NCBI GenBank assembly: GCA_900314535.1
Contig: OMVT01000013.1
Span: forward strand, 1-52,308
DNA length: 52,308 nucleotides
Direction of reading: 5' to 3'
From: an uncultured Olsenella sp.
GTDB lineage: Bacteria; Actinomycetota; Coriobacteriia; Coriobacteriales; Atopobiaceae
Shown here one piece after another: positions 1 through 52,308 of this stretch (its first letter is position 1; each line of letters starts with the position of its first letter). The notes under the pieces are model-generated. The model made no database searches, was not told where the DNA came from, and saw only the letters and a list, made by a program, of their open reading frames with translations. The position numbers were made by a program, and so were the translations under genes.

Positions 1-193
1 CCCTCCTGCAGAGGTATCGAGGATGGCTTGAATCGATAGCTTCCGATGGGCGATGGAAATCTATTGAATCAACCCTTGACAGCAAATAGGAGCCTCAAGT
101 AGCTCTTTCTCCGTAAGGCATCTCCCTTGTCTCGCGTTTTGTCTGACGCTCTCTTTATACCCATCATCTCATTTGGCGAGAGGAGAGACAGGC

Positions 194-400
194 TCAGAGG
201 TCTGCCTCGTCGAGGCGCGAGACCATCTCCTCGAGCATGAAGCGGTTTGCAAAGAGCTGCCGGTAGGTGGCGGTCTTCGTCTTGCCCTGCGCCTTGAGGG
301 TCTGAAGCTTCTGGTCCGTCGTGGCAAGCTCGTCTCTCAGGCCTCGGGCAAAGCACTCATAGCGTTCGAGCTTCTCTGCCATGTCCTGCGCATCTTCCAT
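194..400 (-). CDS. Small coiled-coil protein, function unknown
   Basis: This gene encodes 68 residues with a charged, helix-favouring composition and no membrane segment or signal peptide. Leu/Met/Phe spacing across residues 5-60 is compatible with one long amphipathic helix or a short coiled coil. It starts 15 nt after the stop of the DUF5684 membrane protein gene on the same strand, so the two are probably co-transcribed. No domain is recognised. A role as a small soluble partner of that membrane protein is only inferred. The call rests on the operon position and the plausible amino-acid composition. Confidence 0.5.
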   Translation of the reverse strand: MEDAQDMAEKLERYECFARGLRDELATTDQKLQTLKAQGKTKTATYRQLFANRFMLEEMVSRLDEADL

Positions 401-415
401 AACAGTGCTCCCGGA

Positions 416-850
416 CTAGTCCTGGGGACCTGCATAGGTGCAGGAGGAGGCAAAGCCGTAGTAGAGCGTCAGGATGTTCGGCAGGAAGAAGGCGGCGATG
501 CCGGTGCCGGCTCCCTTGCCGTACGACTTTGCCTGCCTGATGCAGAAGCGCATCCACCAGACGAGGGCAAGGATGCCCGCAGCGATCGTGATGACACCGG
601 AGACTCCATCTTCATGGTCCCTGAACAGGCCGTAGACAACGTTTGCGGCAAGCCAGACCCAGAATGCGGTCTGGTCCTTCCAGGCAATCTTGAAGGCGAT
701 ATAGACGTTGTAGAGGGGGATGAGGGACTTCCAGCCAGCGATGCCTGCCTTCGTGAACATTTTCCAGTAGGCAACAACGAGCAGGATGAGCAGGACAATG
801 ATGAAGAGGATATAGGCACCGAGTGCGGCAGCGATTGCTGAAGTGGACAT
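416..850 (-). CDS. DUF5684-type small membrane protein
   Basis: The product has 144 residues. A hydrophobic helix spans about residues 6-28, followed by the family-typical segment GWKSLIPLYNVY (about 39-50), which precedes further hydrophobic helices around 62-75, 84-100 and 114-131. The Trp...IPxYN motif after the first helix is what points to the DUF5684 family of small actinobacterial and clostridial membrane proteins, whose function is unknown. The gene is followed at 15 nt by the small coiled-coil gene. The 250 bases upstream contain no other gene. Confidence 0.65.
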   Translation of the reverse strand: MSTSAIAAALGAYILFIIVLLILLVVAYWKMFTKAGIAGWKSLIPLYNVYIAFKIAWKDQTAFWVWLAANVVYGLFRDHEDGVSGVITIAAGILALVWWMRFCIRQAKSYGKGAGTGIAAFFLPNILTLYYGFASSCTYAGPQD

Positions 851-1097
851 GATTGTCCTTTCTGGAGGAGTTTGCGTTTTTCCAGACGCTACGGAGATTT
901 GCAGAATCAGGGCAGGGGGCGTGGGATAGCTTCTGAGCTGCCATTCAGAAGACAGACATCAGAGCATGCGGAGGAACGCGCGACAGGCAGAATGGATATG
1001 CATGTCTGCAGGCAGGCAGAACGAACATGATCTGTGAGGAGCATGTTGTAGCGCGAAGTCTGTTCTGCCATCCGGCATGGGGAAAGCTTTCTTCCTG

Positions 1098-1412
1098 CTA
1101 CTGATGCGGCATGCTTTTCAGGGAGGCGGCGGCATCTGCCATCATCCGGTCGATGAGCGCTCGGTCGATGCCGAGGGCGGCCATCTGCTCGGCGAGGATG
1201 CTCTCGGCCCGCTCGAACCCTTCCTGGCGGCCGAGCGCGACCCCTTCCTGCCGACCGAGCTCGAACCCTTCCTGGCGACCGAGAGCGATTCCTTCCTGGA
1301 TGCCCTCTTTGCGGCTGCGCTCGATCTTGTCGTCCATAAGCTCGAGGACCTCTCCGCCCATGGCTGGCCTCACTTTCCTGCCGGACGGCAAAGAACCGTC
1401 TCTGTATGACAA
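1098..1412 (-). pseudogene. Duplicated C-terminal tail of an Rpn-family nuclease
   Basis: From the residues RKVRPAMGGEVLE to the end this open frame repeats the tail of the complete Rpn gene at 1461-2468, with the same GRQEG repeats but about one unit fewer. It has none of the nuclease core. DNA similarity covers roughly 1127-1377 against 1497-1772, so this is a tandem partial duplication. The first ten or so residues come from unrelated sequence and no ribosome-binding site is clear. It is most likely a non-functional fragment; expression as a small coiled-coil peptide cannot be excluded. Confidence 0.7.
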
Positions 1413-1460
1413 TGCACGTGCACGCGCATTCCGGGAAGGGAATGCTCTGGAGCGCTGAGG

Positions 1461-2468
1461 CTAGTTTCCCTGCTCCTGTTGAGATGAAATCTTGGCAGCG
1501 GCATCTGCCATCATCCGGTCGATGACTGCCTGGTCGATGCCGAGGGCAGCCATCTGCTCGGCGAGGATGCTCTCGGCCCGCTCGAACCCTTCCTGACGGC
1601 CGAGCGCGACTCCTTCCTGACGGCCGAGCGCGACTCCTTCCTGACGGCCGAGCGCGACTCCTTCCTGCCGGCCGAGCGCGATTCCCTCCTGGATGCCCTC
1701 TTTGCGGCTGCGCTCGATCTTGTCGTCCATTAGCTCGAGGACCTCTCCGCCCATGGCTGGCCTCACTTTCCTGTTCAGTGGCTCATTTGCTGCAAGCAGA
1801 TGGTCTGACACCCTGATTATAAGCTCTGTTATCTGCCGATAGAGAAGCTCGTCGCCCTGCAGGAGCGTGAGGTCGGCAAGGCGCATGCGTATCTCGCGGC
1901 ATTCTCTGATGAGTGCTGCTGCAGCATCCGATTCTGCGTCCAGGCTCGAGAGCTCCTTCTCATAGCACATGAGATAGAAGGGAAGAAGGATGAGGAGGCG
2001 TCTGCGGAAGATCTCCTCTTCGCTGACAAGCTGCGTCTTGTAGATTTTTGCATGGTAGCGGAAAGGTTCGCTGTCGGGCATCTCCACTTCCATTTCCAGA
2101 TAGTCGGGCGTCTCGGAGGTATGTCGGAGGAGCAGCACGCACGAGGACGGGAATTTCATCCGGTAAGGTGCACCCTGCTCCAAAGCCTCCTGCAGGGCGA
2201 TGCTGAAATCGTATTCGATCATTCTTACGACCATGCTGGCGTCGTGAGTGCTCTGGCATTCCAGGTGGTAGACCATATCTTCGATGCGGAAGACGGAATC
2301 GGAGATGCGGGTGCCCAGAGGCCCTTCGTGCTCCTCGTTGAACTGCACGATAGGCGCATCTATCTCATAGCGGCGTCCAAACACCTCATTGATGAGGGGG
2401 ATCAGTAGCTTCGGTGCCTTGTGCACCATGGTCTTGAAGACCGAGTCATAGATATTGCTGCTGTCCAT
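1461..2468 (-). CDS. Rpn-family recombination-promoting nuclease / putative transposase
   Basis: The protein has 335 residues. The N-terminal part (YDSVFKTMV..LLIPLINEVF) and the core around D57, E70 and Q72 (HLECQS) match the PD-(D/E)XK fold of the Rpn/YhgA family, DNA endonucleases known to promote RecA-independent recombination and implicated in phage defence. The C-terminal part (about 240-335) is a helical tail holding four 8-residue GRQEGVAL-type repeats encoded by 24-bp DNA repeats. A partial copy of this tail lies directly downstream. Length and domain order are normal for the family. It appears to be transcribed alone. Confidence 0.85.
   Translation of the reverse strand: MDSSNIYDSVFKTMVHKAPKLLIPLINEVFGRRYEIDAPIVQFNEEHEGPLGTRISDSVFRIEDMVYHLECQSTHDASMVVRMIEYDFSIALQEALEQGAPYRMKFPSSCVLLLRHTSETPDYLEMEVEMPDSEPFRYHAKIYKTQLVSEEEIFRRRLLILLPFYLMCYEKELSSLDAESDAAAALIRECREIRMRLADLTLLQGDELLYRQITELIIRVSDHLLAANEPLNRKVRPAMGGEVLELMDDKIERSRKEGIQEGIALGRQEGVALGRQEGVALGRQEGVALGRQEGFERAESILAEQMAALGIDQAVIDRMMADAAAKISSQQEQGN
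1588..1683. repeat. Four 24-bp in-frame direct repeats
   Basis: Four consecutive 24-bp units, the last slightly diverged, lie at 1588-1611, 1612-1635, 1636-1659 and 1660-1683. Each encodes eight residues (GRQEGVAL type) in the tail of the Rpn gene. Because the unit is a multiple of three, slippage would change tail length without a frameshift. The truncated downstream copy carries a shorter version of the same array. Confidence 0.9.
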
Positions 2469-2820
2469 GGGCAGCCCCTGCTCTCTCGCAATCTATCCGT
2501 TCAGCGACGGACATGTCTTCGGGCAGGGAGGAGCGTAGCAAAAAATGAGAACAAATGTTCTTACAGTTATCTGTCAGGCATCTCTCTGGCATATCCAAAT
2601 GCAGGACGAAGACGGAGCAATGCGGGTCTGCAGGGCCTCTGCCTGCGAAAATGGCCATTCTGCCTTCCTTGCCACGCACGATTGCGATGAGCCGGATTAC
2701 CCTGCACTGCACTGTTGATCGGCAGGCGGTTCGGTGAGTGGCAGGTGCCTTTGCTGGCGGAGGAGCTGATGTCAGAGATGTGCCGCTTTTTCCTTTCGGT
2801 TGACGCTGTGTCTTGCAGGC

Positions 2821-2847
2821 GTCAATATGAACATCGTTCATATTGAC
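2821..2847. promoter_or_regulatory. Perfect 27-bp palindrome, probable TetR operator
   Basis: Two 12-bp arms, GTCAATATGAAC and its reverse complement, are separated by 3 bases. The AT-rich arms and lack of a following T-tract argue against a terminator. It lies 46 bp before the membrane-protein gene of the TetR operon. A -35-like TTGACG at 2800-2805 puts the palindrome across the expected -10 region. An operator bound by the TetR protein of the same operon is the simplest reading. Nothing else is seen in the gene-free stretch 2469-2893. Confidence 0.65.
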
Positions 2848-2893
2848 ATGCAAAGCGGGATGCATCCTGCTGTTCTGAAAGAAAGAGGCTGCT

Positions 2894-3598
2894 ATGGAAC
2901 AGAGTCCTGAAGGCGCAAAACAGGAAGGCATGCGCAAAGGCATGCGCATCGCAGAGAGCATCTTCGATATCTGCTACCTTGCGTTCGATCTTGTGGCTGC
3001 CATCATCTTCTTCACGCGGGCACAGGGACGGACGGTCTTTCTGCTGTTTGGCCTCATGACCGTGCTGCTCGGAGGGGGAGATGCCTTCCACCTGATTCCG
3101 CGTGTCCAGATGCATCTTTTCGGCGTCAGGGAAGACACGACGAAAAAGCTTGGCCTTGGTACTGCCATCACCTCCGTGACGATGACCGTGTTCTATGTCG
3201 TGCTGTACTTCATCTGGAGAGAAATCTTTCCGGATATCGCAATCTCGCCTGCCATCCCGGCTATCATCTTCGCGACAGCAGCGCTCAGGATCGCGCTCTG
3301 CCTCTTTCCGCAGAATGAATGGACATCCGGCAAGGAGAACCTGCGCTGGTCGCTTGCGCGCAATATCCCCTTTGCCGTCACCGGCCTTCTCGTAATCGTT
3401 CTCTTTGCAATCTCCGGCAATGAGGGGGGCTATGGGCTCTGGAGGATGTGCATTGCTATTGCCCTGTCCTTCGGCTTCTATCTGCCAGTCACGTTTCTGG
3501 CAAAGAGGAAGCCTGCAGTGGGCGCTTTGATGCTTCCGAAGACGGTCATGTATATCTGGATCATCTGCATGGGGCTCGCTCTTCTGCCCCGGCTCTAG
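2894..3598 (+). CDS. Multi-pass membrane protein, first gene of a TetR operon
   Basis: The product has 234 residues with about six or seven hydrophobic segments (for example around 24-42, 48-63, 92-113, 118-137, 158-176, 186-203 and 215-231) and a charged N-terminus. No transporter signature is recognised. The TetR gene follows after 8 nt, so the two form an operon. The perfect palindrome upstream suggests autoregulation by the TetR protein. Such pairs often handle toxic small molecules or membrane stress, but that role is inferred only from context. Confidence 0.7.
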   Translation: MEQSPEGAKQEGMRKGMRIAESIFDICYLAFDLVAAIIFFTRAQGRTVFLLFGLMTVLLGGGDAFHLIPRVQMHLFGVREDTTKKLGLGTAITSVTMTVFYVVLYFIWREIFPDIAISPAIPAIIFATAALRIALCLFPQNEWTSGKENLRWSLARNIPFAVTGLLVIVLFAISGNEGGYGLWRMCIAIALSFGFYLPVTFLAKRKPAVGALMLPKTVMYIWIICMGLALLPRL

Positions 3599-3606
3599 GA
3601 GTCCCC

Positions 3607-4170
3607 ATGAAGCCAGCTGCAACATCGAAGGAAGAGATCCTGGCCGCTGCCAGAAAGATTGTGCAGCAAAAGGGCCTTGCCGGTGTCGGCATGCGCTCGG
3701 TGGCGGCAGAAGCCGGAGTTGCGGCAGGGACGCTCTACCACTATTTTCCGGACAAGGATGCCCTGCTTCTTGCTGTGACCGCAGACATCTGGTCAGACAT
3801 CTTCGATCTTGACAGCCTGAGGCGGGAAGGCGATGGCTTCGCTGCTGCCACAGAGGAGCTCTTCTGCCATGCCTCCTGGAGAATGCAGGCATACCCCGGC
3901 TTCCCCGCGCTGCATGGTTTCGCCCTCTCCTCTGGCGGAGGTCCTGCCAAGGAGGGAGCTGCGCGCATGCATGCCTTCTTGGGAAAGGTCGAAAGGCATC
4001 TTTGGCAGGCCCTGCAGAAAGATGCACATGTGCGCTCCGATGCTTTCGGCAACGGGGTGGACGAGCAGGGCTTCGTTGCCTTTGTCCTGGACCATCTTCT
4101 GCTTCTTCTGATGCTTGGCAGCAGGGACTGCTCGGTCCTTGTCGCCGTGATCGAGCGGGTGCTCTACTGA
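3607..4170 (+). CDS. TetR/AcrR-family transcriptional regulator
   Basis: The protein has 187 residues. The N-terminal helix-turn-helix (about 8-55: EEILAAARKIV...GMRSVAAEAGVAAGTLYHYFPDKDALL) is typical of the family, including the YxYFxxKxxL motif. The C-terminal part is an all-helical ligand-binding region. The start chosen is the ATG 8 nt after the upstream stop, with an AGGAG-like sequence just before it; the open frame upstream of this overlaps the membrane-protein gene and is not used. It probably represses its own operon through the palindrome at 2821-2847. Confidence 0.9.
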   Translation: MKPAATSKEEILAAARKIVQQKGLAGVGMRSVAAEAGVAAGTLYHYFPDKDALLLAVTADIWSDIFDLDSLRREGDGFAAATEELFCHASWRMQAYPGFPALHGFALSSGGGPAKEGAARMHAFLGKVERHLWQALQKDAHVRSDAFGNGVDEQGFVAFVLDHLLLLLMLGSRDCSVLVAVIERVLY

Positions 4171-4283
4171 GATGGAGCCCTCGGTGGCGGGCATCTGCTC
4201 TGCCAGAAAACATGTTCCTGCACCTCTTCCACAAGCTCTTCCCATGCATCACACTGGACGGGAAGAGCTGGCAAGGAGGGGAC

Positions 4284-4562
4284 ATGACAAGAAGGCGTCC
4301 GAAGATCAAGATCCAGATCATAGACCGCAGGGGAAAGCATGGCTGCCATAGAGGCCACAAGGTGGGGGAGGTCTTCGATTTCGACGAAGACCGCGGAAAG
4401 ATCTGCCCGATGGCAATGCACTGCGCTTTCCCCTATATCGATATCCTCCGCTACGGCGGAAAGATTCCGGGACAGCCTGAAGGCACAGCAGAGTTCTGCT
4501 GTTCGGACGCCGATACGATCATGGTGTTCAGGGCAGAAATCGTGCCGGAAGAAGACGAATAG
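4284..4562 (+). CDS. TIGR04076-family small protein
   Basis: The product has 92 residues. It starts with a basic strand (KIKIQIIDRR), then a Cys/His-containing region (HGCHRGHKVGEVFDF ... ICPMAMHCAFPYIDILRYGG) and ends with a FCCSDADTIMVFRAEI segment. This matches the TIGR04076 family of small bacterial proteins of unknown function. The four or five conserved Cys/His residues suggest metal binding. The ATG at 4284 is preceded by AAGGAGGG at good spacing, so it is preferred over earlier starts. It lies between the TetR operon and the convergent nrdAB operon. Confidence 0.8.
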   Translation: MTRRRPKIKIQIIDRRGKHGCHRGHKVGEVFDFDEDRGKICPMAMHCAFPYIDILRYGGKIPGQPEGTAEFCCSDADTIMVFRAEIVPEEDE

Positions 4563-4605
4563 GGAAAAGACGGCAGGGCCGCATCCTTGGGGAAGAAGGC
4601 ATCTC

Positions 4606-5658
4606 CTACAGGTCGTCCACCAGTGCCGTGGATTTCGCATAGGCTGTGGAGCGCGCCTCGAAGAAGTCGGTCTTCACCATGTTTGCGTTGCTGTACTCGG
4701 ATACCCATGCCATATCTGCTGGCTCTTCTGCGTATCCTGGATAGAGCTCGCCCATGCCCAGAGAGCTCCAGCGCAGATTCCCGAGATAGCGGATGTAGTC
4801 TTCGACCTGCTTCGAGGTGAGGCCGGGGATATCGTCTCCCAAGACATAGGCGCCCCAGGCAATCTCCTGCTCGACGCCTTCCTGGAGCATGGCCTTGAGG
4901 TCTGCGATGTCCTTCTCCTGGAAGAGCTCGGGCTCCTCGCGCTGGAGCTCCAGGATCATGTTCCTGAAGAGCCACAGATGCGTGTTCTCGTCCCTGTTGA
5001 TGTAGCGGATCTCCTGGGCGCTTCCGGGCATCTTGCCCATGCGGGCAAGGTTGTAGAAGAACATGAAGCCCGAGTAGAAGTAGACGCCTTCGAGGATGAA
5101 GTTTGCCATCATCACCCGCAGCAGTGCCTGGGCATCCTTCTTTTCCTGGAACTCGTTGTAGAGGTTTCCGATGAAGGTATTCCTGGCAAGCAGGTGCGCA
5201 TCGGTCTTCCACTGGTAGAGGATCTCGTTTCTCTTCTCGGGGCTGCAGATCGTGTCGAGCATGTAGGAGTAGCTCTGGGAGTGCACGCACTCCTGGAAGG
5301 TCTGGATATGAAGGCAGAGATTCACCTCGTTTGCCGTGATGAATTCACCGATGTTCGGGAGATTTGCCGTCTGGAGGGAGTCCAGGAAGACGAGGAAGGA
5401 AAGGATCTTGTCGTAGGCCGTGCGCTCGGCCTGAGAGAGCTTGGGGTAGTCCTTCACATCCTGGGAGAGGTTGATCTCCTCCGGTATCCAGAAGTTGTTC
5501 ATGGCCTGGCGGTACCAGTCGGAGGCCCAGGCGTACTTGAGATTGTTGAAGTCATTGAGGTTCGTCGTGTTGCCGCCGATGAGACGGCGCTCTCGCACGT
5601 CGGTATCTCCATCAGGGTTGAAGAGCGCCTTTGCCTTGAGCTTCGTCGTGTTCTGCAT
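4606..5658 (-). CDS. nrdB: Class I ribonucleotide reductase, beta subunit
   Basis: This 350-residue ferritin-like protein houses the metal centre and tyrosyl radical that activate NrdA for reducing ribonucleotides to deoxyribonucleotides. The expected ligands are visible: D93, E123, H126, E190, E224 and H227. The radical tyrosine candidate is Y130 in HSQSYSYM. The C-terminal tail needed for docking to NrdA is present. The start used is the ATG at 5658, with GAAAGGA 7 nt upstream; an in-frame TTG five codons earlier lacks a better site. It follows nrdA by 33 nt in one operon. Confidence 0.95.
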   Translation of the reverse strand: MQNTTKLKAKALFNPDGDTDVRERRLIGGNTTNLNDFNNLKYAWASDWYRQAMNNFWIPEEINLSQDVKDYPKLSQAERTAYDKILSFLVFLDSLQTANLPNIGEFITANEVNLCLHIQTFQECVHSQSYSYMLDTICSPEKRNEILYQWKTDAHLLARNTFIGNLYNEFQEKKDAQALLRVMMANFILEGVYFYSGFMFFYNLARMGKMPGSAQEIRYINRDENTHLWLFRNMILELQREEPELFQEKDIADLKAMLQEGVEQEIAWGAYVLGDDIPGLTSKQVEDYIRYLGNLRWSSLGMGELYPGYAEEPADMAWVSEYSNANMVKTDFFEARSTAYAKSTALVDDL

Positions 5659-5691
5659 GGGATGTCCTTTCAAGAAGGGGTTGGAATCTCT

Positions 5692-8241
5692 CTAGCTTGC
5701 GCAGCTCTCGCACTCTTCGACTTCGAGCGACTTGCTGCGGACATAGTAGATGGTCTTGACGCCGTCTCTCCAGGCTTCGAGGTAGAGGGCAAGCACCTGG
5801 CGCATCGTATATTCGTTCGTGATGTAGAGGTTCACGGACTGCGCCTGGTCGATGTGGCGCTGGCGCACTCCTGCTGCCTTCATGCTCCAGGTCTGGTCGA
5901 TCAGATGTGCCGGCTTGTAGTACCACCAGGTCTCCTGCGAGAGCTCAGGTGCGATGCGCGGCAGCATGGCCCCCTTCTTCTCCTCGAGGAAGAAGCGGCG
6001 CATGATGGGGTCAAGGCCGGCAGAGGTGCCTGCGATGATGGAGGTGGAGCTGGTGGGGGCGATTGCCAGAAGGTAGGCGTTCCTCATGCCGTGCTCTGTG
6101 ACCTGCTCCTTGACCTTCTGCCAGGCAGGAGAGGTGTAGCCGCGCTTCTCGAAGTAGGCGCCGGTTGCCCAGTCGGAGCCTTCGAAGAGCTCGTAGGCGC
6201 CGCGCTCCTCCGCAAGTGCAGAAGATGCTTCGATAGCATGCCTGTTGATCCGCTCGAAGAGCTCGTCTGCAAAGGCGAGATGCTCCTCGCTCTCCCAGCG
6301 GATATGGCGCTTTGCCAGCATGTGGTGGTAGCCCGAGACGCCGAGTCCCACCGAACGGTAGCGCCTGTTCGTGATCTTTGCATAGGGGAGGGCATAGAAG
6401 TTGAGGTCGATCACATTGTCGAGGGCACGGACAGCGCTCTCGATCGTGTGGGCAAGATAGCTGTCATCCTCGAGGGGGATCTTCCCCAGCGAGAGGCTTG
6501 CAAGGTTGCAGACAACGAAGTCTCCTGGCCTTGTCGTCGTCACGACGACGGTATCGCCGTCCCTTGTCACGATCTCCTCTGAGACAGATTCGATCTCGCT
6601 TGTGTTCTGGGCAATCTCCGTGCAAAGGTTCGAACAGTAGATGATGCCTGCATGCGGGTTGGGATTGGCACGGTTTACGGTATCGCGCATGAAGGCAAAG
6701 GGCGTGCCGGTCTCGGCAGCGCTTCTGAGCACCAGGCGCACGATGTCCTTGATCGTGACGGTGCGCTTAGGGATCCTCGGGTCTGCCACGCAGTCGCGGT
6801 AGCGCCTCTCCCATTCCTCCCCGAAGTAGTCCTCGAGAGCATAGCCCTTGACGGTCGAGATATCGTGGGGGCACATGAGATGCCAGGGCTGGTCGAGGTC
6901 TTCCTCCGCCATCTTCCAGAAAAGGTCGGGATAGCAGACGGCGGGGAAGACATCGTGTGCCTTCATGCGGTCGTCTCCATTGTTGGTGCGGAGCTGCAGG
7001 AACTCTGGCAGGTCTCTGTGCCAGGCATCGAGATAGACGGCAACGGCTCCTGCGCGCACGCCGAGCTGATCGACCGCGACGGCCGTATCGTTGATGACAC
7101 GGATCCAGCGGACGACGCCTCCGGCTGCTCCCTCGAAGCCCTGGATGGAGCCGCCCTTGGCACGGACCTTGCCGAGATACATGCCCATGCCGCCGCCGTA
7201 CTTCGAGACCATCGCGAAGTTGTCGATGCTCCGGTAGATCCCCTCGAGGCTGTCCGGCACGGTATCGATGAAGCAGCTCGAGAGCTGGTGGTGCGGCTTT
7301 CTGGCATTGGAGAGCGTCGGTGTTGCCATGGTCACTTCGAGCTTCGAGAGCATGTCGTAGAAGCGCCGGACCCAGCGCATGCGCTCCGCCTTTTGCTCCT
7401 TGAGGGCAAGGTGCAGGGCGATGCCCAGAAACATCTCCTGCGGCGATTCGAGGGCGATATGGTCATGGCTGCACACGACATAGCGCTTGAGCAGGAGGTC
7501 GAGTCCCGGATAGTCGAGCAGATCGGTTCGCTCGTCCGCGATGAAGGAAGCTGCTTCCTCAATCTCTGCTTTCGTATAGCCCTCGAGGATGTAGGTGCCA
7601 TAGAGCCCCTGATCTGTGAGATGACGGAGCTTCCCATAGAAGCCTTCGATGCCGCGCCTGTGCTCCTCTTCCTTGAGTCGCGTGTCTGCTGCAAAGGCAA
7701 GGAGCCTTCCTGCGATGAGCTCCCAGGAGGGGGCTTCCTGGGAGGTGAGCTCGACGGCAGCACGTACAAGTGCATCGAGGCGGGCGGATATATCCATGCC
7801 CGGCTTTGCGAAGCTCTGGAACTTGGCAGCCAGGGCATCTGCCGGATAGAGCACGGGGTCGAAGTCGCGGGAAATCTTGGTGAGGACCGCATCCAGCCGT
7901 GCCGAGGCCTGCGCATCTGCGCTGCTTTCGAGAGCAAGCGTGACGATGCTCTGGCGGGCACGTCTCAGCTCGGACCTCTTGTGGCGGTAAAGGATATAGG
8001 CCTTCGCGGCATCGAAGTGGCCTGATTCCATGAGGGCACGCTCGACGAGGTCCTGGATCTTCTCGACCTCGGCGGCGCCTGTCTCCTCGATTGCCTGCTC
8101 CACATATACGAGGAGCGCTTCGAGGACTGCCTCGTCTTCGCCTGAAGGGTCGCCTACTTCGGCAAGCGCCTTCTGCATGGCACGGGCAATCTTGTTCCTG
8201 TCGTAGTCCTCGAAGCGGCCATCGCGTTTCTGTATCTGCAT
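5692..8241 (-). CDS. nrdA: Class I ribonucleotide reductase, alpha subunit
   Basis: This 849-residue catalytic subunit has an N-terminal ATP-cone (about 1-90) for allosteric control of overall activity. The active-site cysteine pair is C323 (QLSSCF) and C578 (VVCNLAS). The thiyl radical cysteine is C540 in NLCTE, with N538 and E542. The mobile C-terminal redox pair is C844 and C847 (CESC). The ATG at 8241 has AGGAG 7 nt upstream; the open frame reaching 8457 is non-coding leader. nrdB follows at 33 nt. Two dyad elements lie upstream (8301-8379); no obvious NrdR box pair is seen. Confidence 0.95.
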   Translation of the reverse strand: MQIQKRDGRFEDYDRNKIARAMQKALAEVGDPSGEDEAVLEALLVYVEQAIEETGAAEVEKIQDLVERALMESGHFDAAKAYILYRHKRSELRRARQSIVTLALESSADAQASARLDAVLTKISRDFDPVLYPADALAAKFQSFAKPGMDISARLDALVRAAVELTSQEAPSWELIAGRLLAFAADTRLKEEEHRRGIEGFYGKLRHLTDQGLYGTYILEGYTKAEIEEAASFIADERTDLLDYPGLDLLLKRYVVCSHDHIALESPQEMFLGIALHLALKEQKAERMRWVRRFYDMLSKLEVTMATPTLSNARKPHHQLSSCFIDTVPDSLEGIYRSIDNFAMVSKYGGGMGMYLGKVRAKGGSIQGFEGAAGGVVRWIRVINDTAVAVDQLGVRAGAVAVYLDAWHRDLPEFLQLRTNNGDDRMKAHDVFPAVCYPDLFWKMAEEDLDQPWHLMCPHDISTVKGYALEDYFGEEWERRYRDCVADPRIPKRTVTIKDIVRLVLRSAAETGTPFAFMRDTVNRANPNPHAGIIYCSNLCTEIAQNTSEIESVSEEIVTRDGDTVVVTTTRPGDFVVCNLASLSLGKIPLEDDSYLAHTIESAVRALDNVIDLNFYALPYAKITNRRYRSVGLGVSGYHHMLAKRHIRWESEEHLAFADELFERINRHAIEASSALAEERGAYELFEGSDWATGAYFEKRGYTSPAWQKVKEQVTEHGMRNAYLLAIAPTSSTSIIAGTSAGLDPIMRRFFLEEKKGAMLPRIAPELSQETWWYYKPAHLIDQTWSMKAAGVRQRHIDQAQSVNLYITNEYTMRQVLALYLEAWRDGVKTIYYVRSKSLEVEECESCAS

Positions 8242-8300
8242 CCTTAATCTCCTATGGCTGCGGCTCGTGCCGCATGGGAATTCCTGTTGAGAGCGTGTCT

Positions 8301-8379
8301 TGCTATGCTGCCGATAAATGTTATCAGATAGATAGCATAAATGGCCAGAGATGGTATGCCTGAAATGTCTTGGATACCA
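8301..8379. promoter_or_regulatory. Two dyad elements upstream of nrdA
   Basis: The first dyad (8301-8337) has nested arms around one centre: TGCTAT/ATAGCA outside and GATAA/TTATC inside. The second (8352-8379) has TGGTAT/ATACCA arms with extra CC/GG pairing. They lie 60-140 bp before the nrdA start, where a promoter is expected. Neither matches the NrdR consensus. They may be operators of nrdAB. A short GC hairpin (8260-8273) sits just before the nrdA ribosome-binding site. Confidence 0.35.
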
Positions 8380-8480
8380 GATGGAGTATGAAAGAAGAAG
8401 AGGGCAGTGCATGGAAACAGAAAGAGCTCCAGACAGAAGGAGGCCTGTCTGGGGCAATGCGGGGGAGAAGCTAGAGGGAA

Positions 8481-10524
<2,044 letters not shown>

Positions 10525-10611
10525 GACGGAATCTGGTGTAGTACAGCTATCCTCCATCATGAGGGATGCTAGGCTTTATGGCAGAAACGGCCTGACTGGA
10601 AGGTGCAGAGC

Positions 10612-11175
10612 ATGGAAGAGCGCACGGAAGATAAGAGGAAAGCTTGTGGCGGAAGCCTGCTCGATGAGGCGGCAGCACGGCTCGGCAGGCTTGCGCTCGA
10701 GCAGGAGCAAGCACGCCAGCAGAGCCTGAAGCATGAGGCGGAAGTGCTGCTTGTGGCTGTGCCGCTCGTGACTCTCTGCGCCCTTGCAGCCGGTGTCGCT
10801 GCTGCGGAAAGCTTGACCGGCCTTGCGCATGAATTCCTGCTCTGGGCGCTCTTTGCGGAAGGCATTGTCGCTGCAGCATCCTTCATCATCGCTGCCGTAT
10901 CTCTCATGGGGATGAAGGCAGCACCGCTCGGAACGCCGCAGGAGCATCTGCGCGTGGCAGAGGGAAGGCTCCGTGCTGGTGCCGAGAATCTCGATCATGA
11001 AGCAGCGGAGCTCGAAGCGGAAACGCTGGGACATGCTCTCGATGTGCTTGCGGAGGAAGACGGACACAGGGCAGTGCTCATGAAGCTGGCACTCTCGTTC
11101 TCGGTAGCTGCCGCAGGCCTTCCGCTAGCTGCTGCGCTTGTGCTCCTCATCCTGCATGCAGTGGGGCTGGCATAG
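10612..11175 (+). CDS. Membrane protein of unknown function with charged helical regions
   Basis: The product has 187 residues. A charged helical N-terminus (about 1-42) is followed by two hydrophobic segments (about 45-66 and 75-96), a charged helical stretch (about 105-150) and a C-terminal hydrophobic segment (about 155-186). The ATG at 10612 with GGAAGG upstream is preferred over a GTG three codons earlier. No domain is recognised. The layout of helices and membrane anchors resembles small membrane effectors in a general way, but no function is claimed. The 248 bases downstream hold no gene. Confidence 0.6.
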   Translation: MEERTEDKRKACGGSLLDEAAARLGRLALEQEQARQQSLKHEAEVLLVAVPLVTLCALAAGVAAAESLTGLAHEFLLWALFAEGIVAAASFIIAAVSLMGMKAAPLGTPQEHLRVAEGRLRAGAENLDHEAAELEAETLGHALDVLAEEDGHRAVLMKLALSFSVAAAGLPLAAALVLLILHAVGLA

Positions 11176-11423
11176 AAGCAGACTGTCTGGCCAGACGCTG
11201 GCTGATTGATGGGCAGCAGCCAATGCCGGACCTCATGCACACGATACTGAGCTTTGCGTCTGAAATTACCAGCTTGCCCGGAGGCCATGCCATTGGGGGC
11301 TTCGCATGAAGAGCGGAGATTGGAGAGTGATGGAACGGGATGTTGCTCCTGAAGTTCCGAAGTTGCTTCCGAAGTTTCATGCTGAAGCCATACACGTGGT
11401 GATGCATGTGGGAAATCCGCAGG

Positions 11424-11954
11424 TCAATCAATCGATTTGCTCTGTGGCTGCTTTGCTTCATGCACAAGCTGGCGGAGGTTGCGCTCGAAGCGCTTGCGGT
11501 CTTCGTTCGTGAAGGGCGCGGGACCTTTGGTCCTGCCGCCTTGACGCCTGACCTTCTTCTCCTCATGCCGGATGAACATCATCGAGTCGATCGTGAGCGG
11601 GTTGTAGATGCGTCCGCGCACGCCGATGGCGTGTGCCCCGCGGCCGAGCACGATATCGGCAAGTCCTATGTCCTGTGTGACGACGATGTCTTCAGGCGTG
11701 ATGGCAGAGGCTATAGCGAAGTCGGCAGAATCGGCGCCGATGCTTTCCTGGAGGGTCGTGGTCCAGAAGCTGCTGTCTGGATGCTTCGGATCTCTCGGCT
11801 CTCTCGGGTCCTGTGGCCGCATATGGCGCTCGAGGTTCTGTGTCGTGTTGCCGGCGATGATGCAGGGAATCTTCTCTGCACGGGCTATTGCCAGGCTCTC
11901 ACGTATCACGGGGCAGGCATCTGCATCGATGTAGATCTTCGTCATGCTCCTCAT
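11424..11954 (-). CDS. YaiI/YqxD family protein (DUF188, PIN-like)
   Basis: The protein has 176 residues. It begins with IYIDADACPVIRESLAIA, the hallmark of the YaiI/YqxD (DUF188) family, and contains ADFAIASAITPEDIVVTQDIGLADIVLGRGAHAIGVRG with the conserved acidic residues of a PIN-like fold. The biochemical role of the family is not settled; a nuclease function is suspected from the fold. The first ATG has GGGGAG 8 nt upstream and is kept as the start. Confidence 0.9.
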   Translation of the reverse strand: MRSMTKIYIDADACPVIRESLAIARAEKIPCIIAGNTTQNLERHMRPQDPREPRDPKHPDSSFWTTTLQESIGADSADFAIASAITPEDIVVTQDIGLADIVLGRGAHAIGVRGRIYNPLTIDSMMFIRHEEKKVRRQGGRTKGPAPFTNEDRKRFERNLRQLVHEAKQPQSKSID

Positions 11955-12192
11955 CCCTTCAGCTCCCCTCCATCATGGCACAACCACATGGCTCTGCCGT
12001 ATCGCAGACGCAGTGCCAGGCCCTTCCGTGGCCGAGCCTGATGTTGTGGAATTCATATAGGCTGGCCCTGTGCATGGTAAGGTTTCTGAGGCGCAATCAG
12101 CCAAAAACCGAATACTGGTCCCATTGGAAACGCACACGAGCCCCTCGTGATAACGAACAACACAGTCATCACAACGAGAAGGAGAGCTCTCT

Positions 12193-12696
12193 ATGCCCCA
12201 GACCAGGTTCGAGAATTTCGTGTTCACAACGATCATGGCCTTCATCATGGTCTATGCGATGATCTGCTACAACATCTCGCTCACTATCGGTGGCATGACC
12301 GACCAGGTCTTCCTCATGGCCCTGGGCGAGCTGCGCATCATGTGGCCTGTCGCTATCATCCTCGAGATGTTCGTCTTCGAGCGTCCCGTCGTGCATCTCA
12401 CGAGCCGTGTTGTCACAGAGGACATGCCCTTCTTCTGGATGCTCCTCATCCGCTGCTCTCTCACCGTGTGCCTCATGTGCCCGGCCATGAGCCTCGTTGC
12501 CACCTTCCTCTTCAAGGACTTCTCGTCTGCAGGCCTCATCGGAACCTGGATCCAGACAGCAGCTCTGAACTTCCCCATGGCGCTTGCCTGGCAGATCTTC
12601 TTCGGCGGCCCTCTGGGCAGGCTGGTCTTCCGCCTCATCTTCAGGAGGGGAGAAGAGCTCCAGGCTCAGGCAGGGTCGGCAGCCAAAGAGGCATAG
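12193..12696 (+). CDS. DUF2798 membrane protein
   Basis: The product has 167 residues, with four hydrophobic helices (about 9-31, 43-62, 84-107 and 121-143) in two repeat-like halves. The pattern is characteristic of the DUF2798 family of small membrane proteins of unknown function. A good ribosome-binding site (AAGGAGAG) precedes the ATG. A strong hairpin at 12769-12809 lies 73 bp after the stop and probably ends the transcript. Confidence 0.75.
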   Translation: MPQTRFENFVFTTIMAFIMVYAMICYNISLTIGGMTDQVFLMALGELRIMWPVAIILEMFVFERPVVHLTSRVVTEDMPFFWMLLIRCSLTVCLMCPAMSLVATFLFKDFSSAGLIGTWIQTAALNFPMALAWQIFFGGPLGRLVFRLIFRRGEELQAQAGSAAKEA

Positions 12697-12768
12697 CAGG
12701 CTGAGCGTCCCTGCAGGGCAGGCAATCAGATATGGATTCCACGTTCCAGGAAATCCGGCAGAACAGGC

Positions 12769-12809
12769 AGAGCCGTCTCCCGCTTCATCAGGAAGCAGGA
12801 GACGGCTCT
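12769..12809. terminator. Strong hairpin, likely bidirectional terminator
   Basis: The 12-bp arms AGAGCCGTCTCC and GGAGACGGCTCT enclose a further 5-bp stem (GCTTC/GAAGC) with an ATCAG loop, giving about 18 bp of pairing. The following T-tract is short. It sits between the end of the DUF2798 gene (+) and the end of the 29-residue peptide gene (-), the right place to end both transcripts. Confidence 0.7.
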
Positions 12810-12843
12810 TCTGTATAGGGGACCAGCTATGGTCCTCTATCAA

Positions 12844-12933
12844 TCAGTGCTCTTTTGTCATTTCCCATCCGGTCACGATGGCCATTGCCATGCATACGAG
12901 TGTAAGAATGGCAAAGTAGCGGTGCGTCTTCAT
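12844..12933 (-). CDS. 29-residue membrane peptide
   Basis: This short gene encodes 29 residues: a basic start (MKTHRY), one hydrophobic helix (about 7-22) and a charged end (MTKEH). The ATG has GGGAGG exactly 5 nt upstream, which is strong support for translation. It resembles small single-helix peptides annotated in Gram-positive bacteria (possibly the DUF6219 group), but the match is from memory. Its function is unknown. Confidence 0.55.
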   Translation of the reverse strand: MKTHRYFAILTLVCMAMAIVTGWEMTKEH

Positions 12934-13037
12934 GGCAGCCTCCCTATTCCTGCGTTTCGCGCTGCTTCGAGTCTGGCGTGGTGGATGCAGGTAAGAAGGA
13001 ACCCTTTCGGATGGACGGGGCAGCCCTATCGGAGCGC

Positions 13038-13400
13038 TCAGACCTGCTTTGGTGGCAGGATCTGGTCTGCCATATGCTCTTCTCCCCAGCGGCACATCTC
13101 GGTCACGATGGGGGAGAGCGTCTTTCCATACTCCGTGAGCGAATACTCGGTCTTCGGCGGCACGACCGGGTAGACCTCGCGATGCACGAGCTCGTCGTGC
13201 TCGAGCTCGCGGAGCTGCTGGGAGAGCATCTTCGCGGTTGCCTGCGGGATGAGCGTCTGGAGCTGGCTGAAGCGCAGCGTTCCGTCGGCTGTCAGGTGGT
13301 AGAGGATGATGGCCTTGTACTTGCCGCCTATCTTGCTCATGGTCGCTTCGACCGGGCAGTGGAATACCCGGATGCCCTCGGCACTTCTCTCCTGTGTCAT
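13038..13400 (-). CDS. HxlR-family winged-helix regulator
   Basis: The protein has 120 residues. It has the HxlR pattern: an early Cys in FHCPVEATMSKIGGKYKAIIL, then LRFSQLQTLIPQATAKMLSQQLRELEHDELVHREVYPVVPPKTEYSLTEYG. Many HxlR proteins sense electrophiles or aldehydes through the N-terminal Cys. It is divergent from a glyoxalase-like gene, which fits that role. The ATG at 13400 with AGAGG upstream is chosen over a start 13 codons earlier. Confidence 0.9.
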   Translation of the reverse strand: MTQERSAEGIRVFHCPVEATMSKIGGKYKAIILYHLTADGTLRFSQLQTLIPQATAKMLSQQLRELEHDELVHREVYPVVPPKTEYSLTEYGKTLSPIVTEMCRWGEEHMADQILPPKQV

Positions 13401-13530
13401 ATCTTGCCTCTCATAGTATCCAAATAGATAGTATTGCACTAATAAGTCTGTACTTCTGTTCTATATATCTTGGCTGATATGCTGCCTCCAGCAACAGAGG
13501 AGATGCGCATTGCATCAGGAAGGAGGCAGC
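13401..13530. promoter_or_regulatory. Divergent promoter region of HxlR and glyoxalase-like genes
   Basis: This AT-rich intergenic region has two direct ATAGTAT copies at 13413-13419 and 13428-13434, spaced 15 bp. On the minus strand a TTAGTG/TACTAT pair at about 17-18 bp spacing could drive the HxlR gene. The repeats overlap it and may be where HxlR binds to control both directions. Confidence 0.4.
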
Positions 13531-13896
13531 ATGAAGGCACGCTTTGTCCATCGCTGCACACACGTCCTCGACCGTGAGAAGACGGTCAGGTTCTATGAGC
13601 TGGCTCTGGGATTCCATGTCGTGAGGCAGATCGGTCCGGCAGATGGGTTCTGGACCAATACGTTCATGGTGAACGACAGCTCGCCTTTCGAGCTCGAGCT
13701 TACCTGGAACAGGGGCCGCACGGAGCCGTATGACAACGGCGGCAAGGATACCCACATCGCCTTCGAAGTGGATGATTTCGCGGCCTATCACGACCTGCAC
13801 AAGAAGATGCACGTTATCGACCACGAGAACCCTGCCATGGGCCTCTACTTCATCACAGACCCTGAGGGGCAGCTCATCGAGATCCTGCCTGCGTAG
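13531..13896 (+). CDS. Glyoxalase I-like VOC-family enzyme
   Basis: The protein has 121 residues in two beta-alpha-beta-beta-beta modules. All four metal ligands expected for glyoxalase I are present: H7, E56 (FELELTWN), H75 (DTHIAFEV) and E117 (EGQLIEILP). Glyoxalase I isomerises the hemithioacetal of methylglyoxal and a thiol; the thiol used here is unknown. The ATG has AAGGAGG 4 nt upstream. The divergent HxlR gene may regulate it in response to aldehyde stress. Confidence 0.85.
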   Translation: MKARFVHRCTHVLDREKTVRFYELALGFHVVRQIGPADGFWTNTFMVNDSSPFELELTWNRGRTEPYDNGGKDTHIAFEVDDFAAYHDLHKKMHVIDHENPAMGLYFITDPEGQLIEILPA

Positions 13897-13964
13897 AGAA
13901 GGCTGGAGAGAAAGGGAATTGCATGCTGCAGAGTGCGGCGTGCAGAGACGAAAGGATGCATGAA

Positions 13965-14498
13965 ATGCTGAACGAGATCACGTGACCGCACGAGTACCTC
14001 CCGGGAACCACCGACAACTTCGCCTCGAACGAGATCATCGTCCGTGGCACCACGGCTGCCGATGTCTTCGAGAACCTGATCGATACTGCCATCTGGCCGA
14101 CCTGCCACGACAATGCAACTGACGTCGAGTTCGACAACACCGAGGGCACGAAGCTCGCACCGGACACCCGCTTCCGCTTCAAGACCTTCGGCTTCCCCAT
14201 CGAGGCCCAGGTCATCGAGTTCGAGGCGCCGGCAGATGGCAAGCCGGGCCGTCTTGCCTGGCACGGCTGGGCCGAGGGCGACGCCGACGCCGACCACAGG
14301 CTCGATGTCGTGCATGCATGGCTCCTTGAGGACCTGTACGAGGGATGCGTCCGCATCCTCACGCAGGAGTCCCAGAAGGGCAAGCCAGCCGCAGAGCTCT
14401 TCGAGTCTGAGCCTGACACGATGAACATCAGCCATCAGAAGTGGGTCAAGGGCCTTGCACGCACGGTCCTTGCGGCGAAGGCTGCCAAGGAGGCCTAA
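13965..14498 (+). pseudogene. SRPBCC-family gene interrupted by one UGA codon
   Basis: The frame from ATG 13965 reads MLNEIT, stop (TGA at 13983-13985), then PHEYLPGTTDNFASNEIIVRG... and stays open for 171 more codons. The family normally has Trp at this position (W-P-x-x-Y-x-P-G-T-x-D), so TGG has become TGA. The rest matches SRPBCC/polyketide-cyclase-like lipid-binding proteins (FKTFGFPIEAQVIEFEAP, LAWHGWAEGDAD, RILTQES). No start with a ribosome-binding site follows before Met at 14310. The protein is probably not made, though the damage is recent. Confidence 0.8.
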
Positions 14499-14545
14499 GC
14501 GCTGCCTTGCTGGATCTGTCTGAATCAGGAAAGGGGAGAGAAACC

Positions 14546-15061
14546 ATGGCATACGATGAGATCATCCGCAGGCGCTGCTCCATCAGGAAGTATGCAGAGA
14601 AGCCTGTCGAAGAAGAGAAGCTGAACGCTGCACTCGAGGCTGGAAGGATCGCTCCTGCCGGTGCCAACATGCAGCCGGTCCGCGTCTATGCGCTCACGAG
14701 CGATGAGGCGCTCGCAAAGGTGCGCTCGCTTACGCCGTGCGCCTTCAATGCATCGGTCGTGCTTCTGGTGACGTTCGATTCCGAGTTCGAGTGGAAGAAC
14801 CCGTTCACGCCGTATGCAAGCGCAGGCCAGCAGGATGCTGCCATTGCCGGCACCCAGATGATGCTCGAGGCAACCAATCTCGGCCTCGGCTCCTGCTGGG
14901 TCAGCTACTTCGATGTTGAGAAGGTGCACGACGCCTTTGAGCTTCCTGCATCCGAGCGCCTGCTCTTCATGCTTCCCTTCGGCTATGCCGCAGAAGGCCA
15001 GAGCCCCAATCCCCGCCATACCGACAGGAATGCTATGGACATCTTTGCGAAGAGGCTGTAG
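14546..15061 (+). CDS. Nitroreductase-family flavoprotein
   Basis: The protein has 171 residues. The N-terminal motif IIRRRCSIRKYAEKPVEEEKLNAALEAGRIAPAGANMQPVR is the classic FMN-binding start of the family, and LGLGSCWVSYFD and LLFMLPFGYAAEGQSPN are the usual later blocks. It is a short nitroreductase that reduces nitro or quinone substrates with NAD(P)H; the substrate is unknown. The ATG at 14546 has AAGGGGAG upstream. It ends 79 bp before the tRNA-Val gene. Confidence 0.9.
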   Translation: MAYDEIIRRRCSIRKYAEKPVEEEKLNAALEAGRIAPAGANMQPVRVYALTSDEALAKVRSLTPCAFNASVVLLVTFDSEFEWKNPFTPYASAGQQDAAIAGTQMMLEATNLGLGSCWVSYFDVEKVHDAFELPASERLLFMLPFGYAAEGQSPNPRHTDRNAMDIFAKRL

Positions 15062-15075
15062 AGCAAGATTTTTCG

Positions 15076-15104
15076 TTGCATCGATTGGGTGCCCAGCGTA
15101 TACT
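15076..15104 (+). promoter_or_regulatory. Sigma-70 promoter of tRNA-Val
   Basis: TTGCAT (15076-15081) and TATACT (15099-15104) are separated by 17 bp. The -10 ends 36 bp before the mature tRNA, a normal distance for a tRNA promoter. Confidence 0.8.
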
Positions 15105-15140
15105 CTTTTCCTACGAGCAGCCGCAAGGCACTCCACATTC

Positions 15141-15215
15141 GGGCGTTTAGCTCAGGGGGAGAGCGCTTCCCTGACACGGAAGAGGTCACAAGTTCAAATC
15201 TTGTAACGCCCACCA
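15141..15215 (+). tRNA. tRNA-Val(GAC)
   Basis: A complete cloverleaf of 75 nt including encoded CCA. The acceptor stem is GGGCGTT/AACGCCC and the D arm GCTC/GAGC. The anticodon stem is CTTCC/GGAAG with loop CTGACAC (anticodon GAC at 15173-15175). The T arm is ACAAG/CTTGT with TTCAAAT. Its 3' part from the anticodon loop onward is the left attachment site of the element. The T-stem differs from the displaced copy at attR by one swapped base pair. Confidence 0.97.
15171..15215 (+). repeat. attL core (3' part of tRNA-Val)
   Basis: These 45 bp match 49298-49342 except at two positions, which form one T-stem base pair (C-G here, G-C at attR). The longest identical block is 18 bp starting at CTGACACGG in the anticodon loop, a common crossover zone for tyrosine integrases. 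Confidence 0.95.
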
Positions 15216-15223
15216 CAAAAGAC

Positions 15224-15260
15224 GCAGGTAGATGGCATAAACCGTCTACCTGCTTTTGTT
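15224..15260 (+). terminator. Terminator after tRNA-Val, carried in by the element
   Basis: Arms GCAGGTAGATGG and CCGTCTACCTGC (12 bp with one U-G pair) flank a CATAAA loop and are followed by TTTTGTTT. It directly follows attL, so the incoming element supplied a new terminator. The tRNA's original one now lies beyond attR. Confidence 0.85.
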
Positions 15261-15262
15261 TA

Positions 15263-15454
15263 GGACACTAAACGGGACACCAAATAGGACACCAAAAACG
15301 GGAGTCTCGTCAAAAGTTGGGTGTTTTCCTCTTTCGGCCGGTTACCTGGCCAAACAATCGACAGGCCGAATCACGAACCGTAAAGCCGGGGCCGTGGTGT
15401 CCACGTCGGGCTTGGTGTCCTGCGTGGTGTCCTTCGGGATAAGCCATGGTGTCC
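15263..15454. repeat. Cluster of GGACACCAAA-type repeats, left arm
   Basis: Three forward copies start at 15263 (one mismatch), 15275 and 15287, exactly 12 bp apart. Four inverted TGGTGTCC copies start at 15395, 15413, 15425 and 15447. The same motif occurs three times before the integrase gene. Arm-type integrase binding sites are the likely role. Confidence 0.7.
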
Positions 15455-15486
15455 GGGAAGTCGCTGTTTGGAAAGGAGCCGTCAAG

Positions 15487-15798
15487 ATGATGAACGATGA
15501 AAGATGGGCCGAACTTCAGCAGGCCGAGGACATGGCATACTTCAAGGCTGACCTCTGTTGCTATTCACCGGAGAGCTACAGCCTGGACGAGAAGAAAGAA
15601 ATCTGCAACGACATGATCTCTACGAGCAAAGCTGTGCTCGACACCATGCGGGCCGACTTCGAGCAGCTGCCGCCAGAAGCACGCAGTAAGCTTCTCGACA
15701 TGCTCTGCCAGTCGGGAGTCGAGACGCCCGAGTGGTGGTGGGATGTCCTCGTGGGTGAAGGCGACCCTCTCTACCGAGAATTGGAGCCGCTGAGCTAG
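15487..15798 (+). CDS. Acidic 103-residue element protein, function unknown
   Basis: The product is short, acidic and predicted helical, with a Trp-rich end (ETPEWWWDVLVGEGDP). The ATG at 15487 has AAGGAG 8 nt upstream; the longer open frame before it covers the attachment arm repeats and is unlikely to be translated. It is the first gene inside attL and is on the plus strand, opposite to the phage operons. No family is recognised. Confidence 0.55.
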   Translation: MMNDERWAELQQAEDMAYFKADLCCYSPESYSLDEKKEICNDMISTSKAVLDTMRADFEQLPPEARSKLLDMLCQSGVETPEWWWDVLVGEGDPLYRELEPLS

Positions 15799-15889
15799 AG
15801 TCACCAAGCGATGGGTTGTTCGGGGTCAGGTTTCGACTTGGCCCCATTTCTCTGTTGCGCGCGCCATTGCAACCGATGTCACCTGCCAG

Positions 15890-15921
15890 TTGACCACAGT
15901 GCAATATACGCACCGTATAAT
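15890..15921 (+). promoter_or_regulatory. Possible promoter of the two-gene left-arm module
   Basis: A perfect TATAAT at 15916-15921 lies 41 bp before the ATG at 15962. TTGACC at 15890-15895 is 20 bp upstream, longer than ideal. The -10 alone makes this the best promoter candidate for the pair at 15962-17881. Confidence 0.45.
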
Positions 15922-15961
15922 GAATACCATCAGCAGACTCCAATGCAAACGAGGTCAAGCC

Positions 15962-16516
15962 ATGGGCGAGTACGTCAAAAAGAAGAAGGACATGATTTTC
16001 CAAAGCGGCGATTCCCTGCAGCAGGTCGTAAACGTGGTCAACGAGGCTGCTGTCGCTCTTAACGACAAGAAGCGCACCATCAGGGAGAGCTCCATTCCTG
16101 AGGTACTAGCCGGAGCCCTTGGTGCGGGTATCGGCGGGGTTGGCTCCTTTGCTGCGCTGTACGGCCTCGGTACAGTCGGACTGTCTGCTGCAGGTATCAC
16201 CTCGGCGCTCGCTGCTGCAGGAGGCATCGTTGGTGGCGGCATGGTCGCGGGGGTATTCGTTCTTGCTGCTCCTGTTGCCGCCCTTGCCGCTGTGGGCGTG
16301 GGAACGGCCTCGCATCTCAAGAACAAGCAGCTTCGCCAGGAAAAGGAAAGGCTCTACAAAGCGGCCTTGGAGAAACACCAGGCGATCATCCAGGCGCTCA
16401 AAGACGAAACGGACGCGAGCAAGGAACGCATCGAGTACCTCCAAAGCTTAAACATCCTTCTCGAACGCGCCGTGAGGGACCTTCGTCAAGATCTCGGAGA
16501 AGACGAGGCGGCATAG
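15962..16516 (+). CDS. Glycine-rich membrane protein with C-terminal coiled coil
   Basis: The protein has 184 residues. A charged N-terminus (about 1-40) leads to a long Gly/Ala-rich hydrophobic region (about 45-120: ALGAGIGGVGSFAALYGLGTVGLSA...) that could form two to three membrane helices of glycine-zipper type. A highly charged helix of about 60 residues follows. The ATG at 15962 with GAGGTC upstream is preferred over one 24 codons earlier. The next gene begins 3 nt after its stop, so the two are translationally linked. Its family is not recognised; a membrane-acting role in phage exclusion is a guess. Confidence 0.6.
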   Translation: MGEYVKKKKDMIFQSGDSLQQVVNVVNEAAVALNDKKRTIRESSIPEVLAGALGAGIGGVGSFAALYGLGTVGLSAAGITSALAAAGGIVGGGMVAGVFVLAAPVAALAAVGVGTASHLKNKQLRQEKERLYKAALEKHQAIIQALKDETDASKERIEYLQSLNILLERAVRDLRQDLGEDEAA

Positions 16517-16519
16517 TCC

Positions 16520-17881
16520 ATGGAGGACGAGAATCGCATCAATAGCGTCCTTGCGTATCAGGACGCACTGCTCTCCGAAATCGAGTCTCCCGATATGTCG
16601 GGTGTCGAGGAGCGCATAGAGGCAAGCGAGCAGCTGCTCACAGAGCTGGGGTACGACCTTCCAACCATGTCGAGTAGGCGAAGCATCGCTGCCACGTCGA
16701 AGGCACTCGTCCTGCCAACGTGGGAAGACCTTTGCCAGGACGCGATCGAAGCAGTCGGCACTGATGTCGCCATCGAATCCCTCTTCACAGAGGAGGAGCT
16801 GCGTGAGAACGCCCTGGCTGTCAGGCAGCTTAACGAAGAGTACAACCAGATACATCGTCTGGATAAGTTCGATATCGCCATAGCTGCAGCCGCCGGGTTG
16901 CTTGCAGGTGCTGTGGACATCCTGCTCGTCGGCATTCCGCAGAAGACGCCAGACGGCCTTAAAGCTGGTCCACTCTCGAACTACATCCGCGATGCCTTCG
17001 ACAAAAAGTTCCCGCCGGATGAGATGGAAAGGCTCGCCAACTCGAAGGTGAGCAAAGTCCCATACGACGCCCAGGACAACCGGAACACGACGGTCAACGT
17101 GGAAGGACTCTCGGCGTATTACCATCGTCTGCTATCGCTAGGACACGACCCGTTGCTGGGGTTCGTTTTCGGCGTGGCCGACATCCTCTCAGGCCGTATG
17201 ACGACGATAGACAAGGCTGGCAAGGTCGTCTCTCAGGTCATGGAGAACTATGCGGACCGGACCGAAGCGGATGTGTTTGCGGCCATCGCTAAGCAAATCG
17301 TTCACCTCAAGTCGGACATGACGACCTCCATGGGGCTGCCGGCGCCGCTCATGGGTCTGTTCAATCTGCTCCAGTTCGGGAGCGTCGGTGAGTACGAGCA
17401 GACAATCGCCGAAATCGTCCAGGGTATGTACTACGAGGGATACGACTTTGTCCACTTCTGCTCGATGTCGGTAAGCTCCATGCTCGTCGAAGTCGTAGTC
17501 AGGATCGGCTACGCGATAAAGCGCATCAAAGAGGGTGTCGCCATCAAGAACGCCATTCCTCTTAGCACGGACCATGAGAAGATGCCGAAGCTCGGGACAA
17601 TGCTCTTCACGGCCCATTCTGCAGCCACCGCCATCAATGCGGGCAAGGTGCTCTTCACGGAGAACCCTATGTCTATCAACTACCCGCAGTGGATAGCGTT
17701 CGCAAAGTACTCCTATCAGCAGCTCAAGTGGGGACTTATCACGAAACCCGCGCTTCGAGATAGATACGTCCTTGACGCCATTGACGGCGAGCTTCAAGAA
17801 GTCTACGAAGATATCGACCTGTTGTTTGAGGATATGCAAGGCTGCAAGATCATCCTATTGCCAGCTGCTAGTTTGCCGTGA
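16520..17881 (+). CDS. 453-residue protein of unknown function, partner of the upstream membrane protein
   Basis: An acidic helical N-terminus (about 1-110) precedes a hydrophobic segment (IAIAAAAGLLAGAVDILLVGI, about 115-135) and a large mixed region with further hydrophobic patches (LLGFVFGVADILSG, FVHFCSMSVSSMLVEVVVRIGYAI, MLFTAHSAATAINAG). No enzyme motif is visible. It starts 3 nt after the glycine-rich membrane protein and ends overlapping the convergent fibre gene by 14 nt. The pair sits at the attL end where prophages often carry lysogenic-conversion or exclusion genes; that role is inferred from position only. Confidence 0.65.
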   Translation: MEDENRINSVLAYQDALLSEIESPDMSGVEERIEASEQLLTELGYDLPTMSSRRSIAATSKALVLPTWEDLCQDAIEAVGTDVAIESLFTEEELRENALAVRQLNEEYNQIHRLDKFDIAIAAAAGLLAGAVDILLVGIPQKTPDGLKAGPLSNYIRDAFDKKFPPDEMERLANSKVSKVPYDAQDNRNTTVNVEGLSAYYHRLLSLGHDPLLGFVFGVADILSGRMTTIDKAGKVVSQVMENYADRTEADVFAAIAKQIVHLKSDMTTSMGLPAPLMGLFNLLQFGSVGEYEQTIAEIVQGMYYEGYDFVHFCSMSVSSMLVEVVVRIGYAIKRIKEGVAIKNAIPLSTDHEKMPKLGTMLFTAHSAATAINAGKVLFTENPMSINYPQWIAFAKYSYQQLKWGLITKPALRDRYVLDAIDGELQEVYEDIDLLFEDMQGCKIILLPAASLP

Positions 17882-19256
17882 GATACCCAGCCTGCCCAGT
17901 CCGGTCAATCCTCATGTACGTATATCCCGTGTTCGAGCTCGACCACATGGTGCCGTTGCCACCGACAAGGCTGCTGCAGCTATAGAAGCACTGCGAGCCC
18001 GAGATTCCGCTCGAAGGCAGCGCCCAAGTGCTGTCCGCATAGATCGTCGTGAGCGACGAGCACCCCGAGAAGCAGTAGAACAGGTCCGTCAGCGTGGACG
18101 GGTCGAAGCCCCGGAAGTCCAGCGTCGTCACCGCGCAGGAGCTGAACGTGTATCGCATCTGCCTCACACCCGAGAGATTGCCCAGTCCGCTGATCGTGGC
18201 GAGGTTCGTGCACGAGTAGAACAGATAAATCAGGTTCAGGTACGAGAACGTAGCCATGTCCGCCGCGAAGGTCGCGCTCGTGAGGTACTGCCGATGCGTG
18301 CTGCCCGCATTCCCCGTCCATGGCGTGAAGCCGAGACCCTGGTACTTCGCGATGGCACAGATTCGTCCGGTGGACCTGAGCGCGCGGTTCGGGTCGGGCG
18401 TCGGCGTCGCGGTGAGAACGGCCTCCCCGTCCTCGTAGAAGTGCCCGTAGAACCACGTGCGCTGGTCGTCGTTGGGGTCGGTCAGCACTCCGCCAGCCCC
18501 CAGCTTGCACACGCTCGCGCCGCTGGTCGTGGAGGGAACGAACCCGTCCGTGCCGCCCACCAGGCGGTTGCAGCTGTTGAACATGAGCGAGCCCGACAGC
18601 CCCGCGTTGCTGAAGCTCGTGGCGTAGATCGTCTCAAGGGACGTGCAGCTCGTGAACATCTGGTTGGCGCTCGTCATGCCCGTCAGGTTCTCGAAGCCCC
18701 ACACCTCGGTGCAGCTCGAGAACGCGTTGAACCAGTAGGAGCAGTTCCTGATCCCGACGCCCGCTATCGAGGAATCGATGAAAACCTTCTTGACCAGCAG
18801 CTTAACGGAGTCCCAGCTGCGTGCCGAGGCGGACGAGTAGCCGTTGGTGTCCACCTCGAACACCTGCTGGATCGTCCCGCCGTGGATGGTCCGCCTGCGG
18901 TCGTAGTAGTTGAACTCGAGCGTGCCGTCGGAGAGGAAAAGCGCCCGCACCTTGTATCCCACGTCCCATTCGAGGTCGAGTATCGCCTGCGCCATGTCGC
19001 CTGGCTGGTACTGCGTGGAGAGCCCGTTCTGCCCGCGTATGGCGTCGGCGATATCCGAGAAGACAGACTCGGAGAGGATGCCCGACTCAAGTTGCATGTA
19101 CGGCTGAGCCTGGTACTGCCCGGCGTCGGTGCCATCTAGGGCGGCAACCGCAGCCGCCATCTGCCCCGGCTTGTAGGTGGTGGCCACGCCCGCCTGGTAG
19201 CGGATCGCGTTGGCGATGTCCGTGAGGATGTGGGTGGAAATGGTCCCGACAGCCAT
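17868..19256 (-). CDS. Tail fibre with BspA-like leucine-rich repeats
   Basis: The protein has 462 residues. The N-terminus holds two similar modules (ILTDIANAIR..YKPGQMAAAV and VFSDIADAIR..YQPGDMAQAI) common at the start of phage fibres. From about 150 to the end it has repeated units of the type LxxIxxLxNLSGxxxMxxxFxxCxxL (for example SLTTIYADSTWALPSSGISGSQCFYSCSSL), characteristic of BspA/DUF285 repeats found in surface adhesins. It is the last gene of the late operon and overlaps the upstream baseplate gene by TGATG. Host-receptor binding is the likely job. Confidence 0.8.
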   Translation of the reverse strand: MAVGTISTHILTDIANAIRYQAGVATTYKPGQMAAAVAALDGTDAGQYQAQPYMQLESGILSESVFSDIADAIRGQNGLSTQYQPGDMAQAILDLEWDVGYKVRALFLSDGTLEFNYYDRRRTIHGGTIQQVFEVDTNGYSSASARSWDSVKLLVKKVFIDSSIAGVGIRNCSYWFNAFSSCTEVWGFENLTGMTSANQMFTSCTSLETIYATSFSNAGLSGSLMFNSCNRLVGGTDGFVPSTTSGASVCKLGAGGVLTDPNDDQRTWFYGHFYEDGEAVLTATPTPDPNRALRSTGRICAIAKYQGLGFTPWTGNAGSTHRQYLTSATFAADMATFSYLNLIYLFYSCTNLATISGLGNLSGVRQMRYTFSSCAVTTLDFRGFDPSTLTDLFYCFSGCSSLTTIYADSTWALPSSGISGSQCFYSCSSLVGGNGTMWSSSNTGYTYMRIDRTGQAGYLTAN

Positions 19257-20647
19257 CAGAAGCTCACCTCCGAAAGATCATCGAGGTCGGCGATGGCCGC
19301 CTGGATCTGCTGCGTCACCCAGCTCTGCGTCGCGTAGCTGCTCAAATCGACCGAGAGAACACCTGCCGAGAGCGAAAGCGGGGAAGCCGGGGTGAACGTC
19401 GTGCCGGAAGCGCCCGCCGGCCCCGTCTCTCCCTGTGGCCCCTGTGGTCCTGTCGCCCCGGTCTCGCCCTTCAAGCCCGAGAAGGCGAATGCGAAAGTCC
19501 TGGCTGAAGCCGTCCCGCCAAGCGTCACGCTCACCGAGGGCGTTCCGGTCGCCGAGTCGACTGTGGCAGAAGCTCCGGTAATCGTGGCATCAGCACCGTC
19601 GTTACCGTCAGCCCCTGCCGCGCCCGTAGCCCCTGTCGCCCCCGTCGGCCCCTGCGGCCCAACGAGGTCAGCCGAGCTCGTGCCAGATGCGCTCGTCACG
19701 GAAAGGACGGTACCATTCCAGACGTGAGTGCAGGAGACGCCGTCGTTTCCGTCGGCACCGGCAGCGCCAGTGTCTCCCTTGTCACCCTTCGGCCCTTGGG
19801 CACCAGCGACCCCAGTGTCGCCGGTATCGCCCTTCGGACCTTGTGCGCCGGTCGCACCGGTGTCGCCCTTGTCTCCCTTTGGACCGGTCTCGCCCTGGAT
19901 GCCTTGCGGTCCCTGCTCGCCTGTGTCGCCCTTGTCGCCTTTCGGTCCAGTGGCTCCAGTATCGCCTTTGTCGCCCTTCGCTCCCTTGACGACGTTGGCC
20001 GTAGTCGTGCCGTTCTTGTCGGTGATGGTGATGGTGGCGCCCTCGCTGGTCTGCGTCACAGTGGCCGTGGGGCTAAATCCGTCCGTCCCGTCCTGGCCGT
20101 CTGCACCGTCGAAGTCCCCTCGCTCGGCGGCGGCAACAAGGTTTTCCCTCGCAGCGTCGGCAGCTCCCGCGGCGGCAGTCGCAGCATCCGCCGCATCGGT
20201 CGTGATCTCGGTAGCGTGCTCGTACGCGTTGATGGCGTCCACGAACAGCGTGAACCCGTCCTCGTGCTCCTTGCCGCCCACGATGACCGGCTCCACGCGG
20301 ATCGTGAACACGCGAGAGCTGATGTCGGTGTCGTCGCCGCGCGAGACCATCACCTGCGCCTGGACAGCGCCCTCGGCCTCCTGCATCGCGGCCGGGTAGT
20401 AGACTGCAAACGTGCCGCCAGCAGCGTTGACGGCCGTGAAGGGCTCGGTCCCGCGCTCCCCGGTCACCTTGTGCCGCCATACGAGGTATACCGTAGCGCC
20501 GGCTAGGTTGGCAGCAGCCCCGTTTTGCCGGATGTTCAGCGCGATCCCACGCCCACTAGCGTCGGCGGGCGAAGCGACCAGCACGTCGCCGAACCACTCG
20601 TCGCAGGTGTCCCAGGTCAGATGGTGAAGTCCGTATCCGTCGAGCAC
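19256..20647 (-). CDS. BppU-like baseplate protein with collagen-like repeats
   Basis: The protein has 463 residues. The N-terminal domain (about 20-120: ALNIRQNGAAANLAGATVYLVWRH ... VMVSRGDDTDISSRVFTIRVEP) is of the BppU_N type that anchors receptor-binding proteins to the baseplate. A helical linker is followed by Gly-X-Y collagen-like blocks (about 222-303, 330-352 and 393-415). The start is GTG 20647, six bases after AAGGAGG; the ATG overlapping that site is in another frame. Collagen-like trimers are common shafts in phage fibres. Its stop overlaps the next start. Confidence 0.85.
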   Translation of the reverse strand: MLDGYGLHHLTWDTCDEWFGDVLVASPADASGRGIALNIRQNGAAANLAGATVYLVWRHKVTGERGTEPFTAVNAAGGTFAVYYPAAMQEAEGAVQAQVMVSRGDDTDISSRVFTIRVEPVIVGGKEHEDGFTLFVDAINAYEHATEITTDAADAATAAAGAADAARENLVAAAERGDFDGADGQDGTDGFSPTATVTQTSEGATITITDKNGTTTANVVKGAKGDKGDTGATGPKGDKGDTGEQGPQGIQGETGPKGDKGDTGATGAQGPKGDTGDTGVAGAQGPKGDKGDTGAAGADGNDGVSCTHVWNGTVLSVTSASGTSSADLVGPQGPTGATGATGAAGADGNDGADATITGASATVDSATGTPSVSVTLGGTASARTFAFAFSGLKGETGATGPQGPQGETGPAGASGTTFTPASPLSLSAGVLSVDLSSYATQSWVTQQIQAAIADLDDLSEVSF

Positions 20648-20702
20648 AGCATGCCTCCTTGTCTTTCCAGGTAAGGCTACGCCCGCGTCACAGGATGGGT
20701 AA

Positions 20703-21923
20703 TCAGAAGTCGAGGTCCGCCAGCTCGTCCAGGTCGTCAATGGCTTCGGTCACAGTCTCCTGCACGTAGACCGTGGACGTCGCCACGCTCAGGTTCCCGT
20801 CGATGCCCGCCACGTCGTCCTGCAGGGCCGCGACGTCAGCCGCCAGCGAACTCGTCACCGAATAGTCCACAGGTTGCACCGTGCCGATGGTCACGCGGCA
20901 GATCACGGCGTCCCCGAAGGTGCGCACGCGCTTGACAACGCGAGCCTTAAACCGCCACTCGGGGATCCGCGAGGAATCTATCACGGCAACCGTGTCGCCC
21001 AAATCCGCCTCGCCACCGTCCAACGCAGCGACATCGACCTCGTAGGAGACCTTGGGCTGCACGGCATCCACGAGCGCCTTCCTCGTCAGGGCCAGGAGCT
21101 TCACCGGGTCGTCGCAATCCGAGAAAACGACTTGCCCGAACGAATGCACCTTCGCCGTCCTGTCGGCGTTCCAGCGCCCCCAGACCAGCCGAGCCTGCTC
21201 GTCGCCGACCCAGTTGACGCCGCCGTTCACCTCTCCGAAGGTCAGCTTCCTGCGGTATCCGCCGGTGTAGCGCCCGTCTTCGTCAGTAAGCGGCAGGCCG
21301 GCTCCGAACCCGTAGAGCGCCGTGTACACGTCCTGCTCCAGCACGGTCCTCGTACACCCGGCCATGTTCTTGCCGTAGGTGAAGCGAAGCCCACGCCAGT
21401 AGCCCTTCTGCTCCTCAAGTCGGATGGACCTCGATGCCACGCGCCCATCAGCGACCGTTATGACCGACGTCACCTCGCCGCCCCAGACCTCTGCGACCCG
21501 CCTGACCGCCCAGAGCGCGTTCACGTGGTAGAAAACGCATGAACCCGTGACTGATAAGTCACAAAGCCCGACCGTAAATCTGCTATGGGAAAGCGCGGTG
21601 CCGAGAGCCTGGGCAGCTGTCCTGTTGACAAGGTGCTCCTCCTCGATGAAGTCGTCCAGCAGCTCGCAGAGAGACGATTCCGCGTACACCGAGCAGAGCC
21701 CCACGAGCGGCTCGTCGGTCCTCACCACGACGTGCTCCCGCCAGGTCTCGCCGTCGCGCCACAGCAGCCGGTCGCCCTTCGCGGGGACCTCGCGCGTCTC
21801 GAACTCGATGGTGTCCTCGCCGTTCAGCTCCTCGGTGTGCACCAGCTCGCCCGCGACGGGCAGGATGCCGATGCGCTCGTCGAAGCGGTCGAACCAAAAG
21901 AGCTGAGGAACCGCGCCAGCCAT
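20703..21923 (-). CDS. Tail hub protein (Tal/prophage endopeptidase-tail family, short form)
   Basis: The product has 406 residues. The N-terminal hub region (VHTEELNGEDTIEFETREVPAKGDRLLWRDGETWREHVV...) and YAESSLCELLDDFI...YVRRVAEVWGGEV-like blocks match siphophage tail proteins that close the tail tip below Dit. The C-terminal end (TVTEAIDDLDELADLDF) resembles that of the next baseplate protein. It is short for the family and shows no lytic domain. The start ATG overlaps the Dit stop (TGATG). It contains a palindromic 17-bp sequence also found in the Dit gene. Confidence 0.8.
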   Translation of the reverse strand: MAGAVPQLFWFDRFDERIGILPVAGELVHTEELNGEDTIEFETREVPAKGDRLLWRDGETWREHVVVRTDEPLVGLCSVYAESSLCELLDDFIEEEHLVNRTAAQALGTALSHSRFTVGLCDLSVTGSCVFYHVNALWAVRRVAEVWGGEVTSVITVADGRVASRSIRLEEQKGYWRGLRFTYGKNMAGCTRTVLEQDVYTALYGFGAGLPLTDEDGRYTGGYRRKLTFGEVNGGVNWVGDEQARLVWGRWNADRTAKVHSFGQVVFSDCDDPVKLLALTRKALVDAVQPKVSYEVDVAALDGGEADLGDTVAVIDSSRIPEWRFKARVVKRVRTFGDAVICRVTIGTVQPVDYSVTSSLAADVAALQDDVAGIDGNLSVATSTVYVQETVTEAIDDLDELADLDF

Positions 21924-22636
21924 CACAGCCACCTCTCCCGAAAGCGGACCTCGAAACTCGCGCATCCTGTGACTGATAAGTCACATGTTCCAGGCGAGAA
22001 TGTGCTTAGGTCGCTCGCCAGAGTCACGTCCGCGCGTGCGTCGGCCCCGTCGACGGTCACCACCTCGCGCTCGCAGTCGATGTGGACGACCTCGCCGCCC
22101 GCGAAGGAGTTTTCGATCCTGACGAGCTTGCCGCCGTAGGAAATCTGCACCGCAGAGCCCGCGGAGGCGAACAGCACGAACGTAGGCCAAGTTGGCCACG
22201 TCCCGCCGACCTCGAAGGAAGCGCCGCGCTCGACGCGCTCCAGGCCGTAGGCGACCGGGTCGAGCAGCGCGAACGCCACGTCGCCGTGCCCGTCCTCGAA
22301 CAGCGAGGACCACGCCCCCGCATCGGCGCAGACGACGTCTCGGTACTCGAACTCAGGCTCATCTGGCAGCCTGAGCGTTCCGCCCCCTGTGGAAGCGAGA
22401 GCCGAATAGACCCTGTGCCTGACGTCAGCCAGCTCGTTGGTCCCCGGCTTGTATCCGGCGTCCATGAACAGCCGGACGCGCACCATCCTCGGCGGTATCC
22501 TTCCCGAGACGAGCAGAGCTCCCGCACGCCCAGGAACCGCCATCGTGTTCGCGACGATCGGCAACGCGGCCTTCTCCACTACCTCCGCGCTGCTGAACTC
22601 GGAGAAGTCCACGCCGTTGAATACTATCGACCTCAT
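21923..22636 (-). CDS. Distal tail protein (Dit)
   Basis: The protein has 237 residues. The start SIVFNGVDFSEF and the later IPPRMVRVRLFMDAG...RLPDEPEFEYRDVVCADAG and C-terminal CASFEVRFRERWL segments are typical of Dit-like siphophage proteins, the hexameric baseplate hub joining tail tube to tip. Its ATG overlaps the stop of a 58-residue gene (ATGA). Normally a tape-measure gene precedes Dit; none is found here. Confidence 0.85.
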   Translation of the reverse strand: MRSIVFNGVDFSEFSSAEVVEKAALPIVANTMAVPGRAGALLVSGRIPPRMVRVRLFMDAGYKPGTNELADVRHRVYSALASTGGGTLRLPDEPEFEYRDVVCADAGAWSSLFEDGHGDVAFALLDPVAYGLERVERGASFEVGGTWPTWPTFVLFASAGSAVQISYGGKLVRIENSFAGGEVVHIDCEREVVTVDGADARADVTLASDLSTFSPGTCDLSVTGCASFEVRFRERWL

Positions 22637-22809
22637 GAGCGCCCCCTAGCTCGCCCGTAGGCGATTGCTCTCCGCTGGGATGCAAGGGAGTAGGCATCGA
22701 CCGAAACACGGCCTTCGTAGGCAGCTGATGGCTTCTCATCGGGAATTGAAAGACGCAGGTCACGTCTACGCTTGTCCTTCTCGTCTGTATCTCGCTTGAA
22801 ATCGCTCAC
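22633..22809 (-). CDS. 58-residue basic protein, translationally coupled on both sides
   Basis: The product is highly charged (SDFKRDTDEKDKRRRDLRLSIPDEKPS...) and basic at the end (RRAIAYGRARGRS). It starts at GTG 22809, overlapping the previous stop by 4 nt (GTGA), and its stop overlaps the Dit start by 4 nt (ATGA). This tight coupling supports translation. It occupies the place where major tail, tail chaperone and tape-measure genes would lie. It may be an original small tail gene or an in-frame fusion left by a deletion. Confidence 0.5.
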   Translation of the reverse strand: MSDFKRDTDEKDKRRRDLRLSIPDEKPSAAYEGRVSVDAYSLASQRRAIAYGRARGRS

Positions 22810-23195
22810 AGCGCCCTCACCACCGTGCACGCGACCTCGAACGACCACACGAACCGCCCGCTAGAATCGCGCTCCTTGAAGGCAGGAGCTGTCGTGTCTA
22901 TGCCAACGATTCGGTAAGTGCCAGCATTCGCGTACGGCTCCCAGTCGGCACGTCTAACCACTCGCTCCGCGGCCGTTGCCACGTCCTCGGCATCGGAAGA
23001 AACCTCTCGAACGACCAGCACCGTCACGGTCACCGTCCCGCGCTCCTCCTCGGCCATCCGGGAATCCCGCGAGAACGCACCCTCAAGCACCACGATCGGC
23101 TCGGCGCAGTCCAGCGCCGAAGGCGAAACTTTTGAGAAGTAACATGAGAAGTGGGCGTCTGCCAGCAGTTTTGCAATCGAGTCCGCGCAGCTCAT
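22806..23195 (-). CDS. Tail-terminator/connector-like phage protein
   Basis: The product has 129 residues. The pattern of a helical start (CADSIAKLLADAHF), acidic middle (EEERGTVTVTVLVVREVSSDAEDVATAAERVVRRAD) and beta-rich end (RYSIVGIDTTAPAFKERDSSGRFVWSFEVACTVVRAL-like) fits tail-completion or minor tail proteins of siphophages, which resemble a tail terminator. The assignment depends on position after the head-closure gene. The ATG at 23195 overlaps the previous stop (ATGA). Confidence 0.55.
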   Translation of the reverse strand: MSCADSIAKLLADAHFSCYFSKVSPSALDCAEPIVVLEGAFSRDSRMAEEERGTVTVTVLVVREVSSDAEDVATAAERVVRRADWEPYANAGTYRIVGIDTTAPAFKERDSSGRFVWSFEVACTVVRAL

Positions 23196-23520
23196 CGTAC
23201 CGTCAGCTCCCAATGGTGGACATGCCCGTTGAAGTCCTCGCACCGCTTGCACTCGGCCAAGTAGTAGGAATGCCCGCCGATGTCGATGCGAGATCCCGCA
23301 GGAATCTCGAACGCGCCGACGGAGTTCAAGGCGTCGACGTAGACCTTGCCGGCCCCGGCGTCCGCGCTCCTGTGGCTATCGTCGACTACGGAATGCTTTC
23401 GTGCGAACCTCACGTGCGAGACTTCGACGCCCTCGGTATAGCCGCCCTCGCCGTCTGGAATCCTCACCACGGCATTCCGGCCAGCAGCCGCGCCGGTATC
23501 GGACGCAGGCTTCTCATCAT
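23192..23520 (-). pseudogene. Head-closure protein gene with an apparent 1-nt frameshift
   Basis: The coupled start ATG 23520 (overlapping the previous stop) reads MMRSLRPIPARLLAG, a normal start for SPP1 gp16-like minor capsid/head-closure proteins, then hits TGA after MPWW. From a GTG at 23470 another frame reads VVRIPDGEGGYTEGVEVSHVRFARKHSVV... to a normal end (HHWELTVR). Adding one base near 23475-23480 joins the two into about 109 residues. If real, the head-to-tail joint is damaged. Initiation at the internal GTG could yield a protein 15 residues short. Confidence 0.55.
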
Positions 23521-23858
23521 CTCACCCCGCAGAACACGAGCGAGGTGCCGACAAGCTCCTTCAGCGCGTCAGCCGTGGCGATCTCCTCGCCGGTGGTGCC
23601 CTCGTCCTCGTAGTGGGTCACCTTGAAGTCGCCCAGAGCGAACCCGCCAACCTGACCCTCGCCGAACTCAGCGAAGGCGTCAACGGCAGCGCAAACCGCC
23701 CGCTGGTACGCCACAAGCTCGCAATCGGCAGGCTCCTTCGCGCCCACCAGCCACCGAACATGCCGCTCGGCGGCGGGCAGCGACGCGCCGAAGGCGGCCT
23801 CCGAAAGACCGCCCCCGTACGTCTCGCTGTAGAACTGGTATGTCACCGCGCTCGCCAT
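23517..23858 (-). CDS. Head-tail connector protein (gp6/gp15-like)
   Basis: The product has 113 residues, mainly helical, with AERHVRWLVGAKEPADCELVAYQRAVCAAVDAFAEFG followed by a short beta region and a helical end. Size, composition and position directly after the capsid gene fit the DNA-packaging/connector proteins that form the ring below the portal. The start follows the capsid stop by 3 nt. Confidence 0.65.
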   Translation of the reverse strand: MASAVTYQFYSETYGGGLSEAAFGASLPAAERHVRWLVGAKEPADCELVAYQRAVCAAVDAFAEFGEGQVGGFALGDFKVTHYEDEGTTGEEIATADALKELVGTSLVFCGVR

Positions 23859-23861
23859 GGT

Positions 23862-24899
23862 CTACGACGTGCTCGCAGACACGTACACGCCGTCGAGCTT
23901 GTTGTCGAAGAGCTCCACGATGCCGTACTTGCGGTACTTCATCATGTACGAGTCCAGCGACTCCAGCTCGTCGGGAGAGAAGACCCTCGAAGCCACGTGC
24001 TTGTCGAACTTGATGACGGCGGATCGTTCCACCACCATGAAGTTGATGTCCAGGCCGGGTGTGGTCGTCATCTCGTAGTAGGTGCCCAGGTTCGCCTTCG
24101 TCGGGCTCGCCACCTCGGTGTACACGTAGGGGCTCGCCGATGTCCCGCTGCCCGAGCGCGTGTAGTAGGTCTTCGCGCTGTCGACCTCGGTGTCGCTCGT
24201 CAGCTCGTAGACGGCGGCGCGCTTCTGGTATCCGAAGCCGTCATCCCCGCCGGATAGCAGGTCGATGGCCGTGTAGAAGCGCACCTGCGGGACTTCCACC
24301 ACGCGGGAGAAGCGTTCCATCACGCGGTTCGAGCGGTTCGGGTTCGCGTAGGAGAAGTCGTCGAGCACGCCCTTGAGCGTCGGCGTGATGAACAGGATGC
24401 GGCTGCCCGTGGAGACCTGGTCCTCGTCCATCGCGCTGGTCACGGTGCGCAGGTCCTCCAGCACGTCTTCTGCATCGGCGGAAGCATAGCTCTCGGATGC
24501 GACCGTCACACCCGTGTGCCCCGCGATCTCCGCGAAGGTGAAGGCGTCGGCCTCGGGTGCGACCTGCGTGCGCTGGAGCTCCGCGCCCGCCTCGACGAAG
24601 CAGTCCAAAACGCCGGCTTCCTCGACATCCATGACGTCCGCCATGAGCCGGATTCCGCGGTCGTAGTTGAAGGTCTTCGTCTCGAAGGCGTAGTTGATGC
24701 TGCCCGTCTTGTATCCGACGTTTCGGGTGTAGTCGCCAAGTCCAGAGACCTCGATCTTCGGAATCATGATCTCCTTGGCGTTGCGGCCCGCGCGGACCAT
24801 GCGACGCCCGCTGGTCAGGCACCCCGAAACGCTCGCACGCTGGTAGACGGCGTCGAGTATCGAGGTGTAGTTCTTGGTGTATGCAATCGAGTTGGACAT
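23862..24899 (-). CDS. Major capsid protein (HK97-like fold)
   Basis: The protein has 345 residues. The N-terminal part (SIAYTKNYTSILDAVYQRASVSGCL) and blocks such as IMIPKIEVSGLGDYTRNVGYKTGSI, LMADVMDVEEAG and FITPTLKGVLDD match capsid proteins of actinobacterial and clostridial siphophages. An inserted stretch (about 230-275, rich in Ser, Thr and Tyr) may be a surface domain. It follows the scaffold gene by 13 nt. Confidence 0.85.
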   Translation of the reverse strand: MSNSIAYTKNYTSILDAVYQRASVSGCLTSGRRMVRAGRNAKEIMIPKIEVSGLGDYTRNVGYKTGSINYAFETKTFNYDRGIRLMADVMDVEEAGVLDCFVEAGAELQRTQVAPEADAFTFAEIAGHTGVTVASESYASADAEDVLEDLRTVTSAMDEDQVSTGSRILFITPTLKGVLDDFSYANPNRSNRVMERFSRVVEVPQVRFYTAIDLLSGGDDGFGYQKRAAVYELTSDTEVDSAKTYYTRSGSGTSASPYVYTEVASPTKANLGTYYEMTTTPGLDINFMVVERSAVIKFDKHVASRVFSPDELESLDSYMMKYRKYGIVELFDNKLDGVYVSASTS

Positions 24900-24912
24900 G
24901 AGTCAGCCCTCC

Positions 24913-25404
24913 TTAGTCGTTGTCGGTATCGTCCAGCCCGGCGAGCTTGCGCCAGCGTTTCACGGTTTTACCTTCGTCGGAGCTCGTGCCAGCGTTGGGA
25001 AGCCCCGTCCTGCCACCTTGCTGGGAGGTGGGGACGTCGGCGAAGAGCCATGGCTCCTCGGCCTTGAGCTTGTCGATGTCGCCGCCGTGGTCGTCCAGAA
25101 CGGCACGCGCCGCCTTGATGTTGCGCACGCCTGCCAGCTGCAGTTTGAAGTCGATACGGTCGGACTCTCCCTGGGCCTTCAGCTCGGCGATCTCACCGCG
25201 AAGCGCTTCGGCTGCTTCGGCGTTCTTGGCGGCATCAGCCACCTGCTGCTCAAGCGCCGCAATCTTCTCGTCGCGCTCGGCGATGGCCTTCTCCCAGTCC
25301 ACACTGCTCACCTGCGGCTGCTCTTCCTGCGTTTGCTGCTGCCCGATGTCTTCCTGGGCTTGCGGCTCTTCCTGCGTCTCTTCGCCATGGTTATCACCAG
25401 CCAT
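24913..25404 (-). CDS. Capsid scaffold protein
   Basis: The product has 163 residues: an acidic Glu/Gln-rich N-terminus, a coiled coil (about 38-85: DWEKAIAERDEKIAALEQQVADAAKNAEAAEALRGEIAEL) and a basic C-terminus (KTVKRWRKLAGL). This is the usual composition of DUF4355-type phage scaffolds. The ATG at 25404 with GAAAGG 8 nt upstream is preferred to a GTG three codons before. Normally it directly follows the portal or a minor head protein; here 12 kb separates it from the portal. Confidence 0.8.
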   Translation of the reverse strand: MAGDNHGEETQEEPQAQEDIGQQQTQEEQPQVSSVDWEKAIAERDEKIAALEQQVADAAKNAEAAEALRGEIAELKAQGESDRIDFKLQLAGVRNIKAARAVLDDHGGDIDKLKAEEPWLFADVPTSQQGGRTGLPNAGTSSDEGKTVKRWRKLAGLDDTDND

Positions 25405-25497
25405 ATCGGCCACCTTTCGTTTCGTGGCCGAAAACAGCTCGGCCCCTTAACCTGCGATTAGGCTAAAGGGCCGTCACAAAGTCGCTAGTAATAGAGG

Positions 25498-27501
25498 CTA
25501 TTCGATGCCAAGAGTCCGGAAGTAGACCTGATTGCGCATATTCGCATCGCGATAGATCTTGTCAAATGGCAGTACCTCAATCGTTGCCTTGAGATTGGGG
25601 TTGTACAAGACCCTGCCTTGTCCATCAGCAGTTTCTCCGAATCCACGCATTTCCATAAGCTGCCGTAGCTTAGGTGTAATGTCGCAAATCGCATAGAGGT
25701 ACATACGAGTGTTCTCGTTGACTGAGATGTATCTTCCCCTCGAGTCCCGCGCTTCGCCGTTGCGAATCTTCGTTGCATAGCGTAGGAGCTGGTCGATTGG
25801 GTTATCGCTGTCTGTGTAGTCGTCTCTATCAGGGCGTTTGAGTTCAAGGATGGTAACGGTGTCGTAGGGCAAGCCATCAGTTTCATCAGCCGAGACAAAC
25901 GTCGGATAGTTGAGGAACATGACGTCCGGCCTCTTTTCATGGGCGTTGCCGTCAAACGGTTTATCAGACGAGATGAAGCTGCTGTAGGTCAGTCGCTCGT
26001 CTATCAACCAAAGGTTGTGAGCAGGGTATGCAACATCTTCAGATGTGGTTCTCATCGGATAGATGAGCTCATGGAGATAAGCTTCGCGCTTGAATTTGCC
26101 ATCGTCCTGCCTGTTGAGCGCCGCTCGATATATGTTGAGAATTGCCCGCCTGTGGACTACGTACTCAGCAAGCATGGACTCATTCACGTCGCTCACTCGT
26201 TGTACTTGCCTGGCAAATTCTTCCTGGTATTCCTCGCTATCGATTTGGTTGCTCTCGAGCTTTCTTATGAGCTCCTTGTTGTCTGCTTGGACGGACTTCT
26301 CGACATCCCTCTTGAGCTTGTACAGGGCATCGTCCATTTCTTCGCGCGTGGCACCAATGCTGATTGCTGCCACACCTTCAGGAGCGTATTGCAATAGGTG
26401 GCGGAACTGCGGTGCTTCTTCGGTAACGTACTGCTCAACCTGCTGACGTTGCCCAGAGACGGCAGTGTCAATCAGGTCTTTCAGAAAACCACGAGCTGCT
26501 GCGCAAGCTGTTGCTGTGATGTCGTTCATGCCCACTTCGTCGAACATGCCATCTTCATCGGCAGAAATATCGAATGAAAGCCTATCCGCGCTTACATGCT
26601 CATCGAGGTATGGGCTGGTTAGCACTCCTATATAAGAGAAGCCTTGTTCATTGACAAGCCATTTATCCAGTCCCGAAGGCAGGCCGGTAAGCTTCTTGGT
26701 CATCACCTCTCGATTGTCAGCGCAAAGAATCAGGTGACATGAGGGCATACTCCGTCCAGCGACCGCCTCCGGGGTTTTCATCTTGATATGCAGCAGATTG
26801 AAAACCCTGCCGCCGATGTGAAGCTCCTCGCTATCGCTTTCGGTCTCAAGCATGCCCGCCAGCATCTGGTTGACGTCTGTCTTGTCTCCCTCATCGTCCA
26901 CAACGATCGTTGGGCAGGAATCTGCAAGCAAGTAAACGAGGCAGTGCTGCATTACTCGTTCGGCTATCTCTCTGCCAGTAGCAGGTATGTAACTGAGATA
27001 TTCGCGTTTGATGTGTCGCAGCTCCACGGAAGTGCCAGTTTCATCCTGAATCGCATCGGAAACGTCGTCGTTAATGCTCTTGCTACCTAAGCTGAATATG
27101 AATTGTCTACGATAAAGCTCGTCAGCCTCACGATAGGTGCTGTCAACGCTCACATCATCGAACACTTTAAGCCAGCAGAAGCGCCCAATGCCCTTACCGC
27201 CACGGCTCTCTTTGAGTTGGGAGTCAGAGGTCATGAAGGATTCGAAATTGACGCTATCGAAACCAATTCCGTTATCGGTTACGGTGAAGCCGGTAATCTC
27301 TCCGCGCGGCATGCTCTCATCGAGTACGGGCAAGCGGTTGAGCCTGATCTCGATCAATCCATCGCTGTTATCTATGTCGGCGTCTTCAATTGCCTGCAGC
27401 GAGTTGACTATCGTTTCGAATAGCGGCAAGAGCGCATCCTTTTTCTTCAGTGTGAAGTTCCGAATTCTGCCAGCAAAATCAACCGAGAAGTTACGTGCCA
27501 T
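25498..27501 (-). CDS. GHKL ATPase with C-terminal PD-(D/E)XK-like nuclease region
   Basis: The protein has 667 residues. GHKL (Hsp90/MutL-type) ATPase motifs are clear: N box E29..N33 (ETIVNSLQA), G1 box D76NGIG, and G2 box GGKGIGRF (101-108). A helical middle precedes a C-terminal region with HNLWLIDERL (about 495-504), RPDVMF (D526) and ILELKRP (E553, K555), which fits a PD-(D/E)XK nuclease. AAAGGGGG lies just before the ATG. It is the last gene of the restriction-like island, 58 nt after Res. Codon use looks more AT-rich than its neighbours. Confidence 0.75.
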   Translation of the reverse strand: MARNFSVDFAGRIRNFTLKKKDALLPLFETIVNSLQAIEDADIDNSDGLIEIRLNRLPVLDESMPRGEITGFTVTDNGIGFDSVNFESFMTSDSQLKESRGGKGIGRFCWLKVFDDVSVDSTYREADELYRRQFIFSLGSKSINDDVSDAIQDETGTSVELRHIKREYLSYIPATGREIAERVMQHCLVYLLADSCPTIVVDDEGDKTDVNQMLAGMLETESDSEELHIGGRVFNLLHIKMKTPEAVAGRSMPSCHLILCADNREVMTKKLTGLPSGLDKWLVNEQGFSYIGVLTSPYLDEHVSADRLSFDISADEDGMFDEVGMNDITATACAAARGFLKDLIDTAVSGQRQQVEQYVTEEAPQFRHLLQYAPEGVAAISIGATREEMDDALYKLKRDVEKSVQADNKELIRKLESNQIDSEEYQEEFARQVQRVSDVNESMLAEYVVHRRAILNIYRAALNRQDDGKFKREAYLHELIYPMRTTSEDVAYPAHNLWLIDERLTYSSFISSDKPFDGNAHEKRPDVMFLNYPTFVSADETDGLPYDTVTILELKRPDRDDYTDSDNPIDQLLRYATKIRNGEARDSRGRYISVNENTRMYLYAICDITPKLRQLMEMRGFGETADGQGRVLYNPNLKATIEVLPFDKIYRDANMRNQVYFRTLGIE

Positions 27502-27559
27502 CTTGCCCCCTTTCTTATGTTTGCGTTGCCATACTATGGTGCCGTCACAATTTCATACC

Positions 27560-30500
27560 TTACAAGCTCACCGAGTGGTATGTGGTCCGCACGTCATACT
27601 CCACATCCACCTGCAATGCCTCGAAGTGCCGCCTCGCGCATCGAATCTTGGTCTTCTCGGCGTCGCTCACGCGGATGTTGTTGTTCCCGCCGCCCTTGGT
27701 TTCCACGACAAAGTAGACACGGCGCTCGCCGTCCTCCTCGACCACGTAAGCCCAGTCGGGGTTGTAGCTGCCCAGAGGTGTGTCGATCTTGAACTTGCTC
27801 GGAAGCTTCGCGAATACGCGCACTTCCTCGGCAAGGTCGAGCTCCACCGCAAAGGGTTGCTCAACGGTAGAAGAGTCGTACACGACGTAGCTGTACAGGC
27901 TCTTGCCGCTCTTCGGACGCCAGGCATTCTGCCCCAGATACGCTTTCAGCTCGCCGGGGTCGAGGTCTTCCATCGTGTACCAGTCCTCGTCGGGCAGCTT
28001 CGTGTACTTGATGCCTTCCGCAATCGCCTCGCCCTTGGCCTTCTCGATCTTCTGCGCAACCTGCGCGAGGAACGTGGCCGGATCGACCTCGAACTCGTCG
28101 TAGCGCCCGCACTCCTCGAGGACGCGCTTGAGCGTGGCGCGGGTGAGCCCCACGGCGTCCTGCAGCTCGGCGATGGGGTCGGGCAGGTCGTACACGCGAG
28201 CCCCGCCCGTCTTCACGATGGACGTGCCGGTCGCGGTGGCGTCAATCCCGGCGTCTCCGACGGCTAAGTCGGCCCTGGTGGATAGCACTTCGAGCGGCTT
28301 CACCTTCGGCATGCCCTTGATGAGCTCCACGGCGTCGGCGATGAGCTTCTCCGAGTCAACGTCCACCTCGAAGCGCGTGCGCCTGCGTATGCGCTCCCAT
28401 AGCTCTTGGAAGGCGGGGTCGTCGGTGACGTCCTTCTGGAGTTCCACCTCCACCTCGGTTGCCTTGTCGCGAATCTGCAGCTTCTGCGCCTTGTGCAGGA
28501 TGATGTCCTCCACCTGCGACTGCGCGGATTCGAGCCCCGATGGCATCTCCACGCAGCCCTTCTCGGCCGCCTCCTTGAGCTCGGGAGTGATGTTGCCCTT
28601 CTTGTCTACGAGCCCTTTTGCGGCAAAGCTCTGGTACACCTCGGCGCTCTGCTCGAAGCCCAGCTTCACCTCCTGGCCGTCAGGCAGCTCTATGGTCACC
28701 TTCGTGAACGACTCGGGCGTCAGCACGCCGAAGCGCAGGCCGTCCTTCTCGAACTCGGTCTGCAGCCCGCTCGCGAAGGCGTCGTAGCTCTCGTTGGCGA
28801 TGACGGTGAGCACGTTGGCGTCCTCGTCGTAGCAACGCTCGCCATCTTGGTCGACGCACAGGCGAAGCCCACGCCCGACCTTCTGGCGCTTGGTCATGGT
28901 GTCTTTGGTCTCAACCAGCGTGCAGATCTGGAACACGTTCGGGTTGTCCCAGCCCTCCTTGAGCGCCGAGTGCGACCAGATGAACTGGATGCGCTTCTTT
29001 GCCCGTGTCTCCTCGTCGTCACCGTCTGCCGGGAACGAGATCAGCGTCTCCTTCTCGCGCATGATGGTCTCGAAGGTCGATATGTCGGCTGCCGTGCTTG
29101 CGGCCGCGCTCGTGTTCTTGATGCGGCCCTTGCCGTCCTGCGAGAAGTAGCCGGAGTGCACGGCCGCGGCGTCGGTGTCGAGCATGAGCCCGGCGGCGGC
29201 GTACTTCTTCTGCCAGCGCGGGCTCGCCACGGCATCGGCGTACTCCTGCTCGAACATCTCGGCGTACTCGCCGTTGCGCACCGGGTCGTACAGGCGGTAC
29301 TTCTCAACCTTGTCGATGAAGAAGAGGCTGAGCACCTTGATGCCGCGCGGCGCGAGCTCCAGCTGCCGCTGCAGGTGGTCTTCGATGGTGCGCCGGATCT
29401 GGGCGCGCTTCACGGCCTCGTCGGCCACGTCGCCTACGGCCTGGCCCTTCTCCAGCCACTCGCCGTTGGTGAACTCTATCCATTCGTCGCCGTCGGCGGC
29501 CGATATGTTGCTCACGATCCATCCGGCCTCGTAGTCGGTGTTCTCGCCGCTCTTGTCAAAGAGCGAGTCGTGCGTCCTTACGGTCACGGCCTTGCGCTTC
29601 TGGCTGCCGTCCTTCTGCCTCACGTCGATGGTCAGTCGCGCCGTTATGGACCCGGGCGTCTTGCCCATGCGCGTGGAGTCTAGCCTCACGTACGCGCCGT
29701 TCAGGTCCGCCTGTGCGAGCACTGAGTCCACGCAGATGCCCTTCACGAGCCCCTGCTGGTAGGCGTCCACGGGCGTCAGGCGATAGACCTTGTTGTAGCC
29801 CTCCTTGTGTGTGGCGGAGTAGCGCAGCACGAAGAGCGGGTTCAGGCTGCGGATGGCTGCCTTTGCCTTGGCGGTGTTGTCAACGCTCTGCGGCTCGTCG
29901 ATGATGACGATGGGGTTGCAGGCGGCCACGACCTCGCGAGGCGATCGCCCGCCGATGAGCCGCTCGCTCGGCCGATGGAAGAGCGAGCTTGATTCCACAT
30001 TGCCCTCATCGGAGTAGTCCCGGTTGAACGCCTGGATGTTGATGATCATCACCTGGATGGAGCTGCTGGTGGCAAAGTTGCCCACCGGCCCCATGTCCTT
30101 GCTGTCGTAGACGAAAACGTCCATCGGTGAGTTGTCGTAGAGCGTGGCGAAGTGCTTCTTCGTGCTTTGGAAGCTTTTCAGAACGCCCTCGCGGATGGCA
30201 ACGCTCGGAACCACGATGAGGAACTTGGTGATGCCGTACTTCTTGTTCAGCTCGAAGATGGTTCTGGTGTACACGTAGGTTTTGCCCGTGCCAGTCTCCA
30301 TCTCGATGGTGAAGTCGCGCAGCTTGCCGTCGGTGAGCACGTTCGTAGCAGGAAGCGAGTTTTCCTCCTGGATGTCGTGCAGGTTCTCAAGAAGCTGGTT
30401 GGCCGACAGGCGTAGGCCGTTGGCGTGGCCCACGCTGAGCACTTGGCCCTCCATGAGGGTGCCTGCAGCGCCGACTTCGCCCGTGAACTCGCTCTTCAGG

Positions 30501-30592
30501 AACTCCTGCCCGCGGAACAGGTCGGTGATGGCCTCCACGGCCTCCACCTGGTGTCTCTGGTCGGCGGAGTACTTGAGCTCTAGGGTCGCCAT
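27560..30592 (-). CDS. Type III-like restriction endonuclease subunit (Res: helicase + nuclease)
   Basis: The protein has 1010 residues. A superfamily 2 helicase core shows Walker A METGTGKT (98-105), a DEPQ-type Walker B (IIDEPQSVD), YSATH (motif III) and QKVGRGLRL (motif VI). The C-terminus has NPDW (D946) and VVETKGG (E964, K966), the PD-(D/E)XK nuclease seen in type III Res proteins such as EcoP15I. The ATG at 30592 follows the Mod stop by 2 nt. With Mod it should cut unmodified DNA after ATP-driven communication between sites. Confidence 0.9.
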   Translation of the reverse strand: MATLELKYSADQRHQVEAVEAITDLFRGQEFLKSEFTGEVGAAGTLMEGQVLSVGHANGLRLSANQLLENLHDIQEENSLPATNVLTDGKLRDFTIEMETGTGKTYVYTRTIFELNKKYGITKFLIVVPSVAIREGVLKSFQSTKKHFATLYDNSPMDVFVYDSKDMGPVGNFATSSSIQVMIINIQAFNRDYSDEGNVESSSLFHRPSERLIGGRSPREVVAACNPIVIIDEPQSVDNTAKAKAAIRSLNPLFVLRYSATHKEGYNKVYRLTPVDAYQQGLVKGICVDSVLAQADLNGAYVRLDSTRMGKTPGSITARLTIDVRQKDGSQKRKAVTVRTHDSLFDKSGENTDYEAGWIVSNISAADGDEWIEFTNGEWLEKGQAVGDVADEAVKRAQIRRTIEDHLQRQLELAPRGIKVLSLFFIDKVEKYRLYDPVRNGEYAEMFEQEYADAVASPRWQKKYAAAGLMLDTDAAAVHSGYFSQDGKGRIKNTSAAASTAADISTFETIMREKETLISFPADGDDEETRAKKRIQFIWSHSALKEGWDNPNVFQICTLVETKDTMTKRQKVGRGLRLCVDQDGERCYDEDANVLTVIANESYDAFASGLQTEFEKDGLRFGVLTPESFTKVTIELPDGQEVKLGFEQSAEVYQSFAAKGLVDKKGNITPELKEAAEKGCVEMPSGLESAQSQVEDIILHKAQKLQIRDKATEVEVELQKDVTDDPAFQELWERIRRRTRFEVDVDSEKLIADAVELIKGMPKVKPLEVLSTRADLAVGDAGIDATATGTSIVKTGGARVYDLPDPIAELQDAVGLTRATLKRVLEECGRYDEFEVDPATFLAQVAQKIEKAKGEAIAEGIKYTKLPDEDWYTMEDLDPGELKAYLGQNAWRPKSGKSLYSYVVYDSSTVEQPFAVELDLAEEVRVFAKLPSKFKIDTPLGSYNPDWAYVVEEDGERRVYFVVETKGGGNNNIRVSDAEKTKIRCARRHFEALQVDVEYDVRTTYHSVSL

Positions 30593-30594
30593 GG

Positions 30595-32481
30595 CTACAC
30601 CGTCCTCAGCTCTACCTCGCGGCCCGTCTTCTCCTCGACGCGCTTGAACGCCTGCACGGCGTTGAGCTTGGTGGTGTCGTCGAGTATGCGGTCGAGCATG
30701 AGTACGCGCCTCGGCTCCATGTCGGCGATTGCGTCGAGCACCTGCATGCTCAGGCCATCGGCTAGGCAGCAGACGAGCTCGCCACAGGCGACCGAGTAGC
30801 AGGGGTAGCCAGCCGCATCCACTTTCTCGATGGGGAGGGTAAGCTCTAGGCCCCACTTGAGCATCATCTCGAAGATGATGTCCTCGTCGCTGCGGTCAGG
30901 CTTCACCACGTCGAGCAGTAGCTCGCCGGGTTTCGGCCGCACGATGCCGCTCTCGTCGAGCTTGAGAACGCGGAAGCCGATGTCGGGGACGGGCCTGGGC
31001 GCTTCACCAAGTCGGAGCTGCTTGTTGGACTCCTCGACATCTGCTGTGATTTTGGCGCCGGCCCTTCGGATGCGCTCTTTGCCAATCTCGCAGAGATTAT
31101 GCGGTACTCCCATTTTTTCGCACAGTGCTATAGCGTTTTTCAGAGTTGTACGGCTGTCATTCGGTGCAGTTTTAAGTTGATCATCGAGGTTTTCGGGCAG
31201 CTGTATGGAGAAGCATTTGCGCGTGCCTCCATCAAGCCCATTCATCTGCATAACTGCATCGGCGGTGGTCGATGATCCCGCAAAGAAATCCATCACGAAG
31301 CAGTCTTTACTTTCTGGCACCAAGCCTAATATGTAGCGAATAAGACTGACGGGCTTTGGAGTTTGAAAAACGTCCTCTGGCAACAATTCGAGCAGTTCGT
31401 ACTTTGCCTGACGGTTATGCCCTGTTTTCGACAAGTCAATCCAAAGCGAAGAAGGCGGGACGCCCTTCATGTCAGCCAGGTAAGTCCGCCTCTTAATATT
31501 GGTCATGTTTGCATTAAAGTAAATCTCGCCGCGTGCCATCATCTCATCAAGAGTTTCACGTGACCAACGCCAGCCATTTTTGGGAGGATGGATGACATAA
31601 CCATTTGGCGCAATAATGTCATAGCGTAGATTTTCCCGATAATTCGGCGAATTAAGGGGATTGCCGTCGAACCATGGCCCGCGTGGATCGTTATCAGGGT
31701 TTTTAAAGTGCGACTGCTTCTCGGGATCCGACTGCCTAAGCGGCATCCATCCAGCCATTTTCGAATAGACAAGAATCGTGTTATGGTCAAGTGAGAACTG
31801 CTTAGCATCGTTGTTGCTATTGTCGGACGAGCGCCATATCACGCCGCAGACAAAGCAAGACTCACCGAATATTTCATCGCATATCTTCTTGAGGTTATCG
31901 CGCTCTCGGTCATCAATGCTGATAAAGATCGCCCCATCATCACTAAGGAGCTCTCTAGCCAATCTCAGACGAGGGTAAAGCATTGAACACCATGCAGAAT
32001 GGTAGCGGCCACCAGTATCGGCGTTTGACTGCCCAACGAGCTCCGCCTGTTCGCGATAGTTTTCTATAGTGTCCCCAAAGCGATCCCTGTAGACAAAGTC
32101 ATGCCCGGTGTTATACGGAGGATCGATAAAGATCAGCTTCATTCGACCGTGATAAGAGTGCTGCAGCAGCTTGAGAACTTCGAGATTGTCTCCCTCGATG
32201 TAGAGGTTCTCAGTTTCGTCCCAATTCACGCTCTCCTCGGGGCAGGGGCGAAGCGTGGCCGTGCTCGGGGTTTGGCTCTGACGGATAGCGTCGGTCTTGC
32301 CGGGCCAGGTAAAGGCGTATCGCTCGGTGCCCTCGTCAACCTCGTCGCCCAACACCAGGCGCAGCTTGTCGAAGTCGATGCCGCTCTCGGTGGCGACCTC
32401 CGGCAGTAGTTGCTTCAGCTGCTCGATGCGTTCCGCCACCAGATCGGCAGACGCGAGGTCCATCTTCTCGAACTCAGCCAT
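30595..32481 (-). CDS. Type III-like N6-adenine DNA methyltransferase (Mod, beta class)
   Basis: The protein has 628 residues. The catalytic motif IV DPPYNTG (120-126) comes before the SAM-binding motif I FAGSST (400-405), the order of beta-class N6-adenine methyltransferases of type III systems. The stretch between (about 150-390) holds the target-recognition region and is visibly more AT-rich at DNA level (about 31080-32000). It starts inside the DUF4391 gene with an 8-nt overlap and ends 2 nt before Res. It should both protect host DNA and set the specificity of the complex. Confidence 0.92.
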   Translation of the reverse strand: MAEFEKMDLASADLVAERIEQLKQLLPEVATESGIDFDKLRLVLGDEVDEGTERYAFTWPGKTDAIRQSQTPSTATLRPCPEESVNWDETENLYIEGDNLEVLKLLQHSYHGRMKLIFIDPPYNTGHDFVYRDRFGDTIENYREQAELVGQSNADTGGRYHSAWCSMLYPRLRLARELLSDDGAIFISIDDRERDNLKKICDEIFGESCFVCGVIWRSSDNSNNDAKQFSLDHNTILVYSKMAGWMPLRQSDPEKQSHFKNPDNDPRGPWFDGNPLNSPNYRENLRYDIIAPNGYVIHPPKNGWRWSRETLDEMMARGEIYFNANMTNIKRRTYLADMKGVPPSSLWIDLSKTGHNRQAKYELLELLPEDVFQTPKPVSLIRYILGLVPESKDCFVMDFFAGSSTTADAVMQMNGLDGGTRKCFSIQLPENLDDQLKTAPNDSRTTLKNAIALCEKMGVPHNLCEIGKERIRRAGAKITADVEESNKQLRLGEAPRPVPDIGFRVLKLDESGIVRPKPGELLLDVVKPDRSDEDIIFEMMLKWGLELTLPIEKVDAAGYPCYSVACGELVCCLADGLSMQVLDAIADMEPRRVLMLDRILDDTTKLNAVQAFKRVEEKTGREVELRTV

Positions 32482-33238
32482 GGCATAGCTCCTTTATCTC
32501 GGTTGCGAGCTTGTCGTGCTCGCGCTCCTTCTTTTTCAACGCCATACGCAGCCGCGACGACTCGGCAAGGGTCGCCTCCTTGTCACGATACTGCGAGCGT
32601 AGGACATTAATCTCGTTTTGCGAGTCCCTCAGATGGGCCAGAAGCGCCATCAGTTGGGGCGTGTCGGCGTCCTTGCAGTGCGGGTACTCGCCGATGCTGG
32701 CAATCGCCGCCGCCTTCGCCGTTCGGTCGCAAATCGCCGTCACGTACGCCAGCAGGTCCGACTGTGGTAGCGTCGCATGGCGTATGTCGGCCAGGTAGTC
32801 GGAATATGCCTGCTCGCTCGGGTCGAACAGACGCGCCGACTCGGTCCGCTCGACAACTACCGCGCCCTTCTCCGCCAGGCTCTTGCGCTTTATCGACACG
32901 GACACGCCCACCTTGCCGCCAGGTTCCTCGAACAGCAGCACGACCGGGTTGGGGAAAACTTTGTGCAGTACGGCTGCAAGTTCGCCGAATCCGCCAGAGC
33001 GCACCAGCTCGCAGCTCAGGTAGATGACGCTACCAATCTCGTGCTCATCGTCAGAGATGGGTGCGATTCGCGCCGTCGCCCGCTGTATGGTGGCGACGTG
33101 CGTCAGGCGCGAGTACTGCTTGAGCAGTTTCTCCTCAGCTTTGGTGAGGCCGCCCTGAGCGGTGAGAACTGTCTTCGGTATGGTCTTGTCGCCGGCAAGC
33201 GTGGCGCTCGGTAGGTTCAGTGTCGTAGCCCAGTCCAT
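32474..33238 (-). CDS. DUF4391 protein
   Basis: The protein has 254 residues. It begins with MDWATTLNLPSATLAGDKTIPKTVL and contains QYSRLTHVATIQRATARIAPISDDEHEIGSVIYLSCEL, recognised as the DUF4391 domain that accompanies helicase-containing type III-like modification islands. The C-terminal 60 residues are a charged coiled coil (NEINVLRSQYRDKEATL...LKKKEREHDKLATEIKEL). The ATG at 33238 is 5 nt after the helicase stop. Its role is unknown; a structural or regulatory partner of the helicase or Mod is likely. Confidence 0.8.
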   Translation of the reverse strand: MDWATTLNLPSATLAGDKTIPKTVLTAQGGLTKAEEKLLKQYSRLTHVATIQRATARIAPISDDEHEIGSVIYLSCELVRSGGFGELAAVLHKVFPNPVVLLFEEPGGKVGVSVSIKRKSLAEKGAVVVERTESARLFDPSEQAYSDYLADIRHATLPQSDLLAYVTAICDRTAKAAAIASIGEYPHCKDADTPQLMALLAHLRDSQNEINVLRSQYRDKEATLAESSRLRMALKKKEREHDKLATEIKELCHG

Positions 33239-33243
33239 GCCTG

Positions 33244-36200
33244 TCACCTCAGAACCACGAAGCTCACGAGCGAGTAGTCGTCGAAAGCGAGCGTCGTGCC
33301 GGTGCCGACCTCGCCCAGGCTGAAGAGCGATTCCATGCCCTTCTGCGCCTGAACGCCGGATACTCGGCTCACCGCCTCGTCGAGCAGTTCGGTGTACGCG
33401 CCCATGTTCGTGCCGTCGCGGGTCTCCTTGTTGAACTGCCGACAGAGATCCATCACGGGTTCGGTCACGCCAGCACACGCCGCCCGTATAATGTCGAGCG
33501 CCGCCTTCGGGTTGGTGTGAGTACCGCGAACCTCGCCGGAATCGGTCACGTAGACCAGGTGGAACGGCCAGGTCGGGTTGCCGTCCTTCGGCTTCGCCCC
33601 CTCGTCGTTGGCCTTCAGGCAGAAGACGACGCCGGGCTCCACGCTGTCCGCCAGCGTGTCCGGAATCTCGGCGACCGCATGCAGGCCGCACGGGCTGCCT
33701 TCGAGCAGTCCCGGATGCGCCTTGGCATAGCGTTCCAGCTCCACGCGGAAGTCGTCGTACGCAAGGTCGGTGATGGATATGCCGCCCGATATGTCCTCAA
33801 GGTCCATGACCTCGCGCTGCAGCTGCTCCAGCTGGCTTCGGCGGTACTTAAGGTCGTTCATCTCGTCGGCGGCCTTGCCCTCGAGGACGTTCTCCTCGCC
33901 GGTGGCCGACGTGTCGAGCAGCACCATGCGGCCTTTCACGCGCCCTTCGAGCTGGATGTACTCGTCCAATTCGATGTCGGGCCAGAAGTTCACGAGCTGC
34001 ACGCACGTGTTGTCGCTGCCGAGTCGGTCTACGCGGCCGAAACGCTGGATGATGCGCACCGGGTTCCAGTGGATGTCGTAGTTCACCAGGCAGTCGCAGT
34101 CCTGCAGGTTCTGGCCCTCGGATATGCAGTCGGTTGCGAACACGACGTCTATCTCGCCCTGCTTGCGCTCGCGCTCCGATATCTCCTTGCTCTTCGGCGA
34201 GAACCGTCCCAGGACGGCGTCGAAGGTCGTGCGCTTGAGCTTGACGGTGGCGGCAGTTCCCTTCGCGCCGGTGACGAGCGCCGACTCCATGCCGTACGTC
34301 TTCTTGAGGTAAGGATTCAGCTGCTCGTAGAGGTAGCGGGCCGTGTCGGCGAACGCGCTGAAGATGAGAAGCTTGCGGTTGCCTGGGTTGTACGGGTGGG
34401 CCACCTTCTGGTCGATGAAGCGGCGGAGTTCGGCTAGCTTCTCGTCGCGCTCGGGCGTCACCTCGTTGGCGTAGTACAGCAGCTCCTCGAGCGTGCGGAT
34501 GTCGTATTCCAGCTCCTGGCGCACGCGGATGGCGTCCACGTCGCGCAGGTCGACACGCACCTTGCCGCCCGCCTCGAACTCCTCGGCGTCATCGTCGTCG
34601 TCGAATCCGTCGGCGAGCGCGCCCGCCTCGTAGGCCGCGTTCATGCTCAAGTTGTCCAGCTGGTCGAGAAGCGTCTTCGCGCCGTCGAGCACGCGCACGA
34701 GCGTGATGCGGAAGCTGTTGATGGAGCTCTCCATGCGCTTCAGCAGGTTCACGCGCATCAGGTTCGCCACAGCGTGCGTGCGGTTCACCTGGCTCTCGAA
34801 GTCGTTGCCCCACGTGTCGGCGTAGCGGTCTGCGTATTTCTTCTGCTTGCCCGGCATCACGTAGGAGAGCAGCTGGTACTGCGCGAAGGAGAGCGATGCG
34901 ATGAGGTCGTTCATGTCGGCTATGCTCGGCAGCTCGTCCTGCGTGTCGAAGCGCGGGTGCAGCGATATCGGTTTCAGGCGCGTCGGGAACGTTGCCGTCT
35001 CGTCGCGGTAGTATTTGGCGATGTGCTTGCGCGACCGCGCGATGGTCAGGATGTCGAGCAGCTTGAAGTAGTCGGCGTTCACCATTGATACGAACCGCTC
35101 GGTCGTGCGAAGCTCGTCGGGAAGCTCGCTCCACTCTCCGAAACGTTGTTGGGCCAGGCGGCACACCGCCGTGACGGAGCCGATGCCGTCGGTGTCAGCA
35201 AGGTAGGCGTCGTCGCCCTCGGTGATAATCTCGATCTGGTTACGCAGGTCGAGGAGCTTGTTGTTCACGGGCGTCGCCGAGAGCATCAGCACCTTGGTGC
35301 GCACGCCCGCCCGGATAATGTCCTGCATCAGGCGATCGTAGCGGCTATGCTGCGTGCGGTCGGTCGGCTTGTTGCGGAAGTTGTGGCTCTCGTCGATGAC
35401 GATGAGGTCGTAGTTGCCCCAGCGCAGCGTCTCCAGGTTGATGTCACCCGAGAAGCCCGTGTAGCGGGAGAGGTCGGTGTGGTTGAGCACGTCGAAGTTC
35501 AGCCGGTCGTCCACGAGCGGGTTGCGCTCGTCGTTGCCGGTGTAGAGCGTCCAGTTCTCGCGAAGCCGCTTCGGGCACAGCACCAGCACGCGGTCGTTGC
35601 GCTCCTGGTAGTACTTGATAACGGCCAGCGCCTCGAAGGTCTTTCCCAGACCGACCGAGTCCGCGATGATGCAGCCCTTGTACCGCTCGAGCTTACGGAT
35701 GGCGCCTACCACGGCATCCCGCTGGAAGTCGTAGAGCTTGTTCCACACGGCAGAGTCGGTGAATGAGAGCCCCGGTTTTATCGGGTCGGTCTCCTCCATG
35801 TCCGCCATGAAGTCGCGGAACACGTGGTAAAGCGTCAGGAAATACACGAACTCAGGCGCGTTCTCGCGGTAGAGCGTGCCGATCTGCTCGGCGACCTGCT
35901 CGTTCACGTCGGCCACCATGGAGGGGTTGTCCCAGATGCCGTCGAACATCGCCTTCAGACCCTGCGCCTCGGCAGCTCCCGAATACGAGCCATAGCCGCC
36001 AACGACGCCGGCCTTGCGCTCGTAGCCCAGTCCCTCAAGCGTGAAGGGAAGGTTGAATCCCTGGAAGCCGTCAGCGGAGCCGTCAGCATGCGAAAGGTGG
36101 TAGACGGAGCCAGATTGCACCATGCCGCGCGAGCGTGCGGAACGGAAGGACGCCTTAGCTCGAACCCACTCGGCGCATTCATGAGCGAGAGCCCGCTGGT

Positions 36201-36492
36201 TCAGGTTATTGCGAAGCGTAAGCTCAAGCCCCGTGCCGCCGATGCCACGCTCGCGCCCGCGCTTCGAGAGCACGAACTCCTTCGGGTCCTTTAACTCGGC
36301 CATCTGCTCCACGAAAGTCGGCTCGTCGAAGAGGAAGCGAAGCTCGTCAATCTTTAGGAGCTCGTCCTTCAGCTCGCCGAAAGCGAACACGGTGAAATAC
36401 GAGCTGATAATGGAAAGCCTGTCGCCTGCGGAAAGTGCCGCACGAAGCTTGTCTCCCAGCGCGTTTACGCCCTCGTTGCTAAGAAACTCCAT
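33244..36492 (-). CDS. SNF2-type helicase with N-terminal PLD-like domain
   Basis: The protein has 1082 residues. The first 190 residues (LSIISSYFTVFAFGELKDELLKIDELRFLFDEPTF; YHLSHADGSADGFQGFN) resemble a phospholipase D-type nuclease fold, but no intact HxK motif is seen. The SNF2 core has Walker A DSVGLGKT (278-285), DESH (367-370), SATP (405-408) and a helicase C domain ending with IIQRFGRVDRLGS. Such helicases accompany DISARM-like and type III-like defence loci. It lies 4 nt after the regulator gene and 5 nt before DUF4391. Confidence 0.88.
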   Translation of the reverse strand: MEFLSNEGVNALGDKLRAALSAGDRLSIISSYFTVFAFGELKDELLKIDELRFLFDEPTFVEQMAELKDPKEFVLSKRGRERGIGGTGLELTLRNNLNQRALAHECAEWVRAKASFRSARSRGMVQSGSVYHLSHADGSADGFQGFNLPFTLEGLGYERKAGVVGGYGSYSGAAEAQGLKAMFDGIWDNPSMVADVNEQVAEQIGTLYRENAPEFVYFLTLYHVFRDFMADMEETDPIKPGLSFTDSAVWNKLYDFQRDAVVGAIRKLERYKGCIIADSVGLGKTFEALAVIKYYQERNDRVLVLCPKRLRENWTLYTGNDERNPLVDDRLNFDVLNHTDLSRYTGFSGDINLETLRWGNYDLIVIDESHNFRNKPTDRTQHSRYDRLMQDIIRAGVRTKVLMLSATPVNNKLLDLRNQIEIITEGDDAYLADTDGIGSVTAVCRLAQQRFGEWSELPDELRTTERFVSMVNADYFKLLDILTIARSRKHIAKYYRDETATFPTRLKPISLHPRFDTQDELPSIADMNDLIASLSFAQYQLLSYVMPGKQKKYADRYADTWGNDFESQVNRTHAVANLMRVNLLKRMESSINSFRITLVRVLDGAKTLLDQLDNLSMNAAYEAGALADGFDDDDDAEEFEAGGKVRVDLRDVDAIRVRQELEYDIRTLEELLYYANEVTPERDEKLAELRRFIDQKVAHPYNPGNRKLLIFSAFADTARYLYEQLNPYLKKTYGMESALVTGAKGTAATVKLKRTTFDAVLGRFSPKSKEISERERKQGEIDVVFATDCISEGQNLQDCDCLVNYDIHWNPVRIIQRFGRVDRLGSDNTCVQLVNFWPDIELDEYIQLEGRVKGRMVLLDTSATGEENVLEGKAADEMNDLKYRRSQLEQLQREVMDLEDISGGISITDLAYDDFRVELERYAKAHPGLLEGSPCGLHAVAEIPDTLADSVEPGVVFCLKANDEGAKPKDGNPTWPFHLVYVTDSGEVRGTHTNPKAALDIIRAACAGVTEPVMDLCRQFNKETRDGTNMGAYTELLDEAVSRVSGVQAQKGMESLFSLGEVGTGTTLAFDDYSLVSFVVLR

Positions 36493-36496
36493 CGCG

Positions 36497-36703
36497 CTAT
36501 CCCTTCTTTGAGGAAAGCTTCTCGATGAGAGCCTGCTTGACGAAGGAGGTGAAGGTGAGCCCCGAAAGGGAAGCCGCCTGCTTTGCCGAGTCGCGAAGGT
36601 TCTTCGGGATGCGAAGCGTCACTGGGACATTCCCACCGTCGACAAGAAACTCCTGAATCTCCGTAGGCGTGGCACCAGAATCCACAAGCTCAGAGTACTT
36701 CAT
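36497..36703 (-). CDS. Ribbon-helix-helix regulator heading the island
   Basis: The product has 68 residues. The C-terminal part (VPVTLRIPKNLRDSAKQAASLSGLTFTSFVKQALIEKL) is a ribbon-helix-helix DNA-binding motif as in CopG/HicB-type regulators. The ATG at 36703 has AGGAG 5 nt upstream; the earlier in-frame start is not needed. It is the first gene of the operon and the helicase starts 4 nt later. A small dyad 22-34 nt upstream could be its operator, so it probably limits expression of the island. Confidence 0.8.
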   Translation of the reverse strand: MKYSELVDSGATPTEIQEFLVDGGNVPVTLRIPKNLRDSAKQAASLSGLTFTSFVKQALIEKLSSKKG

Positions 36704-36724
36704 CGCAGCTCCTAAAGAATGCCA

Positions 36725-36737
36725 GTTGCAATACAAC
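36725..36737. promoter_or_regulatory. Small dyad before the ribbon-helix-helix gene
   Basis: GTTG and CAAC arms are separated by five bases (CAATA). This lies within the likely promoter of the island. Ribbon-helix-helix proteins bind short dyads of this size. On the plus strand TTGCAA (36726-36731) with TATCAG 17 bp later could also form a weak rightward promoter. Confidence 0.35.
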
Positions 36738-36899
36738 GTAAGCCATTCTATCAGAGCGAAACGTCCCATCTGTCGCTGTCGGTCGGACGCTGACGAGATA
36801 CACCGCGATTGGCAAGGCGAAAGGCCGAAACAAGAACTCCGTGGCGAAGAGACGCGCGTCTCCCGTCGTTAGAATCCGAGACAAGCCTGCATGCGCCAC

Positions 36900-37570
36900 G
36901 TTGCAGAATTTATTGCCGCCATCCCTGGCTGCTGGCCTGGCCGCACGCTACCAACCTCGAGTTGTCCGCAGCCCGGCCGCCCACGCTCCGGGTGTGCGCT
37001 CGGGCCGTTCGTGCCACACGCTGCCCACGCGCCCATGGAAGTCTCCCGTACGGCCAGCCGTCGGCTCCGTGCGGTCTTCGCATACGCGCCTACGGCAGCC
37101 CGCTGGCGCGGTCTGCCTCCGGCCGCGTGCTCAGCCCGCCCTACGCCGCCGTCCGGCCTAATGCAAGGTTTACGGGGGCGCGTGGTCAGCGTGCGTCACG
37201 CCCGGCCAGCGGCGCACACCCTACGCGTGGTCGTCCGGTCTGCTGCGTTATCCGGGTTGTCCGCGTGCGTCCAGTCCATCAGCCAGCGCGGGCGGCAAAG
37301 GCACCCCCGGGGCGTCACCCAGGCAGTCACCACAAGCCACCAGCGGCACCACCCACGGCCCCCGCAACCGTTACGCTGCAGCTCTACAGGAAGTCGCTAC
37401 AGGCCGTGACAGCCCCGCTCGGAACCGACAACTGCTCCACCAGCAACCGCAACCCTGCTCCTGACAGCCTCACATGCGGCCATATCCGGCTTGTGATACC
37501 TGGCTCGAAATCGATGAGCCCACCTGCAACGAAACCCCGCCAGAGCCCTGTCCCAGCGACCCGAGAACGT
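36900..37570. other. GC-rich gene-free segment with multiple hairpins; candidate structured RNA
   Basis: No convincing protein is encoded between the ribbon-helix-helix gene and the portal gene. The minus strand, which carries all the neighbours, is closed by stops. The plus strand is open in all three frames, as expected for a C-rich sequence rather than a gene. Hairpins include 37046-37074 (8 bp plus 4 bp nested), 37094-37117 (5 plus 4 bp), 37189-37201 (GCGTG/CACGC) and 36992-37019 (GTGTG/CACAC). The first has a G-U pair only if the plus strand is transcribed. No known RNA family is recognised. Confidence 0.35.
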
Positions 37571-39061
37571 CTACGAAGACCTCTTGTCGCCGACGGTACC
37601 GCCAGCTCCGATCTCGGCAGCAAGCCTGCGAGCGGTAGCCTCGTCCTCGCCGTACCAGCGAGCGCGATACTCCCACGGAGCGAGAGTGACGCCCACCTCG
37701 GCCATGTCCTGGGCCTTCTCGGCGGCGGTGTCCTGGATAATGCTGTCGTCGTACTGCACGCGAACGGAGCCCTCCTCTGGGATGCTCTCCCCGAAGCCAC
37801 GCGAGACGCACATGACCGCACGCGCGATGCTCTTGATCGCCTCCTCAAGCGCGTTCTCGTGCCGCCTGATGTTTCGCATGAGCGCCGAGTTGTCCGAGGA
37901 CACCTCCGTCGCCGTCTTGACGTACCCACGCGATTCGTCCAGGTCGAAATAGCCGATGCCAAAACCCGTGAGGTCGCCGAGCATCTGCAGCGCGATCCTA
38001 AAAGCCTCGACCTGCGAGCTCGTGCGCAGCGCCGGCGCGAACTCCTGAATGGTGTCCTCGGTCGACATGACCTTGCGGAAAACGGTGCAGTCCTGCTTTC
38101 CAAACGGGATGGAGATGGCCTTGTCACCGGTCTTCTCGCGATCGAAAAGAACGTCAGAGAGAAACACGCGCATCTTGGAGACGTCAATCTCGTTGATAAG
38201 AGCATCGAAGGTGAGGTCTACTGCCTGCACAGCATCCACGGCGTCTGCGAACACGCTCTGCCCATACGGCGACATGTCCACGCGCGTGTTGGTGACAGCG
38301 GGCTTTACGATGCCGAAGGTGGGGAAAGCGCATCCTGTATCAAACACCGGCGCGACACCCATGGGCACGAGCTCGTTCCCGTCCTTGTCGAAGCATATGG
38401 TTACGATCTTGTAGCTCTCATTGTCGTTCATGGCGAGAAGAGCGTCCGCATGGTCAGGTGAAGGTGATGAAGTGGAAGGTGAAGAAGAGCCCGCCGAGAA
38501 GCCCATGCCGCCCTTGAGGTGCATCTGCAACTGGTCCACGGCCCTCCTGCGGTAGAACGCCCGCGTGACGAAAGCGCACTCGGTAACGCCGTCCTCGTCC
38601 CACGTGAGCGGAATCACCATCCGCGCGTCGTAGTGCCGGATGCGAACCTTCTTCCTGTCGAGGTCCACCCACAGCGCCCAGGCACCAGTGCCAAGCCCGA
38701 ACGCCCTCACCACGGTAGCCTGCGCCTGCGCCATGAAGTTGGTTGAAGAGAAGAACTCGCCGATCCAGTCGGTCGCCTTCTGGTCCTCGCAAACGACCTT
38801 GACGTTCTCGTTGAGGAGAAGAGATCCCCATTCCTTGCATACGCGCATTGCCGGGTGAATGCTGCGACGGTGAACCTCGTACACCCGTCCGAGCCCGTCT
38901 TTATCGCGGTAGTCGTAGAAGTCCCCGCGAGCCCCCATCCAGTCGTCCCACGACCGAATCCACGGCTCCATGTCATCCAGGGGAAGGACAAACCCCAACC
39001 CCCGCAGATACTCCTTCACGTGCTCAGGCACCCAGTACTCGTCCAAGCTATTCACGCTCAT
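37571..39061 (-). CDS. Portal protein (SPP1 gp6-like)
   Basis: The protein has 496 residues. It has the portal pattern: SLDEYWVPEHVKEYLRGLGF at the start, then VRIRHYDARMVIPLTWDEDGVTECAFVTRAF, TFDALINEIDVSKMRVFLSDVLF and ALEEAIKSIARAVM. Twelve copies form the DNA channel at the capsid vertex. The ATG at 39061 has GGAGG 7 nt upstream; the open frame before it is leader. A minor head protein usually follows the portal; here a GC-rich segment and the restriction-like island follow instead. Confidence 0.88.
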   Translation of the reverse strand: MSVNSLDEYWVPEHVKEYLRGLGFVLPLDDMEPWIRSWDDWMGARGDFYDYRDKDGLGRVYEVHRRSIHPAMRVCKEWGSLLLNENVKVVCEDQKATDWIGEFFSSTNFMAQAQATVVRAFGLGTGAWALWVDLDRKKVRIRHYDARMVIPLTWDEDGVTECAFVTRAFYRRRAVDQLQMHLKGGMGFSAGSSSPSTSSPSPDHADALLAMNDNESYKIVTICFDKDGNELVPMGVAPVFDTGCAFPTFGIVKPAVTNTRVDMSPYGQSVFADAVDAVQAVDLTFDALINEIDVSKMRVFLSDVLFDREKTGDKAISIPFGKQDCTVFRKVMSTEDTIQEFAPALRTSSQVEAFRIALQMLGDLTGFGIGYFDLDESRGYVKTATEVSSDNSALMRNIRRHENALEEAIKSIARAVMCVSRGFGESIPEEGSVRVQYDDSIIQDTAAEKAQDMAEVGVTLAPWEYRARWYGEDEATARRLAAEIGAGGTVGDKRSS

Positions 39062-39110
39062 GCGGACACCTCCGTAAACCACGCTGATGTTCACGGTGAA
39101 GTTTCCGACA

Positions 39111-39139
39111 TTGTCACAACCTCGCCCGTGCTTTAGAAT
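39111..39139 (+). promoter_or_regulatory. Sigma-70 promoter of the plus-strand cargo gene
   Basis: TTGTCA (39111-39116) and TAGAAT (39134-39139) are separated by 17 bp; each matches consensus at five of six positions. The ATG of the plus-strand gene is 41 bp downstream. This indicates expression independent of the leftward late operon. Confidence 0.75.
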
Positions 39140-39179
39140 TCGGGAGAAAGATTGTGAAGAGAGGCCATGGGAGAAGAGG

Positions 39180-39929
39180 ATGCAGAACCGATACACAGGC
39201 GACATCGGAGACTTCAGCAAGCTCGGGCTCCTGCGTGCATTGCGAAACGCCGACCTGTCAATCGGGCTCAACTGGTACCTAACCCCAGACGAGACGCACA
39301 ACAGCGACGGTCGCCACGTGAGCTACCTCGACCAGGACGAATACCGTAAATGCGATGAGGAGCTGTGGTTAGAGCTAAGGGCCATCGTCAAAGAAGACAG
39401 GCGGAAAGTGCGCTACATGGAGAACGACCGCGTCCTCAAGGCAACGTTCTTCTCGGAATGCATCGATTTCTCTGCAAACGAAGAAGGCGAAAAGCATAGG
39501 CACAAGCCAAGGGCCGAGAGAAACGCGCTTCGCAGCGAATGGTTCGGAAGGTCGCTCGCCATGCTGGCGGGAAAAGACATTGTCTGCGTTGACCCCGACA
39601 ACGGCCTGGTGGTGCCTTCTGCCAAGGGGAAACCGAAGGAGAACAAGTACGTCCTGCCCTCCGAACTCGCCAGATACTACGCCCAAGGCTCTACCGTCAT
39701 CTATTACCAGCACAAGGCGAGATATAAGGACGATCATTACGCTCGGCAGCTCGGCGAGCTATTGAAAAGCCCAGATTTTGAAGGCGCTTCCGGTCTCGCA
39801 TTGAAGTTCAAGACAACCTCGCAGCGGTATTACATGTTCGTCATCCAGCCGCGTCATGGGGAAACGATTGAGAATGCCGTAGGTCAAATGCTCTCGTCAG
39901 CCTGGGGCAAGCATTTCCATCTGCTGTAA
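39180..39929 (+). CDS. Cargo protein of an uncharacterised MQNRYxGDxxDxxK family
   Basis: The protein has 249 residues. It starts MQNRYTGDIGDFSKLGLLRAL and contains LNWYLTPDE, VCVDPDNGLVV, and STVIYYQHKAR. I recall this arrangement (start motif, DPDNGL, YQH) in a widespread uncharacterised family often found near defence genes; that is memory, not a search. The ATG at 39180 follows GGAGAAGAGG. The gene lies on the opposite strand to portal and TerL, has its own promoter, and ends 2 nt from the TerL stop. This is the typical layout of a prophage moron gene expressed in the lysogen. Confidence 0.75.
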   Translation: MQNRYTGDIGDFSKLGLLRALRNADLSIGLNWYLTPDETHNSDGRHVSYLDQDEYRKCDEELWLELRAIVKEDRRKVRYMENDRVLKATFFSECIDFSANEEGEKHRHKPRAERNALRSEWFGRSLAMLAGKDIVCVDPDNGLVVPSAKGKPKENKYVLPSELARYYAQGSTVIYYQHKARYKDDHYARQLGELLKSPDFEGASGLALKFKTTSQRYYMFVIQPRHGETIENAVGQMLSSAWGKHFHLL

Positions 39930-39931
39930 AA

Positions 39932-41215
39932 TCAACCGCGAAGCACGTCGTCCATCACCGCGTAACGCACCGCATCAATTGAATGGTCGTCGCCGTCAGG
40001 GATGATGTCGAGCCAGTTTCCATCACGATCGCGCTCATACTCCTTCATGGCGAACTCCTCGAAGGTGAGCGGGCACCGCACCGGGTCAATCACGATCTCC
40101 CGCAGCCCTGCCAGCCACTCGTAGGAAAGCTTGCGCATGCGCCCCTTGCGGGCAGGACGTGCGCGAATGCCAAGATCTCGGCGATAAACGCTCGTCTGCA
40201 CCTTGCCGTCAGGCGTGTCGTCCACCCACACCACCTGGTCATGGAAGTACGGCTCCTCGCCAGGCTCATCGGCATAGGTGAGGGAATCGAGAACGATGCG
40301 TCCCGTCTCCTCGGGCGTCATCTTGTTGGCAGTATGTTCTTCGAAGATGATGAGCCGCCGGGACCCTGGCTGCCATTCGCACCTCACGAACCGCCACGGG
40401 TCAGGCCACCAGCCCCAGTCCAACCCGTTCCTGATGCGCTCGAATGTGCGGATCTCCTCGTCGGTAACCTCGCGCTCCACGATGTTGGAGAAGACGTTGC
40501 CGCCAGTGCCCACGACATCGCCGAGAAACTCCCAGCGCCAAGCCGTCTCATTGACCTCGCGAAGGTACTCCGCTTCCTCGATGAACGGCCCTCCTAGCCA
40601 TTCAGGGTGAGAAGAGACCACGTCGAGGTAAGAGGTCTTCCAAACGAGCGTGTCCTCCCGCTGCTTCCTTGCCAAGGTCTCCTTGTTCACCCAGCTCATC
40701 GCCGTCTTAGGCGGATTGAAGGAATAGAAGACCCAGAACCTGCTCCCACCGCGCCGGAGCGAGTTGAGAACAGACCTCACGTCCTCGATGCTCCCGTGCT
40801 GGTCCAGCTCCTCGAACCAGATGCAGGCGCAATACCCCTTGGCGAACTTCGTCGACTTCAGCTTGAGCGGATCGTCGCAACCTCTGAAAACGATTCGTTG
40901 CCCGGTCGGAATGTACACGATCTCCAGCGGCGATATCTTCGCCTTGAAGTACTCGCTCAGCCCCAGCGCGTCGATGGCCCAGAGCACCTGCGTGTAAACG
41001 GAGTCTCGAAGCGTGTTGCCGAACCTCCTAACCACGACAACGTTCACCTCGGGGTTGGCCACGGTGAGAAGGACGAGGCAGAGGGAAATGAACGAGCTCT
41101 TCGTCGAGCCGCGCCCGCCGTGAAGCCAATAGTGCGTATGCCCATGCATCATAACGTCACCGAGCACGGGATGGAAACGCTCGATGCAGAAGTCCGCCGC
41201 GCTAGTCGTCGCCAT
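39932..41215 (-). CDS. Terminase large subunit
   Basis: The protein has 427 residues. The packaging ATPase shows Walker A GGRGSTKS (33-40) and Walker B-like CACIWFEEL (about 135-143). The C-terminal nuclease has acidic residues in GLDWGWWPDPW, VWVDDTPDG and DDHSIDAVRYAV. It matches PBSX/phage terminases of the Terminase_3/6 type. The ATG at 41215 with GAGG upstream overlaps the TerS stop by 14 nt; earlier open frame is TerS in another frame. Confidence 0.93.
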   Translation of the reverse strand: MATTSAADFCIERFHPVLGDVMMHGHTHYWLHGGRGSTKSSFISLCLVLLTVANPEVNVVVVRRFGNTLRDSVYTQVLWAIDALGLSEYFKAKISPLEIVYIPTGQRIVFRGCDDPLKLKSTKFAKGYCACIWFEELDQHGSIEDVRSVLNSLRRGGSRFWVFYSFNPPKTAMSWVNKETLARKQREDTLVWKTSYLDVVSSHPEWLGGPFIEEAEYLREVNETAWRWEFLGDVVGTGGNVFSNIVEREVTDEEIRTFERIRNGLDWGWWPDPWRFVRCEWQPGSRRLIIFEEHTANKMTPEETGRIVLDSLTYADEPGEEPYFHDQVVWVDDTPDGKVQTSVYRRDLGIRARPARKGRMRKLSYEWLAGLREIVIDPVRCPLTFEEFAMKEYERDRDGNWLDIIPDGDDHSIDAVRYAVMDDVLRG

Positions 41216-41600
41216 CGGAAGACCTCGCAACCTTGAGCTCCACGCCGAGCGTGATCTGCGGGACGTCCTCGCCCTCAGCCTCGACCTTTCGGGTCGTCTG
41301 CGCGTATTCGTCGGGGTACTTGCGCTCGAGCAGCCAGGCGGCAGCCGTCCACTGCGGGTTCTTCTCGCGGGTGGCCGTCGCCATGATGGACTGCAACAGC
41401 GTCTCCTTGTATTCGGCCTCCGCCTTTTTGATGCCCTCAACTAACGCAAGTTTCACCTTGCTGTCAGGGTCCTTCAGCCACTTGTACCAGGCTGTCTCGG
41501 AGATGCCCAGCCCACGGCATATATCGGCGTTGCTCATGCCGTGCGATTTCATCTCGATGGCCTGCTCGACCATCTTGTACGTGAGCTTCGGCTTGCGCAT
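41202..41600 (-). CDS. Terminase small subunit
   Basis: The product has 132 residues. An N-terminal helix-turn-helix (TYKMVEQAIEMKSHGMSNADICRGLGISETAWYKWLKD) binds the packaging site. The following helix (GIKKAEAEYKETLLQSIMATA) and AAAWLLERKYPDEY motif are typical of TerS proteins. The ATG at 41600 has AAGGAGG upstream. It overlaps TerL. Confidence 0.9.
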   Translation of the reverse strand: MRKPKLTYKMVEQAIEMKSHGMSNADICRGLGISETAWYKWLKDPDSKVKLALVEGIKKAEAEYKETLLQSIMATATREKNPQWTAAAWLLERKYPDEYAQTTRKVEAEGEDVPQITLGVELKVARSSDGDD

Positions 41601-41660
41601 GGGGCGTTTCCTCCTTCCCGGCTTCTTGTTCAGGAGTAATCGTCCCACGCCGTCACAAAC

Positions 41661-42071
41661 CTACAGGCGCTCCCGTTTGCCCTTCAGGCCGTGCTTGCGC
41701 ATCAGCCTTGAGTTCTTCTGTCTGAGCTGCGCCCAGCGCCGATGGAGTTCTTCGTACTCGGGCCCTCCGTCGCATCCCGCAGCCTCGGCTTCTAGGAGCT
41801 GGTTGAAGGCTTCCTCCTCGGCTACATGGGCGGCTTCGGTGCAACGCCTGCACATGCCAGACTGTCTGTTAACGCGAACGCCTACAGCATGGCATTCTGG
41901 ACATTCGTCGAGCACTTTGAGGCTGGCATGGATACGTGACGCCTGGATCTCGATGGCTCTCAGCGTATGCTCCACGCCAAACCTCTCCACGATGGTGTCG
42001 TGAACCGCCTGGACCCCTTGGTAGCCGAGTTCGCGGATCACCTCGTTCTGTCCTGTCGTCCACGCGCTCAT
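41661..42071 (-). CDS. Zinc-ribbon protein upstream of terminase
   Basis: The product has 136 residues. A helical N-terminus is followed by CPECHAVGVRVNRQSGMCRRC, a four-cysteine zinc ribbon, and a charged helical C-terminus. Small proteins of this type often lie between early and late phage genes and may act in DNA binding or late transcription. That role is inferred. Its ATG overlaps the stop of the small open frame at 42068-42385. Confidence 0.65.
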   Translation of the reverse strand: MSAWTTGQNEVIRELGYQGVQAVHDTIVERFGVEHTLRAIEIQASRIHASLKVLDECPECHAVGVRVNRQSGMCRRCTEAAHVAEEEAFNQLLEAEAAGCDGGPEYEELHRRWAQLRQKNSRLMRKHGLKGKRERL

Positions 42072-42385
42072 CGTCTACACATCCCAACACGTTCCTGACG
42101 ACTCAAAACATGACCGCCTACTTGGGTGTCTACGCTTTCTACGCTTTTGAGGTCACAACCCCTGCATTGCGATTTCCCCTCACAGTCCACACGGACGGGG
42201 CGCCAATTGTCCAGAATGGTGTAGAAAGTGTAGAAGAGCCTTGTGAACTGGGCATACTTTCCGTCTGCTACTAATAAACAGCTCATACGAAAGCGTAGAA
42301 GCGTCACCTTTTCAAAGCATTGCAGCTTGCTCGCACAGATTGTGGTGATGATGCGCTCAGCGTTTATGTTATCTAGCATCCTCAT
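42068..42385 (-). CDS. Possible 105-residue protein after the primase gene
   Basis: This frame starts 6 nt after the primase-helicase stop and ends with an ATGA overlap with the zinc-ribbon gene, so spacing supports translation. However, the protein is Cys-rich, matches no known pattern, has a weak ribosome-binding site, and the segment FYTFYT comes from repeated DNA. The region may instead be a replication-control region. Low confidence. Confidence 0.3.
   Translation of the reverse strand: MRMLDNINAERIITTICASKLQCFEKVTLLRFRMSCLLVADGKYAQFTRLFYTFYTILDNWRPVRVDCEGKSQCRGCDLKSVESVDTQVGGHVLSRQERVGMCRR
42129..42299. repeat. Iteron-like 9-bp repeats, possible replication origin
   Basis: TCTACGCTT occurs as a perfect tandem pair at 42129-42146. 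Its inverse AAGYGTAGA occurs at 42226-42234 and 42291-42299, with a related GTGTAGA at 42219-42225. The region is AT-richer than its surroundings and lies directly behind the primase-helicase gene, a common place for a phage origin. No other feature is seen between 42072 and 42391. Confidence 0.4.
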
Positions 42386-42391
42386 CACCGC

Positions 42392-45124
42392 CTACGTCTT
42401 GAGAACGAAGATTCGCTTGCCATCACTGCCCGCTTGGGTCTTCGTGTGGCAGTGCTCGTTCACTTTGCGGGTGAACTGGTTTGGGGTCACTGGTTCGATG
42501 CCGAGCCTGCGGCACCATTCACGATAGTTGCTGTAGCAGACGGCGGGTCGCCAGCCTATGACGTTTATGCGCTCGACGTAGAGCCACATGAGCACAGTGT
42601 CGTTCTCGGTGATGACGCGCTGCTTGACCAGTTCTCCGGCCTCGCAGTGTGAATAGGTATCGGTTGCCCGCTCAATTACCCCACGCAGGGCGTTGACTCC
42701 GAGAAGTGCCAGCCTCTGCAGGTTCTCGGGCTTCGCGAGCTTCTTGTCCATGTTGGGGTCATAGCCCTCGGTGCCGGGCGTGAAACGATGCGTGAAGGGT
42801 ATGAAGCACAGCCTGCGCCAAACGCCGTCCGTCGTATCTGCGAAGTGCGGAACGATGTTCATGGCGAATGCGAGCGTCGCATGGGAGCGGAACCCGAAAC
42901 CCTGCTTGTTCTTGACGTCGGTGTAGATCATGTCTCCGGTGACCATGCACTTGAACATGGCGAGCGCCTTGCCCGAGAGCTCGTCGGCGGGGATGTCTGC
43001 GGCGATGTTGGCGAGCTTGCCGACCAGCTGCACTGCCTGGAAGCGGTCGCCGAGGATAGAGGGCTTGAGGCTCGAGACGTTGTCGTCGCCGAGCAGGGTG
43101 GTGACGTATCCCAGGAAGGTGGACTTGCCGGTCGATGCGTTGCGCTTGTCGTCCGAGATGTCGCCAGTGAGCATGAGCGACTGCCTGATAACCTGCCGTG
43201 CGCACATGGACTGCCCGACGAACTCTTCAAGAACGAGTCGTGCCTCGGCGTCCCCATCCGTGACGGCATCGAGGAACTCGTCTGCAAGCCCTGCGGGGGC
43301 GTTCGGGTCAAACTCGATGGAGATCATCCCCATCACGTACATCTCCGGTCCCGGCTCGACGAACTCGCCGGTCTCCACGCAGAGAATTCCGTTGGCGAAG
43401 GCTATGTAGCATTTGCCGTCGAAGTCCTCGGGAGTGGTCGCGTGCGGCCGCAGGTTGATGTCCTTGATCACCTCGTTGCGCTGGCTGCTGGTCAGGCGGG
43501 GTTGCACATCGCTGCAGAGCCTTTCCATGGCACCGTACCCGAAGCGCCAGAGGCCGCCTGCGAATATCGCGGGCGAGCCGTCGATGAGCGAGGCATGGGC
43601 CTCGCGCGCTATGTCCTCTGCCAGGCATTCGTGCATGAAGCGGTTGGTGTTGGGGTCGAAGTAGCTGCTCTGCCACGACATGCCGGCGGACCAGTCTCGC
43701 TCGGCAATAGCGGAGCTGCGGCCGCCGCGTTGGTACTTGGTCGAACGCCTAACGATGTCATTGATGGCGGCTTCTGTCAGGGGCTTCTGGCAACGTGCCG
43801 AGTTCGCATCGAGGGCTGCGGTCATGATGTCCTCGGCGTAATAGCCTTTGGCGCGCAGATGACAGCAGTAACGGAAGAGTGTGCCCTTCTCCTCGCCATC
43901 GGGAATGATGTCGGGCATCGAGAAGGGCTCCTTCTTGCCGGGCTTCTGATCAGCACCAGGCGGAGCCGCACCATCCGCGGGCGTCTCGTCGTTCCAGTCG
44001 AGGGGCTTGCGGCTCCAGCAATAGTAGTCACCGCTGTAGTTCGACAGAGCCTTCCCGATCGTGCGCATGCCATGCGTGCTGCCGCTGTCGGCGCGGTCCC
44101 ACTTGTCAGGTCGGTAGAGCGCGGTCATCTTGAAAACGGCATCGATGAGAACCGCATCGTTTCCCGCATAGAAGATGATGTAGTTGCACATCGCCAGGTC
44201 GGCTTCGCTATGGCTCGGGTACCCTGAGATGTCGCCAGATAGTAGGGCCTGCAGCTTTGCGTTGTTGGTGTCGAGGAGCTTCCCGTAAATCACGCCGGGG
44301 TCGTCCGCGCGGCCCTCGCCGGGGTCATGGTAGGCGAGCGAGCCCTGCGTTCCTACGGCAGCTCTTTGTGCAGGCTGGGGGTCGGCATCGGTAAGATACA
44401 TTTCATATATGTACAAGAGCGCGTCAGGCACGGCGTTGATCTCGACGTGGTTGTCGTACACGGCACCGGTCACGGTGAAGAAGCGCCCATGGTCGTACAT
44501 CTCGTACCCGCCACGCTTGCAGCGGGTTTTACCTTCCGGCTTGCCGCACAGCGAGAACATGTGCAGGCCATCCCCGGACGGGGAGTACTCCACGTAGGTC
44601 TCGCAGCAGTCGATGATGGATGCGAGCTCCGCGTCAACGATGTTGCCGTCGGCGACCACGTGGTCGAAGTCAACGCCCGTTACGTCGCGTTCGTCGGAGA
44701 ACTCAAAGCCGATGCCAGCCATGTCTTGCGACAGCCACGTGCGCATGGCCTCGTCGTACGTTCCCCAGGTCGAAGGGTCGCCGGCCCTTGCCTTGCGCAT
44801 ACCGCCGGGAGCATAGGGCTCCTTGGTTAGCTCGGGCGCGTTTCCGTTCTTGCCCTTCCGGACGGCCCACTTCCAGCAGACCCACTGGGGCCTGTCCTTG
44901 AGGGCTTGAGGGAAGGCGGCGTAGGTGAGCTCGTCGCGGGTCCCGTCATTCTGGTTCCGGCGGTCGGCCTCCGTCTGAAGCTGCTGCTCGGTGGTGCCAA
45001 AGCTACCAGGGTTCGTGACATCGGTGTATGATGCAACCACGGTAGGCCCCTGGTCTGCCATCTCGCTGCCGGTGGTCTGGCCTGCAAGCATACGGCCACC
45101 GGTGGCGCTTTCCATCTGATTCAT
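42392..45124 (-). CDS. Phage primase-helicase (prim-pol-like + SF3/D5 helicase)
   Basis: The protein has 910 residues. The N-terminal part (about 60-250) has GVDFDH (150-155) and YVEYSPSGDGLHMF, as in bifunctional primase/polymerase domains of virus-type replication proteins. A central D5-like region (about 480-630) and a superfamily 3 helicase with Walker A ASTGKST (663-669) and LAFAMNIVP follow. The C-terminal 80 residues resemble a winged-helix DNA-binding domain. It should start replication of the element. The ribosome-binding site before ATG 45124 is weak, and the excisionase-like gene ends 12 nt upstream. Confidence 0.88.
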   Translation of the reverse strand: MNQMESATGGRMLAGQTTGSEMADQGPTVVASYTDVTNPGSFGTTEQQLQTEADRRNQNDGTRDELTYAAFPQALKDRPQWVCWKWAVRKGKNGNAPELTKEPYAPGGMRKARAGDPSTWGTYDEAMRTWLSQDMAGIGFEFSDERDVTGVDFDHVVADGNIVDAELASIIDCCETYVEYSPSGDGLHMFSLCGKPEGKTRCKRGGYEMYDHGRFFTVTGAVYDNHVEINAVPDALLYIYEMYLTDADPQPAQRAAVGTQGSLAYHDPGEGRADDPGVIYGKLLDTNNAKLQALLSGDISGYPSHSEADLAMCNYIIFYAGNDAVLIDAVFKMTALYRPDKWDRADSGSTHGMRTIGKALSNYSGDYYCWSRKPLDWNDETPADGAAPPGADQKPGKKEPFSMPDIIPDGEEKGTLFRYCCHLRAKGYYAEDIMTAALDANSARCQKPLTEAAINDIVRRSTKYQRGGRSSAIAERDWSAGMSWQSSYFDPNTNRFMHECLAEDIAREAHASLIDGSPAIFAGGLWRFGYGAMERLCSDVQPRLTSSQRNEVIKDINLRPHATTPEDFDGKCYIAFANGILCVETGEFVEPGPEMYVMGMISIEFDPNAPAGLADEFLDAVTDGDAEARLVLEEFVGQSMCARQVIRQSLMLTGDISDDKRNASTGKSTFLGYVTTLLGDDNVSSLKPSILGDRFQAVQLVGKLANIAADIPADELSGKALAMFKCMVTGDMIYTDVKNKQGFGFRSHATLAFAMNIVPHFADTTDGVWRRLCFIPFTHRFTPGTEGYDPNMDKKLAKPENLQRLALLGVNALRGVIERATDTYSHCEAGELVKQRVITENDTVLMWLYVERINVIGWRPAVCYSNYREWCRRLGIEPVTPNQFTRKVNEHCHTKTQAGSDGKRIFVLKT

Positions 45125-45136
45125 AGGTATCGCCGC

Positions 45137-45379
45137 CTAGCGAACCTGGCCGAACTGGGCGCAGATGGCGCTCGTGTTGAAGCGCCATTGGTTGCCGATG
45201 CGGAAGCTGCCGTGAAGATTGCCCTTGCACGCTTCGCGCGTAACGGTGCGCTCGGAGACGCACGCGATGCGGGCAACCTCCCTCTTGCCGATGATGGCGG
45301 GAAGGGCGTCAATCTCGCTCTGTGTGTAACCCACGACAATCGCCTGCGCCTGATCGTTTTTCTGTTTGATCGCGGTCAT
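45137..45379 (-). CDS. Excisionase-like helix-turn-helix protein
   Basis: The product has 80 residues. The segment LPAIIGKREVARIACVSERTVTREACKGNLHGSFRIGNQWRFNTSAI is a MerR/excisionase-type winged helix. It may direct excision or control early transcription. The ATG at 45379 has GGAGG 5 nt upstream. It is the first gene of the leftward early operon, behind the control region with twin dyads. Confidence 0.75.
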   Translation of the reverse strand: MTAIKQKNDQAQAIVVGYTQSEIDALPAIIGKREVARIACVSERTVTREACKGNLHGSFRIGNQWRFNTSAICAQFGQVR

Positions 45380-45445
45380 TATTGCCTCCGTTCTCGTGAT
45401 GCGATGGCCGGATCGTGCACGTCCTTCTTGTCTGCTAGCAACTCG

Positions 45446-45474
45446 AATATACGGCGCTGTCACAAATGGCGCAA
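45446..45474 (-). promoter_or_regulatory. Probable leftward early promoter
   Basis: On the minus strand TTGCGC (45474-45469) and TATATT (45451-45446) are 17 bp apart. The -10 lies about 67 bp before the excisionase-like start. Confidence 0.5.
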
Positions 45475-45510
45475 TCGAAGAAACCGCAGGTAAACAGGCA
45501 TAAATGACCA

Positions 45511-45714
45511 GCAAACCGCGCGTATGGAAACGGTTTGCCCTGTATCAAATCTCATTGTTCTTGGATAGACCAAAAAGCAAAGCGCCACCCTGTCGGCGGA
45601 ATGCCTTGGGGTGGCGCTTACATCGGCGGGCAAAGCGTTATCTGGCGAGCGGTTTGCTTTCGGGAGGGTGTCGAGTCAGCCTAAAAGCAAACCGTTCGCT
45701 GGTAGACGGTTTGC
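45511..45714. promoter_or_regulatory. Twin operator dyads GCAAACCG-N12-CGGTTTGC
   Basis: Two dyads with identical 8-bp arms and identical 12-bp spacing lie at 45511-45538 and 45687-45714. A further half-site CGGTTTGC is at 45650-45657. They flank a terminator between the repressor genes and the early operon. This is the expected place for lysogeny operators. The gene-free region 45380-45718 holds these, the early promoter and the terminator. Confidence 0.7.
45580..45619 (-). terminator. Terminator of the repressor operon
   Basis: 11-bp arms AAGCGCCACCC and GGGTGGCGCTT enclose an 18-nt loop. On the minus strand the hairpin is followed by a T-rich run (TTTGCTTTTTGG). It ends leftward transcription from the two repressor genes before the early promoter. 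Confidence 0.75.
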
Positions 45715-45718
45715 TCCA

Positions 45719-46729
45719 TCACTCCTCGGATTCGGTCTCCACATTATCTCCATCTTCTTCGTTTCGGAGACCCATTGATATCTTGTTGGACCCAACACGT
45801 TGAACCGCAAATCCTCGTTCAGTTAAGTATTCCATGAGCTCGTCAGCAGCTCTTGCGTCGGCCTCCTCCTGCTCGGGGTCGAAGATGCTCCCGTCGGCCT
45901 CCATGAAGTAGCCGGTGATGTCCGAGATCTTCGGGCCGTATTCGTCCTCGTCGTCGCGCCACTCACTGTGGAAATAGGGACCGTAGTCGCTGTAGGATTC
46001 GTCGGTCTCGTACCATCTCGGCCATCGATCGTCCTCGTCCGTCTTGTCACCACTGATTGTATGCTCTGCGTCTGCGAGCGCATGGGGGATGACGGCATGT
46101 CTTGGAATATATGTGCCAGACTTCCCAGTGAGGAACTCTGCCATCTCTCCAATGTACCTATGGTCCTCGACGTCTCCGAGCCGGTGCATGCCTCTTACGG
46201 CAGAGGCATCTTCGCCGTCTATAAAGCCGAGGGCCACGCCGGGATCGACCTCCAAGGTCGCGCACAAGGCGAGGAATTCTCCCAACTTCATGTTCTCGAC
46301 CGCCCGCATCTTGGAGCGGAAGGTCGACTCGTTCACACCTATGGCTTCTCCGGCCTGTGCCGCCGTTATCTGGCGCAAGCGCCTGTACTCCTCAAGGTTC
46401 TCGGCGGCGACAGAGCAGGCGTCCTTCACCTCTTCGTCGAGGGTGGCGCGGGCCGCCTCGATCTCGGCATCGAAGTCGTACGGCTCGTCGTATGCTGGCG
46501 CATCGGTCGTTCCGGCGGCACGCTCCACGTTTCCGACCGATGTCTTGATGGCGTTGTCGTGGCTGAAGAACTGAACCTTTGCATTCGGCGTGGCGCCGGG
46601 TGCACCGTGGGTGCTCTTGAAAAGAATCTCGTCTTTCAACTTGGACCCGGCCATCCACAGCCACATCCAGTCATGCCGTATAAACTTGCCAGACGGCCTG
46701 TTGGGGCCACGCGTGCGTCCCTTCGTCAT
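45719..46729 (-). CDS. Repressor-like protein 1 with central XRE helix-turn-helix
   Basis: The protein has 336 residues. A central helix-turn-helix (LRQITAAQAGEAIGVNESTFRSKMRAVENMKLGEFLALCATLEVDP) resembles Cro/CI proteins. It continues with LGFIDGEDASAVRGMHRL. The same block occurs in the upstream gene (ITLSELAKAIDVSESNFRKKL...LGYVDSEDARFVQTLHYL), so the two are paralogues. The C-terminal part is acidic with an end piece (ELMEYLTERGFAVQRVG). Its start overlaps the stop of the first gene (TGATG). It is likely part of the lysogeny switch. Confidence 0.65.
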   Translation of the reverse strand: MTKGRTRGPNRPSGKFIRHDWMWLWMAGSKLKDEILFKSTHGAPGATPNAKVQFFSHDNAIKTSVGNVERAAGTTDAPAYDEPYDFDAEIEAARATLDEEVKDACSVAAENLEEYRRLRQITAAQAGEAIGVNESTFRSKMRAVENMKLGEFLALCATLEVDPGVALGFIDGEDASAVRGMHRLGDVEDHRYIGEMAEFLTGKSGTYIPRHAVIPHALADAEHTISGDKTDEDDRWPRWYETDESYSDYGPYFHSEWRDDEDEYGPKISDITGYFMEADGSIFDPEQEEADARAADELMEYLTERGFAVQRVGSNKISMGLRNEEDGDNVETESEE

Positions 46730-47826
46730 CAGCTCTCATCCTCCTCAGCGTCTTCAATGTCATTTGCTGCGTTGTAAAGCATTCGGGCGAACTCTACGCC
46801 GAGTTCGTGCGCCAATCCCTTCAGGCTATTTGCCTGCTGTTCGTTGCCGTCGAGCTCAAGCTCGGTGATCGTATCCTTAATGCGCTTGCACTGGTCGAAT
46901 TTACTCCTGATTTCGGGCCGTGCCTTAAGCGCCTTGACGACCTTTGCTGCCGCCTCGGCTTTGGCCTCATATCCCGCTGCCCGGGGCTGGCCGTGGTTTG
47001 CAATCTGCAGATATGCCTCTACGAGTACGTTGAACTCGGTGTAGTCGAAATCGGTTCTCCACCAAAGTGGCCAGGAGGGGAGCATCTCCCGAAGCGCCCT
47101 GTTCCAGTCAAGGTCACTAGCCTTGTCAGATATGACGTCGCCCTCTTCGAGCGTCTCGTCGCTTCCCAAACCAATGCCTTGTTCGACGATGGGCGAAACG
47201 GAACGGCGTATCATGTGCCTGCCGTTCTGCTTGTTGGCGAGGATCTCAATAAACTCTCCCACGGCGCGGTGGTCGGCCGCCTTGTCAAGGTAGTGAAGCG
47301 TCTGGACGAACCTGGCATCCTCGCTATCAACGTAGCCGAGCATCACGCATGGATCAGTCAGACAGACCGCGCACAATGTCAGGAATTCCTTCAGGGTGAA
47401 AGACCCGTCACCCAGCTTCTTCCGGAAGTTCGACTCGCTAACATCAATCGCCTTGGCGAGCTCCGAAAGGGTTATACCGTAGACCCTTCGGTACTCGTTA
47501 ATGTTCCAGCACGCAGCCTTGCAGATGTCGCGCACCTCGAAATCGAGCCGCGACCTGGAGAGGTTTAGTGAGAGTTCATGTATATCCTCATTCGAGCTGT
47601 TGATTAGCTCTGGATGCGCGTCGATGCTGACGGCATCGAGGAGATCCACACCCTTGCTCCAAGTCCAGAACCAATCGCTACGAGCAAATGCGCCCACTGG
47701 TTTCGCAGCGCCCCGTCTGCGTGCGACCGTCTTCATGGCGGCTTCAACGCGCTCCTTCTCTTCTTCCTCGGTCAGGTTCTCCTCGAGGACCTCATCGGTC
47801 TCTATGTCGGTCTGCTTGCTGTCCAC
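46729..47826 (-). CDS. Repressor-like protein 2, paralogue with central XRE helix-turn-helix
   Basis: The protein has 365 residues. An acidic start (TDEVLEENLTEEEEKERVE) leads to a region shared with the downstream paralogue (R-x-D-W-x-W-x-W and the helix-turn-helix GITLSELAKAIDVSESNFRKKLGDGSFTLKEFLTLCA). The C-terminal half is helical. The start is GTG 47826, with GAGG 5 nt upstream. Both proteins are larger than usual CI repressors and lack a visible LexA-like protease domain. Confidence 0.65.
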   Translation of the reverse strand: MDSKQTDIETDEVLEENLTEEEEKERVEAAMKTVARRRGAAKPVGAFARSDWFWTWSKGVDLLDAVSIDAHPELINSSNEDIHELSLNLSRSRLDFEVRDICKAACWNINEYRRVYGITLSELAKAIDVSESNFRKKLGDGSFTLKEFLTLCAVCLTDPCVMLGYVDSEDARFVQTLHYLDKAADHRAVGEFIEILANKQNGRHMIRRSVSPIVEQGIGLGSDETLEEGDVISDKASDLDWNRALREMLPSWPLWWRTDFDYTEFNVLVEAYLQIANHGQPRAAGYEAKAEAAAKVVKALKARPEIRSKFDQCKRIKDTITELELDGNEQQANSLKGLAHELGVEFARMLYNAANDIEDAEEDES

Positions 47827-47847
47827 ACTATCCTCGCTTTCTGCTAA

Positions 47848-47881
47848 GCTGGCCGCCCTCTTGATGGTAAAGGCGGCCAGC
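47848..47881. terminator. 10-bp hairpin between integrase and repressor genes
   Basis: Arms GCTGGCCGCC and GGCGGCCAGC enclose a 14-nt loop, 16 bp after the integrase stop. There is no good T-tract on either strand. It may partly insulate the repressor operon from integrase transcription. Confidence 0.45.
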
Positions 47882-47897
47882 AGTATGTCGAAACTGG

Positions 47898-49118
47898 CTA
47901 TTTGAACGTCTTCGCACCCTCCGGCATCTCGCGCATGGCCGCAGCCGTGCTCTCCGCCGCCCTGCGCATCGCCTCGTCGTCATTTCCAGCATAGATGTCG
48001 AGCGTGGTCTTGGCGGAAGCGTGGCCGAGAAGGCCCTGTACGCTTTTCACGTCTGCGCCGTTGGCGATTGCGGCGGTCGCGTACGTATGGCGAAGGTCGT
48101 GGAAGGTGGGCACCTTGCCCTGCGTGCCCTTCAGGTCGAGGGACTTGGCGATGGCCTTCCAGGACTGCCAGAGGAAGTGCGGGTCCATGTAGGCGTAGGC
48201 GACGCCGTCACCGATGCCGCCGACCACGTACATGTCCTCGGAGAACTTGATGCCCGCCACCGTGCACTCGGCGTTCACGGCCTCCTTACGGGTGGTGAGC
48301 AGATCCGAGAGCGATTGGTCGATGGGGATGTTGCGCATCGAGCGTGCCGTCTTGGGTTCCTTTACATATGTACGGGAGCCGTCCCGCGCGATAGTGCGCC
48401 GGATGTGCAGGGTCTTCGTCTTGAAGTCGACATCGGCCCAGCGGAGCCCACACACTTCGCCTTCGCGCATGCCGGTGTAGAGGGCGAGCGAAATGGCGAC
48501 GTTCACGGGTGAGCATCCCGTCGCATCGAGGTAGGACACCAAACGCGCGCGCTGCATGGTGTCCAGCGAGTTCGGTTCCTTCTTGGGGAGTTTCGGACGC
48601 TTGACTGCCGAGAGGGGGTCGTAGGGAAGGCGGTGCACCTCGACCGCGTGGCGAACGGCAACGTGAAGCACGTTGAATGCCTTGCGCACCGTTGCTGCGG
48701 ACTTGCCACTCGAGAGCATGTTGCCGATCCATCGCTCGGCGTCCTCAGCCGTCAACTCGTCGATGGAGACGCCGCCGATGGGGTCTGACTTGATGTGGGC
48801 GAGCATGAACCGGTAGCCAGTGGTTGTCGACTTCGCCGCCGACCCAGTCTTCTCAAGCGTCTCGATGTGGTGCTCGACGTACTCGGCGACGGTCGACGCG
48901 AGAACCCTCACGTCGCCGCGAGTCTCATGCCAGGCACGCTCCTCTTGCTCTCGCCATTCGGCCAGGGCGGCAGTGGCCTCACGCTTGAGCTCGGCGTCGG
49001 GGAAGGTCTTGTACTTGGACTTCCACTTGTTGTCTTCGTCCTTGTACTTGAGGATGCCTTGCCAGCCTTTTCCCTTGCGCTTGCGGATGCTCGCACTCGT
49101 GTAATGCGTGAACTTCAT
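47898..49118 (-). CDS. int: Tyrosine integrase
   Basis: The protein has 406 residues. An N-terminal arm-binding domain (about 8-60: RKRKGKGWQGILKYKDEDNKWKSKYKTF) precedes a SAM-like core-binding domain (about 75-165) and the catalytic domain. Catalytic residues are visible: R218 (TGMREGE), K256, H340 and R343 (HDLRHTYAT), H366 (LLGHASAKTT) and Y376 (DIYAG). GGAGG precedes the ATG. It sits 180 bp from attR, and three GGACACCAAA repeats lie before its start, so it should recombine tRNA-Val attB with the element's attP. Confidence 0.96.
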   Translation of the reverse strand: MKFTHYTSASIRKRKGKGWQGILKYKDEDNKWKSKYKTFPDAELKREATAALAEWREQEERAWHETRGDVRVLASTVAEYVEHHIETLEKTGSAAKSTTTGYRFMLAHIKSDPIGGVSIDELTAEDAERWIGNMLSSGKSAATVRKAFNVLHVAVRHAVEVHRLPYDPLSAVKRPKLPKKEPNSLDTMQRARLVSYLDATGCSPVNVAISLALYTGMREGEVCGLRWADVDFKTKTLHIRRTIARDGSRTYVKEPKTARSMRNIPIDQSLSDLLTTRKEAVNAECTVAGIKFSEDMYVVGGIGDGVAYAYMDPHFLWQSWKAIAKSLDLKGTQGKVPTFHDLRHTYATAAIANGADVKSVQGLLGHASAKTTLDIYAGNDDEAMRRAAESTAAAMREMPEGAKTFK

Positions 49119-49138
49119 GATTCGATACCTCCACTCTG

Positions 49139-49172
49139 GGACACCAAATCAGGACACCAAACGGACACCAAA
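49139..49172. repeat. GGACACCAAA repeats, right arm
   Basis: Three perfect copies start at 49139, 49152 and 49163, 21-54 bp upstream of the integrase start. The same motif clusters inside attL. They are likely integrase arm-type sites and may also let the integrase repress its own gene. Confidence 0.7.
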
Positions 49173-49297
49173 AGTTGTTGTCCCCATTCTACCACCGTGG
49201 CCCATTGGATTCTAGATTGTCCTAAAAGTGCAGGTTAACATGGCTAGTTTGTGCTATTATGTCCTTGTTGATTCTGCCTGTCTTGCAAGTTAGATAA

Positions 49298-49342
49298 CTG
49301 ACACGGAAGAGGTCAGAAGTTCAAATCTTCTAACGCCCACCA
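49298..49342 (+). repeat. attR core (displaced 3' part of tRNA-Val)
   Basis: This copy matches attL except for a swapped T-stem pair (AGAAG/CTTCT instead of ACAAG/CTTGT). It lacks the 5' half of the tRNA. It probably is the original chromosomal 3' end, displaced by integration. Confidence 0.93.
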
Positions 49343-49349
49343 GAAACTC

Positions 49350-49385
49350 GCAGACCAGAGGCTATGCTCTCTGGTCTGCTTTCAT
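49350..49385 (+). terminator. Original tRNA-Val terminator, displaced beyond attR
   Basis: Arms GCAGACCAGAG and CTCTGGTCTGC (11 bp) enclose an 8-nt loop and are followed by TTTCAT. Its distance from attR matches that of the new terminator from attL, so it once served tRNA-Val. Confidence 0.75.
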
Positions 49386-49946
49386 ATCTGCCGTCCAAGC
49401 GCTGCGGACCTGGCACGAACCGCTGCATGTCTTGAATCGTCCTGGTCCTCTGGGAAGACACACGTACCCACGACACATTTCTGCCTGCACCCGGCCCTAC
49501 GCCTGGATGCTGCAGCCGTCCACGTTCGTCGGGAAATCATGCTTTGGGATGACGCGTGTTGCATGCCGTCGGAAATCAGTGGGGAGTTCGGCATCTTTGC
49601 CTGCGGGCTGAACCAGCCAGGCAGATGGACCTTCCAGGATTCGAGCAGCCATGGCAAAGCATCCCATATGCACGCGGTGGCTGCCCGTCATCTCCGGTGC
49701 CGCCGCGGCGATGCTCGCTGCGGCGTCCGTGCTGCTCGCACTGGTGGGCCTTCTTGTTGGTCGAATTGCGCACAGATGCGCCAGCTGGGCTTTTGCCGGT
49801 GAAAATTTCTGCTGTGCCCAGTTCGAACCGTGCCCCCATATCTGTTAAATGACCTATTTTGCAGATGTGGCGTGCGGGTGCGCATGGGGGCTTCATTCCG
49901 TTAGTGCAGGATTTTCTTCAGCATATTCATCGTGTGCAGAATGAAG
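49386..49946. other. Gene-poor chromosomal stretch
   Basis: No gene is supported here. A 65-codon plus-strand frame at 49651-49848 has a hydrophobic stretch but no good ribosome-binding site or family match. No RNA or repeat is recognised. Confidence 0.5.
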
Positions 49947-49972
49947 CCCTGCTCCTGTGAAAAAGCAGGGCA
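49947..49972 (-). terminator. Terminator after the NIF3-like gene
   Basis: 8-bp arms GCCCTGCT and AGCAGGGC enclose a 10-nt loop. On the minus strand TTCATT follows. It lies 34 bp after the stop of the NIF3-like gene. Confidence 0.55.
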
Positions 49973-50005
49973 GAAATCCTGGCACGTCTTCTGTCGGCAG
50001 CTGCT

Positions 50006-50899
50006 TCAGGACATATGGCAGGCTATATAGCCATAGGTATCGCCCATAGGAAGGAATGAGACGGAAGGCTGGATCTTTCTCTGGTAGCCGGCAGCAGCCA
50101 GAGCTTTCGGGATCCATTCCGCCATGTATTCCATTCCAGGCTCCTCGAGGTTGAAATGTCCCAGATGGATGGCACATTTGCCGGCTCCCAGCATCGCTGC
50201 ATCGCGGATGTACTCGCTGACGGTGAAGTCGATGAGCTCCATTGCGAGGAGACAGTCAATCGAGCTTCTGTCTATTTCATTGATGAGGCTGGTATCTGCT
50301 TCGGGCATGCCCAAGATATGAATGGGAATGCGGATACGCTGAACAAGAGCAGTGCTGTCTCCTATGATGCGTGTTCCGGAAAGGCCAAGCGTCTCTACAA
50401 GCCTGGATGCAAGCATGCTGGCACGAATTGGTTCCGGCAGCATGAAGTCCAGGCATGATTTGTCGATTCTGAAATCAAGCCAGCCGAGCTTTTCAGCAAA
50501 GCCAAAGAATATCCCGTCCGCCAGGCTGCCATCTGCTTCCAAAGGTACGCCAGCATGGATTGCATCATGGCAGCGCCACACTACGCCTCCCCATTGATCG
50601 AGAAGCCTGCACTTTGCCTGGAATGTGCGGTTTCCGGCCAAGATATCGCGCCGGTCACCATGGTTCCAGAAGATTGCTTCGTGAGATACGATGAGATTCG
50701 CGCCTATGCTCTGGGCACGCTTGATGATGTCTGCTGTGGGCCAGATGCAGGTGATGATGCCAGTGCACTCTGCGCCGAGGAAGCGTTCTCCATAGAGCAC
50801 CTGGTCGCGTGTTGTCTTTGGATCGATGGGCTTGCCTGTGAAGGCATCGATATCTGAGCAGTAGCTTCGAATCGACTGGATAGCCTCTTCTATCTTCAT
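50006..50899 (-). CDS. NIF3-like dinuclear metal-centre protein
   Basis: The protein has 297 residues. The segment GIITCIWPTADIIKRAQSIGANLIVSHEAIFW and GVPLEADGSLADGIFFGFAEKLG correspond to the NIF3/YbgI family, which carries a two-metal site formed in part by the SHE/HHP-type histidine motif. The C-terminal HLGHFNLEEPGMEYMAEWIPKAL takes the place of the usual final His/Glu ligands. The physiological reaction is unknown. The ATG at 50899 has AAGGAG 8 nt upstream. The PTS gene ends 66 bp before it on the same strand, suggesting an operon. Confidence 0.88.
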   Translation of the reverse strand: MKIEEAIQSIRSYCSDIDAFTGKPIDPKTTRDQVLYGERFLGAECTGIITCIWPTADIIKRAQSIGANLIVSHEAIFWNHGDRRDILAGNRTFQAKCRLLDQWGGVVWRCHDAIHAGVPLEADGSLADGIFFGFAEKLGWLDFRIDKSCLDFMLPEPIRASMLASRLVETLGLSGTRIIGDSTALVQRIRIPIHILGMPEADTSLINEIDRSSIDCLLAMELIDFTVSEYIRDAAMLGAGKCAIHLGHFNLEEPGMEYMAEWIPKALAAAGYQRKIQPSVSFLPMGDTYGYIACHMS

Positions 50900-50965
50900 T
50901 GTTCCATCTCCTTGGTCTGCCGCCTCTTGGCAGTTCCTGTCGGAGAGGCGGCACATGTTTCGAAT

Positions 50966-52162
50966 CTAGACACGTTCCTGCGCAGGTCCATACTCGAGCT
51001 CATCCTTGGTGAAGCCAAACATGAACGTCAGGATGAACGATGTCACGAAACCGGCAGAAGCCGATATGCCCATATTGACGAGATTGGAAGTGGAGCCGCC
51101 GACGAAGACCAGGACATTGAGGACGTTGGACGCACCTCCTGCGACATAGACGGTCACGCCCAGAGCGATTGCGATTGCTCCGGCGACGAAAGATCCAGCC
51201 ATCAGACAGGGGAAGAGCCTGCGATATCTGAACATCATGCCGTAGATGAAGGGCTCTCCGACACCTCCTACCATATTGGAGATTGCATAGCCAAGTGCCA
51301 TGCTCTTCTCTTCCTCATTGCGCAGCCTGAGCCAGGTGGCAACCTCGCAGCTGTAGGCTGCCCAGATGCTTACGGTCGTGGCGGCAAGGATGAAGCTGTC
51401 AGAGCCCGTTGCCATGAAGTTTGCAATTGCAATCATGATGAGGGCAATATGCATGCCCGAGATGACCATGGGAAGCCAGAGCGCCGCAAGAATGCCGCCT
51501 CCGATGACGGCGACGATGCCGCCCGAAGTGCCAAGGGAGGTGAAGAGGCCAGCAAGGCAGCCTCCCAGCCAGCTGCCGAGAGGTGCCAGCAGGCAGAGAG
51601 AAGCGGGAACCGCTGCAGCCATCGTCAGGAAGGGCGCAAAGACGGTCGTCAGCGTATCGGGAATGACCTTCTTGAAGAAGCGTTCGATATAGCGCATGGC
51701 CCAGACCGAAAGAAGGATAGGAATCATGCTCTGCGTATAGTTGCCCGGAATGCAGGGAATCCCATAGACCGAGAAGGCAGCGCCATCCTGTGCCATCTGT
51801 ATCATGGCCGGATCGATCAGTATTCCTCCCATGAAGGCGCCAAGCACGGGTGTCACGCCGACATTCTTTGCTGCGTTGTAGCCGAGATATATCGGCAGGA
51901 AATAGAAGGCAGCGTCATAGAGCATGTTCATGAGGATATAGATGTCGCTCGTCTCCGAGATGACGCCCGCCATCGTCGGGCCGAGAATGACACCGACCGT
52001 CTTGAAGAGGCCGGCGCACATGAGGACCGGGATGAGCGGCACCATCGAGCCAGAAAGGTAGTTCAGGATGTTGTTGCCGATTGCCTTGGGCGTGAGCTCT
52101 TCGGAAGCGCTGTTCAGATTCTCTTCGATGGCCTGAACGGGGTCCCTGGCGCTGTCCCGCAC
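50966..52162 (-). CDS. PTS beta-glucoside-type EIIC component, probably 5'-truncated
   Basis: The frame covers 398 residues with about ten hydrophobic helices. LSGSMVPLIPVLMCAGLFKTV, VTPVLGAFMGGILIDPAM and VGGVGEPFIYGMMFRYRR identify the EIIC transport domain of the glucose/beta-glucoside PTS superfamily. These proteins usually have an N-terminal EIIB domain; only a linker (VQAIEENLNSASEELTPKAIG) is left. The GTG start lacks a clear ribosome-binding site, and the frame continues upstream to a TAA at 52217, where unrelated sequence begins. Without EIIB it may need a partner in trans or be inactive. Confidence 0.8.
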   Translation of the reverse strand: MRDSARDPVQAIEENLNSASEELTPKAIGNNILNYLSGSMVPLIPVLMCAGLFKTVGVILGPTMAGVISETSDIYILMNMLYDAAFYFLPIYLGYNAAKNVGVTPVLGAFMGGILIDPAMIQMAQDGAAFSVYGIPCIPGNYTQSMIPILLSVWAMRYIERFFKKVIPDTLTTVFAPFLTMAAAVPASLCLLAPLGSWLGGCLAGLFTSLGTSGGIVAVIGGGILAALWLPMVISGMHIALIMIAIANFMATGSDSFILAATTVSIWAAYSCEVATWLRLRNEEEKSMALGYAISNMVGGVGEPFIYGMMFRYRRLFPCLMAGSFVAGAIAIALGVTVYVAGGASNVLNVLVFVGGSTSNLVNMGISASAGFVTSFILTFMFGFTKDELEYGPAQERV

Positions 52163-52216
52163 CTCTCGAGGAGATATCTGCGGCGGTACAGCACTCCCGT
52201 ATTTCGTTTGCCTATG

Positions 52217-52308
52217 TTAGACCTCCGTTGACACGTCGGCACCCTCCCACCAGCTCCAGAGCGGCTGCGGCCTGGAGACGGCCTCGGCCCTGGTGAGCCT
52301 GTAGCGCC
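52217..52308 (-). CDS. C-terminal end of an unidentified gene, cut by the window edge
   Basis: The frame reads 29 residues ending in LWSWWEGADVSTEV and stop TAA. The Trp-rich end is protein-like but not identifiable. Since it abuts the truncated PTS gene on the same strand, it might be the end of a transposase that displaced the EIIB part. This is uncertain. Confidence 0.3.
   Translation of the reverse strand, partial: RYRLTRAEAVSRPQPLWSWWEGADVSTEV

Follow-up and report, generated by a model that had tools for sequence, protein, structure and literature searches.

A probable helicase-augmented type III restriction core with a swappable GHKL nuclease in a prophage-borne defense cassette of an uncultured Olsenella sp.

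Six genes run in one direction in a 52,308-nucleotide stretch of DNA from an uncultured Olsenella sp. (the window), encoding, in operon order, a ribbon-helix-helix (RHH) regulator, a Snf2-family helicase, a DUF4391 protein, a DNA methylase (Mod), a restriction endonuclease (Res), and a GHKL-ATPase/nuclease. The original prediction, made from the sequence alone, saw in them one large complex combining modification, translocation, and two or three nuclease activities, and the locus raises the question of whether the six proteins form one system or several adjacent modules. All six ORFs are on the minus strand and are not interrupted by stop codons, and their coordinates give the predicted intergenic gaps of 4, 5, −8, 2, and 58 nt from the RHH gene to the GHKL gene, including an 8-nt overlap of the DUF4391 and Mod genes. 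The 68-aa RHH/CopG-like protein (36497..36703, minus strand) matched CopG/RelB-like profiles below threshold. Its gene is located upstream of the helicase gene in many relatives and was also found near the portal gene with other cargo.

Profile searches upheld the predicted domains of the larger proteins, recovering DUF4391, N6_N4_Mtase (2.1e-30 in Mod), ResIII and RE_endonuc, and SNF2 and Helicase_C. Mod (628 aa; 30595..32481, minus strand) matched the PADLOC profile MTase_III at 1.4e-185, and Res (1010 aa; 27560..30592, minus strand) matched the PADLOC profile REase_III at 2.7e-291. The nearest solved structures by sequence were EcoP15I Mod (4zcf_A, 3.8e-54) and EcoP15I Res (4zcf_C, 2.3e-59), together with other type III Mods, and the EcoP15I Res match spanned both the helicase and nuclease parts of Res. 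The motif order of Mod, DPPYN120 and then FAGSS400, is that of a beta-class N6/N4 methylase. Profile and motif checks found the SF2 helicase motifs and the C-terminal PD-(D/E)xK endonuclease domain of Res (PD...ETK) to be intact. The EcoP15I matches and the intact motifs support Mod and Res as type III restriction proteins.

We compared Mod with Mods from G292 and L057/L080, which belong to operons whose helicase and Res are 96 to 98% identical. Residues 1 to 180 and 480 to 628 mostly retained 80 to 100% identity among these near-identical operons, but identity dropped to about 10 to 50%, with insertions, across residues 211 to 450. We assign the target-recognition region to about residues 205 to 450 (31132..31869, minus strand), which is hypervariable between otherwise near-identical operons. 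In these alignments, the central variability amounts to an exchange of recognition domains, a mark of type III specificity switching, implying that the remaining operon accommodates new specificities. The Mod gene of another relative (G090; L050:6856-12102) is broken by an insert with an ORF whose N terminus resembles a ribosomal-protection translation GTPase.

The helicase (1082 aa; 33244..36492, minus strand) matched the PADLOC HKD+Snf2 profile C3a139 (2.6e-119), a candidate label for which we found no describing publication in the literature searched. Its motor motifs are intact (Walker A GLGKT281, DESH367, and QRFGRVDR816), so that the SNF2 part of the predicted PLD-like/SNF2 helicase was confirmed. 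The PLD-like part lacks its catalytic signature: in our alignment of 17 helicases, no N-terminal domain contains HxK(x4)D, the HKD/PLD catalytic motif, the window protein lacks it as well, and the sole match among the relatives fell at residue 232 of one protein, outside the PLD-like domain. The domain thus looks catalytically dead, making a third nuclease unlikely, and it probably serves as a binding platform. Modeled alone, the N terminus gave a poor fold (pLDDT 59); its best matches, to the PLD-fold enzyme phosphatidylserine synthase, were weak, and we did not count them as proof. The DUF4391 protein (254 aa; 32474..33238, minus strand; PF14335, 1.5e-23), a family named in a single paper of the literature searched, with a title on a different topic, yielded an AlphaFold2 model with a mean pLDDT of 93 that comprises a mixed alpha/beta domain and a C-terminal helical hairpin. 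Foldseek returned no significant match and no confident PDB relative for this model, and since VIA-align rows covered only the helical hairpin (residues 188 to 254), we claim no relative by fold.

Across 298 genomes of the same class, we counted 49 matches to the helicase and 46 places with DUF4391. DUF4391 was at most 200 bp from the helicase for 44 of the 49 helicases, a helicase adjoined 45 of the 46 DUF4391 genes, and a same-strand Res gene was located within 12 kb of 38 helicases, with 36 complete helicase-DUF4391-Res sets in total. Mod was found between DUF4391 and Res wherever the DNA of the locus was read. Helicases without a nearby Res were mostly near contig ends, with exceptions in G070 and G201 and a fragment in G281. 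This linkage spans divergent clades (helicases 43 to 98% identical) as well as Firmicutes phage DNA, with the identical four-gene order of helicase, DUF4391, Mod, and Res in Erysipelothrix phage phi1605 and with helicase, Mod, and Res together in two gut phage contigs. The proposal that the helicase and DUF4391 are genuine companions of Mod-Res is borne out by these counts.

The sixth gene (25498..27501, minus strand) encodes a 667-aa protein that we assign, from a 10-homologue alignment and a neighborhood survey, as a paraMORC3/VcSduA-like GHKL ATPase with a C-terminal PD-(D/E)xK nuclease. The predicted GHKL-ATPase/nuclease identity is supported by residues of the N-box, DxGxG, GxGxG, and C-terminal D...ExK motifs that are invariant in all 10 homologues (E29, N33, D76, G78, G80, G101-G106, D526, E553, and K555), but the Pfam score for GHKL was weak and under the cut-off (HATPase_c_3, 19 bits). 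The sequence carries both the GHKL motifs and the C-terminal RE-fold domain with E-D-ExK of paraMORC3, the literature name for such proteins, a subset of which are standalone (PMC2292703). VcSduA, which has the GHKL-PD-(D/E)xK architecture, confers phage protection on its own, for which both the ATPase residue and the nuclease residue (E27 and K557) are required (PMC12137116), whose counterparts in kind are E29 and K555 of the window protein. Like paraMORC3 and VcSduA (Shedu type I-D), the window protein combines an N-terminal GHKL ATPase, a middle domain, and a C-terminal PD-(D/E)xK domain. Unlike theirs, its gene is placed 3′ of type III core genes within a prophage rather than alone. The protein had no match to the Shedu DUF4263 profile at an E value of ≤0.01. 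No PDB chain was matched by the GHKL profile.

The GHKL gene was present in only 3 of the 298 same-class genomes, each time inside a core operon. It is located 3′ of Res in the window and in G292 and between DUF4391 and Mod in G212, where the copy is split and 42% identical. The interruption of the G212 gene (L037:9339-12592) is an extra 1.2 kb, and that operon also has a gene for a Mutator-family transposase, located between GHKL and Mod. Occurrence of all three genes in core operons, together with the divergence and different position of the G212 copy, may reflect some functional preference for the core. Elsewhere, we surveyed 88 loci with GHKL homologues (80 genome and 8 plasmid loci, some on short contigs) and detected no DUF4391 or Mod neighbor; their neighbors included one distant HKD-Snf2-like protein, one short Res fragment, and a few helicase-core fragments. 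The plasmid loci included standalone placements and a neighborhood in which a type I restriction-modification (RM) operon is accompanied by its own Shedu gene; the Shedu neighbor observed on a plasmid of V. fluvialis is a gene distinct from the GHKL homologue. The GC content of the window GHKL gene is 0.508 versus 0.61 to 0.63 for the helicase, DUF4391, and Res genes. Because it starts only 58 nt downstream of Res, it is probably cotranscribed with the core.

Other core operons contain different extra genes. We observed a GmrSD restriction gene after Res in a related prophage (L041), an AAA gene after Res in L045, a radical-SAM/DUF5131-like gene and a second gene without assignment after Res in L040, and in L054, between DUF4391 and Mod, a SIR2-like gene accompanied by a HerA-like ATPase. 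The L041 GmrSD is 86% identical to a GmrSD at the same terminal place behind BREX cargo (L222), and other terminal genes are likewise common to unrelated main systems (L181 with L195 and L210 with L212). These findings indicate that end gene and main system assort independently of each other.

The distribution of the GHKL gene bears directly on the single complex of the original prediction, here taken as one in which all six genes would act together and the GHKL nuclease would be an obligatory effector fired by a Mod-Res-Snf2 sensor. Shared direction, short gaps, and confinement of all three same-class GHKL genes to core operons are consistent with such a complex, as is the published prediction that, in restriction operons, MORC/paraMORC ATPases work together with helicases of SF2 (PMC2292703). 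Nevertheless, 33 of the 36 core sets lack a GHKL gene, the 88 homologue loci elsewhere are without DUF4391 or Mod, GmrSD can occupy the same place and is common to BREX cargo, and the GC content of the GHKL gene (0.51) is foreign, making a single integrated complex very improbable. The neighborhood test thus divided the predicted gene set, with Snf2 and DUF4391 traveling with Mod-Res but GHKL joining few core sets. The idea of two or three nuclease activities in one complex is likewise not supported, since the PLD-like domain is without HKD and the GHKL nuclease is a separate module.

An opposite possibility is that three independent systems are merely adjacent, with Snf2/DUF4391 as a defense unit of its own, Mod-Res as an ordinary type III system, and GHKL as the third. 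About a dozen of the 58 Res matches in the same-class genomes were without a helicase, indicating that ordinary Mod-Res pairs exist in this class too and that the Res family is able to act without the helicase, and some relatives have other genes inserted between DUF4391 and Mod. We regard this possibility as unlikely, given that helicase and DUF4391 almost always have Res nearby unless a contig ends, apart from the three exceptions above, that DUF4391 and Mod overlap in the window, and that the linkage persists across clades and in Firmicutes phage DNA. Our findings support, with good confidence, a third model in which a prophage-borne defense cassette carries a type III RM core augmented by a helicase and, as a separate module, a swappable GHKL nuclease.

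In this model of a core with a separate nuclease, the RHH regulator, Snf2 translocase, DUF4391, Mod, and Res would constitute a first module. The EcoP15I-like Mod, probably an N6-adenine methylase, would use its exchangeable recognition domain to mark a site that is asymmetric, and unmodified invading DNA would be recognized by Mod-Res, after which Res would move or signal along DNA at the expense of ATP and cut with its PD-ExK domain. Considering that the PLD-like domain is without catalytic residues, Snf2 and DUF4391 probably assist Mod-Res by loading, remodeling, or translocating DNA and do not cut. The second module would be the single GHKL-ATPase/PD-(D/E)xK gene plugged in at the 3′ end, which probably restricts phage DNA alone. 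Both modules would shield the lysogen, and hence the prophage, from other phages.

Gene-content profile searches agreed with the predictions that the locus goes beyond a classical Mod-Res pair and is neither DISARM nor BREX. Like EcoP15I-class type III systems, it has a beta-class Mod with an exchangeable recognition domain, an SF2 Res with a C-terminal PD-ExK domain, and the Mod-Res gene order; unlike them, it has a Snf2 translocase with a degenerate PLD-like domain and DUF4391 as constant extras, plus an RHH gene, upstream of Mod. With DISARM it shares a methylase and a Snf2-like helicase of partial DrmD similarity (154 bits versus a family cut-off of 610), but none of the six proteins matched DrmB (DUF1998) or DrmC, and similarity to DrmD and DrmA was restricted to the helicase core. 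Neither PglZ nor BrxC of BREX was matched by any of the six. Hma is defined by the HmaA helicase, HmaB methylase, and HmaC ATPase (PMC8565338), and we found only partial similarity to the HmaA helicase core and no HmaB or HmaC match. Hma and the BREX-related DUF499 systems resemble this locus in placing a helicase, a methylase, and an ATPase in a single operon, but here the methylase is a type III Mod and the ATPase is GHKL rather than DUF499. We found no named system for the exact six-gene set in PADLOC, NCBIfam, or Pfam. We read the locus as being of a known kind, type III RM, in a new helicase-augmented form that is joined by an interchangeable plug-in and occupies a prophage defense hotspot. 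Telling the real unit of four genes and a regulator apart from the attached plug-in allows experiments to target the right unit, and DUF4391 gains a context in which its function can be tested, as does this Snf2 family, whose PLD-like domain looks catalytically dead.

The original prediction did not include the location of the operon in a prophage head module. Integrase, primase, terminase, portal, scaffold, capsid, and tail genes flank the operon, which is prophage cargo between portal and scaffold. All on the minus strand, the slot is bordered upstream by the portal gene (37571..39184, start codon uncertain; phrog_533, 2e-80; A118 portal) and downstream by the scaffold gene (24913..25413; sub-threshold Phage_scaffold match of 9.7e-5, assigned by position and homologues), with the terminase large subunit (39932..41440, start uncertain; phrog_3717, 5.4e-50) and the major capsid protein (23862..24899; phrog_422, 9.1e-68) beyond them. 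A terminator-like hairpin of the phage backbone with a 14-bp stem (25440..25473, minus strand) marks the cargo/scaffold border, and near-identical hairpins precede scaffold in L170, L195, L221, and L222, relatives whose cargo is unrelated.

As close relatives we took pairs of portal and capsid genes whose portal was ≥60% identical, 38 in all. Their portal-capsid gap was 1.3 to 16.6 kb (median, 10.5 kb) and exceeded 5 kb in 36 of the 38; G278 (1.6 kb) and G118 (1.3 kb) are without cargo. The gap in eight distant relatives was 2.4 to 3.3 kb. Sampled cargo matched BrxC/PglX BREX, type I, II, IIG, and III RM, PDC-S06, MkoA, IetS, and Ppl. Most sampled slots (L056-L079 and L170-L224) hold BREX genes or RM genes of type I, II, IIG, or III; several proteins from these slots had no PADLOC match. 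In this prophage family, the slot between portal and scaffold is a hotspot for defense cargo. P2/P4-type hotspots similarly offer exchangeable defense cargo at a fixed phage locus; they are reported to be about 3 kb long and without BREX and type I RM (PMC9122126). In contrast, the slot described here is in the head module, between portal and scaffold, and is about 10 kb with BREX and type I RM included. A locus among head genes that holds 5 to 17 kb of exchangeable defense exceeds the described P2/P4 hotspot size. These results raise a broader model, to which we give about an even chance, where a temperate-phage family keeps a dedicated, two-part exchangeable defense locus in its head operon (portal, main RM/BREX system, terminal plug-in, terminator, and scaffold) and Snf2-DUF4391-Mod-Res is one main cartridge, which would form an unnamed type III restriction class in its own right that needs a non-nuclease Snf2 motor and DUF4391.

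The DNA of the neighboring phage genes had no megablast match in named phages, and the capsid comparison gave Eggerthella phage PMBT5 (35%) as the nearest named phage found. The roughly 860 nt that separate portal from the RHH gene (36710-37570) have a GC content of 0.66 and no obvious conserved gene on the operon strand, and this stretch is possibly a promoter or control region for the cargo. A 280-aa ORF between portal and terminase (39087-39929, plus strand) matched no family in Pfam, NCBIfam, or PHROGs and is conserved in many relatives at 64 to 99% identity.
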